NCBI GenBank assembly: GCA_949130485.1 | Contig: OX422185.1 | Coordinates: forward strand, 1,308,804 to 1,372,803 | From: Agelas oroides | Taxonomy: Eukaryota > Porifera > Demospongiae > Agelasida > Agelasidae | Direction of reading: 5' to 3' | DNA length: 64,000 nt | Shown: one piece after another, positions 1-64,000 of the stretch | Position numbering within the stretch: position 1 is the stretch's first letter | Layout of the letters: every line of letters starts with the position of its first letter | The notes under the pieces: model-generated | What the model was told of the DNA's origin: nothing | The model's database searches: none | Seen by the model: the letters and a program-made list of their open reading frames with translations, nothing else | Program-made: the position numbers and the translations under genes

Positions 1-448
1 TGCAATCTGTATAATATACAATTTGACACAATTTGTATACTGTATGTATACTTTGTCTATTCTTGTGTGTAAGCCTATGGATTTTAAATGTGTCTAATTA
101 GTATATTTTGTATATTTCTGTTTGTATTTTGTATATTTTAAATCAAACTTGTATATTTGTTGTTAATGTATGCTGTCAAAATTGTGTATAAATATATTTA
201 CTTTGTGTATAATTTGCAATCAAATTTGTATATTTCTGTGTTGAGGAAACCACCTTGTCAAAAGTGTATACTTTGTATATTTACATATGTGTACTGTATA
301 AATTTCAGTCACATTTGTATATTTTTGTATATTCTTCAGTAAATATGTAGCATATTTTTCAATTCAAACACATAATAACCGTAAATGTTCCGTATATCAT
401 GTTAAAATACACATGTAAATTATAATACATTTCAGTCACGTGGGATGC
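1..448. repeat. Left AT-rich subterminal repeat block
   Basis: This stretch has irregular repeats of TTTGTATATT, TATACTTTG and TGTATAATTTG and no credible coding sequence. A 61-codon open frame inside it is low-complexity and is not called. The motifs are those of the 156-bp array at 5180-6300 in reverse complement. The copies here are more diverged and are not regular tandem units. Confidence 0.6.
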
Positions 449-2355
449 TTACTTCAGGTGATTATGCTCTCGGAGTTGTTGTTCTATGTACATGTTGCGA
501 TTGTGGATAATTGTTTGTAAGAAAAAGTTGAATCTGTGTTCGTGCATCTGCTTCAATGATGACTTGAGTTTATTGAGCCATCTGAAGGCTTGTTCGGCGC
601 ACTCCGTATTAACACCATGTACTTCACTCAGATGAGGGAGCAAAGGGTGGTATCTGCATGCTGGATTATCCGGAGGCATACAACATGGCTCTGTGTGTTT
701 GCCAACGTGGAAGGCGTCTACAAAAAAAGAAACATTCCTGTTCAGCCACTTTGCGAATAACCCCCCCTTTGACTCCACATTACACAGAAACGGGTGGAGA
801 TCACATGCTCTGTCATAACCAAGATATCTCAGTCGCTTGATATCGTCACCATGAGCAAACGTTGTAACAAGAAACAGGTACACTTGTGTTGGTGACTCGC
901 ATGTGTACATTTCTGTCGTGTTGACAATGACTCCACATGGACGTACAAGTGCGAGTATTCCTGCTGTTCTGTCGTAGAACTTTGTGACACCTTTTTCTTT
1001 GCGACATCCTGTAAGAACACTGCTATCATCATTTTCAGGCACCTCTCCAACCTTATCTTTCAACAAAATTGGATTGGGGGTGTGCACATTAGGTGCCTGT
1101 GGCAATGCTGTTGACGAACATGATGTCCCCTGCGAGCTTGATGTGGCAGCGTTCTCAAGACCATCATGAAGTGCACAAAACTTGGATGCCTTCACATGCT
1201 TACCTCCTGTCAACGGGGAACGGCAGCATAGACTGGTCATGCAAATGTGCTGATTTGGCAACCGTACTTTGCTCCTTGGAGCTGCACAAACTGTGCGGTT
1301 CAGCTTCTCGTTTCCGTCAACCACAGCAAAACCCTCACTGCATCCATTCAAAGTACACTTGTGTGAAAACCATCTTGGTGATGTTAAAGACCTATGCAGG
1401 TTCACTTGCTTGCAAAGATCATCAATATCCATTCTCTTCCCTTTGTTGTCATCACATCCAAGGTCTTGTGTTTCAAGACAGCCAGCAGATTGGTGGTAAA
1501 GGATGACATTGTACAGGAACCAACCATCTTCAAGTCGCTTTTCATTCAGCTTCCAGCTCAAACTTGAAGCATTTCTCACTCGACTGAATGATGACTTCAA
1601 TGCACCAAGACAATCCTCATCGTGCATACCAAAGCATGAATTGTACACAAGCGCTTGGCTTTCAAAAGTAACACCTGCATGCACTATCTGTTGTGTTACT
1701 TGCTCAATAAGCTTCACTTCAAATACCGTTTGGCTACTTGTACTGATGTAAGGTGAATGTGATGGATCAAAGAAATGCTCCACCCTTTCTTCACCTTTCG
1801 GAGACCAGCTGCTGTGATGGATTACAGCTTTGCATTCACTGCACATTGCGCTGTATACAGCAGCAACAAGGGTTCCTTTAGTCGTGAAGACTAATGGAAA
1901 TGCTGGACGGTTTCTGCAACAAAAAAAAATACAAATATCATCTTTCTTCATTAATGCCTGCATGAACAACATCAATCACATAATACACAACCACTTCACA
2001 CATACCTAACAACCACCTTCTTGCCACAGCATTCCATTCGACCAGGAAGTAGCACTAAAGGCTTGAAACCACTGTTGCTGCCATCAGAAAGCAACGCATC
2101 ATCAAGTTTTCTTCTCTGCTCAAAGATTTCAGGATTACCCTGCTCAATAACGCTGTACATCTCTTTGCAGTGACCTTCACTCCCATCAAACTCACACACA
2201 CAATGTTTCCGGCCTTTGTAAATGAAAAATACCAAGCATTTCACACTACATCAATCAACCTCAATGGGAATTAAATAAATTACAACTAAACAACCAAACA
2301 TACGTCTTCCAATCACTCCACTTTCATCACAATACACTAGGATTAAGGGGTTCAT
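449..2355 (-). CDS. KDZ-type (Kyakuja/Dileera/Zisupton) transposase, three exons, intact
   Basis: The splice model is 2355-2304, 2213-2006 and 1913-449, with GT/AG introns of 90 and 92 bp whose phases (1 and 2) join cleanly. It gives 574 residues and a TAA stop with no internal stop. The start is an ATG at 2355. The N-terminal half is Cys/His-rich (CVCEF, MECCGKK and CSECK motifs, then a cluster with VDGNEKLNR), as in the cysteine clusters of KDZ proteins. The C-terminal third has the family's transposase pattern: GYDRACDLH (about residue 452), FFVDAFHVGKH (483) followed by Cys residues, and NTECAEQAF (522) followed by HNRN. Similar sequence also occurs in HMG-box proteins that carry a domesticated KDZ region. 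It presumably acts in the nucleus on the flanking repeats. The family call rests on motif recognition, not a search. Confidence 0.72.
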
Positions 2356-2404
2356 TATGGTTACTCCTGTCTTAACATTGGAAATGCTTTTTGGGTAGGC
2401 AACA

Positions 2405-2665
2405 TGTTACATGCTGGGTTACGGCTAGGGTTAGGTTAGGGCTGGGTTAGGGTTAGGTTAGGACTGGTTAGGGTTTAGTTAGGGTTAGGTTAGGGCTGGT
2501 TAGGATTTAGTTAGGTTAGGGCTGGTTAGGATTTAGTTAGGTTAGGGCTGGTTAGGATTTAGTTAGGTTAGGGCTGGTTAGGATTTAGTTAGGTTAGGGT
2601 TAGGTTAGGGCTGGTTAGGGTTTAGTTAGGGTTAGGTTAGGGGTAGGTTATGGCTGGGTTAGGGA
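2405..2665. repeat. Degenerate TTAGGG-like minisatellite
   Basis: About 260 bp of GGTTAGGGTTAGG and a longer unit, GGGCTGGTTAGGATTTAGTTA, repeated several times around 2480-2600. The core is the metazoan telomere hexamer, but the array is interrupted by CTGG and TTTA and is flanked by genes. It is therefore an interstitial minisatellite, not a chromosome end. It sits between the divergent transposase and ATPase genes. Confidence 0.8.
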
Positions 2666-3353
2666 ATGGCTTTTGTTAAACCATCAGCATACGCCTGGGT
2701 TAATTAAGCCTGCGTTTAGCAAATAGGGTACAAGTAGGTTCGGGCTGCATTACAAATTTAAAGTAAATTTAACATAAATATGGCTAAAAAAAAATAAACT
2801 TATTCAATATCATGCATATAAACACTTCAAATATTACAATTCACACATTGCATAACTTATCGCACCTTCACAATCTCCTGCAACCGTCAGCCCCACCTCC
2901 AACATCGCACTTTCGCCATCGTCAGCAAAGCTCAACAGCTGTGACACTAGCTGCCACCTCCGTGGAGTATTCGGTGGAAAACTGTTCACAGCATGCAGTA
3001 AAGCATGCACATGAGCAACCTTCACTCTCCACGTACTGCACAAAGCCATAACTTCTTTAAAAATGTTACGTAGCAACGTCGTCAGGTTAACCGGTTACCC
3101 GCTTATATTCATTCGCGCGCGCCGCGCTATACGTATCCTAGTTACAACCCGCGTACGCTTTAGTACGGCTAACCAAGTGGTTTCATGCACTGCTTCGACG
3201 CTGCATTGTTTGCCTGCTACACATAGTCTGCTATCCTTTTCACCGTCTACTACGACAGAGGACAACGCAACGTAACGGTAATTCATACTACATACTATAA
3301 ACATAAATGTACAAAATAACAAATTCATTAAGTACATACTTCTTCTAATACAG
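2666..3353. promoter_or_regulatory. Intergenic region between divergent transposase and ATPase genes
   Basis: There is no convincing coding sequence here. Both genes of the element point outward from 2356-3353, so their promoters must lie in it. Directly before the ATPase ATG is an acceptor-like TTCTAATACAG, and at 3280 there is a donor-like ACGGTAATT. An upstream non-coding or short coding exon is therefore possible. No TATA box or known operator could be assigned. Confidence 0.35.
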
Positions 3354-4880
3354 ATGTGTACACCGTTTCAAGCAAAACTCATAAAAGCACAAAGCAACTG
3401 TGTGGATTTCGCAACTGTGCTTTGTGAACCATTGCTTGCACTTTGTGTCGCTATGTCTGATGCAATCGGCTGTCCTCTTGAGTTCATTGTATTCCCTCTA
3501 CTCACAATTACTGCTGCTTGCATGGGAGTCAACGCTCATGTTGCCATCAACGAGATGTGGAAAGAACCAGCCATCGTTTGGTTCATTGTTGCCTCAAACA
3601 AAGGACAAAAGAAAACCGCAGCTCTTAGACTCTTGAAGAAACCCCTTGAAGAGATTGAGTGTGTGGAAGCAGAAAATTGGCGACTTCACCAACAACAACT
3701 TGCAACAACAAACACTGACAACCCACCTCAGCTATGCATTGACAACTTCAGCTTCGAGGAATTACATCATGTGATGAAGAGAAACGGGTCACAGATACTG
3801 GGATTGTTTGATGAAATGAGTACAATGTACTCTCAACTTGATCTCTACAAGCAGTCCGGTTCTGTAATGGATCGCAAGACACTCATTACACTTAATGGTG
3901 GAAGCTCCTGGTCAAGAAACTACCGAAATTACACAGCGTCAATGAAACAAACAGCATTCAACATGTCCGGCTTTATACAGCCATCCTTTGTAGAAAAGAT
4001 GCTTCTTTCGGATGATGCTGATGGTTTCAATGATAGACAGCTTTTTGTGTTCCCTCCACAAAGAGATGTACTCCTCAATGAACTCAAGCTGCCTATTCCC
4101 TCCAACATTCCATCATTGAAAGGCGTTTACAGATTGCTTCGCACCATTCATTCCTCACCACATACCTATGTGTTGGTTGGTGATGCACTGGACACATACA
4201 GGGATTATCATGACCAACTGGTCCGTCGTCAAAGTCGACAAGTGGATGGAAACATTCAAGGGATATTGTCAAAAGCTAGGGGCTACACAGCTCGATTGGC
4301 AATGATCCTATTTGCACTTGAGCAGACACTCACTCATATAATTGAGGGTGAATGTGATGTGTGCCCCAATACATCATGGAGCTTTGACGTAAGCACTAGT
4401 TGTTCCAGGGCAGCATGTACCATCATGGATTACCTCATTCAGCAAAAGTTGATCATCATGGATGTCACAGAGGTAGACGAACACAATACTGTTCACGCTG
4501 ATCAACTTGTGCAAATTCCAGATGCCAAACGCATACGTAGACTACTGCTACTACCACTTGAAGACAGCGATGGCCAGATCACTCCATCCAAGCTGGCTCA
4601 AAAACATATCTGTGCACCAACTGACGGTAAATACACGGTCGTGAAAGCACTTGAACTGTTCCGCTCAGCCTCTTCAATGGGATTCGGCGAGCAAGTTGAT
4701 CACGTTGTGCCAAGTACAAACCGTAAGGTTAGCCGATTCCGGAAGACACCTTACACTCTCCTCTCGTCAAACGCACGTAGCGCCTTGAGACAGCTTCGTA
4801 TCACAGAGGAGGAATACAATCAAACTTTTCCGACATCTTCTACCACACCTTCAACGCCATCTCCCGATCCAGAGTTCTAG
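3354..4880 (+). CDS. DUF3987-type P-loop ATPase (helicase/primase-like) of the element
   Basis: This is an open frame of 508 codons ending in TAG. A Walker A-like loop, SNKGQKKT (residues 81-88), follows a hydrophobic strand. A Walker B-like strand, ILGLFDEMS, has its acidic pair at 153-154, followed by a long helical region and a Ser/Pro-rich tail. This order fits the DUF3987 family, whose members occur in mobile elements, phages and host genomes and are thought to be degenerate helicase-like ATPases. The substrate is unknown. Because an acceptor-like TACAG abuts the ATG, the true start could be an upstream exon. It is transcribed away from the transposase gene and is followed by the 156-bp array. 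A role in excision, replication or target choice of the element is inference. Confidence 0.6.
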   Translation: MCTPFQAKLIKAQSNCVDFATVLCEPLLALCVAMSDAIGCPLEFIVFPLLTITAACMGVNAHVAINEMWKEPAIVWFIVASNKGQKKTAALRLLKKPLEEIECVEAENWRLHQQQLATTNTDNPPQLCIDNFSFEELHHVMKRNGSQILGLFDEMSTMYSQLDLYKQSGSVMDRKTLITLNGGSSWSRNYRNYTASMKQTAFNMSGFIQPSFVEKMLLSDDADGFNDRQLFVFPPQRDVLLNELKLPIPSNIPSLKGVYRLLRTIHSSPHTYVLVGDALDTYRDYHDQLVRRQSRQVDGNIQGILSKARGYTARLAMILFALEQTLTHIIEGECDVCPNTSWSFDVSTSCSRAACTIMDYLIQQKLIIMDVTEVDEHNTVHADQLVQIPDAKRIRRLLLLPLEDSDGQITPSKLAQKHICAPTDGKYTVVKALELFRSASSMGFGEQVDHVVPSTNRKVSRFRKTPYTLLSSNARSALRQLRITEEEYNQTFPTSSTTPSTPSPDPEF

Positions 4881-5179
4881 TATGTCACGTGTACGTTATC
4901 TTACTTCCGCAACTTCCGTGCACTCATTCCTCAGATCATAACTTCCTGTATTCATCATACTTCCTGTATTTATCATAACTTCCTGTATTCATCTTCAAAA
5001 TGTTACTACATGTACTAACACACCTCAAAGCCGTCTACCCATCCAGAGTTTTTAACATAACTTCCTGTATTCATCTTCATACACTACACTTTCCTCATAT
5101 CATGTTGTTTACATGTAGTAACTATAAGCATCCATATTCATGCCACAAACTAAAACCGTCCACACTAAGTCATAAATTA
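4881..5179. other. 3' flank of the ATPase gene
   Basis: The only feature is a short run of AACTTCCTGTATTCATC-like repeats between about 4920 and 5080. There is no coding signal. It leads into the 156-bp array. Confidence 0.5.
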
Positions 5180-6300
5180 CTGTATATTGTCAAACTGTAA
5201 TCAAATTAATGTATAATTTAAATAGAAAGATGTCTAATTATACAAAATATACAAAGTTGACTTTGTACACATCAAAAACACTACTAAAAACAACAAAGTA
5301 TAGTAATTTGACAAACCAAAATATATTCTCAAACTGTAATCAAATCACTGTATAATTTCAATATAAAACATGTCTAATTATGCAAAATATACAAAATCTA
5401 CAAAGTTGACTTTGTACACATCACCAACACTAGTAAAAACAACAAAGTATAGTAATTTGACAAAACAAAATATACGGTATATTGTCAAACTGTAATCAAA
5501 TTATTGTATAATTTTAATATAAAACATGTCTAATTATACAAAATATACAAAATATACAAAGTTGACTTTGTACACATCACAAACACTAGTAAAAACAACA
5601 AAGTATAGTAATTTGACAAAACAAAATATACTGTATATTGTCAAACTGTAATCAAATTATTGTATAATTTTAATATAAAACATGTCTAATTATAAAAAAT
5701 ATACAAAATATACAAAGTTGACTTTGTATACATCACAAACACTCGTAAAAACAACAAAGTATAGTAATTTGACAAACCAAAATATACTGTATATTGTCAA
5801 ACTGTAATCAAATTATTGTATAATTTTAATATAAAACATGTCTAATTATACAAAATATACAAAATATACAAAGTTGACTTTGTATACATCACACTCATAA
5901 AAACAACAAAGTATAGTAATTTGACAAACCAAAATATACTGTATATTGTCAAACTGTAATCAAATTATTGTATAATTTTAATATAAAACATGTCTAATTA
6001 TACAAAATATACAAAATATACAAAGTTGACTTTGTATACATCACAAACAATGCTGAAAACAACAAAGTATAGTAATTTGACAAACCAAAATATACTGTAT
6101 ATTGTCAAACTGTAATCAAATTATTGTATAATTTCAATATAAAACATGTCTAATTATGCAAAATATACAAAATATACAAATTTGACATTGTACACATCAC
6201 AAACAATGCTGAAAACAACAAAGAATAGTAATTTGACAAACCACAAAAGTAGACTGTATATTGTCAAATTGTTATATACTACAAACATACACACTAACTT
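5180..6300. repeat. 156-bp tandem array, about eight units (right subterminal block)
   Basis: The phrase CAAACTGTAATCAAAT recurs at about 5191, 5330, 5486, 5642, 5798, 5950 and 6106, with a worn copy at 6265. Most spacings are 156 bp, and they range from 139 to 159. Most units contain the perfect palindrome TACAAAGTTGACTTTGTA, preceded by two or three ATATACAAA steps and TGTCTAATTA. Inner units are almost identical; outer ones are diverged. A palindrome in each unit of a subterminal array is what a multimeric transposase binding region would look like, but this is inference. Confidence 0.85.
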
Positions 6301-6400
6301 TACAAAATATACTGGCAAAATTCTAATTATACATGATTATACAAATAAAACATGTGTAAAACATGTATAATTGCATTAAACGTACAATGCAATTTGACAT

Positions 6401-7044
6401 TGGTAAAGTCAAATTGATTTTAAGGGGTAAATTTAGCCAATTCTGCACCTTACTCAGCTTCTGGCTGCGGGCCTGTTTCTAGCTTTGGACGGCACCAGCA
6501 TGCGTACCGATCCCTCTAACGGTGGAAGAAAGTACCGTAAGTCAGTAAATAATGCCGTCTTCATCCATAATAAAAGCATATTCGTTGTTTCAGCAGCGGC
6601 TACGAGTGCATTCCAATTAAAGCACACGCCGCGGTTGCTACGCAGCGTATGCCCTGCGGGCTATCGAATACGGACCATCGAATATGGGAAAATATTAGTC
6701 ATGTTGCTCTATGGGAAATACTATTGGTGCGTATACTAGGTATATAATAATGTAGATTACATTACTTTAACACTATCAGGTGGTTTCAGATGCTACAGTG
6801 TCACGTTTCTAGTGAAGCTGTAGAGGATTTTAGAAACGAAACATCTTCAGCGAAGGAAAGACATTTGCTATAGGAATGTTGTGTCTCTTTCACACAGAGT
6901 ACTGAGTTGTTTGAGCACTAATTAAAGTACATCATTGTTGATGATATTGTGTGGCCTCATGGTCCGTGCAATATTGTCTGGTATTGCATGAGAAATACCA
7001 ACTGGATAATATATATTATGATATTTTGATACTTGTATATCAAA
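6401..7044. other. Non-coding stretch, nothing assigned
   Basis: Only short chance frames are present. A donor-like GTAAGTCAG follows an 18-codon open stretch at 6485, but there is no recognisable protein. Confidence 0.4.
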
Positions 7045-7720
7045 AGTCACAAAAAAGTTTGCCAAACGCAAACAAGCACATGTAGGGATGAAATCCTCAA
7101 AAACCAACCAAACAAGACGGGAACGACACCACAATACTTTTACACCATCCCTACATCTTATGCCATTTTGCCAAAACTGTGTGTTTGTATTTGTTTTTTA
7201 GTTGTGTGTAGAAGAGGGTTGTCTTGTAGATGGAAGGGTGTGGCGTGGGTGTGTTGTGCATAGTGAGTATGTTGTGTTGTTGGTGATTGCTACTGAGTGT
7301 AGCAGGTATGGTCCAAGTTGTGTGTAGAAGGTGTGGAGTGAGTGAGGAGTGGTGAGTGTGTGTGTTATGTTGGAATGTGCATTATGTTGTTAAGTTTTAT
7401 GCCTGTTTAGCATGATAGATATGGGTTGTCTTGTATACAGGTGGCTGTGAAGTGAGTAGTGGTAATTTTGTAATGCTTTGTGAAGGATGGGTTATTTTGT
7501 GAGATAGTTGAATGGAGTGAAGTACTATGTTTGTTTGTGGTTGGTGTAGGCTAATAAGTACAAATGTAGAGGGTTTTGTGTTGTGTACAGGTGGCAAAAT
7601 GGCACAAGATGTAGGGATGGTGTAAAAGTATTGTGGTGTCGTTCCCGTCTTGTTTGGTTGGTTTTTGAGGATTTCATCCCTACATGTGCTTGTTTGCGTT
7701 TGGCAAACTTTTTTGTGACT
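7045..7720. mobile_element. Foldback MITE with 128-bp near-identical arms
   Basis: 7045-7172 is repeated in reverse complement at 7593-7720. Each arm carries GTAGGGATG near one end and CATCCCTAC near the other, so each arm itself looks like a small TIR unit. The 420-bp spacer is GT-rich and non-coding. The same core motif occurs in the foldbacks at 11114 and 59839, which suggests a related family. Confidence 0.85.
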
Positions 7721-8394
7721 TGTTTCTGTTGTTTTTTTTTTGTTTACTTGTTATGTAGTTTATTGTTGATGTTGATGGGTTTCTGGAGGATGTTAGCTGT
7801 TTGCACTTATCCACTTGACAATGGAATCATGGGTGTAACTGTTGTCTAATTGGGTATGTGCATGTGTGTGTGTGAGTGGTTGTTCTAAGGCACTGTGGTA
7901 TATACATGACTGTCTACCTGTTCTGTTGTATGACAGGGTTGTAACACTGTATGTTGTGTGTTGTCCAAGGAACAGTTTCTATAGCTGGTTATACATTGTG
8001 GGCAGGTGTGTGTAGGTTGTGTATGGTGGGTGGCAGGTACATAGGTCATAAAGAGGTAAGGCATAACTGTGGTAAAGGAACCCTTGGAGAGTAAGAGTGT
8101 TTTTCCGGGTTCTTCCAGTACTTGTTACGGGACGCTTGCCTTTTGCTTTCTTTGTTTCGCAGATAGTTCTGCTTATCCCGCGCCCGTTTCTTGTGGACGT
8201 TACGCATACTGCGTTCCTTGTCAAATCCAGCACAAGTACGTCAACTGCTGTATGAAAGTAGCAACATATGCAATCGTTTGGGAATCAATCGATCGTCAAG
8301 TTCTCTACGGAAGTAGAATAACCGCAGCTGCATGCCAACTTCACGTGCTGTAGCTGTTGAACTTCTGTTGACGTAATCGCTATGAATATTCTAT
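7721..8394. other. Non-coding stretch, nothing assigned
   Basis: GT-rich sequence to about 8050, then a 94-codon open frame at 8069-8353 with no recognisable domain. It may be chance or part of an old repeat, so it is not called as a gene. Confidence 0.4.
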
Positions 8395-8588
8395 TCTAAC
8401 AAAATGGCGTATAGCAGCAAGCATAAGCGTGGGGTTACCTGAGAATCGCCGATTAATTCGACTTCTTTCTTTGAGAACGATGAGTGGTGGGTACAATACC
8501 CAGTAATTTATGCTGATCTTTTGCGTTTGAATCGTTGTAATAGCTTCAGCCGCTGTCGTGCTATTGTGGTGAGCAAAAGAAGAAGAAG

Positions 8589-8619
<31 letters not shown>

Positions 8620-8856
8620 CAGAAGATAGACGATTTGCCTTTTTTAGCGACTTGACTGTCAGGTACTTAGCGATGCTTTCCAGCAAATTTAACGATCCTG
8701 TTGCCCATGGAAGCACTCGATAATGTCTGATATGGCTCATGGAGGCCGTTGACTTATCTAACGCGGACATTTCGAGCGTGTCATTTGTGCACTTTGAATG
8801 TGGCCGCCATTTTTTTTTGGGGTCATCCCTACATATGGCGTACTACCGTACGCCAT
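8395..8856. repeat. Partial copy of the ATGGCG...CATCCCTACAT repeat, ending in a hairpin
   Basis: It begins AACAAAATGGCG, contains an (AGA)n tract at 8578-8618 and ends CATCCCTACAT. A perfect 9-bp-stem hairpin follows at once (ATGGCGTAC, loop TACC, GTACGCCAT; 8835-8856). It has the same plan as 12290-12744: a start at AAAATGGCG, an internal AAGA-type microsatellite and the same end. The middle is diverged. Confidence 0.55.
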
Positions 8857-8975
8857 GATATTTGCAGTCTTATCAATACAATATTGAATATTGTGGGACT
8901 GAAATATTGTCATTGTCCCTGCTCTATACACTGCAAAAAATAAAGGGTTACTTTAACCCAGCTAGGGTTATCTCA

Positions 8976-9477
8976 GTTGCAGCTTCACTACCAAAAAATG
9001 TGCATACAAGCAGATCAATTAGTAATACTTCCCTTACGTAGTTGCAGCTTCACTGCCAAGCAATGTGCATACAAGCAGATCAATTAGTAATACTTTCCTT
9101 ACGTAGTTGCAGCTTCACTACCAAAAAATGTGCATACAAGCAGATCAATTAGTAATACTTTCCTTACGTAGTTGCAGCTTCACTACCAAAAAATGTGCAT
9201 ACAAGCAGATCAATTAGTAATACTTCCCTTACGTAGTTGTGGCTTCACTGCCAAGCAATGTGCATACAAGCAGATCAATTAGTAATACTTTCCTTACGTA
9301 GTTGCAGCTTCACTGCCAAGCAATGTGCATACAAGCAGATCAATTAGTAATACTTTCCTTACGTAGTTGCAGCTTCACTGCCAAACAATGTGCATACAAG
9401 CAGATCAATTAGTAATACTTTCCTTACGTAGTTGTGGCTTCACTGCCAAGCAATGTGCATACAAGCAGATCAATTAC
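8976..9477. repeat. 65-bp tandem array, seven full units plus a partial
   Basis: Units start with GTTGCAGCTTCACT or GTTGTGGCTTCACT at 8976, 9041, 9106, 9171, 9236, 9301, 9366 and 9431. The spacing is exactly 65 bp. Variation is limited to a few sites, such as CCAAAAAATG versus CCAAGCAATG. It is non-coding. Just upstream, CACTGCAAAAAA at 8930 resembles the terminus of the MITE at 41197. Confidence 0.9.
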
Positions 9478-9540
9478 ATTGTTAATAGACCTCCATTTTC
9501 AGATAATCGTACTGAAATGCGGAAAAATGTTAGCTAGTCA

Positions 9541-9652
9541 TGTTTCTTGGACAGTATTACCTAGCTTAATTGTTTACTCCTCTGTCTGAAATTGGAGACT
9601 TAAGGCATAAGAGTAAACAATTAAACTAGGTAATGTTATCCAGGAAGCAACT
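9541..9652. repeat. Short inverted-repeat MITE
   Basis: TTCTTGGACAGTATTACCTAG followed by TTAATTGTTTACTC is mirrored downstream by GAGTAAACAATTAA and CTAGGTAATG. This gives arms of about 40 bp and a total of about 112 bp. No protein is encoded. Confidence 0.6.
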
Positions 9653-10680
9653 GTCAATGGCAAACTGAAATAAAAAGGGGGGAACATGAGACTAAATTTC
9701 TAGCCTCGTTCTCAGGCTGTGAAGGTTACCCAATGTATGTAAACCACTGAAAGTGGTGAGAGAGTAAACAATACATCCTCATAGTGGTCACTCCCTTGAC
9801 TGTGATGCTTGTGGTTTTGTTCAGTGAATCCATCCACTTGTGACACAGAAGATCACCAAGTAGTTTTCTAGTGGAATAACAGACTTAAGGGAAGTACAAG
9901 GTAGCCTACAATCACTGGATTGGTGGACTGGAGTGGTGGACTGACCTATTCAATGGGAAGTTTGGTTTACGTAGATTATCATGAGTATCATAATTTTGTA
10001 GTGTGCTGTCAGTTCATTAAGATCCTGGGTAGGGTTGAATTGAAGGCTAGTGAGACATGGAATATTCATCAGTTTGATATAGAAAGCAACCTTGAATTGC
10101 GAATCAGGCCGATTCTGCTCATGAATAATTAATAAGTCGGGTGACCATAATGGCACAATTGCAATTCATTGGCTTGTTTGCACTTTCCTATGGCGGCAAC
10201 CGGAGTCAAAAAGGGGGCATGTCCCTTTGATGTGGTCTTTGGCCCTTTGTAGTGGTCTGGCGGCACTTTCATGTGGCTGGATGGAACTTTGAAAAAATCC
10301 TGCAACACTAAAAGCACTAAAAAGATTTTCTAGCTCGTTGAATGTGATGGTTGGCTATTTGTGTGTGCATGCTAAGCTTGTATGAGTGGGCTTGAATGTG
10401 AGTGTGGTGGAAAGGCAGAGAGTCATCCTGGAAGACGGGTACATCACAGTTGCGGATCTAGGGGGGGATAAAGGGGGGGGGGGGTGCAAATGCACCCCCC
10501 TTTGGCGGGTAGTAATGTGTTTTTGTGTACATAACTTACAGTGGCGGATCCAGAGGGGGTTCTGTGGGTTCCATGGAACCCCTCTTTTGAAGGGCTGCCT
10601 TCGAAAATACTATGCGCAAACGTTCTACCTATACTACGCTCACACTGTAGCTACGTACTTCAGCTTCAACAGTAGCAACT
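9653..10680. other. Non-coding stretch with GTGGCGGATCC-type repeat fragments
   Basis: No gene is seen. At 10445-10600 there are two adjacent copies of a CAGT(G/T)GCGGATC(C/T)AG unit followed by G-runs and AACCCC. The reverse form, CTAGATCCGCCACTG, ends near 24216. These look like ends of a MITE family. Confidence 0.45.
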
Positions 10681-11113
10681 AGGAATACGCATGCGCAGAG
10701 TATGCCTCGCGCAGAAGAATATCCGGAAATATGCAAGTGGATATCCGTTGTAACCACGTGTAGAGTGGCAGGAGCGGCTTCGCCGCTCATAAGCTCCTGG
10801 TTTTGGGGACGAGGTATAGCGGTGAAGATGGCAAAGCGGTCGTCTGAAGAGCTTCAGAAAGTGAGCGAAGTGCCATGCAAGTATCTGTCAGACTCTCTCC
10901 TTTGCCTTACTCTCTTCTGATGCAGTGTCACTTTGTTTCTGTCTTCGCTCTCTAGCACGATCACGCTTGGACTGCTCTTCCATTTCGGCTCTCACACGCA
11001 CTCGATCTTTCGATCGCCTCCTGGTCGGACCAGTACCACGTGGCTAATAGTCTGGGGACGAGACCACAGAAACCGCGCCCACGCAATTAAAGTGTGACAG
11101 GTATATATATATG
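10681..11113. repeat. Dispersed repeat, second copy at 61361-61850
   Basis: From TACGCATGCGCAGAGTATGC to GTGTGACAGG the sequence matches 61361-61850 with scattered changes, including AAGATGGCAAAGCGGTCGTC and GATCTTTCGATCGCCTCCTG. In the minus direction both copies hold Arg/Glu-rich open stretches resembling a Helitron N-terminal low-complexity segment, but no full protein. The copy here is interrupted inside its TA-rich tail by the repeat starting at 11114; sequence matching the far side resumes at 12746. Confidence 0.75.
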
Positions 11114-11770
11114 CAAGACTTAAAAAACATTAAAAATGTAAAATGATGTAGGGATGGCATGCCAAAAAGTATGCAAACAAGGTAGGGATAATGCATGAAA
11201 GCAAAGGTCAACATATTGGCAAAGCCCCATCCCTACATCTTTTTCACACTGCAGTTAGCGTGCTTGAGTTGAGAGCTGAATCTGCACCCATCCATGCAGT
11301 TATGCTGTGCATGAGTATTTAAGTTTACACACTGTCTATGACTAGTCTGCAGCCCACTCAAGCTCAGTGTCTAGGTTGTATCAGAAAGGGTGCCACTGTC
11401 ACTACAAGTAGTATGTGGACAGTAAAGCTACTTGGTAGCTATCTGATAGCTACGTACGAGGCAAACATACCTATAGGCTATACAGACACAGATGCTGGAT
11501 CATACTCCTCGTTCCCAGGCCATGTGGGAGGAGCTAGGAAGTGGCCTGAGAACGAGGCTACAGCCATGATGAACTGAGGTTGGAGTAAACTTGTGGTACG
11601 TTTTAGGAAGACCCCCATGCACTGTCTAACTGCAGTGTGAAAAAGATGTAGGGATGGGGCTTTGCCAATATGTTGACCTTTGCTTTCATGCATTATCCCT
11701 ACCTTGTTTGCATACTTTTTGGCATGCCATCCCTACATCTTTTTACATTTTTAATGTTTTTTAAGTCTTG
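11114..11770. mobile_element. Foldback MITE with 145-bp arms
   Basis: 11114-11258 (CAAGACTTAAAAAACATT to GCAGTTAG) is repeated in reverse complement at 11626-11770. Each arm contains GATGTAGGGATGGCATGCC and CCATCCCTACATC. The spacer carries a TCCTCGTTCCCAGGCC palindrome (11507-11560). A full relative is at 59839-60438 and a short one at 48057-48237. At 59839 it is flanked by TA on both sides, which suggests Tc1/mariner-type movement. Confidence 0.88.
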
Positions 11771-12745
11771 TTTCTGTACTTTTTTGATGTTAATCTCAGT
11801 TACAGTTAGACCTAAGCCTAAGAAGAATATTTCAAGTGTAACCACAACACCAGAACTTGAAATGGCGTTGACAGTAATAGTAGTAGTTCCAGGCATGTAA
11901 TAATAATGTGTAATATAGCCAACTAGAACCTGATGAAGGGCCAACCGCTCTCCCTACCAAACTTTGTGAAACTGATTCAGTTGTCAATCACATGACGACT
12001 GACCAGCTGCAGCACAGAAAACTATCATACTGACAACTTACCATGCATGCTAGCTTTACAGTTCACTAAAGCTGTGAGTAGGCTATTTTTAGTGTAGCTA
12101 CAAGTAGGTAGCGCCTTACCTACGTGGTGTTCATAAGCCTTGCCCAATGCCGCGAGGGGAAAGACAGTGCCAGCTAGGCGTACTGCCCGCTGGCGATTTC
12201 GCGCGTACTAGTCTCGCTTCCAGACCAATGACCGTGGTCTTTGGTCTGGGAACGAGACTTCGTGTGCGCATCCGTACAAAATTAGAAAATGGCGTCCTAA
12301 GCAACGGACAGCAGCCTCAGTGTGTTGTGAATCGCTTTTCTTGACCAGGGTAAATTTGAAGCTATGAAGACGCTGAGTAGTTAGGAAGCTGCGCGCTGTG
12401 ATGAACATCAGATTCGTGCTAAAATTAAGGTGAGTACTTGAGCTGTTTTCGAGTTATCGTCGTTTTGACAAGTGGTCTGAACAAAGAAAGAAGAAAGAAG
12501 AAAGAAGAAAGAAGAATACGAAAAATGGCACTTTCATGACCGCACACTTTTGCGTTCAGCTATCTTCCGCGTGGCTTTTGGCCACTTATATGAGTCTTGC
12601 TGATCACAAAGCCACTCAAAGAGGAAGCCTGGGCGCTTAAATAAGCTTTTAGCGTGTTTGTGGTGAAGTTATACGGCTTTTGCTTAAGTATTGCATATAT
12701 TGCGCGTCGGCGCCATCCCTACATAGAGAGTCTACCGACTCTCTG
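11771..12745. repeat. About 970-bp repeat ending in CATCCCTACAT plus a hairpin; inverted copy at 46948-48056
   Basis: It aligns with the reverse complement of 46948-48056. Shared phrases include ACATGACGACTGACCAGCTG, GAAGCTATGAAGACGCTGAG and TTTTGCTTAAGTATTGCATA. It includes a TAGTCTCG...CGAGACT palindrome (12209-12260), an AAAATGGCG segment, an (AAGA)n tract at 12485-12515 and the end GGCGCCATCCCTACAT. A perfect 8-bp-stem hairpin with loop TACC follows (12725-12744). In both loci the left neighbour is the CAAGACTT foldback, so the two travel as one larger unit. Confidence 0.75.
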
Positions 12746-14268
12746 ATATATATACATACATACAAACGCGAGCTGACTACACTGCACGATTAGCAGCCTC
12801 GCGCTAAGGCGCTTGGCAATAACGCACGCGTGTGTCAACTCATAGATTAATAACCCGTACCGGGATTGGAAACGGAATCACGTGAGCGCATCAGCGCCAT
12901 ACGTTTTGGCGGCACCCATCCGTGCAACGCTATGTGATGGCGACTGGTGCCGAACGGTTGATGCAAATGGTGCAAGTAGCAGCTCGGAAGCGAAAATTTG
13001 GAATTATTTGTGGATTTTTAGGCACTGTCAGAGACTGGGTAAGTTGTATTTTCCACTAAAATACTAATATAAACCATATGCGTAAAGAATACACGTACTT
13101 TCTGTTCACATAGCAACAAGTCTAGATGTTTGTGGGGGAGTTTCTTTCCAGTCCGCTACATGTAGGCATTGAAATTTGCATCATTACCTTGCACTAGTGA
13201 TGAAGTGTTGCATGGTGTGGGTAAAAATTAGTTGTTGCCGGCTTGTGGTATGAGCAGCAAGATAAAATATATGGTAGTTTTGGAAGCTATTAATATGGCA
13301 TTTTTGTGGGGGAGTTACATTGTACACACATACCACTGAGAATAGGAGTGGTAATGTTAGGCTTGGTTAGTGGTTGAAGCTTTGCATGCCATAATTGAAA
13401 CTCTGTTTCTGGTACCATGAGCTTTGTGTTGGCAGATTATGTATAGTACACGTTTAGTGAATCTCGAGTTGCATTCAGATGATATCAAGGCAAAATAAAG
13501 TAAGATACTGCTTATACAATGACATCTTTAGAGTGTGGGAACTGCGTGGAGACAGGTTGCAGGATACCGTAATGGAGGGAAGAAAGTTTAAGAATTCCTT
13601 TGGTTCTGTGAGTATTCTACTCATTTCATATCCAACAAAAACACCAGTGTTATCATCAGCCATGAGTGTAGCTCACTTGAGCATATAACTATAGACACTT
13701 CCTGTAGGAAGCAAGCAATGCCTACCCTTACATGCATGGGGGTTATTACTAAGTTTCAGAGGAATGTGTTGACAGTGATGTGCACACTGACAACAGACAT
13801 TTGTCACATGTAAACATTTCTACATGTATAATCAGCTGATTGTGAACAACTTGTACGTAATGTATAGATAAACAGTGGTGTAGTATCTATGGCATAAATG
13901 TGTAGCAGTACAGTGCAGTAGCATCTAATTATCGGCAAACGACAGCAGGGCAAGGTCCGCCTCATTATACTGCGCAAACGGAAGTACATTGAACGCGGAG
14001 AAAGCGTTGCACGGATGGTGGAACGTAAATATTGCGTTTCCAATCCCCGTACGGGTTATTGGGGCGAGCCTGAGCGAGCCCCACATTGGTGAGTCGTATT
14101 GAGATTTTCTCTGCATATATATATGGACGTACGTACGTCTTTCCGTAAATTCTAATTCCACTCTAATTTAACGTGATTTATTTAAAGTATTGCACCATAG
14201 ACAATGATTGCACCTATAGTTGAACTTATTTGTACGCCTTCCAAGTGGATGTTTGGTTGTTCGCGAGT
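12746..14268. other. Helitron 5' flank with an inverted-repeat pair
   Basis: 12746-12825 matches the end of the repeat at 61850-61947. AATAACCCGTAC, GGGATTGGAAACG and CCATCCGTGCAACGCT at 12846-12935 recur in reverse complement at 13960-14062. The pair could bound a non-autonomous element or be Helitron flank. No gene was recognised between them. Confidence 0.5.
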
Positions 14269-17200
14269 ATGGATACTAACCCAGAATCAGTAGAGAAGAG
14301 AGAGAAAAGGTTGCGGAGTCGGAGAGAACGAGAGAGGGCCCGCCGTGCTTCCGAGACAGCGGAGCAAAGGGAAGAAAGGTTGAGAAAACGGAGAATGAGG
14401 GACAGGGCTAGGCGGGCTTCACAAGCTACCGAAGATAGGGAGGCACGACTGCAGCAAAGAAGGTACAGACTGGATGCTGAGACTGCCGAGGAGAGAGAGG
14501 CCAGGCTGCAGCTGAGAAGGGACAGGCTGGCAGCTGAGGCTCCCGAGGAAAGAGAGGCCAGGCTGCAGCATATGAGTACTTACCAGCATGAGAGATTGGC
14601 AGCTGAGACTTCCGAGGAAAGAGAGGCCAGGCTGCAGCATATGAGTACTTACCAGCATGAGAGATTGGCAGCTGAGACTCTCGAGGAAAGAGAGGCCAGG
14701 CTGCAGCATATGAGTACTTACCAGCATGAGAGATTGGCAGCTGAGACTGCCGAGGAGAGAGAGGTCAGGTTACAGTGTGACAGACAGAGACACAGAGATC
14801 AACAGCTTGTGCAGTCACAGCTCCCACTGTTTGAACAGCATTCCATTCGAGCTAAGATGCATAAGTTTCATGCACACTTCACTACGCTAGATCTGTCAAC
14901 ATGTACCACCTGTTTGGAGAGTTTTCCTGGTCTTCAGCTTCACTTGGGGTCTGCTGAGTGTCTGCGCTGTAGCCGGGACAAGCATATACCGAAGTTATAC
15001 TCCTCTGCCAACAACATGGATCCTGGCCCTATACCATCTGAACTGCAGGTTGGTAATAATATTACTGTTATGTTATCCTATGTAACTGATGTGTTCCTTC
15101 TTACCATCTGAACTGCAGGTTGGTAATAATATTACTGTTATGTCATCCTATGTAACTGATATGTGTTCCTTCTTACAGGGATTAACACAAGTGGAAGAAA
15201 TGTTGATTTCTGGTGTGCTACCAATCATGTCACTGTACCGACTACCTCATGGGCAGTACGCATACAGTGGACATGTCATCAACCTGCCACAAGACGTGGC
15301 CTCCTTCGTCAATTCTCTGCCACGATTGCCCACTGAACTTGACATCATTGTTGTGAGGAAGCAAGGAGCTGCTGACTCCCATCATGACTTTCGTGTCAGG
15401 AGGTCTGTAGTGCTTGCTGCACTTCAGTGGTTACTCGCCAACAACCAGTATTATCGCAGTGTTCAGATCAATAGTGATGCCCTTGCTCTACTACCAGAGG
15501 ATGGAAATTTGACTGGCCTGAGGTCTGTGACACTTGACTCTGTTGCTGATGACAGTGAAACACCATCTGTCGAAGATGTGGACCCCTATGATGCCCATCT
15601 CTCAGGATCGTTTGTGCCCAACACTACTCAGCAGTTGACTGAAGAGGAGACAGTCAGACAGTCTGTGCAAGAGCGACAATCTCACCAGCAGCCAGTGTCT
15701 CCTCCCACAGTGTCATGGCCTCCCAGTGGCTTAACACCCATCAATGAATTCAGCACTGAGGGCTACATCTCATGTGCCTTCCCCACATTGTTTCCAACTG
15801 GTGCTGCTGACTTTGTGGCTCCACGCCCACTCGCTGTCACTGTAGGGAACTACTTCAAGCACCTGCTGGTATACCAAGACGGCCGATTTGCCAGACACCC
15901 TCGATTTCGATACTTTGCACTCAACACGGAGATGCGTTGGTGAGCACTGCAGGCAGGACGGATCTACATTCGTCAACACCCTCTTGATGCCCAGCTGTCA
16001 GTTGAGGAGCTCCGAGACATGGTCGGTCGTGAAGGAGAGGCTTTCTCCAACCGAGTGCTGCACTATGCCTCCAGCCTACGTGGAACGAGGCAGTACTGGT
16101 TCAAGCAGCGGAGCCGGCTCATTGCCATGGTGGATACACTCGGTCTGCCCACAGTGTTTTTCACCCACAGCGCAGCTGACCTCCAGTGGCCAGAGCTTGC
16201 ACGACTCATCTGTCCTGACAACCCCGATTCCAGCTCCAGCCGCAGCAAGGCCCTCCAGGAGAACCCTGCCATTGCTGACTGGTTCTTCCACCATCGCATC
16301 CAGAAGTTCATCAATGCTTTCTACGTTGGTGTTCTTGGTGCCACTGACTTCTGGCTTCGCTTTGAGTGGCAGCATCGTGGCAGCCCTCATGTCCACGGCC
16401 TTGCCTGGCTTCCTGATGCTCCAAACGTGGAGCAGGTCCTGGCCTCCTCTGCTACTGGCACTGATGCAGCAAAGGAAGCCCTCATCCAGCATGTGGACAG
16501 GATTGTGAGCACCACCAACCCAGCTGTTCTTCCTGATGGCAGCAATCTAGATGATGCTCCGTCACCCAAGACCAATCCTCACATCTGCAACCTGCCCTAT
16601 GCTGAGGTTGAGGACTTCAACCAGGACCTGGCTGACCTCATCGCCACATGCTAGCGACACACCCGCTGCTCAGCAGCCTACTGCCTACGCACTTCCAATG
16701 GCCAGCAAAAGTGTCGATTCGGCTACCCAAAGCCTCTACAGCCTGAGACAGCCCTCATCACTGAGGATGGAGAACCAGTGTTGCTGACTGCACGTAATGA
16801 TGCTCTCATCAACAGCTTCAACCCTGTGCAGTTGTCAGCATGGCGCGCCAATGTCGATATGCAGTACTGCGTGTCTCGGCACAAGGTCATTGAGTACTGT
16901 GCAAAGTATGCCACCAAGAGTGAGCCCCGCTCTCAGCCACTGAAGGAGATCTTCACTACCATCGTGAGGAGCCTGAAAGATGATAGCACCTCCCTGAAGG
17001 CTGTACAGAAACTCCTCATAAACAGCGTTGGAGAGAGGGATTACTCAGCACAGGAAACCTGCCACATCCTTCTACAGCTGCCCATGTTCAGGGCTTCCCG
17101 GGACTTTGTCGTGCTCAGCCTTGACGGGTCTCGTGCAGTGGAAGAGCATTTGACAGAAGACCAGCCAGCAACAGCACTGTCAGCACTAGACCACTACACC

Positions 17201-19611
17201 ACTCGACCTTCAACTCCAGAGTTTCAGGATATGACACTGCTGCACTTTGTGCAGCACTTCACCATGCCCAGGGAGCCTGGCTCAGATCTCTCCCACAGGA
17301 GGAAGAAGGTTGTTGTCATCGTGCGACCATACTGCTCCCCTGACCCTTAGGGTCCCAAATACGAACAATACTGCCAACATAAGCTCATGCTTCATGTACC
17401 ATTCCGGCATCAGGATGAACTCCTGGGTGACAATGACACATTCATTGCCGCATATGCCACCTTTCTTCAATCTGGCAACATTCCTCCATCACTTGAGGAG
17501 GACATTCATCAACTTGAGCAGCTTTCTGAAGGACCTTCAGAGGACGACAGATCTGAGGTTTGCTTGATGCACACAAACATTTTTTCCCCCTTTCCATTAT
17601 AGGAGTGTAATAATAGTATGATCTTTTCCCTGTCTCAGGAACAGACGGATCAGCAGCAGAGACAGGCCCCATCCAGAGCTATGGAGGAATGGATGCTCAT
17701 CTGCCAGCGTAATGCTGACCTGCAGCCTAATATAGATTCTCAAGAGGAATTTGACTGGACACAGGGAGCACAAGCATATCCCAACCTGGAGGAGATGCCG
17801 ACCTTCATCACACGGCAGCGCGAGTCAGCAGCTGAGCACACATTCACCACCTTTGCTGACCCCCAGCACCTGCAGGGGAAGCAGCTGCAAGTCTACACTC
17901 TTGTGCAGGAGCATGCTAAAGCTGAGGGTCCACCCCCTCTCAGGATGATAGTGTCTGGAACAGCTGGGACTGGAAAGTCCTACTTGATTCACTGCCTGAG
18001 ACTTCTCCTTGGCAATCGAGTGCGTGTTGCAGCACCCACAGGTGTGGCAGCCTTCAACATTGAAGGACACACCCTCCACTCCCTCCTCAGCTTGCCCGTC
18101 AAGGGTGACTACAAGGACCTGGAAGGAGAGCGCCTGCACCAGCTGCAGCAGTCCCTTGCAGGTGTGGATTATCTCATCATAGATGAGATGTCTATGGTAG
18201 GCAGAAGATCTTTGGACAAGTCGACAAGCGCCTTCGCCAGGGGTTTCCCCATCGTGCTGACACACTGTTCGGAGGCTGTTCCTGCTTGCTCTTTGGGGAC
18301 TTTGGTCAGCTCCCTCCCGTGATGGATCTCCCCCTCTATTCCACAGTGTCTCGCTCTGCCTTGTCTGATCTTGGCAGCACTGCCTATCAGCTTTTTGACC
18401 ATGCTGTCGTCCTGAAACAGGTGATGCGTCAGTCAGGGCAAACTCCAGCTCAAGTTCTGTTTCGTCAAATTCTCCTTCGTCTCCGTGATGCTCGTCTCAC
18501 ATATGACGATTAGCAATAACTGATGAAGCAAACACCAGCTCAACTTCTCAACCTAGCCCCCTTCACTACTGCCCTTCACCTTCACCCAACGATTGAGGCT
18601 GTCGTGGAGCATAATGTCAGTAGGCTGCATGCCAGTGGCCAGCCTATTGCCACCATCAAAGCCATCCACACAGGCCCTAATGCCAGCAAAGCCTCATCTG
18701 AGGATGCAGGTGGTCTGGAGCCAATCATCTGTTTGGCATGTGGAGCTCATGTGATGCTCACTGCCAACCTCTGGGTGGACATGGGACTGGTCAATGGTGC
18801 CATGGGAACAGTGGTTGCCATTTGCTACAGCAACGGTGGAACTCCACCTCATCTCCCAGTTGCAGTTATGGTGCGGTTTGATTCCTACCAGGGTCCCACT
18901 CTCCCTGATAGCACTGTCCCTATCACCCCACTCCGCCGCACTTGGTCTGTATCAGGTGCTTCATGCTCCCGCCTACAGCTCCCTTTCAAGCTAGCCTGGG
19001 CTGTCACTATCCACAAGGCTCAGGGCCTCACATTGGATAAGGTGGTTATCAATGTTGGAAAGAAAGAGTTCTCAACAGGACTAACATTCGTTGCCTGTTC
19101 TCGAGTGCGTCACATGGAGGACCTTCTGTTTGATCCTCCATTTCCTTTCCAACGTGTGGCAAATCTCTCAAAGAGTCAGCGTTTGCAGGAAAGGCTCCTT
19201 GAAGATGCAAGACTCCTTCTCCTTGAAAGAAACACACTACCCATGCAATCTCCAACCCCCATCCTTCCCACCATAGACTCTCCCACCCCCAGTCCTCCCA
19301 TCATGGATTCTCCTCTCATGGATTATCCCATCATGAATTCTCCCACCCCCAGCCCTCCCATCATGTATCCTCCCACCTCCAGCCCTTCCCTCATGGACTC
19401 TCCCACCCCCAGCCCCCCTGCAGAGTACCACACCAGTCCAAGCCACTGGTCCATGGACTCTCCGACTCCAAGCCCGCCTGCAGAGTACCACACCAGTCCA
19501 AGCCACTGGTCCATGGACTCTCCAACCCCCAGCCCCCCTGCAGAGAACCACACCAGTCTAAATCACCAGTCTATGGACTCTCAGACTCCCAGAGACACTG
19601 CAGAGTGGTAG
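14269..19611 (+). pseudogene. Helitron Rep-helicase gene, two introns, inactivated
   Basis: The start ATG is at 14269. An Arg/Glu-rich N-terminal part has three 72-bp repeats (about 14550-14770) and then a CxxC-type zinc cluster. The Helitron_like_N region follows, then the Rep HUH motif RGSPHVHGL (about 16375-16400) and the tyrosine motif EYCAKYATK (about 16890). The PIF1-type helicase has GTAGTGKS, IIDEMSMVG, GDFGQLPP and IHKAQGLTL, and a Pro/Ser-rich tail with about 20-residue repeats. Introns 15049-15178 and 17558-17638 join in phase 0. It is broken by in-frame stops at 15941, 16652, 17348, 18511 and 18517 and by a one-base frameshift near 18205. The homologous reading continues after every lesion. 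Helitrons move by rolling-circle transposition. Ends (5' TC, 3' hairpin and CTRR) were not located. Confidence 0.9.
15031..15178 (+). repeat. Tandem duplication across a Helitron exon/intron boundary
   Basis: ACCATCTGAACTGCAG and the following intron sequence (GTTGGTAATAATATTACTG...) occur twice in tandem with a unit of about 70 bp. The end of exon 1 and the splice donor are therefore duplicated, and the second copy runs into the real acceptor TTCTTACAG at 15178. Splicing from the first donor removes the extra copy and restores the order SELQ-GLTQVEEM. Confidence 0.8.
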
Positions 19612-20321
19612 ACCACTTCACTCCATCAGTCATCAAACCAATCAGAATAAGATAAGTTATCTATAACAATACAACATTAATCACTATTCTTTAATAGTAT
19701 CACCTATGTAGATTGTAGACTCCCGGCTACATGTCATCTACTCCCACATACCCTCTTTCACCCAGCTATACCCCATCTACTCCAAGCCCCCCTTTCCTCA
19801 CCCACATACACGTCATATACTCCTAGCCCCCTGTCTTACTCACATCCACCTACACCTTATCTACTCCAAGCCCCCTCCCCCTCCCACCTACACGTCATAT
19901 ACTCCAAACCCCCTCCCTCTTCTACCTACATGTACATGTCATGTACTCCAAGCTCCCCTTCCTCTCCCACCTACATATACTGTACTCCAAGCCCCCCTCA
20001 CTCACCCAACTACATGTCATCAACTCCTCAGCCTTCCATCATCTTCCTAATGTCCATTCTCTAAATGCATATACTTCCCTCCATTAATAGTTAAACTCAA
20101 AGAATCTTCATTTAGCAAGCATTGAAGTCCACAGTGAAGACAAGCCCTAGGTGAATGCCATCATTATGTTCTACAAGTCCTCGGTGAAGACACAAGCCCA
20201 GGTCAATCCCTGGTGAAGACACAAGCCCAGGTCAATCCCTGGTGAACACACAAGCCCGAGGTGAAGAGTCAACTTGAAGACAAGTCCTAGGTGAACACAA
20301 GCCCATGGTGAACACTAAAAC
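19612..20321. repeat. Pro-coding-like C-rich minisatellite and AAGCCC(A/G)GGTGAA repeats
   Basis: From about 19720 to 20040 there are irregular units of the type CTACTCCAAGCCCCC, resembling the repeated tail of the Helitron reading frame. From 20150 to 20320 there are imperfect units ACACAAGCCCAGGTCAATCC and GGTGAAGACACAAGCCC. No gene. Confidence 0.6.
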
Positions 20322-20475
20322 GTAAAACCTCTAATTAAGGTGACACATTCTTAGTAGAAGTCATTTGAGTGAGCTTCTGTATTACAATATACAGGAATTA
20401 TGCTACAAGAGCTTAGTATTGCCCACCAGATGATGCCATAAAATTTTGGAAGTCACCTTACAATTGAGGTTTTAC
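20322..20475. mobile_element. 154-bp MITE
   Basis: GTAAAACCTCTAATTAAGGTGAC at the left is mirrored by GTCACCTTACAATTGAGGTTTTAC at the right. It is short and non-coding. A similar TTAAGGTGACAC occurs alone near 24836. Confidence 0.65.
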
Positions 20476-20835
20476 AGTTTCTGTTTTAGCTAGACATGCT
20501 ATATATGCACACACACATTAGGTGGTGTGGGTTGGGAACCACCTCCCCGTGGTCCACACTGGGATCTCCTAACTATTTAGATGAAGCCTAATGTCACACT
20601 ATTTACTATGACCTGACATATATTACCAGGCTTCAATATGTAGTTAGAAGATGCAAAGCGTTCCCAAAATACACCTTTTCATTGATGTGTTAAAATTTAA
20701 TGAGCGTCCTCCATCAGGAAAACGTGCATCCTAAACATCTGCGCATGCGTAAATTACATCATATGAACCAGCTCAGGCTCGCCCCATGATGCCCTGCATC
20801 TACCAAGTTAATCTATGGTCAATTCCTGTTTCAAG

Positions 20836-23760
20836 AAGGTTCCTGTTAGGTACAGGCCGAATGCCGCATCCGGTGGGTGGAGTTATGGGCGTGACCTCGT
20901 CTCTGCCGTGAAAAGGGGATTACACCGACATCATCTCATTAAATATTCATAAGACAACTTCGCGGCTGGTATTTGCATGGCTGTTGTACTTTGACCTCGA
21001 TTGCTGACTTCCGCTTACTTGGCAAGGCACCCAGCCAACTGTTCTACAGCTCTTCCTAAGGTATTCAGTAGAGATTTACAAGCGTGCTAATGCATCAAAA
21101 CTCATAAGTTGACATAAAACTCAGCAGGAGTCCATGTGGGTTGCATAAATTATGGCCTACTCTGGTCACGTACACATAGCTACTGAAGTTCCTTAGACTC
21201 TCCATCCTGGGCTGGGGCAACAGGCCTGTGTTTCATTGTGAAAGGTTTGGTTGGTGACACTGACAGATGAAAATGTGTTGGCCAGCATTATCGGCAACAT
21301 GTTGGAGGAATTATGCCTATGGAGTGAACTAAAATGGCTGTAAATAGTGCGAAATCCTGATAAAAACGTGAATGATGTCTGTCCAGTGATGGCTACCTTT
21401 TGGTGATGGCCTGGCTTACTACTTTTTATATCTATACAACTCTACGAGTATTATAATTCAAAGTACTTATGTGCATGTTTGATCTGATCAAAACCTGACC
21501 TGACTGTTTGCTATGGCCATGCAATGTTTGCATCTTAACCACGTGACTGTGACTGATCACTGATCCAATCCAATCCAGTCTTTGAAAACCACTTTGGAAG
21601 ACCTCCTTTTATGGAATCTCGTTATGTACAGACTTGCTCATGAGAAAAAATTACAGGTTTACCCCAAATCTAGATTTTAACCCTCTCTTTACAAGATTTA
21701 ACTTCTGCAAACAAGCATGCATTCAGAGAGAATACAGCACATCAAGGGAAAAGAGAACAAGTAAGCATGGTATCATTACAGTGTATTAAAGCTAGTCAGT
21801 ATTGAATATCAGTGAAGGGATGCATTTCTGGTATCTGTGTAGGGAAAACAGACAAAAAAAACATGGACCAGCCTCACAGCCTATTAATCAACTGATCAGT
21901 ATGGAGGCCTAAGTTTTGTGCAGCAAAAAATCTTGAATTGTATTTTCTGTTTCTATCTATGACTGATCAACGCTCTTGTGTTTGGTGCATAATTAGCAAT
22001 CCTGCTGTGCACTGCTGCAGTCTGCATTTGTGGACTACGTTGCTGTACACTGCAATCTAACTATGCACCAAGGGTCAAACATTGTTGAAATTGCCGACGA
22101 TGTGTGTTGAAATCAGGTTTAAAAATGAATCTATTTCATGTCTGTTCAATGTGTTCATGTTCTATGCTAGAGACAAAAATTTACTCTTGGACTGATATAT
22201 TTTCAGACCTCAGACATCAAAGGTCTAAGCACGGTAGCAACTGTGCCAGATCATCAGAGTACCAAGACATGCTGGCGCTGGGGTAGTTTTCCATACCCGA
22301 AACTATTGTAGTATGCGGGGATAGAAAATCATGTCCGTAAACACATTGAAAAACAATGCATAACTTCTTTGCTGCCTCCTCCGAAAAGGAATACTAAAAT
22401 ACTTGCCCTTTCATTAGCCTTGCCTATGAGCCCATACCATGCTGCAGCAGTTGCCAAATTTGGCTAGCAATGCATGATTATCAGACTTGTCTGCTAGTAG
22501 AATCCTTTTCCAAGGACAGGTGTTTGAACAGATGTAGTATTTCTTTTGCTAAATCCTGAGTAGAAGGCTGTTTGGAGTTGAATTTCAAGTATGTTGATTA
22601 TCAAACATTAGCCCACCTATCCTGCAGTTCTTATGTCTGGTGGACCTCTGCGGGTGCAACAAGAGTGCAACGTTTCTTAAGTGTCTGAGCATCAATTAGT
22701 TCCTCTATCTGTAAATTTGACAAAGTCCTTCATATTTGTGTAATCCATACATGTGACAAATTTCTAGTGGCAGAATTAGCAGAAATTATGAAATTGTGTG
22801 TGCTTTAGAGCTTCAAATTGAACCCTCACTATGCATGCACATATTCAAAATATGCATTCCTTCTGCAACGTCTTAATATACAAAATCCTTACCTAGTTAG
22901 TGCTGTGTTCATATCAAGCAAAATTCTCATTTCTATACCGTAGCACTTGCATACGAAACCAGTCTCATACTGCAAGCTCAAGGTATGAGGAGAGCCTGGG
23001 TAGGAGACTATGATACACTTCCCCAATTTATTTCCAGTGTAAAGACTACATGTACAAATGCACTGGTACTTGCTTTGACCTTGCAAAATATATAAAACAA
23101 ACAAGCTGTGCATATGAACTGATTATGTGGTAAAGTTCTTTACAGGCTAAATGGGAACCTAACCACATAATTGTATTCATCTCACAGCTTTTTGGTTTGT
23201 ATTTTGCAAGGTCAACGCAAACAGCAGTGAATACAGACATCCTTCTCAGAGGCTACATATTAGTTCTTCCCTAGCATTTAAGTTCACTCCATAGGGTTCA
23301 CGACAAAGAACCAACATGTTGCCGATAATGCTGGCCAACACATTTTCATCTGTCAATGTCACCAACCAAACCTTTCACAATGAAACACAGGCCTGTTGCC
23401 CCAGCCCAGGATGGAGAGTCTAAGGAACTTCAGTAGCTATGTGTACGTGACCAGAGTAGGCCATAATTTATGCAACCCACACGGACTCCTGCTGAGTTTT
23501 ATGTCAACTTATGAGTTCTGATGCATTGGCACGCTTGTAAATCTCTACTGAATACCATAGGAAGAGCTGTAGAACAGTTGGCTGGGTGCCTTGCCAAGTA
23601 AGCAGAAGTCAGCAACCATGCAAATGCCAGCCGCGAAGTTGTCTTATGAATATTGAATGAGATGATGTCGGTGTAATCCCCTTTTCACGGGAGAGACGAG
23701 GTCACGCCCATAACTCCACCCACCGGATGCGGCATTCGGCCTGTACCCAACAAGAACCTT
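20836..23760. mobile_element. Large foldback element, arms of about 480-495 bp
   Basis: 20836-21330 and 23281-23760 are near-identical in opposite orientation, starting AAGGTTC(C/T)TGTT(A/G)GGTACAGGCCG and running inward past GGCCAGCATTATCGGCAACA. The 1.95-kb centre has no frame longer than about 75 codons and no recognisable transposase. It contains a smaller inverted repeat at 23074-23220. Outside the arms, TTTCAAGAA on the left and TTCAAGAATTC on the right look alike, but a target duplication is not proven. Confidence 0.85.
23074..23220. repeat. Small MITE shared with 37085-37195
   Basis: TTGACCTTGCAAAATAT...AAGCTGTG is mirrored by CACAGCTTTTTGG...TTTTGCAAGGTCAA, with CACATAATT in the centre. 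The same order of phrases (ATGTGGTAAA, CACATAATTATA, CACAGCTTTTTG, TTTTGCAAGGTCA) recurs at 37085-37195 inside an intron. Confidence 0.6.
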
Positions 23761-26700
23761 TCAAGAATTCGATGCGTGCACGGGCTACGTGCACGTGTAT
23801 ACTACCAGAAGCACGTGGCAACCATAGAAACAATGAGCGAAGCGAGTGAGCAAATTAAAGCTCATTCATGCATTGCTCCCTCTGCAACTAGGGATGGCGA
23901 TATGCAATCAGTATGAGAGCTAGCCCTTATTTTCCCGCGCCTTACGCGGATAACCAGCTGCTTTGCATTGCAGCCTCTGCGGCCCGAAGCGGAGTCACGC
24001 CTTTAATTCTGCGAGTTTCAAACACAATAACCAGGTTTAGCAGTAGGTCGTCCAGCTTTTGCAATTTCACCCCAAGAATACACCAGAAACAATTTCAGAA
24101 GGCCAGAAATCCACAATTTTCCTGGGGGGATGCCCCCAAACTCCCCTAGCAGTCGCCCTACGTGCGTTTAAATCGCATACTGGAACCCCCCTTTTCAAAA
24201 TTCTAGATCCGCCACTGCATCACATGAACAGTTGTCTGGCGAAGGTACTGTAGAAAGCTGACTTTCAGGCTTGTAGGCCCCACCTGATTTTATGCTAGCG
24301 GGAATGTGTGTAACCTGGCTTCATTCTAGGGGCAATGACAGGGAGTAGGTTTGTGGGCATAACTCCCTGGCCTGGAGGTGAGTGAGAAAAAGCATACATA
24401 GTTTTGTAGGGAGTGAGTTGAGCTTTCTGAAACTGGGCTCAGTTTTGGTTGGCTTGAGTGGAGGTGTGTCGAATTTTTCTTGAAAGCCAGCACAGCCAAA
24501 ATTACTGTTTTTGAGGTCAAATGTGTGTTTGGGCCTGTAGACTGGAATTGGAGTGGTCTCAGGACAAATCCATATGTAAAGTTTTCACTTGTTTTGTGTG
24601 TGTGTTGATGATGTGGTCAGACTGGGGGTGGAGCCTTGGAGAGGGTGCAAATGTTTATTTTAGCTGAGGGACTAAAAATTGAGTTTTTTGGCATTACGTA
24701 TCAGGTAGAGAAAGCAGTTTGCTACAAACATTTTGTGAATGTTGTGTACACTTAGATAGACATTACCCATCCATCCGTTCACATGACTCGGAGATTTGTG
24801 ATTTAAGGTTGTCCTACCTTAAAACGGCATGTACTTAAGGTGACACGGTCGTCACTCGGCGGAGGTTAACGAAAACATAAACCTGGGTTACAGTCAGGAC
24901 CAGGGTTACTCCTAGTTCCAGGATTAGGGTTTGCTTTAGGGCAATCTTGCTTTGCCTAATTTTAAAAAGGGTTTTAGTAGCTCATTAATATATTCATGAA
25001 CCCCAAATTGCCACTCGATGGACGCATCTACACGCTCACTGTAGGTAGCGTCCCAACCACCAATGTATCTCAAAACAATCTATGCCAGCTTTTGTTCAAA
25101 GCTACTCTCAAAGTCAGGCTAGACTCATGTTTGTCACTACTCTTGGAATGGACAACTTTGACTGCACCAAAATGAATGCACATTTTAAAAAATTCACAGC
25201 TTGTCTACAGGAGGGGCTCATTCACGAGTGGAAGCAAGCATTACTAGCCCCACCTCTCTCCCTTATGTCGCTAAACAACTCACGGCTCTGTTCCACACAC
25301 AGCCACCGTTCAGCTCCCTTGGCTGTCAGACTGTAGCACCAACGATAAATTGCGTATTCTAGTTAAAGCCCATCCCAGCACTTGAAGCACCTGGCCACGG
25401 TCACCAACTAGGCTAGGCATACGGCCGCGAGACCTGGGCCTACTCAACAAACACAGTCTTGGCCACTGTGGCCTTTCTGCTTCTTCTAGACGCAAGCTTG
25501 CTTTCACAAGCAGACATTACGCACTACTCACAGCTACTGACACTACAGCACTCTACTAAACTCCTTCTTTTTTTTTAATTTTTTTTTTAAGTCGATCTAA
25601 GCTTATTTTCAAAGTTCCGACCACCACATGAAGGGTGCCGCCAGGCCACATCTTAACTAACTTAATTATAAACTGATTATTGGATGGCAATGCCGACAGG
25701 AAACGGGGAAAATCCCCAATTTTACGGACCGTGAACGGTTTGAGACTCTCAAAACGGACTGTGCGCTAAAATTATAACAAGACAAAGAAGTCTATCAGCT
25801 TGGATTCCAGGTTTGTTGACCTTAAAAATCCAGGGTACTGTGCCACCTTAATACATCTATAATAGAAGTTCACAAAATGCCTGTTTGGAGTCACTCTTCA
25901 GTGGATACACACACCAACTCTGTAGACAATATAATTATATTCTCCCCTGCAGTAGCATGGAAATAGAACTGGAGTGTGTGCATATATCATTTTTCGTCGA
26001 GGCGAGGGGAGAGCCTGGTAACGAGGCTAGCCAAAGTATACATATACTGCATGTTGTATTTAGGGGGGTCTGGGGGCATGCTCCCCCAGGAAAATTTCGT
26101 TAAATTAGACGCTATAGAAGATCGCTTCTGAGGCCATTTGTAGGCCCCAAATCTCATAAATTCTGCAATTCATAGGAAACAGAATTCCAATACTTGCTAC
26201 ACGTACTCTCTGTGAGGTAGTGATCGCAGATTGCGCGTAACTTAGTGCACTTAGTAGCTACATGTGGAATGTGCTCGGAGATCGCTTCAATAGCTGTGAT
26301 CATAGCCATAGGCAAGAAGGATTCTGGTTCACATTGAGTACTTGTTCCCAGGCTCATTCCCAGCTTTCCGTCGCTGGCAGTACGTATTGCGGGAAAGCTG
26401 GACGAAGCTGCATGGGAACGAGGCTAGTGATTTCAGATTTCGCGCATGAACTTTGCTGCGCGCACGTGCCGCCGCAGGCAGCACGGACTTTGTCGTAGTA
26501 AGGGATGTGCATCGAGTAAACTGAAATGGCTTAAAAATTCTAACGCAACGTTACATTTTTGTCAGTGAAATTTGCACGATGGTGGGCAGCCGTTTTCGGC
26601 TCGCCTAGTTCGTATAGTATACGCACGACTTCACGTGTTTCCAAAGTGCGCATGTGCACGTTTAGTCCGCGAAAAAGTGGTCGGGCCAAAACCCGACCAG

Positions 26701-26988
26701 CCCGACCGCTTGCTACGGCCATGGGTCACTGTGTATATATCATATATGCACACACTCCAGTTCTATTTCCATGCTACTGCTGGTGCTGATTTACGCCTCC
26801 TGCTTTCTCTCTAGAAGGACTCTATTTCCAGTCTAACTAATCACGACTTTCGTTACTTTGCACAACATGTACACTCCACTGTCCTGCCACTTGTGCATTG
26901 CCGTTCCATTTCCCCATTTCCTCGTTTCCCATTTCTCATTTCCCATTTCCCGTTCCTACTTTTAGAGTGACCCAATATTTGGGGTCTT
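23761..26988. other. Repeat-rich intergenic DNA
   Basis: No supportable gene. It holds a GTGGCGGATC-type repeat end (to 24216) and single copies of the GGGAACGAGGC hairpin motif near 26000, 26345 and 26410. There is a T-rich run at 25566-25590 and a palindrome-bearing CGGGCCAAAACCCGACC stretch near 26690. Open frames of 60-85 codons (for example 25082-25336 plus and 26540-26722 minus) have no recognisable domain. Confidence 0.4.
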
Positions 26989-27427
26989 GTAAAAGCTGGA
27001 CTCTGGACTCTGGACTGGACTCGTGGACTGGACTATGGACCGATATTTGGACTGAGTTTTGGACCGATGCGGAGCTCCGCAATGACTATTTCCCAATCTG
27101 AATCAGTTATCTAAGCTAGAGCAGAGGTTCTGTTGCTCTCTGTGAATATTGACATACTGACAACAGGTTACCTGAGACTTCTGTCCCAAGAACGGTTCAA
27201 GAGGGCTGAGTGAGCATAGACATGCATGAGTATCTCTTGGTATTTCACGAGAGTGGAGGTAGTACAAACATTTGTCATGATCTCTGAGGACCTGGGTCAA
27301 TTTCTATGGGCTGATGGTGAGGCTGAACTGTGCAGTGCACTCATGCATCATAATAATATTATGTTGTTTTCTGTAACCTACAGAAAACACCTAAGTCCAG
27401 TCCAAAGTCCAGAGTCCAGCTTTTACA
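26989..27427. mobile_element. MITE with GGACTCTGGACT-type termini
   Basis: The left end, TGTAAAAGCTGGACTCTGGA, is mirrored by the right end, which contains AGTCCAGAGTCCAGC and TTTTACA. The termini consist of CTGGACT steps, and the left terminus extends into a GGACT minisatellite to 27060. Related sequence lies at 36990-37050. The interior is non-coding. Confidence 0.65.
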
Positions 27428-28144
27428 TAGGCCACAATATTAGCCGTGTGGCACTCGCAACCATACAATAACTAATACTTGTAAGCTCCAAGAAGGTTGC
27501 CTCTGATGGCTGACAGACAGAAAGTAGGCATCTCTTTGAGATCCCATGCTTGCTGCAATAGAGACAGGGAAAGTCTCGAGCCATTTTGACCTGCATGCAT
27601 TCAGAAATTGGACATTCAGTAATTCGCTTGGTGGTACGTGTCAGGTCTGCATGAGTTGGTTCATGCACATGCGTGGCAGACCTGCATGCCGGCATGTGAT
27701 TCATTAATCAAATTATATATAGTCACTCAACTTCTTCAACTTATATTATACGTGCATGTTATCATGCAGACTGCACATTTCACGTGGCGGCTTACACGCA
27801 TGCAGCACTTAGCTAGTAGTAGTACATTGATACTGTATACAGACAAGTTTACCAGAACTAACCTGCTGCTGTATTGAAAAACGAAGAAACTCGTTTGCCG
27901 CCTTTTGCATGACCTCAGCATGGTTTAATAAGTCGCGCGCCATGCAGTTGCACGACGCAAAGGGATTTTTACTAGACCTATCTAGCGGCATTGTCACGGC
28001 GCAGAACGCGCACGCACACTGCTATTCACGATTGTCTGAAAGCCCTTTGCGTAAGTTGAACAATATCTTTTGTTAGAGGAGACCATCGAAGGTTTGCATT
28101 GCAAAAATGGTAGTTAGAGGTCTATGTATCGTCCCTAAGAAGAG
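27428..28144. other. Intergenic DNA, nothing assigned
   Basis: There is no convincing coding, RNA or repeat signal apart from TGCATG-rich short repeats. Small frames on the minus strand (27423-27704, 27736-27921) have no recognisable content. Confidence 0.35.
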
Positions 28145-28421
28145 TTATAGGATGCGGAATAACGATGGTTCGTTATTGGAAATACTATATGGATAAACTG
28201 ACTTGTCAGTGGATACACACTCACGCAACCAAGTGACCAGATTTTCACAACACGTCTGAAATCTTTGGTGAATAACTTCGCAAACCCAAGTTGAAGTGGA
28301 AGGCTGCTTGTATACGGGAGCTATAGGGTGCGGAAACTTGAGGACCACGCGTACTTTTAAGCCTACTACAGTATTGTCCGCAACCGAACAAATTTTTGCT
28401 GTGAAAGGATTTGTTGACATC
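28145..28421 (-). CDS. Possible small gene or first exon, unknown
   Basis: An open minus-strand frame starts at an ATG at about 28420 (MSTNPFTAKICS) and reads about 90 codons with a mixed, non-repetitive composition (TVVGLKVRVVLKFP, CCENLVTWLREC). It lies head-to-head with the CARD/kinase gene, whose start is about 220 bp away, so a shared promoter is conceivable. No domain was recognised and it could be chance. Confidence 0.2.
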
Positions 28422-30558
28422 GCTATTAGCAATCTAGCTAGGTTATATAATATTCCCAGGATATCACATGACTTTTAACAATTCCGTTCTCGAAGTGTTG
28501 TGAACAGAACGTTAGTCGAACAAAAGGCTTCGACTGAGGAAGAGCACGATTAAATCTCTTGCCTGCGTTAATTTCAATTTTAAAGTGGCAAGTGTGTCTA
28601 TACAGAAAGTTTTACTTTCACAGGATACTGATCCCGCCTCGTAATGGCTACTACACATGAACATGAAGAGAATCCAGAGTACTCTGTTTTCCGAGAGCAC
28701 CATGACAGATTGTATCATGCAATCCAGGACCCTCTCTCTCTGGCTACATGGCTGTTTAGTAAAGGCATCATTTCTTCTGCAGTGAGGAAGCGCATGGTTG
28801 TATTGGGTCTTTCTACATTGGAGAAGAACAATGCATTGTTGAGTGCTGTTGAGAAGCAGATTCAAGCTGTTCCACAAGCATTTCATGAGTTTTTGGCAGT
28901 TCTGAATGAAGATCCCTCAATGCGGTCACTGGTGGAAAGTATGCAAAGTAAGTTCTCTACAGTATGTGGACTATCACCTTTCACCATTCCTCAAGAAAGA
29001 AAGATTCTGATATGCCCATTTAACTGTGAATTCTGAACTAAGGCTTGTGAGGGGTGGTGGTTGATCAGTTGTCACAGCTCCAGTTCATCTTTTCATCTGG
29101 CTTCATCACTGTTATCCTACTCTATATACCACTAACAGTTTAGCGTTGTTTCCAGGGTCCACCCAGCCAACATCAAACATGTCTTTATATCAAGCTGACT
29201 GTGAGTTGAGATGTTCTAGGCAGTAGTTTATGGTGATCTCGTTAAAACATGTACACTAATTGCTCTTGTTGGGTAACAGTACATAGTACACAGTAGTCAG
29301 AGTTCTCACTAGGCCTTTAGTGAGTGGCCAGTTGGTTAATTTGATTAGCTGGAAAGAATGACATCCAAAATTTTGCTAACCAGGCCAACCCTATAACCCT
29401 ACAATCTGGATTTCTGGTGTTATTCTTTCTAGTCGACCTCATTAGTAGTTGTCCGGTTGGTCTAATTCTAGACAACAAATAGTTCGGAACATTTTGGTTG
29501 TTGCTAAACAGTGGGAGTACAAACACTAGTTTCTGTTTCCACATAGAAGGGCTCTTGAACTCAGGATCTGGTACACATGGAGGAGATGGGTCAGATGATT
29601 ATGGTGAGTACCTTACACTGCAGTGAATCTCACTAGATACATGTAACATGTACTAAGGGAATTACTACATTATTCATCAGTGATACTACCTAGACATGTC
29701 CATCACGTGATGAAATTGACCAGGCCTTCTGAGCAAATTATTTCATACTGCAAGCAACGAATGCATGAAGACCTGGAAACGAGGCTAGACATGTCCCCCT
29801 TCAATTCTATTGCCAACAGCAGCATTCTATCTCCAAGCCATCTTTAAGCCTTCTATACAACCTGGGCCAACCTCCTGTTCAGTCACATATCCACCCTTTC
29901 AACCCTCACTATAAACTTATTGTAGATCTGCTTCTACATTCTCCACTCCTACCAATTGTTCCCTCTCCTGAAGCTACATAGTTCATGAAATCTTTGTACT
30001 ACTACCCTGTAACCCTACCCTAAGTTAGCCCTATCAACCACAATTTGTACACTTGGTGAAACTATAGTCTCGTCCCCAGACCCCACCTTTTCACAAGGAA
30101 AAACGGTCTGGTGAACCAAGTCAAATTTCTTGGGCTAGCGTACTTTTTTTGCAACAGTGTAACCTAGCAACATTCAAAACGTGCACCACACCTGCTCAAA
30201 AAGGTATGAACACCCAAGTAGTGATAAAAAAACTTATTGTTGTAAGGGAAGTACTACATAATAATTACTCATTGGTCCTTACTACTTTTTGGGAATTGGG
30301 CCAAGAAATTCTACTCTGTTCACCAGACTGTTTCTCGTTGGGAGGCACACACGGGCTGGGCATGAGACTAGTAGTGACCCACCAACTTTTGCCTTGGTTT
30401 AGGGTTACGTCCCTTGTCCAGTCAAGGATTCCATCAAAACATGAATTAGGTTGCAAATGAAATTCATCTTGTAATTGTATGCTTGTGCCATAAAACCTTC
30501 GTCATGCACTTGAAAATGTTATGAGTTGTCCATCTGCATTGCCGTTTCTCCCCACCTG

Positions 30559-31925
30559 TTTTTTTTTTTTTTTTTCTATAAAAGTTTATGCCAAATAGCA
30601 AGGGATACATAAAATAGCAGAGCTAATGTGTAATATGCATCCATACATGTGATCTAAAATGTGGTACGTAACTATTAGACACAAGTGAGACTGGAAGTGT
30701 GTTCCATGTAGAAACTGTACGAGGGACAAACGAGTTATAGAAGTAGTTAGTGCGGGCAAAAGGTCTATAAAACAAAAAGGGTCTGTTAGTACTTTGAGTT
30801 CTACCTGAGTAGGTATTAAAAATGCCAGAGGGAAAATTAAATAGTCCGTGCACGATTTTGAACATGGTGCAGAGGTCAAGGTAGAGTCTGCGTTCAGACA
30901 GTTCAGCGATGTTAAATGACTGGAGAAATTGGGAATAGGCCTGGTCCCAGCGTTTGGAGCACATTCTGAGGGCAAATTTCTGGACATTCTCTAGCGTGTT
31001 GATATTTTTCTGCAAGTAGGGGTTCCATACTGGGCTGGCATACTCTAAGTGGGGGCGTACCAGGGATACATACAGTTGGAGTAGGATCTGCGGCTCTGCA
31101 TATTGGTAGTATTTTCTGTACAGTAGTCCCAGCAGTTTCCTCGCCTTACTGCATATGGAATCAACATGGGTGGACCAGGAAAGATCTGATGTTAAGAGTA
31201 AACCCAGATATTTAAAGCATTCAACACGCTCGAGATGGTGGCCCTGTAGTGTAAGATATGCAGGTGAGATGCCTGCTCTTTTCCGAGAGACAACCATATA
31301 TCTACATTTTGAAATGTTAAACTGCAGGTAGTTTGCTTCAATCCATGAGTCCAGCTTGTTGATATCCTCTTGCAGCGCAGAAGTCTCCCTGGCATGTGAT
31401 TGGTCTGTACAGCAGTATATCATCAGCATATGCAGTTAGTTGGCTTTCCTCTGAGAGAGGAACACTCATCACCCCATCTATGTAGATGAGGAATAGCAGG
31501 GGCCCGATCACAGAGCCTTGAGGCACACCTGACAATACTGGAAGAGTTTCAGATGTCTGGCCATTGACAACCACTCTCTGCTTTCTCTGTGTTAAGTAAT
31601 CACAGATCCACTTCAAGATAAACTCATTCAGTTGTAGATCCCTCAGTTTGTCCAGCAGGGCGTAGTGCGGTACAGAGTCAAAAGCCTTTTGTAGGTCGAA
31701 AAAAACTGCTCCAACTTCCTTTCCAGTGTCCATAAACTGGAACCAGTTGTGAGTGGTTTCCAGCAGGGCAGTGACCGTTGACCTTCCTGACTGAAAACCC
31801 CATTGAGAGGTGGATAGAGGATGGTGAATTTCAAGATGGCTAGTGATTTGGCTATACATATGTCGTTCCAAGAGTTTGCTTAGCACAGATAGGAGAGAAA
31901 TTGGCCTGTAGCAAGTTTGTGCTGT
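30559..31925 (-). mobile_element. 5'-truncated LINE (Jockey/CR1-like reverse transcriptase) in intron 3
   Basis: In the minus direction the RT runs from YRPISLLSVLSKLLERH through QWGFQSGRST, FFDLQKAFDSVPH, LSGVPQGSVIGPLLF and YADDILLY, then thumb and C-terminal parts to HITH at 30623. A one-base frameshift lies near 31400. The 3' end is TTTGGCATAAACTTTTATAG plus a poly(A) tail, seen as T-run 30559-30575. It begins abruptly near 31925, so it is a 5'-truncated dead copy. It lies antisense to the CARD/kinase gene, between exons 3 and 4. Confidence 0.9.
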
Positions 31926-34900
31926 GCAAGTTTGTGTTGTGCTTCTCGACTCATCCTGCCTAACGCACGCAGTCACCCCGAGTTGGACCATCTGGACCAC
32001 TGACCATGCCCACTTCCGTAGCCTTAATGAGTATTTAGTTGTATCTAGCTGCCTTTATCCTAAGTTTGAAGTTAACAATTTCAGTTGTTGCTACAAGCAA
32101 GCTTGCAAGTTGTTGATGACTGAATAGACTAGGATGACATGTATATACATGTACACATGTATGTGTGTGTACCTATGTGTGCGTGTGGAGTGAGTGTGTG
32201 TGTGTTGGTAATAGGAAAATTGGAATGGAAGAGCGAAAAAGTTAAATAGGAGCAGAATATCATAGTGTATGTGTGTTGGGGGGGGGGATGTAGTAAAGGA
32301 GACAGATTGCTTTCATTCTTATTCTAACAGGTGAACTCAGGACTGCTCTGAAGCGTTACACAGTGAAGGCCAAGCCTACAGGAATAGAGTTAGGCAGTGC
32401 AACATTTGGCAGAGTCATAGAACTACTGTCAGCTGGTGAGATTGTTGCTGGAAAAGTGTTTAGAACATCATCGACCATACACCATGAAGTAATGAACAGG
32501 CTATACGCAGAACTGACTCTGATGACTCAAGTTCACCATCCAAACATTGTCCAGTTTAAAGGAGTGTGTTTTCTGGAGAACGAAACCATGCCAGTGCTTC
32601 TAATTGAACGAATGGGTAACAGTCTCCATGCCTATACCTTCTTAAACCCGCCAATTTGAATACAGCACTAGTGAGAAAACTCTCTATTTTGGGTGATGTT
32701 GCTAGTGGGCTGCTCTACCTTCACAGCCATACACCTGCAATAATCCTTAGAGACTTAACAGCGAAAAAAGTGCTACTGGACTCAAAACTGAGAGCAAAGA
32801 TAGCAGATTTTGGGAACGCACGAATTGTGGACCTAGACCCCGAGGCCTCCCCACAAACATTCACTCCATTACCAGGCATTCTAGACTGCGTGCCTCCCGA
32901 GGCCCAAGGTGATAGTGCACAGTGTGCCCCCAGCCTTGATGTCTTCTCCTTTGGACATTTGTCACTCTTCACCATCATCCAGACTCCTGTGCATCCAATC
33001 CTCCCTCCAACCTACATTGATGATGGATTGATTCATGCTCGTTCAGAGATTAAAAGACGTGAGTACTACCTGAACAAAGCTGAACAGCTTTTGGGAAAGG
33101 AACATTCACTACTTGTGTTGGTCAAGCAATGTCTCCACAACAGCCCAACACAGCGCCCTCCAACTGCAGAGCTGGTGACGAGACTACAAGACATTCTAGG
33201 TATATTGGGAGGAGCTAATGGCAAAATGTCTCTCTGTTTTTCTCTCTCTGTCTATCTCTGTGTGTTTAGTCTCTGCAGCACCCAGTTGTTGTATGTTAGA
33301 TGTCCCTTTCTCCCCAACTTATGACCTCTGAACTAGTTAATTTAGTGTCACAGATCACACTTCAACTCATGTTTGAATGACACAAAAGTACACAGTACTG
33401 AGTGGAAGAATGGGAAAAAAGCAGATAAAAACAAGACCCACTAAGTGTGCACAGAATGTTGTGGTAGAACCCTCTAATTAAGAACTTAGATCGTTCATTT
33501 CCCAAATTCTGCTATTAGTGTTTCATTTATTCTCTGTGACACACAAACACCCACATACACATACATAGTGAGACAAAGCTACATGTATGAAAAGGAATTG
33601 CGCTATGGCCATATCGACACCTACATAGCTAAGGTGCTGTTGTTTGGCATTGCAGGAAGTGGAAAGACATCAGTGACTGCAATCATGTTGGGAGATCCTC
33701 CACCTCCAGTTCGTGAGAGTACTTCACTGATGGCCCGTCCAGTCCAAGTTATTACAGTCTTGTTGGATGAAATGACGAAATGGAAGAAGAAAACACCAGA
33801 AGAAGTCAGGAGAAGAATTGCAGAAATTATCCGATCACGAAAACTGCAAAAAACAGATTTGGAATCAACACATTCAGAATCAACAGCTTCAACAGTTTCA
33901 AAGGCTTCAACAGATCAGCAGATTCCTAACCACAAGATTAAGAATCAACAGCTTCAGAATCAGCAAATTCAGACTGACAAGAAACAGTTGACCAGAGAGT
34001 CCTCCCAACAAGTCAAAGAACAGACTCTACCCTCTGCACTAGCGCAACCACTCCAGCCAGAATTTTATTCTCTCCTGGATGAGGCTAAAAAGGAAGATGA
34101 CTTTCTGTCACTAGTCGATGACTGTGATCCATCCTCTGAGCCCATTCTCAAGCAGAGGTGGTTGTACATTATAGACTCTGGTGGGCAGCCAGAGTTTCAC
34201 AACATGTTATCAATCTTTGTGCAAAACACAACTGCTTGTATCTTTGTCTTCAGGATGCATGAGGAACTGGGTGAGTGTCCACCTCTTGCGTACTACAAAG
34301 GTGGAAGTTCTCTTGGCCCAATGCAACACTCAAGAATGACTAACAGACAAATCTTTGAGCAATTCATGCGCACCATGCGATCCTTCAGCTCCATGAAAAA
34401 TGGAGTCCCTCCAAGAATCTTACTTTTAGCTACCCATCGAGACCTGGTGGGGAAGGATGCCCTGCCCAAACTGCTAGAGGAGAGGCAAAAACAACTGAAG
34501 GCAATCATCCTGCCTCAGTTCCGGGACCAGCTGATCTACTGTGATGAGCAGTTAGAGGAGTTTATCTTCACTATGAATGCCAAGGAACCAGAAGGTAAGG
34601 ACACAGCTACAGCCAACACCATTCGAAAGAGGATCACGGAAGTGTGTTCCGGGGAAAGAGAAAAAGTGAAGATCCTTTTGAGGTGGCACACCCTGGACCA
34701 TCGTTCAAGAAAGATCTCAGATAGTCTGAAACGCAAAGTGCTGAGCAGAGAGGAATATGGGGAGATTGCAAAGTCACTGAATATCGATCACAAGTCATGT
34801 GAAGGAGCCCTAAACTTCTTCAGTGGACTGAACACAATATTTTACTTCCCAAATGTTCTCCCCCACCTGGCGTTCCTGGACACCCAGATCCTCCTAGATA

Positions 34901-36514
34901 AGTTGAGTGAATTAGTGGCAAAGAGCTACCGAATGAGCCACAAGCCAACTCAATCCATCCCTGACCAGGCCACAGTGCCACAGAAATACCACTTCTAGTT
35001 CCGTGACCTTGCACGAGTCACGGTAGAGCTCCTAAATGAGTTTAAAGAGCACTACCACCCTCCCCTGTTCACCTCTGAGGACCTGGCAATACTGTTTGAG
35101 AAGCTGCTGATATTTGGGAAGCTGGAGGAAGGGGCATATTTTGTACCAAGCATACTGCCATCCCTGGAAGAGAAAATGGTGGAGCAACATTGTGAAAAAA
35201 AGGAAAGGGCTCTTGTGATCTATTTCCCGGATGGTGGACCTAAGAATGGAATCTTCTGTTCGACTGTGTCCTTCTTGCTCTCCAACAACAACACTTCACC
35301 TGGCGCCTGGAAGGTGCTCCAAGTCTCTGGCAATCCAGTGTGCCTAAAACGCAATGTAATCATCTTCACTGTAGGAGATTTCTGTGGGAAGGTGACTATG
35401 GTAGAGAAGTGGACACACTTTGAGGTTCATGTCAAGATAGATGAAGACAGTGAGGAGATAGATTAAGACAGTGAGGGAGATCTCTGGAAGCTCGTTTACA
35501 ACGCAGTGTTCAGTGGACTGACAAAAGCTACAGAAACACACCACTACTCTGACACTGATAACATTCCTCAAGCCGCTATCATTTGCTGTAAACAGGGCAA
35601 AGACCACCCCTCCACCCCTCACCCTGCCACAATTAAACGTCAAAAGGGGAAGTGGAAGTGGATATGTACAAAGTCCCAGCAGTGGGGTGGTAAGGTCTCT
35701 GGAAACATCCCATGGCTGAACTTAATAGGTACGTGTATGTGTGTGTGTATGACTATACATGTGTGTGTGTATGTGCATGTGTGTGTAGGTGTGTACAGTA
35801 AGCTTGCAGATCTTTGTTAAATAGGAACAAAAATTCATTACTAGTGTTTCGACCACCCTCTACCTTCCAGTTGACCCACCTCAGATCACCCAGCATCCAA
35901 CACGCCAGTTGGATGTGGTTCCTGGATCGACAGTGAAGTTCACCATTACCGCTACTGGTGGTGGAACACTGACATTCAAGTGGCAGTGGGATGGTGCTGA
36001 CTTAGATCCTCTACCAGAAGGAGTGTCTGGTGAGACTACCAGTACTCTACAAATTAACAATGTTAAGAAGAAACACGAGGGAACATACAAGTGTATTGTG
36101 AGCAATGCAGCTGGACCTACCACTTCAAACCCTGCTCAGCTGACTGTCTGTAAGTTCTTGTACCTTGCACTTCTAATTCAAAGTTTTGTACACAGTGAGC
36201 AGCAACCAGCGCTGTGACCATCAACACGGTGACCGTCTCAAGCATCCATTGAACCGAACGACCTGCGGCTATGTAAAAGCCTTGGTAAAAGCCGTGCTTA
36301 TTGTAGCCTAAAAGCTAGCTCTTGAACGGTAAAACAGCAGATCCATATGTCCCTGCAACATCCACAACTCCAACAACAACGATGGTCTAGCATTTAGTGC
36401 ATAGGCAATAATTCAATTATCAAAACCACACACAAAACCACGCATCGTATGTCACGGGGCATATGATCAAATCTTCCAGGCTCTCTCCCCATTTTTTCTA
36501 CATGGGGAGGAGCC

Positions 36515-36595
36515 TGGGTACAAGGCTAAGACCTTGTGAATACTAGTCAGATGTTCTTACCACTGAGCTGCTGGACTCATGGTGGAGTAGTAGAA
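36515..36595 (-). repeat. tRNA-derived SINE fragment
   Basis: The minus strand reads CAGCTCAGTGGTAAGAACAT followed by CTGACTAGTATTCACAAGG. This is a tRNA-like 5' half with an A box and an anticodon-arm-like segment. The B box is missing; the sequence runs into the CTTGTACCCAGGCT hairpin motif instead. It sits in an intron of the CARD/kinase gene. Confidence 0.45.
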
Positions 36596-37799
36596 GCAAG
36601 CGTAACAACAGCCAGGCTGGAGGCCTCAGTGACTTCAGCTGTTGGGTGTACACTGTCTGTTATTTGCAAATGGGGATGCCCTGCGGAAGGGGTTGTAGGC
36701 CTTGGGTAGACTGGCTATATAAGCACATTGCCTGAGTAGATACACTCACTATCACCACCTCAGCCTCTTGTCTCGCAAGCCACACCTTCACAAAGGATGT
36801 GATTTGCGAGACTATACTCAGCCTCTAGCTCTCTCCTAACGCATTGTCTAGACCTTAAACGCTGACATATATGCTGAAAGAATCCATAGGAATCTGTATA
36901 ATCACAACCTTTGGCACAAAACTGTAAGTAATCACAAAGTGGACAGTGGGAAGGCCTGGAAATGTGAGTTTAGTTCATAGATTCCGCTTTCCAGTCTAAA
37001 CTCAAGTCCAAAATTGTGTCCATATACCAGTCTGGAGTCCAGAGTCCAGGGTTTTGTACCTACCTATAGTTTTAATAACTGTCCAAATCACATAACTACT
37101 GTTTGTGAATGTAATTATGTGGTAAACTGGCTGAATAAGAAGCCACATAATTATATGCACAGCTTTTTGTTTCACATTTTGCAAGGTCAGTACAAACAGT
37201 ATTAGTTTTAGTTTCCTTCTTTCATGATAGAGTGTGATCTGATGCCTACCTGGTTTTCTTACAATTGCAATCACTTACAGGTGTGTCAGGAACACAGCCA
37301 CAACCAGTGCAGCAAAATCCGCCACAAATACAACTTACTGGTGCATCACAACAGGATACATCTCCCCAGGTTTGTCAACAGGTGATTTCACCTACTACAG
37401 ATGATAGTCAGGAAATGTTTGTGCTGCTGAAGAAAAAGTACTTCGTTGTTTGTGTGCTGAAACACAAGTATATCAGAAATTGTGTCACAATTTCGTATGT
37501 TTACATGCCCACAGCTCCTTGTCCAAGTTTGGTCACTCCAGAACCAGAAAGCACTGTAGGATAGCTAGCTATATTCCTATATTTCATGAATTGTTATTGT
37601 TTGACTCTTGTGGTTAGCTATGTGTGAGTTGGAGGTGAGGTGTTCAGAGTTCCTCTGTGGATGTTAGTTTGCTCTAATTATGAACCATTTTAGTTTTTAT
37701 TCCCGGCACGTACCAATGTCACTTGATGTGTTTGATTGCATATAGATGAGGGAGTGCAGTGAAAGGCAGCAACAAGAGATACAGTCCCAAGGAGAAACT

Positions 37800-37899
<100 letters not shown>

Positions 37900-39432
37900 A
37901 CCTGTAGACATACTGCAAGCAATCAAAAACTAGATGGTGGAAAGGCCTGGGAATGAGTCTCCTTTCTGTACATCAATGATATAATTATTGTTGCTTTCAT
38001 GTTTCTATAGACATGTTTCACTCTGGTACTATAAGATCTCCACCCTCCAAGAGACGCAAGATCACTACCGGTATGTGTAATGATCCACAGTAGTGTTCAG
38101 GTATAAAATGTGTCTTATGTGTACTTGATCATTGTAGCCTCGTTCCAAGGCATTTTTCAAGCACCTGGGAACGAGGCTATTGATCACTGCATCCTCAATC
38201 AGGTGAGCCAGTGGGATGTAGCCCTCTGGAGGGAGAACCAGTGGTTTCATACTAACTTTATTATGCATACTCAAATCCTAACTCAGGGTCAGCCTTGCCT
38301 CCTCATGATAGTGGGGAGAGGAGAGAGCTGGTAATATTCATGGGAAAGTTGTCAACTTCCGGCACCTTAATATGGCAGTACCAATCAGATTGCTGAATGA
38401 AATCGTGTGTGTACATGTATTGTACACATAATTATTAATCTGCATCGTAAGCGTAAATATTTCTAATGAATACATTATACAGAAATCTGCAATGCTATAA
38501 TTATATATATATTGAATAGAAGTACTGCAGATCTGGAAATTTTTGTTGAAAAAGTATTTTCGTGGTTTGCGTATACCACGAAAATAAAAAAAAACACGAA
38601 ATATATTTTACAACGGATAATTATTACAGTCAACACATTCTTGTACACACGGTTTCACAGCACAGCTGGTTGCGTGAGACGGCCTCTTCGATACCTGCAG
38701 GTGACTCACAGCAAACGCATTACAACTTTCTGCTCAGTGTCCAATAAACCGTCTGTCTTTACTACCACAGTACGTGCCTACAGCGTTCTTCGGTTCTCTT
38801 TCCCACGTGAGTAGTTCGCCAACAGCTGCATGGCAGCTACGAACGCAGCAAACTGTTTGTATTCCATGTTCTTGGCGTGCATAGTCTCGTTCCAGATCAC
38901 CAAACCTGGGAACGTAGGATCAATTTAATACCATCAAAAATTTTTGGTGGGTATCCTAGACCATGAAAATATTTTTACACGAAAAACTTAAAACACGAAA
39001 ATTTTGTAAAACGAAAATTTCCAGATCTACGGTATTTACATTCAAGCTATACTTATCAATGCTTGTGCTAATATGTGCAGTAATGCATTTCCCTTCACAG
39101 CTATGAAGCCAACAGTGGCCCAGCTGAAGATAATGAAGACCACAACAGGAGAAAAGATCAAGATCATTGAGTCGGTGGCACCGCAATGGAAGGAACTAGG
39201 AGATCTCCTTGATTTTGACCCTGAAGGCCGAACTCTTGAGCTCATTGAAGCCAATCACCAGCAGAAAGGCCATGTTGCATGCTGCCGGGAGATGTTTGTA
39301 ACCTGGTTGAAAGGCAAAGGAAGAGAGGCCACCTGGGAGGTGCTTATTGAACTTCTTGGTGATATCGACCAATCAGAACTTGCAAAACAGGTGAAAACTG
39401 CCCTTCACTTTGGACTCCCTGGTCATGAATAG

Positions 39433-40699
39433 TGCATCTTGTGTTTTCTTTTCACATGCTGTTGTATATACATCTACAGTGGAACCCCTCTGTAGTGGAC
39501 ATCATTGGGAACCAACATTTTGTCCCTTATAGCGAGGTATCCCTAACTCAGGGGCTTCCGTTATATTTCTGGTAGGCGTGGTACTGCGTAATCGGGCTGT
39601 TGAGCACAGCATGGCTGCGTTCTTACTTTGCTGTACGCTGGTAGGGAAGGATAAGCAGAGTGTAGTACTATGAGTAATAATGCTGAAAACAATGCTGAGA
39701 TCTGAGATAATGGACAGTGTTAGTGCAAAGCATGTAAAAGTTGGCAGGGCTGTGTGTTAATGATTGAAGTTACAAAGGACATGCATAAATGCTTCATGGT
39801 CACTAGTCCACTGTAAGAGATTTGAGCTTGAGGCTTGAAATAAAACATGAAGGCCGCATCTTAGACAAAATGTTTATCACTCTTGATAACTGTTCTTCAT
39901 ATACACTAGAGGTGACATGTGTACAGTAGCATAGATACATGAGTGGCCAGATACTTTGGTTTGAACACAAGAAAAGAAAGAAACCGTTTCAAATTCTCTC
40001 CTGTATTTGATTCCAGTCATGCCTATCAGTTGTCATGATGCAATCGTCTCTGGCTTGTTGTGGTACTTGTCACTGACAAACACCACCGCTGCAATCCAAA
40101 AGCAGATGATCAGTTTTGCACAGTTGTTGCAGGGAAAGAGAGTCATGTACATCGTGCATGCCTTCTTATCCGCTGCGTTCTTGCTCAAGATCAGATGGTT
40201 CTGGATGGTAAACCTTGTCCTTCTTAACCCTAGCCGTACGTTTTACGGTGAGATTGATGAGTGATCATGTGACTATTAAGTGCATCCACCAATCGTCCTT
40301 GAAAATTCATCTGCTTGAGCAACATAGTATTCATTTGGTACGGCCTAGAAAGTTCAGAGTCTACGTTCTATTACTTGACATTACTTAGTTCCACTAGACA
40401 TGTGATTATGTTATCCGAGAAACAACCCCTCACCAGTTGTGGTGAGGTGCACCTGTTGCTGTGCTGTGGGCATATAGAAAGAGCTGGGGGCGGGATAGCG
40501 AGAGTAGATTTATACTTTGCCCCTCTCGTTAGAGAAGATAATGAGGTCACTGCAGGTGACATGAAAGGCAATCTTTAAGACCCATTGCACTTTAATAGTA
40601 TGTAAAAATAATCGTCCCATCATAGCTTACAATTATGTGGAAGGAAAGGTGAGGGAAAAGAGAGAGAGGAGGACTCCTATTGTACTTATGAAACTGCTA
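39433..40699. other. Intergenic DNA with a Tigger/pogo-like terminus
   Basis: At 39477 the sequence ACAGTGGAACCCCTCTGTAG TGGACATC resembles the end of a Tigger/pogo-type DNA transposon; no second end was found. An 85-codon frame at 40007-40264 follows an acceptor-like TTGATTCCAG but has no recognisable domain. Nothing else is supportable. Confidence 0.4.
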
Positions 40700-42692
40700 A
40701 TGTCTTAAATTGGAGTATAGACACTAAGAAATTCTGGAAGTCTGTAAAATATTTGAACAAGAACCAAAGCTCCATTCCTGTCCTCTCACAGGGCAACACC
40801 CTTGCTTGTACAGATGGTGAGAAGGCAGACATGCTTGGAAATTACTTTTCCAGCTGTTTCAACCAGGCGGTACCCCCACTTACCCCAGAGGATCACTCTA
40901 TGTATGGTGCTGTACCATGCAACAACACACCAGAAGTCTACTTGTGTTCAATCGATGAGATCTATCACTCCCTGTCAAGTTTGGGCACTAGCAAGGCAAC
41001 AGGCCCAGATAAAATATCAGCTCATGCTAAAGGCTACAGCTAGTGCTATAGCACCATCTGTCTTGATGAACTTGTCCCTCCAAACTGGCACTGTGCCTAC
41101 AGAATGGAAGAAGTCTTTTGTAATGTACCAATACCAAAATCATCGACAGCTACCAACCCTAATGATTATCGGCCTATTTCTCTCTTGAGTATTCTGCACT
41201 GCAAAAACTACTTGGTTAAAATAACCTCAGATCGGTGGTTACTCCAGTTTCAGGGCTCATTGAACTGGTGATTATATATACTATGAAGAGAATTTAAACA
41301 CCATCCACCTCCCTCAAACTTCCATCAAGCTTCATTGAATAGTGAAGAGCCAGCATAGACACTTGTCTGCTAGCTAATGCACATGCATACCACTTTTTAT
41401 GGTCCATCTGCTGGCTATATCTGGTTCATCCATCATCCCCCTCACAATTCCATCAGGCTTTATTGAAACAACGAGCTACGTAGCTAGCACAGAAAAGTAG
41501 TCTTTGCTTCTTTGCTTGCCTAATGGAATTGTGAGGGGGATGAGGGGTAGTAAATTCTCTTCATATATAGTACTCACCAACTCTGAAACTGAAGTAACCA
41601 CTCAGAGGTTATTTTAACTAAGTAATTTTTTCATTGTGAGCAAAGTGCTGGAACGGCATGTTCATCATATTATTTCGGATCATCTCCATATCATGCACCC
41701 TCTCTCAAACTCTCAATGGGGCTTTCAGCCAGGGAAGTCCACAGTGACTGCACTACTAGCCACAGTTGACAACTGGCTGAGAATGCTTGACGAGGGTAGT
41801 GAAATCGGAGCTGTCTTTTTTGACCCACGAAAGGCATTTGATTCTGTTCCCCACAAAGTACTTATGGAAAAGCTACAACAGACTGGTCTAAATATCAACA
41901 TCCTGGCCTGGGTAGGAAACTATCTTACTTCCAGGAAGCAGATGGTGGTGGTTAATGGATCAAACTCATCAGACTCGCATGCTCTATCTGGGGTACCCCA
42001 AGGATCCATTTTGGGCCCTCTTCTTTTTCTAATTTATATTGACGACCAGACATACCTATACCTACTTCAAATGGCAGTCATTCTGTTCTCTACGCAGATG
42101 ACCTCCTACTGTTTCGTAGGAAGGGAGGATTTTCAACTTTTACAGGATGATATTTCAAGCATTGACAGATGGGTACAACAGAACCATCTTACCTTTAATT
42201 CTGCCAAATGCAAGTACATGGTGACCTTTTGTCATTGACTGATATTATTGCCCTGGAACCCAGAAGAGCTCAGGCCAGCCTGTGCATTGTTCATGGTTTA
42301 TGCTTCTTCCCACCCAATGTGATTACTATACAAGGCCAAATCCCAGTCAGCGTACAAACAGGCAATTACTGCTCCAACAACCATTTGCTGGTACCAATGC
42401 ATATTTACAGTCGTTTGTACCACAGTCATACTGTTCCTGCATGGAACTTGCTTCCTGAGCCTGTTGTTAATTTACCTCTGCAGCATTTTAAGAGTAACAT
42501 TGTTAACTATAGTTCTTAACCCTGTACATTATATACTTATAGCTCACTGCTCCTGTGCTTTTTGTCTTATTTGTGGTGCTGTGTTCGTTTGTGTTTGTCC
42601 CCCTTTAACAGGGCGCACTTCTTATTAGCGTATGGCTATTTTGTACATCCTTTGCCTTTTGCATAAAGTTTTATAGAAAAAAAAAAAAAAAG
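40700..42692 (+). mobile_element. LINE (Jockey/CR1-like) fragment interrupted by a MITE
   Basis: It reads SIDTKKFWKSVKYLNKN, then KATGPDKIS, RPISLLSI, SKVLERHVHH, QWGFQPGKSTVTALL, FFDPRKAFDSVPHK and LSGVPQGSILGPLLF, with YADDLLLFRRK in another frame. Several frameshifts are present, so it is dead. It is 5'-truncated. The 3' end is TTTTGCATAAAGTTTTATAG plus poly(A) at 42678-42692, the same 3' signature as the LINE at 30559, so both belong to one family. The poly(A) ends 82 bp before the start codon of glycogen phosphorylase, on the same strand. Confidence 0.88.
41197..41638. mobile_element. MITE with CACTGCAAAAA termini inserted in the LINE
   Basis: The left end, CACTGCAAAAACTACTTGG then TTAAAATAACCTC, is mirrored at the right by GAGGTTATTTTAACTAAGTA followed by ATTTTTTCATTG. 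Removing it rejoins the reverse transcriptase reading SIL-SKVLER, which fixes the insertion site. TG on both sides would be a 2-bp target duplication. CACTG ends with a 2-bp duplication suggest a CACTA/EnSpm-type relative (inference). Confidence 0.8.
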
Positions 42693-42774
42693 TACCGCTT
42701 CAAATGAATTCCATTTACTCGGTCCACTAGTTGAAAAGACTCGCCCCCTAGGTTTTGATACAGCATACACGGCC
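42693..42774 (+). promoter_or_regulatory. 5' flank of glycogen phosphorylase, directly after the LINE poly(A)
   Basis: 82 bp separate the LINE tail from the ATG. No TATA box is obvious; GATACAGCATACACGGCC precedes the start codon. The LINE must therefore lie in the promoter or 5' UTR of this gene, unless a further 5' exon exists upstream. Confidence 0.4.
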
Positions 42775-45700
42775 ATGTCCACGGGACCGATCGACACAAG
42801 GGGGCCGTCGAGCCCCGGCTACCGCAAGAAGCAGATCTCGATGCGCAATATTCAACAGCTGGAAGACGTGACTGCAGTGAAAAATGCCTTCAACCGACAT
42901 CTCCACCACACGCTAGTGAAGGACCGCCACGTTGCCACCAAGCGTGACTTCTACAAGTCGATTGCGTACACTGTGCGAGACCAGCTCGCAGAGAAATGGA
43001 TCAGGACACAACGGCACTACTACGAAGTCGACCCGAAGGTACAGGGTAGACATATCTCTATAGATCCAGGGCTGTCAAGTTCTTCATATGTCAATCAGTG
43101 AGATCTCACACGGCTTGTGTTGAAATCCCGTACATATTATGTGTCAGACATAGGCGTAGAAAGCAAATTTGAAGTGTAGTGCCCATGCTGTCCCGTAAAA
43201 CGCGGCAGGAAAAAATATAAAAATAATTTTGCCGCGGCGGCGAATTTTTCAAAAGTAGGCTGCAAAATAAAGCCTTTTTTCAAGGGTATGTAATATTCAA
43301 CATAGTTTCTAGCCTCGTTCACATTGCTTCCCAACCGTCCAGTAAATCATTCAATTTATGTGGAAAACAGTATACTAACTTCGTAATCGTTCCCAAGAGG
43401 CTGCCCAGGGAACAACGCTATATCCGCGATGCAATTTGGCTAACGGGATACTAATACGTTACAGAAGTGGGTCCACAGCGAGCGGTTGATGAGCTGTTAT
43501 ACAACAAATAGTGGCCTAATACACGTGGCATTTTGATTCTACGATCTCTGATACTTGTAAAACTGCTGGCCATATTCCGGCTCCAGGCATGAACAAAAAT
43601 GCGTGAGAATAATCCTGGTTTGTGTGTGAGCGTGTGAAAGGAGTCAATTGCGTGTGTTACACGCGCAATGCGTCTGACTTGACAGGCCTCGTGTAGTCTC
43701 GCGTAGCCAGACTCTCGCAGGGAGGAGAGTCTGGTCAACTGCCCATATAAGGCTTGTTCCAACACCCACCCCAACTGGGGTGGGTGATAAGTAGCTGCGA
43801 ACCACAGAGTTTACATTGCTTCGCGATAATCTAGTGTGAGTGAGGCTTCGTTTACTTGACACGTCGCTATTATAGCTGCACAATATAAACGCTGTGGCCG
43901 CAAAGGCGCTTATCAATGCTATGGTGGCCGAGAAGGCCATTCCATTCTGCCAATCACAGCATTTCCAAATTATCTTGTCGTTTCCAATCTCAATCTTGTC
44001 ATTTCCAATCTGCCGATCTCACTTAATGCATTCACGTCCCCAGACGGCTAATCGACTATTCACAAAGCAATCTGATCTGGGTACGAGACTAGCCAACATC
44101 GCGTGCTGATGGCAGTGAAAAGATGTGTCGCTTAAATCTTAAGCACGCGGCCGTGGGTTGCAGTTTGGAAAGCTGTTGGTAGTGGAGGCTACTGTTTCCC
44201 CACAAGTTTCTCGACAGATAAAGTGATCAAGGAGTACTTCTTGGAAGAATAGTACTAATACTAGTACTAATGTATTTAGTAGTATTGACACAGATGGACT
44301 GTAGTTGAAGAATCTTGTGTAGGAGCTATTTAATGGCCCCTGGGAGTTTGCATGCAATATAGAAGTAGGCTCTAATATTCAATTCTATACACTGTGCAAC
44401 ATGAGCTGTGCACTCTGCAACATTTCACTTTAGTGTAGTGCGTAAGTATATTGTGTTCAGATTAGAAGTGACGTCCAGATTGAAATGTCCAGATCAGATT
44501 GGAAATGTCAAGATTAGAATTGTTCAGATTAGAAACGTCAAAATTGGAAATGTTGAGACTAGAAAATGAATTTCTTCCATATTGCCCTCATACAGGATAA
44601 CTCAGCTCCTTACTTGTACTAAGCGGTTGACTAGAGTTCATAACACGTATTATACCCTTTCTAGCTGGAGAGGAGGCAGATAAGCATACAAAGCAAACAC
44701 TGATTGCAGGGTAATAAATTGTCTTCTTTAAAGAAATACTCCTTGATAAGTTATCCCTCTTGATACTTTGAGAAAGTTGCTTCCACTACTAGCACAGCTG
44801 TCAAGAACATAATGCCTGCCCTAGCTTATGGCTTGCAGAATGTGGTCTTCTTCCTAGACCACTTAAACCACAACAGGCACAGGCTTTCTAGGTTGTTGAA
44901 TCTAGTGGAGAGTTGTGTGAGTTGGACCACATACACGTGTGTTGTCCAATCACTCCTCATGCTAACACCACTGTCTGAGCTACATCACTGATGACTGTGA
45001 AAAGAAGCAATTTTCATGAACTTAAAACGTTAACTGTTTTGCAAATGTCATTTGTGAATCGGTATTACATAAAATATACTGGACTGTGGCAGTCCTATAA
45101 TAAGAAAGTGAAGGATGCCAAAACAACAGTCCTCGGATCACCAAAGATTGCATGGAAAGTTCCATGGAAAGTTGATCAGAAAACACAAGTAAATTCACCT
45201 TAACGAATGCAGTAGGTAAGCTCCCTAAAGTAAAGGACTAGCTTAAAGTGGATGGAAGCTAGCAAATCCTATTTCTCATTTCCTCATAACGCATACAATC
45301 TGTGGTTTGAGAATGAAACTAGGCAGAATGCAGCTGCACGTTGATGTCTACTACCAATTGCAGCATCTTACCAGCAGAGTGTCTCATATATTAACTTTTT
45401 GATCCAGTCAATGAAACTGCTCGACAATTTCAATGGAAAGCAAGCTTCGCACTTTTCGGGCCGGGCTGTGTGTACCATGTCAAGATTGGAAATGGCAAAT
45501 TGGAAATGTTCAGATTGGAAATGGTCAGATCGGAAATGGTCAGATTGGAAATGCTCAGATTGGAAATGCTCAGATTGGAAACATCAAGCTGGGAAATGCT
45601 GAGATTGGCAGAATGGAATGGCCATTCTCGGCCACCGCACTTATCGCCCACCCCAGTTGGGGTGGATGTTGGAACAAGTCTTATATGGGCAGTTGACCAG

Positions 45701-47164
45701 ACTCTCCCTCCCTGTGAGAGTCTATGGCATAAGTTCACACCGTTTGAAACCGTTACATCATAATTGCATCATTTTGAATGTGTGTCACACCTTCGGTGTG
45801 CTTAGACGCCACCATTCTGTTGTCTCCACTAGAAGTATTAACTGCCAGTAACAATGATAGGGTGCACTTGTACAGTCTATTTCAGCATCCTGGTATTAAA
45901 ATCACAAGAAAGGTTTGTGAAGCATTCAGAACTTCACAAAGAACTAGCTTATGATGTTGACTGTCTGACAGTAGAAATGACCCGAAGACTATGAGTCAGG
46001 ACAGATGCCAAGAAGACCACAGCTTCAAGCATGAACTGCGATGCCATATCCCTTCAACCTATGATATCATGGACAATTATAAAGGACTAAAATATATAGT
46101 AGTTATCATGATGACACCACATAGTGGAGAAACGAATTCACTTGAGGTGGTAGTGGACGTGTGTGATTGTGTCAACTACCATTTCTAACCTCATATATGA
46201 CTAAGATCATCTGTGATGGGATAATGATACCCAAGCTTATGTCATTATTACCTTCATATCATTGTGATCATACAACAAAAATGTTTTGATATGCTATTAC
46301 AATGGTCTAGATGCACATGATTGTGAATGATGTACAACTGTATGCCACTCTAGTTGAAGTAGCCTCGGATCTTCCCATTTTGATCACTTCTTGTGTCGTA
46401 GCGTAAATGCTGGAATGGGGGAAGGTCTGGGAATGAGTAGGAACAAGGCTATGGTTGACAGTTGTTTAAATTGTCAGGTCACAAATGCAATTTAATTGTG
46501 TCCATCCTTGTAAACAATGAGCAATCCCTCATTGAGTCACCTCTCTTCTGTGCAATCAATTATCGGACTCAATGTATCAGTAATATCTTACAAGGCTCGG
46601 TAACTAGCAATATTTTCAGTTGGCCAAGAACTTGCTCTTTCTGGCAGTGACTTCTAGTGGAGACAACAGAATGGTGGCAAATGATTCTCATCACTGATTT
46701 CTTGTTCACTTCAGTGGTAGTGCCTTCATGCCTAGCCAGATAGGTTGAAGTTCTTTGTTGTCAACAATCACCTGGCGGATGGAGTCTCTTTCAATCTGGA
46801 GTCTTGCTGGCGTCGTTCTGTTTTTATCAAAATTCTGCTGTCATTGTGGCCGTTCGTCTAAGTACACAGAGGGTGTGGCACACATTCAAAATGATGCAAT
46901 TATGACGTAACCGCTTCACACGGTGTGAACTTATGCCATCCACTCTATGTAGGGATGGCGCCGACACGCAATATATGCAATACTTAAGCAAAAGCCATAT
47001 AACTTCACCACAAACACGCTAAATGCTTATTCAAATGAGTGCCTTTGTGATCAGCTAAACTCATATAAGCCACACGGAAGATAGCTAAATGCAAAAGTGT
47101 GCAGTAGCGAAAGTGGCATTTTTCGTATTCTTTCTTTCTCTCTCTCTCTCTCTTTCTTTCTTTG

Positions 47165-47226
<62 letters not shown>

Positions 47227-50200
47227 TCCTTCTTTCCTTCTTTCCTACTTTCCTTCTTTCCTTCTTTCTTTCTTGTTACGACCACCATGTTCAACAACAA
47301 TATCTCGCAAACGATTTTTAAGTACTAACTGTCATTTTAGTACGAAACTGATGCTTATCACAGCGCGGAGCTCTATGACCGCTCAGCGTCTTCATAGCTT
47401 CAAGTTTACCCTGGTCACAACACTCTGTGGTTGCTGTCCGTTGCAAAGCTCGCCATTTTCTAATTTTGTACGCATACACACAATGTCATGTAGTCTTGTT
47501 AGATTTCTGTATACGTCTGTTACTTAGTAATTTGTGCACTCATATCCTGTCCACCTGGGCTGTATCGATGAAACTTTGAACTTTGAACTTTGAACTCTTT
47601 CCCAGGCCAAATACCACGATCATTGGTCTGGGAACGAGACTAGTGCACAAGCGAAATCGCAAGTTGACCACGCACACGGCTGGCACGGTCTCTTCCCGTA
47701 GTAGTGGGCAAAGTTTATGAACACCACATACATAGGTAAGGCGCTATATTCAGTTGCCAACTTATAGCTACAGTAAACAGTGATGCTATGATGGTCAGTT
47801 GTCAGTATAGTTTTCTGTGCTGCAGCTGGTCAGTCGTCATGTGATCGAAATTCAGGAGATTGGTTTCAAAAAGTTCGGTACGGAGCTCTGGAGAGTGGTT
47901 GGCCTTCATCAGATTCTAGCTGGCAATGTTATTACATGCTTGGAACCACTACTAAATTGTCAACGCCGTTTCAAGTTCTGGGTTGTGGTTACGCTTGAAA
48001 GAAATATTCTTCTTATAGTTAGGTCTAACTGAGATTAATATTTCAAAATACAGAAACAAGACTTAAAAAAACAACAACATTAAAATGTAAAAAGATGTAG
48101 GGATGGCATGCCAAAAAACAAGGTAAGGATGATATAATAGTGAAGGTAAATTTACAAAGCCCTATCCCTACATCTTTTTACATTACAGTTGCAAAGTAGT
48201 ATGAAAATGATGCAGGGATGAGGCTTTTTAAGTCTTGTGTAAATGCATAAGACAACGAAACATGGAAAAGTGTCTTTAATTAGTGCAGCTACTAGAGTTG
48301 TGTTATTGTGTACTATCGCACAATCACCTTGCTTAAGTATTAATTTTACTGCTACATATTGTTAGTTGCCTATAGGGACCAGGTATAATACACATACTCA
48401 TAATAATGAACTTGTGAGTACCTAAGTGTTAGACAACAACAACAAAAACTAACACAAGCAAGATAATAACACAAGCAAGATAACTTAATTATGCAGTAGA
48501 GCACAACAACAGCTATATACTCAAATGAACCTAAGAATACGCATAAACTCTGAAACCTTGATTCTTGATCTTAGGACGTAACGTTCTAAGCTTAGAACAT
48601 GATGTAACTATAAGATGCACATTGTAAGTTAGGACGTGATGTTGTAGGTTTAGGATGTCACGTTGTAAGCTTAGGATGTGACGTTGTAGGCTTAGGACAT
48701 GACATTTAAGCAGTCAGATTTTTGTTACTAACCACGTGCCATAAGGGTTTGAGCCCCTCCCTGAGTCACTGTCATTTTTTCCCTCTTTTCTTTGTCGTCT
48801 TATTTCTCACCTTTGTTTCTCAATGACTTTGACCAGGTTAAAGTCTCACTGTCAGTCTGGAGCATATGTTAAATAACTGAACCTGCAAAAGCATGACAAA
48901 AACTCAATATAAATTGATTGTTAAGGAAAATAGATAGTGAAAGGTTCAAAGAGAACATCCAACGCTTGCTTCACTTTCCAGGAGTGACAGTTTCGGCAAT
49001 AGTAGTGCTCAATGAAGAGCTCATAATTATTGGATGGATTATTGTAAATGAAGTACCCTGGCCTATAAAACGGTGACGACTCTTGGAGAACATAGCTACT
49101 CTGTCAAGGTAAGTTGCTTGGTCATGCCTGCGCACAGGATCTTCAATGCCTGCAGGCGGGGAATAACTCTAAATAAAACACATCTACAGAAACACTTTTA
49201 TATTTAATACCATCCTATGCATGCAGCATGTACACCTTCAATAAAAAGTACCTGTTCAGAACCAAGGCCATAGACAAGTGGGTGCTTGGGGGTGCTGAAG
49301 CACCCCCAGATTTTTGGCATTTGTATTTGAAGGATATAGCACATAGCCACAGCACACAACTGCTTATGATGTGTAGTGAACTGAGTTAGCACCCCCAAAC
49401 TAAAAAACGTGTCTACGGCCCTGGTTCAATGACTCGAGATGGCCGCTGGTAGTGTACTTTCAAGCGTTTCAGTGTACAGTAGCTAGACCAGCTGCACATT
49501 AACCTTCCAAGACCCTCCCCCCAGCATCGAGACAATGCAATGTGTGGAGAAACAAAATTGTGAAGGTTGCTGTATTCGTCTAGGGAAAACCCCAGAAAAC
49601 GTAGCCAATTGTTGAAGCATCAAATCCCATCCCCCCCTCCTCCAACACACAAACACCTCCCTGCAGCGTGTGTATTACCTGTCCATGGAATATTACATGG
49701 GACGCTCTCTCACCAATGCCATGGTCAATCTGGGCATTGACTCTGAAGTGGAGGAAGCCTTATTTGAGGTGAGTGAAGAAAATGACAACTGGGAGCTAAG
49801 GAGTGCTTAGCTCTGTCCCAGACATGATCCTCAACATCATTCCCCCCAGATGAACATTTTTATGCAGGAATGCACCTTGTAACAGCTGACCTCCAGCTCC
49901 CACACACACACACATACACATTCCTTCTACCATGTACATATAGCTTTGATCCGTCCCAGGTTCCAGATTTAGAATGCATAAATGAGCCTGAGTGAACCCC
50001 ACATGGGTATTGAAATGCACCAAGCTTGTGTATCTGTCCGTCTGTTTGCAATAGATTCTGTACACATCCCTTTTAAGGGCAGGTTTGCAAGACTAGCTTG
50101 AATTCTCAATGACTTGTTGCAAGTGTTCTATGATAAGCTCACATTCCTCACTCTGTGACTGTCTCCACTACAACTAAGTGCAACTGTTTCGTGCACCATT

Positions 50201-53200
50201 CTGGTAAGATGAGGCAGTAACAGAATGCTCTTGCCTGTGCTGACTCCACAGTATCCTGCATTCATCCAGTATTAGCTGTTCTTTCAGTCTCACCCCATAG
50301 TATCAGTGGTTTCTCAGTTGACTTCTAGAAAGAAGATTCTCTCAACTTTAAATCCAATGTTTCGACTGAAGGCTTCAGGTGAAACATAGACAAAAAAGTT
50401 TTTGATTTTAATGTGGTGACAGAGAACCAATTACTTGTTCTTGTGGTAAAATAGTAGCGTTGTACCCAGGCCGTTCACCTACAAATGGCCTGGGTACAAG
50501 GCTATTCCATTTGGGAATGTGGGAATGTTTGTGTAGCTGTATAAACAGTACCACATGCAACCTTATATTGGTGGATATTCTACCTGCTTGCTAACTACAG
50601 CTTGATCTGGAATTGGAGGATCTTCAGGATATGGAAGATGACGCTGGACTGGGGAGTGGAGAGCTGGGCAGACTGGCAGGTATGAAACTGAGACAGGTGG
50701 TATAAAACTGAGACAGGTGGTATGAAACTGAGACAGGTGGTATGGAACTGAGACAGGTGGTACGTATGAAACTGAGACAGGTGGTATGAAACTGAGACAG
50801 GTGGTATGAAACTGAGACAGGTGGTACGTATGAAACTGAGACAGGTGGTATGAAACTGAGACAGGTGGTACGTATGAAACTGAGACAGGTGGTACGAAAC
50901 TGAGACAGGTGGTACGTATGAAACTGAGACAGGTGGTATGAAACTGAGACACAGTGTATAATAGAGACATGGTATAGAATGGAGATACATAACTAGGAGA
51001 CTTTACTAGAGGTTGATATTGACTTCACTCCAGGTTCACCGTTGTGACAATGCTAAAGTGCATGATGATGTCGCTCTGCAACACAAATAACATCTTGCAT
51101 TCTTGACTGCATTTGTAGCATCCAGTTAGCATGACATGAAGTGTATGATCCATGAGCAAATTAGTGAACAGGATTCACTGGTTAGTAAGGTTGGTGCTCT
51201 TGTAACCAGCTGTTGCGAGAACGCTGCAAACCACAGTACATTTTAGAACCAAGAATGAAGTAAAATATACATGGAATGTGGGAAGTATGGGCTTCAAACC
51301 AACCGGAATGGGGACAAGGGTGTCCATAAATCCAGAATGCTTTCGCCCTCCCTGCAGCATGTTTCCTGGACTCCATGGCGACTCTCAGTCTGCCGGCATA
51401 TGGTTACGGGCTGCGCTACGAATATGGCATCTTCACCCAGCGCTTTGAAAACGGCTACCAGGTGCAGTGATTTTACTGATGTTGTAATTCAGTACCAGTT
51501 GAGATGATTACATCCTATCTAGATGGAGCTGCCAGACGACTGGCTCCGTTTTGGCAGCTGCTGGGAGTCCCCTCGCCCAGAGTACACCATCCCGGTGCAC
51601 TTCTATGGCAAAGTGGAAGTAGACAGATGGCAGAACACGCAGGTGAGATAATAGCCACCAACTTGTGACAACTTCCTTTTAGATGAATAATTGTCATGAA
51701 GTAGATTCTGATAGCCTGTTCCCAGGCCCCCAACTCAGATCTTCTGCTTAACTGTACTGCAAGTGATGGAAAGCTTGCCAGGGACCAGCTAGTTTTGCGA
51801 AGTTTTCCCAGCAAGAATTGAATCTGTTAAGGCTCTCTCACTCTTCTCCCAGGTGATCATGGCCATGGCTTATGACTACCCCATCCCAGGCTTCAGGAAC
51901 TCCACTGTCAACACCATGAGGCTGTGGTCCGCCAAGTCCCTCAGTAGCTTCGAGCTCTCCTACTGTAAGACTGGAGCTCTGTACTTGCTCAGCAAGTAGA
52001 GGTGGATTTGTGATGTGTTTGGGTGCAATAGCCTCAATCCCATGCATGAGCAAAACACCTGGCATTTACCAATCAACTCTCTGCAGCCAACCATGGTGAC
52101 TACATCAAGGCTATTCTAGATCTGGACCACAAACTGGCAGAGAACATCACCAGGGTACTCTACCCCAACGACAATGTAAGCTGCCATCACGCGTGCCTTG
52201 TTTCTTGGTTTGTTCAGTTACTGCTACCAACGGTGCATGATGACATCATTTTTACAATAGAAATTACGTCATCATGCACTCATTGTGCTACCTCTCTACT
52301 AAGCCCGCTTACGTTCCGGGAAATCTTTGTCAGCAAATTGGATTTTGCAGCATTGGCAGGAACCCACCAGATGAAAGCAAGGCTGCGGTATTATTCACTC
52401 AACACACACACAGTACACCAACTCATGAACGACATACACACTCAGAAACAATGGGTAAACAAAGAAAAGAAAAACCAGACTATGTACCTTAAAACCTTGT
52501 CTATAACATCTGTCACTGCAATAGCAGCTTTCATGTAGGCAGGCTAGTAAGGGCATCCATTGACTGTTGGGCCATTAAACAAAAAAAATCCTAGATTTCT
52601 GACACAGAAAGGCCCATCCTGTGCCAGGGGAAAACCCGCTGAAGCAAAAAAAAAAAAAAAAACCTTTTTTATTAGAAAAATAAAATTTTCAGTGGGAGAA
52701 AACCCAACATAAATCAAAAACCAGCCTTCTGCCCAATTTCACAGACCCAGGTTCTTGGATACTGACAGGCGGTTCTCCAGCATCAAATCCGTAAACTCCA
52801 CTGTCAACACCATGAGGCTGTGGTCCGCCAAGTCCCTCGGTAGCTTTGACCTCTCCTACTGTAAGACTGGAGCTCTGTACTTGCTCGCACTATTAGGTAG
52901 TTTCACATGAATTTGATGTGTTTCGAAAGTTTAAAATCTGTTCGAACCACTAGTAGACAAGCACTATTAGGTAGTTTCACATGAATTCGATGTGTTTCAA
53001 AAGTTTCAAATCCGTTCGAACCACTAGTAGGCCAGTACTGACCTTCGCAGCACTTCACTTTGTCTTGGTGATCCCACGAAATAAATGTCACTTGTGAATT
53101 TGATCTGCCCTTTTTCAATGTAGTGCTCAAGCATGTCTACTGGGCATGTCGCTGTGCCTGTTCGTGCTATCACCAGCTTGCTGCCTTGGCGGGCGATATT

Positions 53201-54958
53201 GGTCAGTGTTGCTGTTCCTGATGTGGAGCTCAAGGTAGGAGTCGCTAATTATCATCTGAGCTCCGCTGGTTCGTTGTACCTTAGGAACGCTGCATAGGCA
53301 AGCAGACACATTGCCATTGCGCCTGTACAGACTCCTTCTTCACTTTAGGTTGTGCCAACAGGTGGTGGCCTCCTTCCAACACTGCTAGCTAGATGTGCAC
53401 CTGATCCCAGCAGGCCTGCTATCTCATGCACCCAAGAGAGTGCATGGTTGGCCTCCTTCGACTTTGTCTTTCTTGTGAGATGTTCGAATTGCAGGGGTGT
53501 AGGACTGGGAACCACTGGAACCTTGTTTTCTTCTGTCCACCTATTCCACCGACCGTATACCCCAAGATACTTCTTCACTGTGCTTTCTACACAGGAGCTC
53601 AGCAACAGGTGCATGATTCCTTCCTTCTGCTCAGGAGGGCCACATCCTTCATCTCCCTCCAGCAACTGTGTTCTGTAATATCTGTGGCGAGACAAACCAA
53701 ACAGACAGAAATTGTGTATGTACCATAAACAAATTTTTCTGGGTGGGATCCCGCCAACTGCACCAAGGAAAGAAAAAAGGCAGAACTGCTTGCAGTTCCA
53801 ACCTTTATAGCCTTGCTACAACTATGATGTCATCTATAACTATGTCAGAGAGCTTATTTTCTGTCTAATTCCTATTGGTCAACTGACAGAAATTCATATG
53901 TAGCAGTCCAGGTAGAAATTGAATGTTATTCACAGTTGAAGTTAATCACATGTTTTGGTTGTATTATCCATTCAAAGTGTTGTATTGCCCAATTTCCAAA
54001 AAGAGGGCGGGGCTCATACATGCTGTGTAAATGCATTGATGTATTTACGAAGTTCTGCTGCTAATGGACTTTGGTGATACAACACTTTCAATGTGGTAAT
54101 GGGATGTGATAAAATTTGGTTCTTACCTGGACCTGCCATACATCCTCTGCTTTGCCCCTTGCTTCATCTGACCCTTGCTTCATCTGACCCTGCTACCCCC
54201 GACCTTTGACACCTCACCAGATGATGGAAGGCAAGGAGCTGCGTCTGAAGCAGGAGTACTTCCTCTGCTCCGCCACTCTCCAGGACATCGTCCGGAGGTT
54301 CAAGACATACTGCTCACGCATGGGCGGTAGTGACAGAAAAAACTTTGCTATGTTTCCAGAAAAGGTACATTAATAGTCTAGGACAGCATTGATTGACATA
54401 ACATGCATGCTGCACACGCACGCACATGCACATACACACACACACATGCATGTACACACACACACACGCACGCACACACACAGTGTGCCATCCAGCTCAA
54501 TGACACACACCCTGCCCTTGCCATCCCTGAGCTCATGCGTATCCTAATGGACCTGGAGAAGATGGGCTGGGATGAGGCGTGGGCTGTCTGCACCCAGACC
54601 TTTGCCTACACTAACCACACCCTGCTACCAGAGGCGCTGGAGTGCTGGCCAGTGAGAATGCTGGAACACATTCTGCCACGACACTTGCAGATCATATACG
54701 AGATCAACTCCAGACACCTTGAGGTGAGTGGAGAAGTGAAGGGGGACAGGGGGAGGAGATGAAGCTTGGGAGGGGAGAGGGGAAGAAGGTGGAGAAAGGG
54801 AGAAAAAGAAGGGATAAGGAGGGTGATTGAAGAGGGGAGGAGAAGGATGAGGAGGGAGAGGGACAGGAAGAAGGGGAAGGGAGGAAACAGATTAATTAAG
54901 AAGTCTTTGAGAGTCGTGAGTAGCCACTATTTCATGACTTCATGTTACTCTCCCACCT

Positions 54959-55049
<91 letters not shown>

Positions 55050-58018
55050 TGCTGAAGAGGTGGCCGGATGATGTAGACCACATGCGCCGCATGTCTCTGG
55101 TGGAGGAAAAGCCGGAGAAGAGAATCAACATGGCCCACCTGGCAATTGTTGGCTCACATGCCGTCAACGGTGTGGCGGCCATTCACTCAGACATCCTCAA
55201 GAAATCTGTGTAAGTAATCCTCCACTCACCTGCTGGTTACGTGTCATCCACCCTCAGAGTTACGTGTCATCAAACCCTCAGTAAGTAATCCTCCACTCAC
55301 CTGCTAGTTACGTGTCATGCACCCTCAGTAAGTAATCCTCCACTCACCTGCTAGTTACATGTCATCAAACCCTCAGTAACCACCAGTTGTATTTCCTCTC
55401 ACTGTGAATGGATTTCTTGCTGATAACCTCCTCCTTTTATTACCATCTTTCATCTTTCCCTTCCCTCAATCTTCTGTTCTCTTTCCTTGTATGCCTCCAC
55501 TCCCTTCACTCCCTCTTCCCTTTCATTCTCTTCACTTCCCTCTCTTCCCCTCCCTCTCTTCCCATCCACCTTCCTCCCCTCTTCTTCTCCCTTTCTTCCC
55601 CCCTCTTCCTCCCACCTTCCTTACTCCCTCTTTTCTCTCCCCTTCCTCCTCTCTCTTCCCTTGCTCTGGCAACTGTAGCTTCAAGGACTTTTACGAGTTC
55701 TTCCCTGACAAATTCCAAAACAAAACCAACGGCATCACTCCTCGCCGGTGGATACGACTCTGCAACCCCAGTCTTGCTGATCTCCTCTCAGATGTGAGCT
55801 CTTTATTTGAGAGTCCCGTGTAGACTTTTCAGTTGCGTATTTTGATATCATTGTTGAATTTGAAGCACATGCAGCATTGCTGAACTCCATTAAGGGTGAG
55901 GCTCATATGTGCTATGTATACGTGGATGCTTCAAGCATCAATGAAGCCTGCCCTTTACAAAAGTTCTGCAATATAGCATGTCTAACACAGCAATTCAATC
56001 AAAATGTGTAACAGAACAAACTTCAATTTCTTGGCACACACATGGATCGTAAAAAAACAAACAAACAGTACATCAAAGTTCCATCTGACATTAGCTTACC
56101 TTCCCACCAATCAGAATGGTCCTTGGCACCACAGCTACATCTGGGTTCTTGTAGTAACCTACTACTAAAATGTGGGTTCAGTTGCAATCACTGCAATATC
56201 TGGGTACAAGAGAGACTGAGAGAGAACTACAGAGAGACTGATAAAACTTTGCAAAGCCAGATTTAAATACTCATGAATCACGTGCATACATAAGTAAATA
56301 TAGAACAGTAACAATAGGACAGTGACATCACTACAGTTCTACTTCATACCCTCCATCTCCTTCTCCCTCTAGCACATTGGGGAAGACTGGATCACTGACC
56401 TGAGCCAGCTACGCCGACTGCTTCCCAAAGCAGACGATGAAGCCTTCATGAAGAGAATTTTCAGAGTCAAGCAGGTGGGCCGGGGTGGGGACATTTTCAG
56501 TGTCAAGCAGGTGGGCCAGGGGTGGGGACATTTTCAGAGTCAAGTAGGTGGGCCTGTGTGTTCATAACTGGACTCAACTCCATGTGTATTCACAAGAAAA
56601 GCCTTGAGTGTGCCTCTGGGGAGGAGCCTGGGAGCAAGGGTACCTCTAGCTATTTCACCGACCCCACCATTCCCAATCCTTGTTGCCCCCTCCATTCCTC
56701 CACAACCATCAAGCATGCCAGCTTGGTATCCGCTTTGACTGGATGGATTCCTAGCAGCTCAGTCTCAAGTACTCGAACTCAGCCACTGGGTTGCTGAATG
56801 ACTCGGTAGCTCAGCTGGATGTTTTGCCTGCACCTTATGCTATCACCCTCTCCCCCTCACCTCACCCTGAGTTCACACACCACACACACTAACACACACA
56901 CATGCCCACCACACCCACCACACCCTCACACACTCACACACGCCCACCACACATGCAAACACACACACAGGACAACAAATACAAGTTTGCACAGTACCTG
57001 GAGTCGGCCTATGGCGCTAAGGTACACCCGGAGTCCATGTTCGACTGCCAAGTGAAACGCATCCACGAGTACAAGAGGCAGCTGCTCAATGCCCTCCACA
57101 TGATCACATTGTACAACCGTGAGTATGTGTTGTACATGAAGTAAGGCTGGGCAGTTTCGACATCTGACATGGAAATCAACAATTTCACAGCTTGAATGAA
57201 TATTATACACACTGTGTGGTCTTAAGTCAGCCGGAAGTGCATACACAAGCAATAATTGCTGGACATGCTGCATCAACATGTGACCCCTGTACTTAGTCTG
57301 GTTGCTATGACGTTGCAGGTATGAAGGAGAACCCGGATGTAGCTGTGGTGCCAAGGACCATTCTGATTGGTGGGAAGGTAAGCTAATGTCAGATGGACAG
57401 TTTTTTTTGTTTGTTTGTTTTTTTTTTTTGTTTTTTTTTGTTTGTTTTTTCCGATGTGTGTGTGAAATATCCCTTCCACTTCGCTTCCCCTCGCTTTTCC
57501 TTCTCTTCCTCCTCCTCTTCTTCTTTCTCCCCCCCTCCTTCCCTTCTTTTCTTTCTCAAAGGCTGCTCCTGGGTACCATGCAGCCAAGAAAATCATCAAG
57601 CTCATCACCTCCATTGCAACTGGTGAGCAGCTAACAGTATTCTTGGTGTAACAAGTCTCATTGATCCCCTCCTCCCTCCCTCCCTCCCTCCCTCCCTCCA
57701 TCCCTCCCTCCCTTCACTGCTCGTGTGATACAGTTGTGAATGAGGACCCAGAAATAGGAGACAGTCTAAAGATCATCTACTTGGAGAACTATCGTGTATC
57801 TCTCGCTGAGAAAGGTACTCTGCTCTTAACATGACTGACTTGAGTGTTTTGAGTGCCCTAATTGGTCAGTTACGCTGTGGCAGCAGTTGCTTGGGGTGCA
57901 AAAGTGAGTGGTCCAATTTTTATGCTTTCTCCCAATTTCTCCCCCCTTCTCCCTTCTCCTTCTCTCTTCTAACCCTCCTCACTGCAGTTATTCCTGCTAC
58001 TGACCTCTCAGAGCAAGT

Positions 58019-58064
<46 letters not shown>

Positions 58065-59452
58065 TTCAAGTGACTGTGATGAACACCCTCAGATCTCAAC
58101 GGCTGGAACTGAAGCCTCGGGAACTGGAAACATGAAATTCATGGTATGAAAATGAAACAACTATGTCTCAATCCCAGACCACAATGGGATTGAGAACAAA
58201 ATCATGAACAGTGAATCACATCACCATCGACAGATGTTATATTCCCTCTTCCCCTCAGGCCAATGGAGCCCTGACCATTGGCACTCTGGATGGAGCTAAC
58301 GTGGAAATGCGGGAGGAGATGGGGGAAGAAAACATCTTCATCTTTGGAATGACGGTGGAGGATGTGGAAGACTTGAGGAAAGAGGGGTGAGCGAGTATGA
58401 ACTATTGCAAGTGATGAAGGCTGGAGATGATGCCCTAGCTGTTACTGCACTAGAGTTGTTCCTAAGCTCATTTTCTCTCATGACAAGAGTGAGCCCCGGA
58501 ACGAGGGTAACGAGGGTAGCCTCGTTCCCAGGCCCATTTCCAATTTTTCGAACTGGCCTGGGAACGAGGCTAGAATGAGGGTAGCTCACTAGCCTCAAAC
58601 CCTTTCCATTCTGGATTTTGTCTCACAGAAAAATCAGAGCTGTGAAGCAAAATCCAAAATGGAAAGCTTGGAAACTTAACCAGGTCATCTTCTCTCTGTA
58701 GCTACGTTCCCCGCAAGTACTATGAAGCCAACCCCGAGCTGAAGAAGGCCATCGACCAGATCCATTCTGGACTTTTCAGCCCCGAACAGCCTGACCTCTT
58801 CCATGACCTCACCTACCAGCTGCTCAACCATGATAGGTGGGACAGTTTCTGTTTGACAGGAAATACCATTTCCTGTTTAACCAAAAGTGACCCTAACGAG
58901 TCTCACATTCTAGGTTCTTCTTGTTGGCGGATTATGAGTCGTATGTCAAATGTCAGGAGAGGGTGTCGGAAGTCTTCAAGGTAAGTCACGTTCTTGATAG
59001 CAACCTCCTATAAAAGGCAGCTACCTCTTTACTATGGCCACTACTGCTCATCCCAGTTGTACTAATGGTGTGCAAAGTGGGCTGGATAAAGCAACCACCT
59101 GTCTAAAATGACTAAAAATATGCAGGCCCCATGGTGACCATGATAGACAGATTTCACTGTAACAAAGTGCATGGGTTGGTGGGTCTAAGAACGAGACTAA
59201 GCACGGCAATACAGGGACTGGGATAATCTTTGTCTACAAAACCTCAGGTATCTGTGTTCTCCTGTTAATTGAATTGTAACCCCCTTGGGCTCATTCCAGG
59301 ACCGGCAGAAATGGCTACAGATGGTTATCAAGAACATTGCAAGCGTGGGGAAATTTTCCAGTGACCGCACCATCAACGAGTACGCGAGGGACATCTGGGA
59401 CGCTAAGAAATGTGTCGTACCCACCAAACCCAAGGAAGAAACTACCGTCTGA
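42775..59452 (+). CDS. Glycogen phosphorylase, 22 exons, intact
   Basis: Exons: 42775-43038, 49667-49768, 50601-50679, 51358-51461, 51523-51642, 51853-51964, 52087-52175, 54221-54364, 54484-54723, 55046-55209, 55679-55793, 56373-56474, 56971-57118, 57319-57377, 57562-57622, 57734-57814, 57988-58016, 58093-58143, 58259-58386, 58702-58836, 58914-58980 and 59300-59452. All borders are GT/AG, all phases agree, and the product is 848 residues, the usual length for the animal enzyme. It releases glucose-1-phosphate from glycogen in the cytosol. Ser22 (RKKQIS) matches the phosphorylase-kinase site. Trp75, Gln79 and Tyr83 match the AMP site. Lys686 in GTGNMKFM binds PLP. Oddity: the active-site glycine loop reads [11 protein letters not shown], with Ser141 and Glu143 where Asn and Gly are expected. 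Confidence 0.97.
43697..45735. mobile_element. 2-kb foldback element in phosphorylase intron 1
   Basis: The left arm (about 43697-44012: AGACTCTCGC...GGTCAACTGCCCATATAAGG, ACCCCAACTGGGGTGGG, GGCCATTCCATTCTGCCAAT) is mirrored by the right arm (about 45473-45735). The inner part of the arms and 44460-44575 carry a 14-15-bp minisatellite, CAGATTGGAAATG, with at least eight units at 45476-45610. The centre is non-coding. The outer ends are small hairpins (AGACTCTC / GAGAGTCT). Confidence 0.75.
45725..46936. mobile_element. Non-autonomous TIR element in phosphorylase intron 1
   Basis: TATGGCATAAGTTCACACCG followed by ATTGCATCATTTTGAATGTG and ACCATTCTGTTGTCTCCACTAG (45727-45837) is mirrored in several blocks between 46652 and 46936 (CTAGTGGAGACAACAGAATGG, CACATTCAAAATGATGCAAT, CGGTGTGAACTTATGCCAT). 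The right arm holds extra sequence of about 170 bp. No transposase is present. Confidence 0.65.
46948..48056 (-). repeat. Inverted copy of the repeat at 11771-12724
   Basis: It reads, on minus, from the end adjoining a CAAGACTT MITE to CATCCCTACAT and keeps all landmark phrases of the 11771 copy, including GAAGCTATGAAGACGCTGAG. The internal microsatellite has become (CTTT)n at 47130-47275. A CCCAGGCC...GGTCTGGGAACGAGACTAG palindrome lies at 47599-47643. At its end, after CATCCCTACATAGAG, the hairpin seen in the other copies is cut off where the TIR element ending at 46936 begins. Confidence 0.75.
47130..47275. repeat. (CTTT)n microsatellite
   Basis: About 145 bp of CTTT steps, with CTCT at the left and CCTT variants at the right. 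Its overlapping open frames in three registers are artefacts. Confidence 0.9.
48057..48237. mobile_element. Short CAAGACTT MITE
   Basis: It starts CAAGACTTAAAAAAACAAC, ends TTTTTAAGTCTTG, and contains AGATGTAGGGATGGCATGCC and CCCTATCCCTACATC. It is a 181-bp internal-deletion relative of the foldbacks at 11114 and 59839. Confidence 0.75.
48238..49257. other. Intron 1 remainder with a degenerate 24-bp repeat
   Basis: From about 48570 to 48715 there are five or six worn units of the type TTAGGATGTGACGTTGTAGGC. A GGGTTTGAGCCCC phrase at 48768 resembles a tRNA B box but has no A box before it. No coding signal. Confidence 0.45.
49258..49426. mobile_element. About 165-bp MITE with GGCC(A/G)TAGACA termini
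   Basis: GAACCAAGGCCATAGACA at the left is mirrored by TGTCTACGGCCCTGGTTC at the right, with GGGGGTGC/GCACCCCC next inside. It is non-coding and lies in phosphorylase intron 1, 240 bp before exon 2. Confidence 0.65.
50673..50953 (+). repeat. 20-bp minisatellite that starts at the exon 3 splice donor
   Basis: At least a dozen units of AGGTGGTATGAAACTGAGAC (some with an extra CGTA) begin with the donor of exon 3 itself, GCAG|GTATGAAACTGAGAC. Each following unit repeats CAGGTGGTA or CAGGTGGTAC, a weaker donor-like string. The array fills the first 275 bp of intron 3. Confidence 0.9.
52794..52886 (+). pseudogene. Relic duplicate of phosphorylase exon 6 plus donor in intron 7
   Basis: It repeats 51898-51989 (AACTCCACTGTCAACACCAT...GTAAGACTGGAGCTCTGTAC) with a few changes: it encodes SLGSFDLSY instead of SLSSFELSY. 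The donor GTAAGACTGG is kept, but the first 45 bp of the exon and its acceptor are missing, so it is a dead exon rather than an alternative one. Confidence 0.85.
52895..53033. repeat. Tandem duplication of about 80 bp
   Basis: GCACTATTAGGTAGTTTCAC...GTTCGAACCACTAGTAG occurs twice in tandem with five or so differences. It borders the tyrosine-recombinase relic. Confidence 0.75.
53024..53695 (-). pseudogene. Tyrosine-recombinase relic (Crypton/DIRS-like)
   Basis: The minus strand reads a SAM-like N-terminal part ([20 protein letters not shown], then LQFEHL) and, in other frames, [20 protein letters not shown] and [20 protein letters not shown], as in the catalytic part of animal integrase-like tyrosine recombinases. 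The frames are broken and the catalytic R-H-R-Y set is not complete. It is a decayed mobile-element fragment in phosphorylase intron 7. Family assignment is by motif style only. Confidence 0.55.
53903..54136. repeat. Possible MITE
   Basis: GCAGTCCAGGTA at the left and TACCTGGACCTGC at the right form imperfect termini, and inner CATTCAAAGTGTTGTAT and ATACAACACTTTCAATG are also inverted. It is non-coding and lies just upstream of phosphorylase exon 8. Confidence 0.45.
54961..55044 (+). repeat. (CA)42 microsatellite forming the exon 10 acceptor
   Basis: About 84 bp of pure CA run directly into the acceptor ...CACACAG|AAAGTG of phosphorylase exon 10. The usual polypyrimidine tract is absent apart from CTCCCACCTCT before the array. 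Shorter CA-rich runs also precede the acceptors of exons 9 (54419-54483) and 13 (56870-56970). Confidence 0.92.
55204..55379 (+). repeat. Tandem array that repeats the exon 10 splice donor
   Basis: Starting in the donor region (CTGT|GTAAGTAATCCTCCACTCAC), units of about 55-60 bp contain GTAAGTAATCCTCCACTCACC and TTACGTGTCATC(A/C)ACCCTCA. GTAAGTAATCC occurs three times, each a strong donor string (TCA|GTAAGT in the later units). Confidence 0.85.
56455..56553 (+). repeat. Tandem array that repeats the exon 12 end and donor
   Basis: ATTTTCAG(A/T)GTCAAGCAGGTGGGCC and GGGGTGGGGAC form about three units of 40 bp. The first is the last codons of exon 12 (FRVKQ) plus the true donor. The second repeats CAAGCAG|GTGGGC exactly and the third has CAAGTAG. 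Confidence 0.88.
58020..58063 (+). repeat. (GT)n continuing from the exon 17 donor
   Basis: The donor of exon 17 reads GAGCAA|GTAAGTGTGTGTGT and passes straight into about 44 bp of GT. The intron is only 76 bp, so the repeat makes up more than half of it. Confidence 0.9.
58517..58572. repeat. Palindrome of the TAGCCTCGTTCCCAGGC family
   Basis: TAGCCTCGTTCCCAGGCC and GGCCTGGGAACGAGGCTA face each other across about 20 bp in phosphorylase intron 19. Other complete or near-complete pairs are at 11507, 12209, 38135, 47599, 60191 and 60839. Single arms occur at many more sites. Confidence 0.9.
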
Positions 59453-59838
59453 GAGAGTGAACCACAAATCATGTTATAGCTCAGTCACATCCACTAGTAC
59501 TCCATTTTTACTAGATATCAGTAATGAGACATTGTAACGATAGATATACGGATAGCATTGTGTGTAAGTACATGTATGTATAACCAAACCACTGTCTTCA
59601 TGAAGTGTTCCTCTGAATGGACTCTTGGCTCTCAAATTCAATGGTTGCAATGTGCTGTTTGCCTGAAGACCCCCACAGAGCAAAAGGGTTGCAACCAATT
59701 TTCAAATTTTGTGAGGGAAAGGGCAGTACTTTTAGTCTCGAACCCAGACCCCCTTAGAGGAAAGGGTCTTGCCAATCTGATTGGCTGATTCGGCAATTAT
59801 CTCACCTATAATGGGCTTCCTTACCACACTTTACTCTA
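59453..59838. other. 3' flank of glycogen phosphorylase
   Basis: It should contain the 3' UTR. No clear AATAAA is seen close to the stop. No other gene. Confidence 0.4.
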
Positions 59839-60438
59839 CAAGACTTAAAAAACATTAAAAATGTAAAAAGATGTAGGGATGGCATGCCAAGAAGTATGCA
59901 AACAGGGTAGGGATGATGCATGAAAGCAAAGGTCTACATATTAATTGGCAAAGCCCCATCCCTACATCTTTTTCACACTGCAGTTAGACAGCGTGCTCGA
60001 GAGCTGAATCTGCACCCATCCATGTGTGCATGAGTGCTTGAGTTTTACACACTGATTACTATGACCAGTCTGCAGCCCACTCGAGCTCACTGTCTAGGTT
60101 ATACCAGAGGCATATAACAAGGGTACCACTGTCACTACAAGTAGTATGTTGGCAATAAAACTACTAACCTTGGTAGCCACCTACAATATTAGCCTCGTTC
60201 CCAGGCCATGTGGGAGGAGCTAGAAAGTGCATGGCCTGAGAATGAGGCTACAGCCATGAACTTCTAGTAAAGACTACCCATGCACTGTCTAACTGCAGTG
60301 TGAAAAAGATCGATGTAGGGATGGGGGCTTTGCCAATGTGTAGACCTTTGCTTTCATGCATCATCCCTACCTTGTTTGCATACTTTTTGGCATGCCATCC
60401 CTACATCTTTTTACATTTTTAATGTTTTTTAAGTCTTG
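59839..60438. mobile_element. Foldback MITE, relative of the 11114 element, with TA target duplication
   Basis: The arms 59839-59987 and 60289-60438 mirror each other and match the 11114 element closely. The interior also matches, including the palindrome TAGCCTCGTTCCC...AACGAGGCTA at 60191-60250. TA flanks both ends (CTCTA|CAAGACTT ... AAGTCTTG|TAGC). Confidence 0.9.
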
Positions 60439-61360
60439 TAGCATATTATGCCATATATGCATTGGGTTTCATACTGATTTCTGTGCAGCAGAATATTCTA
60501 TAGAATAATGCATTGGGTTTCATACTGATTTCTCAGACTTGAAAATCAGCATTGGATTGAATAGATAAATCATTTTTATCAACTGATGGATTTTATCACC
60601 TATAATCCATTTCTTTCCTGTACTTAATACATAACATGGCAACTTTGCTGTGGTGATAGCTATAGAGTTTGATACAAAAGAAAAGCGTATACAACCTATT
60701 GATCACTAGCTATTTGTACAAATGTCAGATTATCACCTACTTTTGAAGGATTCTTACTTTTCAATCAACAGCCTTTTCCATTTTCACGTGCCTTGTCACG
60801 TGCAATGTGCACCCACGCATGCGGACCCGAATCTATGCTAGTCTGGTCTCCAGACCAAATTTTTCGCGCGCGCCCTGCGGACCCGTCGAAAAATAGGGCA
60901 AGGCCGCAGGGCGCGCGCGAAAAATTTGGTGTCTGGGGACGAGACTAAATCTATGCCCGTCCCATTATTGATGGCTTGAACCCATTCGCTTTATCACACA
61001 ACGCCTGTCCTACGACAGAGATTGGTGATATTTGGAGGTTAGGTGGAGTAAGGCTAGCTGCAGCCAAGTTTGGTAGACAGTGCAGTCTCCCTCGTTTTTA
61101 GAGGACCTCGTCGTCCGTGGATTGGTGGCTTCGTCCGATGGTCGCGACCATCGGACACCGCCCTTTTGTGCAGTACAGCGTCCACAGTCACTGAATGTAG
61201 AATTTGGGATGCACGTAGCAGCTGCATCAACCTACCTACTGGTCCAAGAGCAGGAGCCGTTGTAACTTCCGTCGGTGTTGTACAGCCGTCCGATAATGTG
61301 AGGTGTCCGACAATTGATTGGTTACTCTAGTACTTTCCAATAGCCAGAGTCCCATTATTA
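60439..61360. other. Intergenic DNA with two strong palindromes
   Basis: 60839-60947 is a long hairpin: TAGTCTGGTCTCCAGACC and a GC-rich stem CGCGCGCGCCCTGCGG facing its complement and CTGGGGACGAGACTA. 61134-61157 is a perfect 24-bp palindrome of two 12-bp arms (GTCCGATGGTCG and its complement). An 86-codon frame over it is not convincing. Confidence 0.6.
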
Positions 61361-61947
61361 CTAGGGATACGCATGCGCAGAGTATGCCTCGCGCAGAAGA
61401 ATATCCGGAAATATGCAAGTAGATATCCGTTGTAACCACGTGTAGCGTGTAGGTGCTAGGTGCTGGAGACGAGATAGAGCGATGAAGATGGCAAAGCGGT
61501 CGTCTGAACAGTTTCAGGAAGTGAGCGTAGTGTCATGCGAGTATCTGTCAGACTCTTTCTCCTTTGCCTTACTCTCTTCTGATGCAGTGTCCCTTTGTTT
61601 CCGTCTTCGCTCTCTAGCACGATCACGCTTTGACTGCTTCTGCTCCATTTCGGCTCGAACTCTCGGACGATCTTTTTCACACGTCGATCGCCTCCTGCTC
61701 CCACCAGTACCATGTGGCCCCTGCTCCGTTTCGGCTCTCGCACGCGCACGATCTTTCGATCGCCTCCTGGTCGGACCAGTACCACGTGGCTAGTAGTCTG
61801 GGGACGAGACCACAGAAACCGCGCCCACGTAATCAAAGTGTGACGGATATACATACATATATATATATATAATATATATACATACATACAAACGCGAGCT
61901 GACTACGCTGCACGATTAGTAGCCTCACGCTAAGGCGCTTGGCAATT
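61361..61947. repeat. Uninterrupted copy of the 10681-type repeat
   Basis: 61361-61850 matches 10681-11110, and after a TA-rich run 61876-61947 (CATACATACAAACGCGAGCT...) matches 12754-12825. Here the two parts are contiguous, so this is the empty-site arrangement of the locus at 10681-12825. A duplicated ATCGCCTCCTG(G/C)TC...CCAGTACCA(C/T)GTGG segment makes it somewhat longer. Confidence 0.75.
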
Positions 61948-62081
61948 ATGTTACACAAGACATGTCATGAAATCTATTAGTGATGATGCTGACATTTCAG
62001 AGAAGCAAAATTTGGAACAGCAGATGGCCTGAATAACTACACAAATTAACACATTGTACGTATACAAAGCTAGTATAAAAA

Positions 62082-63763
62082 TTAGGTAACTCTGTATTTC
62101 TCCTTGAGTTCATCTGCAACTCTATCCCCTCCAACAGCAGGCTGGTAGAGTACTTTCAGGACTTGTTCCCAAGTGTAAGGAGATTTCTTTCCTGCACAAA
62201 TCATACAGCGATACTTCCTGTGTTGAAGTGACTATAACATTTTAGGCCTTGAGAAATAATTGTGCTAGCATAATTTGAGGCACTCCAAAGCATAAAATTG
62301 CTGTACATATTTTGCTCCCAGCTTACCTAAAATTTTTGGAGGTTGCCTGCATGGTTACTAAAATTAACGTAGTCGTGTGCATTTTATTTTTATTAGTGAG
62401 TGTTCTCATTGCAATATTAGTACTTTAGCCATCAGCAAGATTCCAGTCTGTAATGCTGCAATGCAAGTGGTAAACTACTACATATGCCAGAAAAATAAAC
62501 AACATAATAGGGTTAAAGCATAATAATAAGTTGTGAGCATAAGGGAATAGAATAATATAAAAGGCATTATTTGTCAAGGCCTAAATATGATGGTGTACGT
62601 AAAGTAGTTATGTAGCAATTCAATAATGTCGTAACATTTATAAGAGACTGATTAGCCTCACAGATTCACTTTGAAATTGGTAACAGAATACATGTTCTTG
62701 CAAGGCTATGGTTACTGAGTTTTATGCTTGTGTGTTGCTAATTGACTTGTGTTCTTACAATTGGGTTGTTAGCCTAGTGTGCCCTCAATGCTTCACATAT
62801 ACCGTAGTGTCCCGCTAATACGCCCCCTTCGAAAATACGCGGCCCCCCCCTCTTTTCCGCCAAAGTTCCTGCACAGGGTAGTTTGACTCGTTATAACGCC
62901 CCCCGGTGAGCGTCTTCTGGAACATCAAAACTACACGTGCTTACTATACATTGCAAGTGCGTTCAGTAAGACTATAGTAGTCGGTGAATCTTTTGTAAGT
63001 TTTGTGGCTTTTAGAAAAGCCGGTTAGATGTTCCAAGTTTTAAGCTGCTAGTTTAGCAAACAGGTTTATCAGTCTGTCAAAGTGTTTTTGTTTCCCTCTG
63101 AAGATGTACACGCACGGAACCATGAGTCCTTTCCCATCAACTTCAGAACGTCTTCTGTCACCATTGACGATGCAAGTCATCTCGCTGCCACTCTTGTGCA
63201 AGAAATATCAGCAGACTCTGGAAATTTCCTGTGGTACATGACCGACAGTGTTGCCGTTCTTGAGGACGGCTACAGCGTAGTCGTTGTGAATGTTATTGAC
63301 CTCGCGTTGAACTGGCAGCTCTTCTCCAATGTAGGGAGACCACGCACTGTGTTCCTATGTAAACATCAGCTTTGGAAGTGTCCTAATTGCGTACATAGCA
63401 CTTGCGTAAAATCTTTTGGGGGGGAGGGGGGGGCTTATAGTCGAGACTAATTGCATCCTCGAATATATAGGCGGGATGTAGTGTACAAAATGGGGGGGGC
63501 GTATTAACGGGACACTACGGTACTTGAAAATACAGCTACAGCTACAATATGTGCTCACTCACCTATGCGCCACTTATAAAACACACATGAAAAAAAGACG
63601 TTGGTGGATTGCTGCCAGCCAAGCTCTGCTTGTATCTGCTTCAATTCATACTCTTCTAGTCCTAGTCCCCGGCCAATATCCTGCCACTTGTCAGGAAGCT
63701 TCACGGCTATCTCATTCATGAGATCTGTGATCTTTGGTTCATAGCCCAGACCTGAATATTCAT
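62082..63763 (-). CDS. Death-domain protein, 3' end (last two exons), partial
   Basis: The minus-strand exons 63763-63563 and 62191-62082 join in phase 1 (…TGGCGCATAG|GAAAGAAATC…) and end in TAA. The roughly 103-residue product is one complete death domain: EPKITDLMNEIAVKLPDKW, then IGRGLGLEEYELKQIQAE, FYKWRIGKKSPYTWEQVLK and VADELKEKY. Death domains mediate homotypic contacts in signalling complexes in the cytosol. The exon at 63763 has an acceptor (TCTCCACCAG), so earlier exons must lie beyond the right edge. What else the protein contains is unknown. The CARD/kinase locus on the other side of glycogen phosphorylase also ends in a death domain. Confidence 0.8.
62801..63521. mobile_element. 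TIR element inside the death-domain gene intron
   Basis: The left end, TACCGTAGTGTCCCGCTAAT then ACGCCCCC, is mirrored at the right by GGGGGGCGTATTAACGGGAC then ACTACGGTA. The element is about 720 bp. It contains the open frame 63082-63450. TA beside each end would fit a Tc1/mariner or pogo-type target, but a duplication cannot be separated from the terminus. Confidence 0.75.
63082..63450 (+). CDS. Unrecognised 122-codon frame within the TIR element
   Basis: It has mixed composition and reads from a non-ATG or upstream start through FPINFRTSSVTIDDASHLAA and SGNFLWYMTDSVAVLEDGYS to a Cys/His-rich end (FLCKHQLWKCPNCVHSTC). The end looks like part of a zinc-binding segment. It matches no transposase I recognise. 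It could be a captured gene fragment or the remnant of an element protein. Confidence 0.3.
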   Translation: MFLFPSEDVHARNHESFPINFRTSSVTIDDASHLAATLVQEISADSGNFLWYMTDSVAVLEDGYSVVVVNVIDLALNWQLFSNVGRPRTVFLCKHQLWKCPNCVHSTCVKSFGGEGGAYSRD

Positions 63764-64000
63764 CTGGTGGAGATAAAAGATGGGATGAGTATCACATCTA
63801 TTAATCTGTTATTTTTGGTTGCAATTGTGACACTGTTATTTTAGGCCATAATCTCTTACACATGTCCACCTGATATTCTGCTATGCTACTGCACATAATA
63901 CTTTACCAGATCTTCCTCCCCCATCCCACTTTGTATATTGTTACAAAGTCTTGGGTGTGGGTCTGGGAAAAAGGCTGGCAACATAGTAAGGATCAGATGA
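63764..64000. other. Intron sequence at the right edge
   Basis: Probably part of an intron of the minus-strand death-domain gene. It ends with a GGTCTGGGAAAAAGGCTGG variant of the dispersed hairpin motif. No exon is seen. Confidence 0.4.

What the first reader, a model, noticed from the sequence alone, without database searches (positions are those of the whole stretch)
1..6400. KDZ transposase paired with a DUF3987-type ATPase in one element
Two open, divergent genes sit between AT-rich blocks related in inverted orientation. One is a three-exon KDZ-type transposase, the other a DUF3987-type ATPase with Walker A and B motifs. I know of KDZ elements with accessory genes, but not of a DUF3987 ATPase as a standing partner. 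An ATPase beside a transposase recalls Tn7-like or Mu-like target or assembly ATPases, or a helper for replication. Both genes are intact, so the element may be recent.
Basis: partly seen in the sequence, partly recalled or inferred. Interest (0 to 1): 0.78.

Follow-up and report, generated by a model that had tools for sequence, protein, structure and literature searches.

The report
Transposon pairing transposase with plasmid-type ATPase
A jumping gene in what is probably a sponge genome carries, besides its KDZ transposase, a second gene for an ATPase of a kind known from bacterial plasmid replication, and related elements elsewhere in the same genome keep the two genes side by side even where their proteins are only about a quarter identical.

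Summary
The window starts inside a 6,561-bp DNA transposon (window -105 to 6455). It has TIRs 5'-CATTAAGGTGCAGWATTGGCTAA, an 8-bp target duplication (AGCTTCTG), AT-rich subterminal blocks in inverted orientation, a three-exon KDZ transposase (minus strand, 618 aa) and, head to head with it, an open DUF3987 ATPase gene. In this 259-Mb genome a copy 97-99% identical over its main aligned parts has its own 8-bp duplication (GAGGGAGT) but an internal deletion. Of 36 DUF3987 loci, 20 lie within 10 kb of a KDZ match (0.22 expected), 19 of the 20 divergent. A second lineage, 22-29% identical over its main stretches, keeps the same arrangement. The ATPase is thus a standing partner in one KDZ group, not a single-copy host gene; it is not universal, since 57 of 77 KDZ loci have no detected DUF3987. 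The ATPase is homologous to replication ATPases of bacterial plasmids; no TnsC/MuB/IstB-type match was found. A helicase-like helper is my best mechanism, and that part is inferred. No paper in the searched library pairs KDZ with DUF3987. Other animals could not be searched. Verdict: new variant of a known kind.

The parts
1..6455 (.). KDZ/DUF3987 two-gene transposon; whole element is C3:1308698-1315258 (6,561 bp), the first 106 bp lie before the window
   Evidence: end points from alignment with the C1 copy, TIRs and 8-bp TSD; length
6433..6455 (-). right terminal inverted repeat, read on minus strand GAGTAAGGTGCAGAATTGGCTAA; left partner CATTAAGGTGCAGTATTGGCTAA at C3:1308698
   Evidence: genome-wide pattern 46 hits (up to one mismatch) against 0 for the reversed control
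6456..6463 (+). right copy of the 8-bp target site duplication AGCTTCTG; left copy directly before the element, outside the window
1..360 (.). left AT-rich subterminal block
   Evidence: inverted similarity to the right array
5239..6272 (.). right AT-rich subterminal tandem array, 156-bp unit, 6.7 copies
2866..3049 (-). KDZ transposase exon 1
   Evidence: in-frame splice model; exon found again in the C12 and C2:8.53 copies
2006..2213 (-). KDZ transposase exon 2
449..1913 (-). KDZ transposase exon 3 with CxC5 and KDZ domains, including stop codon
   Evidence: acidic motifs recur across lineages
2416..2664 (.). degenerate GGGTTAGGTTA minisatellite in KDZ intron 1, length differs in the C1 copy
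3354..4880 (+). DUF3987 ATPase gene, single exon, about 508 aa
   Evidence: PF13148; P-loop K, Walker B DE and a downstream Arg invariant with the bacterial relatives aligned
3050..3353 (.). intergenic stretch between the two divergent start codons, presumed shared promoter
   Evidence: read from the sequence; promoter function inferred

Best explanation
A two-gene KDZ-superfamily DNA transposon. Shown: the ends, the 8-bp target duplications, the two open divergent genes, further copies, and long-term retention of the pair. Inferred: both proteins are made from one bidirectional promoter region; the KDZ protein (DDE-type, zinc-cluster N-terminus) binds the TIRs and subterminal repeats and does strand cleavage and joining; the DUF3987 protein acts as an ATP-driven, helicase-like DNA remodeller on the element's own DNA (opening AT-rich subterminal DNA, or helping to copy or finish the transposition product), a role taken over from a plasmid-type replication ATPase that has lost its primase partner. 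Estimated confidence: anatomy and mobility about 0.95; ATPase as a functional transposition partner about 0.75; helicase-like action rather than target choice about 0.5. The score below is for the whole statement.
For: Domains. Ends and 8-bp TSDs of C3 and C1 copies and of three gene-less elements with the same TIR. Pairing 20 of 36 DUF3987 loci, 19 divergent, 0.22 expected. Second deep lineage with the same arrangement. KDZ/DUF3987 identities to the window proteins fall together: 96-98/100% C1, 91-93/93% C13, 35-60/55% C4, 41/31-57% C2:13.07, 27-52/36% C14, and 22/24% over the main stretches of C5:5.49. Acidic KDZ motifs and ATPase Walker B kept in both lineages. C3 against C4: synonymous sites saturated, dN 0.35 (DUF) and 0.43 (KDZ part). 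DUF3987 relatives lie on plasmids, mostly cyanobacterial; of three such proteins scanned one is fused to Prim-Pol, one lies beside a Prim-Pol/PriCT-2 gene, one showed no primase domain. Of three Phycisphaerae relatives scanned, two showed Toprim or CHC2-zinc matches, weak and below cut-off. The PHROG match is a DNA helicase (E 6.3e-12). In PICMI satellites, where the primase is recognised by DUF3987 plus DUF5906, deleting its gene lowers element copies (PMC10803314, passages).
Against: No biochemical or structural support for helicase action: the AlphaFold model had mean pLDDT 52.6 with the ATPase core unresolved and no PDB match at E up to 0.001; sequence and profile searches of the PDB gave nothing better than E 0.29. 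57 of 77 KDZ loci have no detected DUF3987, so KDZ transposition does not in general need it. 16 of 36 DUF3987 loci have no KDZ within 10 kb, including the large ones C8:479987 and C17:4625028. Between C3 and the very close C1 copy the few changes show no clear constraint (dN/dS 0.58 on 3 changes in the ATPase, 1.25 on 11 in KDZ), and one ATPase segment against C2:8.53 gives 0.83. The P-loop is atypical (SNKGQKKT).
Confidence: 0.55

Rival explanations
1. The ATPase is a target-selection or assembly regulator that works like TnsC, MuB or IstB: it binds target DNA with ATP and recruits or activates the KDZ transposase.
For: A DDE-type transposase beside an ATPase in a conserved pair. A winged-helix-like order of elements at about residues 393-467 of the model (six of the eight ten-residue blocks 391-470 at pLDDT 71-79, two at 46 and 56) would suit DNA binding; this is my reading, and its fold matches were not significant.
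Against: Homology is to DUF3987 replication proteins, and no TnsC/MuB/IstB-type match was found; target duplication 8 bp rather than the 5 bp of Tn7 and Mu (recalled); the five target duplications read here share no obvious sequence.
Confidence: 0.25
2. The ATPase is cargo or an accessory (silencing escape, copy control, host effect) and takes no part in the transposition reaction.
For: KDZ elements of fungi and giant transposons of a brown alga are known to carry extra genes (PMC12730594 and PMC12477816, passages), and 57 of 77 KDZ loci here have no detected DUF3987.
Against: One fixed head-to-head arrangement across lineages 22-29% identical, correlated divergence of the two proteins, and conserved ATPase residues are more than passing cargo would show.
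Confidence: 0.17
3. The neighbourhood is accidental: a DUF3987 repeat family and a KDZ family that landed together, amplified by segmental duplication.
For: Some paired loci on C2 (12.86 and 13.08 Mb) are near-identical inverted duplicates and not independent.
Against: 20 pairs seen against 0.22 expected; pairs on nine contigs (C1, C2, C3, C4, C5, C12, C13, C14, C23); shared ends and different target duplications in two separate insertions.
Confidence: 0.02

Closest known systems
KDZ superfamily (Kyakuja-Dileera-Zisupton), including fungal TET/JBP-carrying Kyakuja and Cryptococcus KDZ1
   Same: KDZ domain with CxC zinc cluster, multi-exon transposase, TIRs, 8-bp TSD (8 bp for Zisupton in PMC12730594 and for KDZ1 in PMC12810828, passages), accessory genes in some
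   Different: shorter transposase (618 aa against up to 1,400 aa in PMC9297572, passage) and a DUF3987 ATPase partner, for which the searched library gave no report
DUF3987 replication ATPases of bacterial plasmids, phages and satellites (Prim-Pol/DUF3987, PICMI prim)
   Same: PF13148 domain with the same P-loop K, DE and Arg positions; one cyanobacterial plasmid copy (L002) has a similar odd P-loop, SGQKKS
   Different: no primase domain recognised in the transposon; partner is a KDZ transposase
Tn7 TnsB/TnsC, Mu A/B, IS21 IstA/IstB (recalled)
   Same: a DDE transposase paired with an ATPase gene
   Different: no detected homology of the ATPase; eukaryotic; divergent genes; 8-bp TSD
Helitrons and Academ elements (recalled), eukaryotic transposons with helicase-like proteins
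   Same: helicase-type ATPase encoded by the element
   Different: unrelated transposases and, by recall, unrelated helicase families

Membership tests
KDZ superfamily | PF18758 domain above the curated cut-off | tested here: met
   35.5 bits against 26.6
KDZ superfamily | CxC zinc cluster upstream | tested here: met
   PF18718 29 bits against 26.9
KDZ superfamily | acidic catalytic residues kept across copies | tested here: met
   by patterns written after seeing the sequences, in the stretches held: DGN[EM]K at 13 places including the second family, YD..C at 10, ECAEQ at 7; C4, C14 and C5:5.49 have ECAEQ, ESCEQ and EVCEQ, and C5:5.49 has YDDGC. That these are the DDE triad is recalled and inferred
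KDZ superfamily | TIRs and 7-8 bp target duplication | tested here: met
   8 bp in 5 of 6 elements with both ends read: C3, C1, L080, L082, L083; not L081
Zisupton, Kyakuja or Dileera sub-clade | position in a KDZ tree | not tested
   no reference sequences of the named clades were fetched
DUF3987 (PF13148) ATPases | PF13148 above cut-off with P-loop K and Walker B DE | tested here: met
plasmid DUF3987 replication systems | primase domain or primase gene alongside | tested here: not met
   only DUF3987 matched in the protein above cut-off; no third gene recognised among the frames of the element, which were not all scanned by profile
Tn7/Mu/IS21-type systems | TnsC/MuB/IstB-family ATPase | tested here: not met
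   no such Pfam or NCBIfam match at E up to 1
Tn7/Mu/IS21-type systems | ATPase controls target choice or transposase activity | not testable with these tools
   needs an assay
single-copy host gene | one locus outside elements | tested here: not met
   59 matches, 36 loci after merging three searches

The most novel reading that the evidence does not exclude
A clade of eukaryotic transposons that has merged a DDE-type KDZ transposase with a plasmid-type replication helicase, so that the element is copied (for example as an excised circle whose AT-rich terminal arrays act like plasmid iterons) rather than simply cut and pasted.
Probability: 0.2. Interest if true: 0.88.

Novelty: new variant of a known kind. 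Interest (0 to 1): 0.6.

Why it matters
ATPase partners of transposases are well studied in bacteria (Tn7, Mu, IS21) but, by recall, hardly known for eukaryotic DDE transposons. A pair kept across deep divergence gives a direct test case for what an ATPase adds to a eukaryotic transposase, and shows a bacterial replication ATPase family in long service inside the transposons of what is probably an animal. It would also help annotators, who may otherwise list these DUF3987 proteins as host genes.

Tried and rejected
Single-sequence AlphaFold of the ATPase failed (mean pLDDT 34); with six sequences the mean was 52.6 and only flanking helical parts and a C-terminal stretch became fairly confident, so the fold matches are not used as evidence. 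Seven IMG/VR scans with either window protein, with DUF3987 alignments or with bacterial DUF3987 proteins found no relative. tblastn of the ATPase against phages gave no match. PDB sequence searches gave three, none and two matches, all at E 0.29 or worse. My first exon join was one base off and gave stops; it was corrected. Accidental neighbourhood, single-copy host gene and Tn7-family membership were considered and rejected for the reasons given. The extra 5 kb between the genes of the C4 copy held repeats and low-complexity frames; I recognised no third gene there by reading the frames, and no profile scan was run on them. One genome was searched; the tool states that it has no relatives held.
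Full report
Check of the observation. Pfam finds KDZ (PF18758) and CxC5 (PF18718) on the minus strand and DUF3987 (PF13148) on the plus strand, all above curated cut-offs. The KDZ gene reads as three exons joined at GT/AG sites, 618 aa without internal stops. The ATPase frame is open from 3282 to 4880, first ATG at 3354. The start codons are 305 bp apart and the genes diverge. The right AT-rich block is a 156-bp tandem array; the left block is related to it in inverted orientation, score 58 against a shuffle mean of 31.8, although at least one of 200 shuffles scored higher.

Ends and mobility. The tool placed the window at C3:1308804 of a 259-Mb, 141-contig genome. A copy on C1 is 97.3% and 98.7% identical over its two longest aligned pieces, the alignment starting 106 bp before the window start. 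Both insertions begin CATTAAGGTGCAG and end CTGCACCTTACTC, and are flanked by 8-bp duplications, AGCTTCTG on C3 and GAGGGAGT on C1. A 176-bp query from the right end of the window's copy matches to its last base in C3, C1 and C1:21536621; five other places stop at base 170. The C1 copy lacks the part corresponding to window 2715-3648, so KDZ exon 1 and about 100 ATPase residues are missing there. The TIR pattern with up to one mismatch occurs 46 times, its reversed control 0 times. Four shorter two-ended elements were read: three (L080, L082, L083) have 8-bp duplications and no match to either protein at E up to 0.01; the fourth (L081) shows no duplication and one 27-residue ATPase match at E 0.008. 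L080 keeps the subterminal array at 94% identity; L082 and L083 share little or nothing beyond the end sequence.

Pairing. Searches of the genome gave 59 ATPase matches, 33 PF13148 matches, 70 KDZ exon-3 matches, 34 PF18758 matches, and 22 and 22 matches for the second-family queries. These counts are lower bounds by the tool's own statement. Merged within 6 kb they make 36 DUF3987 loci, with contig C96 left out as a likely contaminant, and 77 KDZ loci. 20 of 36 DUF3987 loci have a KDZ match within 10 kb; 0.22 would be expected under uniform placement; 19 of 20 are divergent, one fragment pair on C23 is tandem. One of the 77 KDZ points (C2:24745542) came only from a targeted look at a DUF3987 neighbourhood; without it 19 of 36 are paired. 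On C2 alone 9 of 19 are paired against 0.29 expected. Among DUF3987 loci with about 300 or more summed residues, 11 of 13 are paired; C8:479987 and C17:4625028 are not (the C17 sum counts overlapping frames twice). Of the 16 unpaired DUF3987 loci 12 are matches of under 150 residues. Not all pairs are independent: the two C2 loci at 12.86 and 13.08 Mb are 99.6% identical over 4.4 kb and inverted. From the KDZ side 57 of 77 loci have no DUF3987 detected; many of these match only the C-terminal part or the PF18758 profile and seem to belong to other KDZ groups, others are fragments. One second-family KDZ exon with an open frame, C3:10011709, has none in 2.9 kb upstream.

Depth of the association. 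Within the window's lineage KDZ and ATPase identities to the window proteins fall together across C1, C13, C4, C2:13.07 and C14. At C5:5.49 Mb and C4:3.20 Mb the proteins are only 22-23% (KDZ) and 24-29% (DUF3987) identical to the window's over the main stretches, with two short KDZ matches of 28-29 residues at 50-55%, yet a KDZ gene and a DUF3987 gene again stand head to head. For C5:5.49 Pfam gives DUF3987 at 9.5e-12, above cut-off, and CxC5 at 3.6e-5, just below it (24.3 bits against 26.9). Related pairs were found at further loci on C2 and C23. This second family has a P-loop of the usual kind (for example SMPTGSGKST), the first the variant SNKGQKKT; both keep DE at Walker B. The acidic KDZ motifs are kept too: DGNEK or DGNMK, YDRAC or YDDGC, and ECAEQ, ESCEQ or EVCEQ. 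A 633-aa open KDZ frame at C2:13075026, without introns, fits the exon-joined length.

Selection. Nei-Gojobori counts: C3-C13 dN/dS 0.30 (ATPase) and 0.21 (KDZ part); C3-C2:8.53 0.08 and 0.83 for two ATPase segments; C3-C1 0.58 (ATPase, 3 changes) and 1.25 (KDZ, 11 changes); C3-C4 synonymous sites saturated with dN 0.35 and 0.43. I read this as long-term constraint on both genes with decay of individual copies, as usual for transposons; the closest comparison is too short to judge.

What the ATPase is. Outside the genome 16 plasmid records match the ATPase, 13 of them cyanobacterial (Nostoc, Scytonema, Chroococcidiopsis, Gloeocapsa, Gloeothece, Crinalium, Allocoleopsis), the others Salinibacter, Sulfitobacter and Alicyclobacillus; best E 1e-12, 20.8-26% identity. 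Of three DUF3987 proteins scanned from them, one is fused to Prim-Pol, one lies beside a Prim-Pol/PriCT-2 gene and one showed no primase domain. In prokaryote genomes five Phycisphaerae or Planctomycetia MAG loci match; of three scanned, two showed Toprim or CHC2 zinc matches, weak and below cut-off. Alignments keep the P-loop lysine, DE and a downstream arginine invariant. The literature seen calls these domains putative helicases fused to primases (PMC5862659, passages), and in PICMI satellites deletion of the primase gene lowered element copies (PMC10803314, passages). I therefore favour helicase-like work on the element's DNA over a TnsC/MuB-like role, but no test here separates them.

Host. 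A nuclear receptor ligand-binding family, animal-specific by recall, matches at two neighbouring places on C23 (three matches, one weak); the 14 control genomes gave none, but what they are was not shown and they may all be prokaryotes. Two such genes fits sponges by recall; the species was not identified.

Known or not. Searches of the paper library for KDZ with DUF3987 found 0 papers; DUF3987 10 papers and PF13148 1 paper, none in the listings about eukaryotic transposons; none of the 12 papers holds both a KDZ term and DUF3987. Iyer et al. 2014, the founding KDZ survey, is not held, so a mention there cannot be excluded. KDZ elements with other accessory genes are known (PMC12730594, PMC12477816, passages). 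Hence: new variant of a known kind.

Noticed in passing
window 7044-7721: Foldback: 130-bp arms 99% complementary around a 418-bp spacer, just outside the transposon.
   Followed up: no
window 14224-19611: Helitron-like element in pieces: STPR repeats, Helitron_like_N and PIF1 helicase domains.
   Followed up: no
window 41618-42238 and 30623-32054: Reverse transcriptase fragments; the first matches RVT_1, the second was only read from its frames.
   Followed up: no
window 32620-39432: Host-like gene pieces: a protein kinase domain, a 502-aa frame without Pfam match at E up to 0.01, and a death domain.
   Followed up: no
window 8975-9476: 65-bp tandem repeat, 7.7 copies, 95% matches.
   Followed up: no
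L066 (G000:C96:11000-19000): Small 19-kb contig, GC 55%, with a DUF3987 frame of 525 aa directly followed by a Toprim-type frame (Toprim below cut-off): perhaps symbiont or phage DNA in the assembly.
   Followed up: partly
G000:C2 about 12.86-13.13 Mb: Five paired KDZ/DUF3987 loci, four of them in mirrored order; the 12.86 and 13.08 Mb ones are 99.6% identical over 4.4 kb, suggesting a large inverted duplication.
   Followed up: partly
L082 and L083: Gene-less elements with nearly the same TIR and 8-bp TSD but interiors unlike the window's element, so more than one non-autonomous family may use this transposase.
   Followed up: partly
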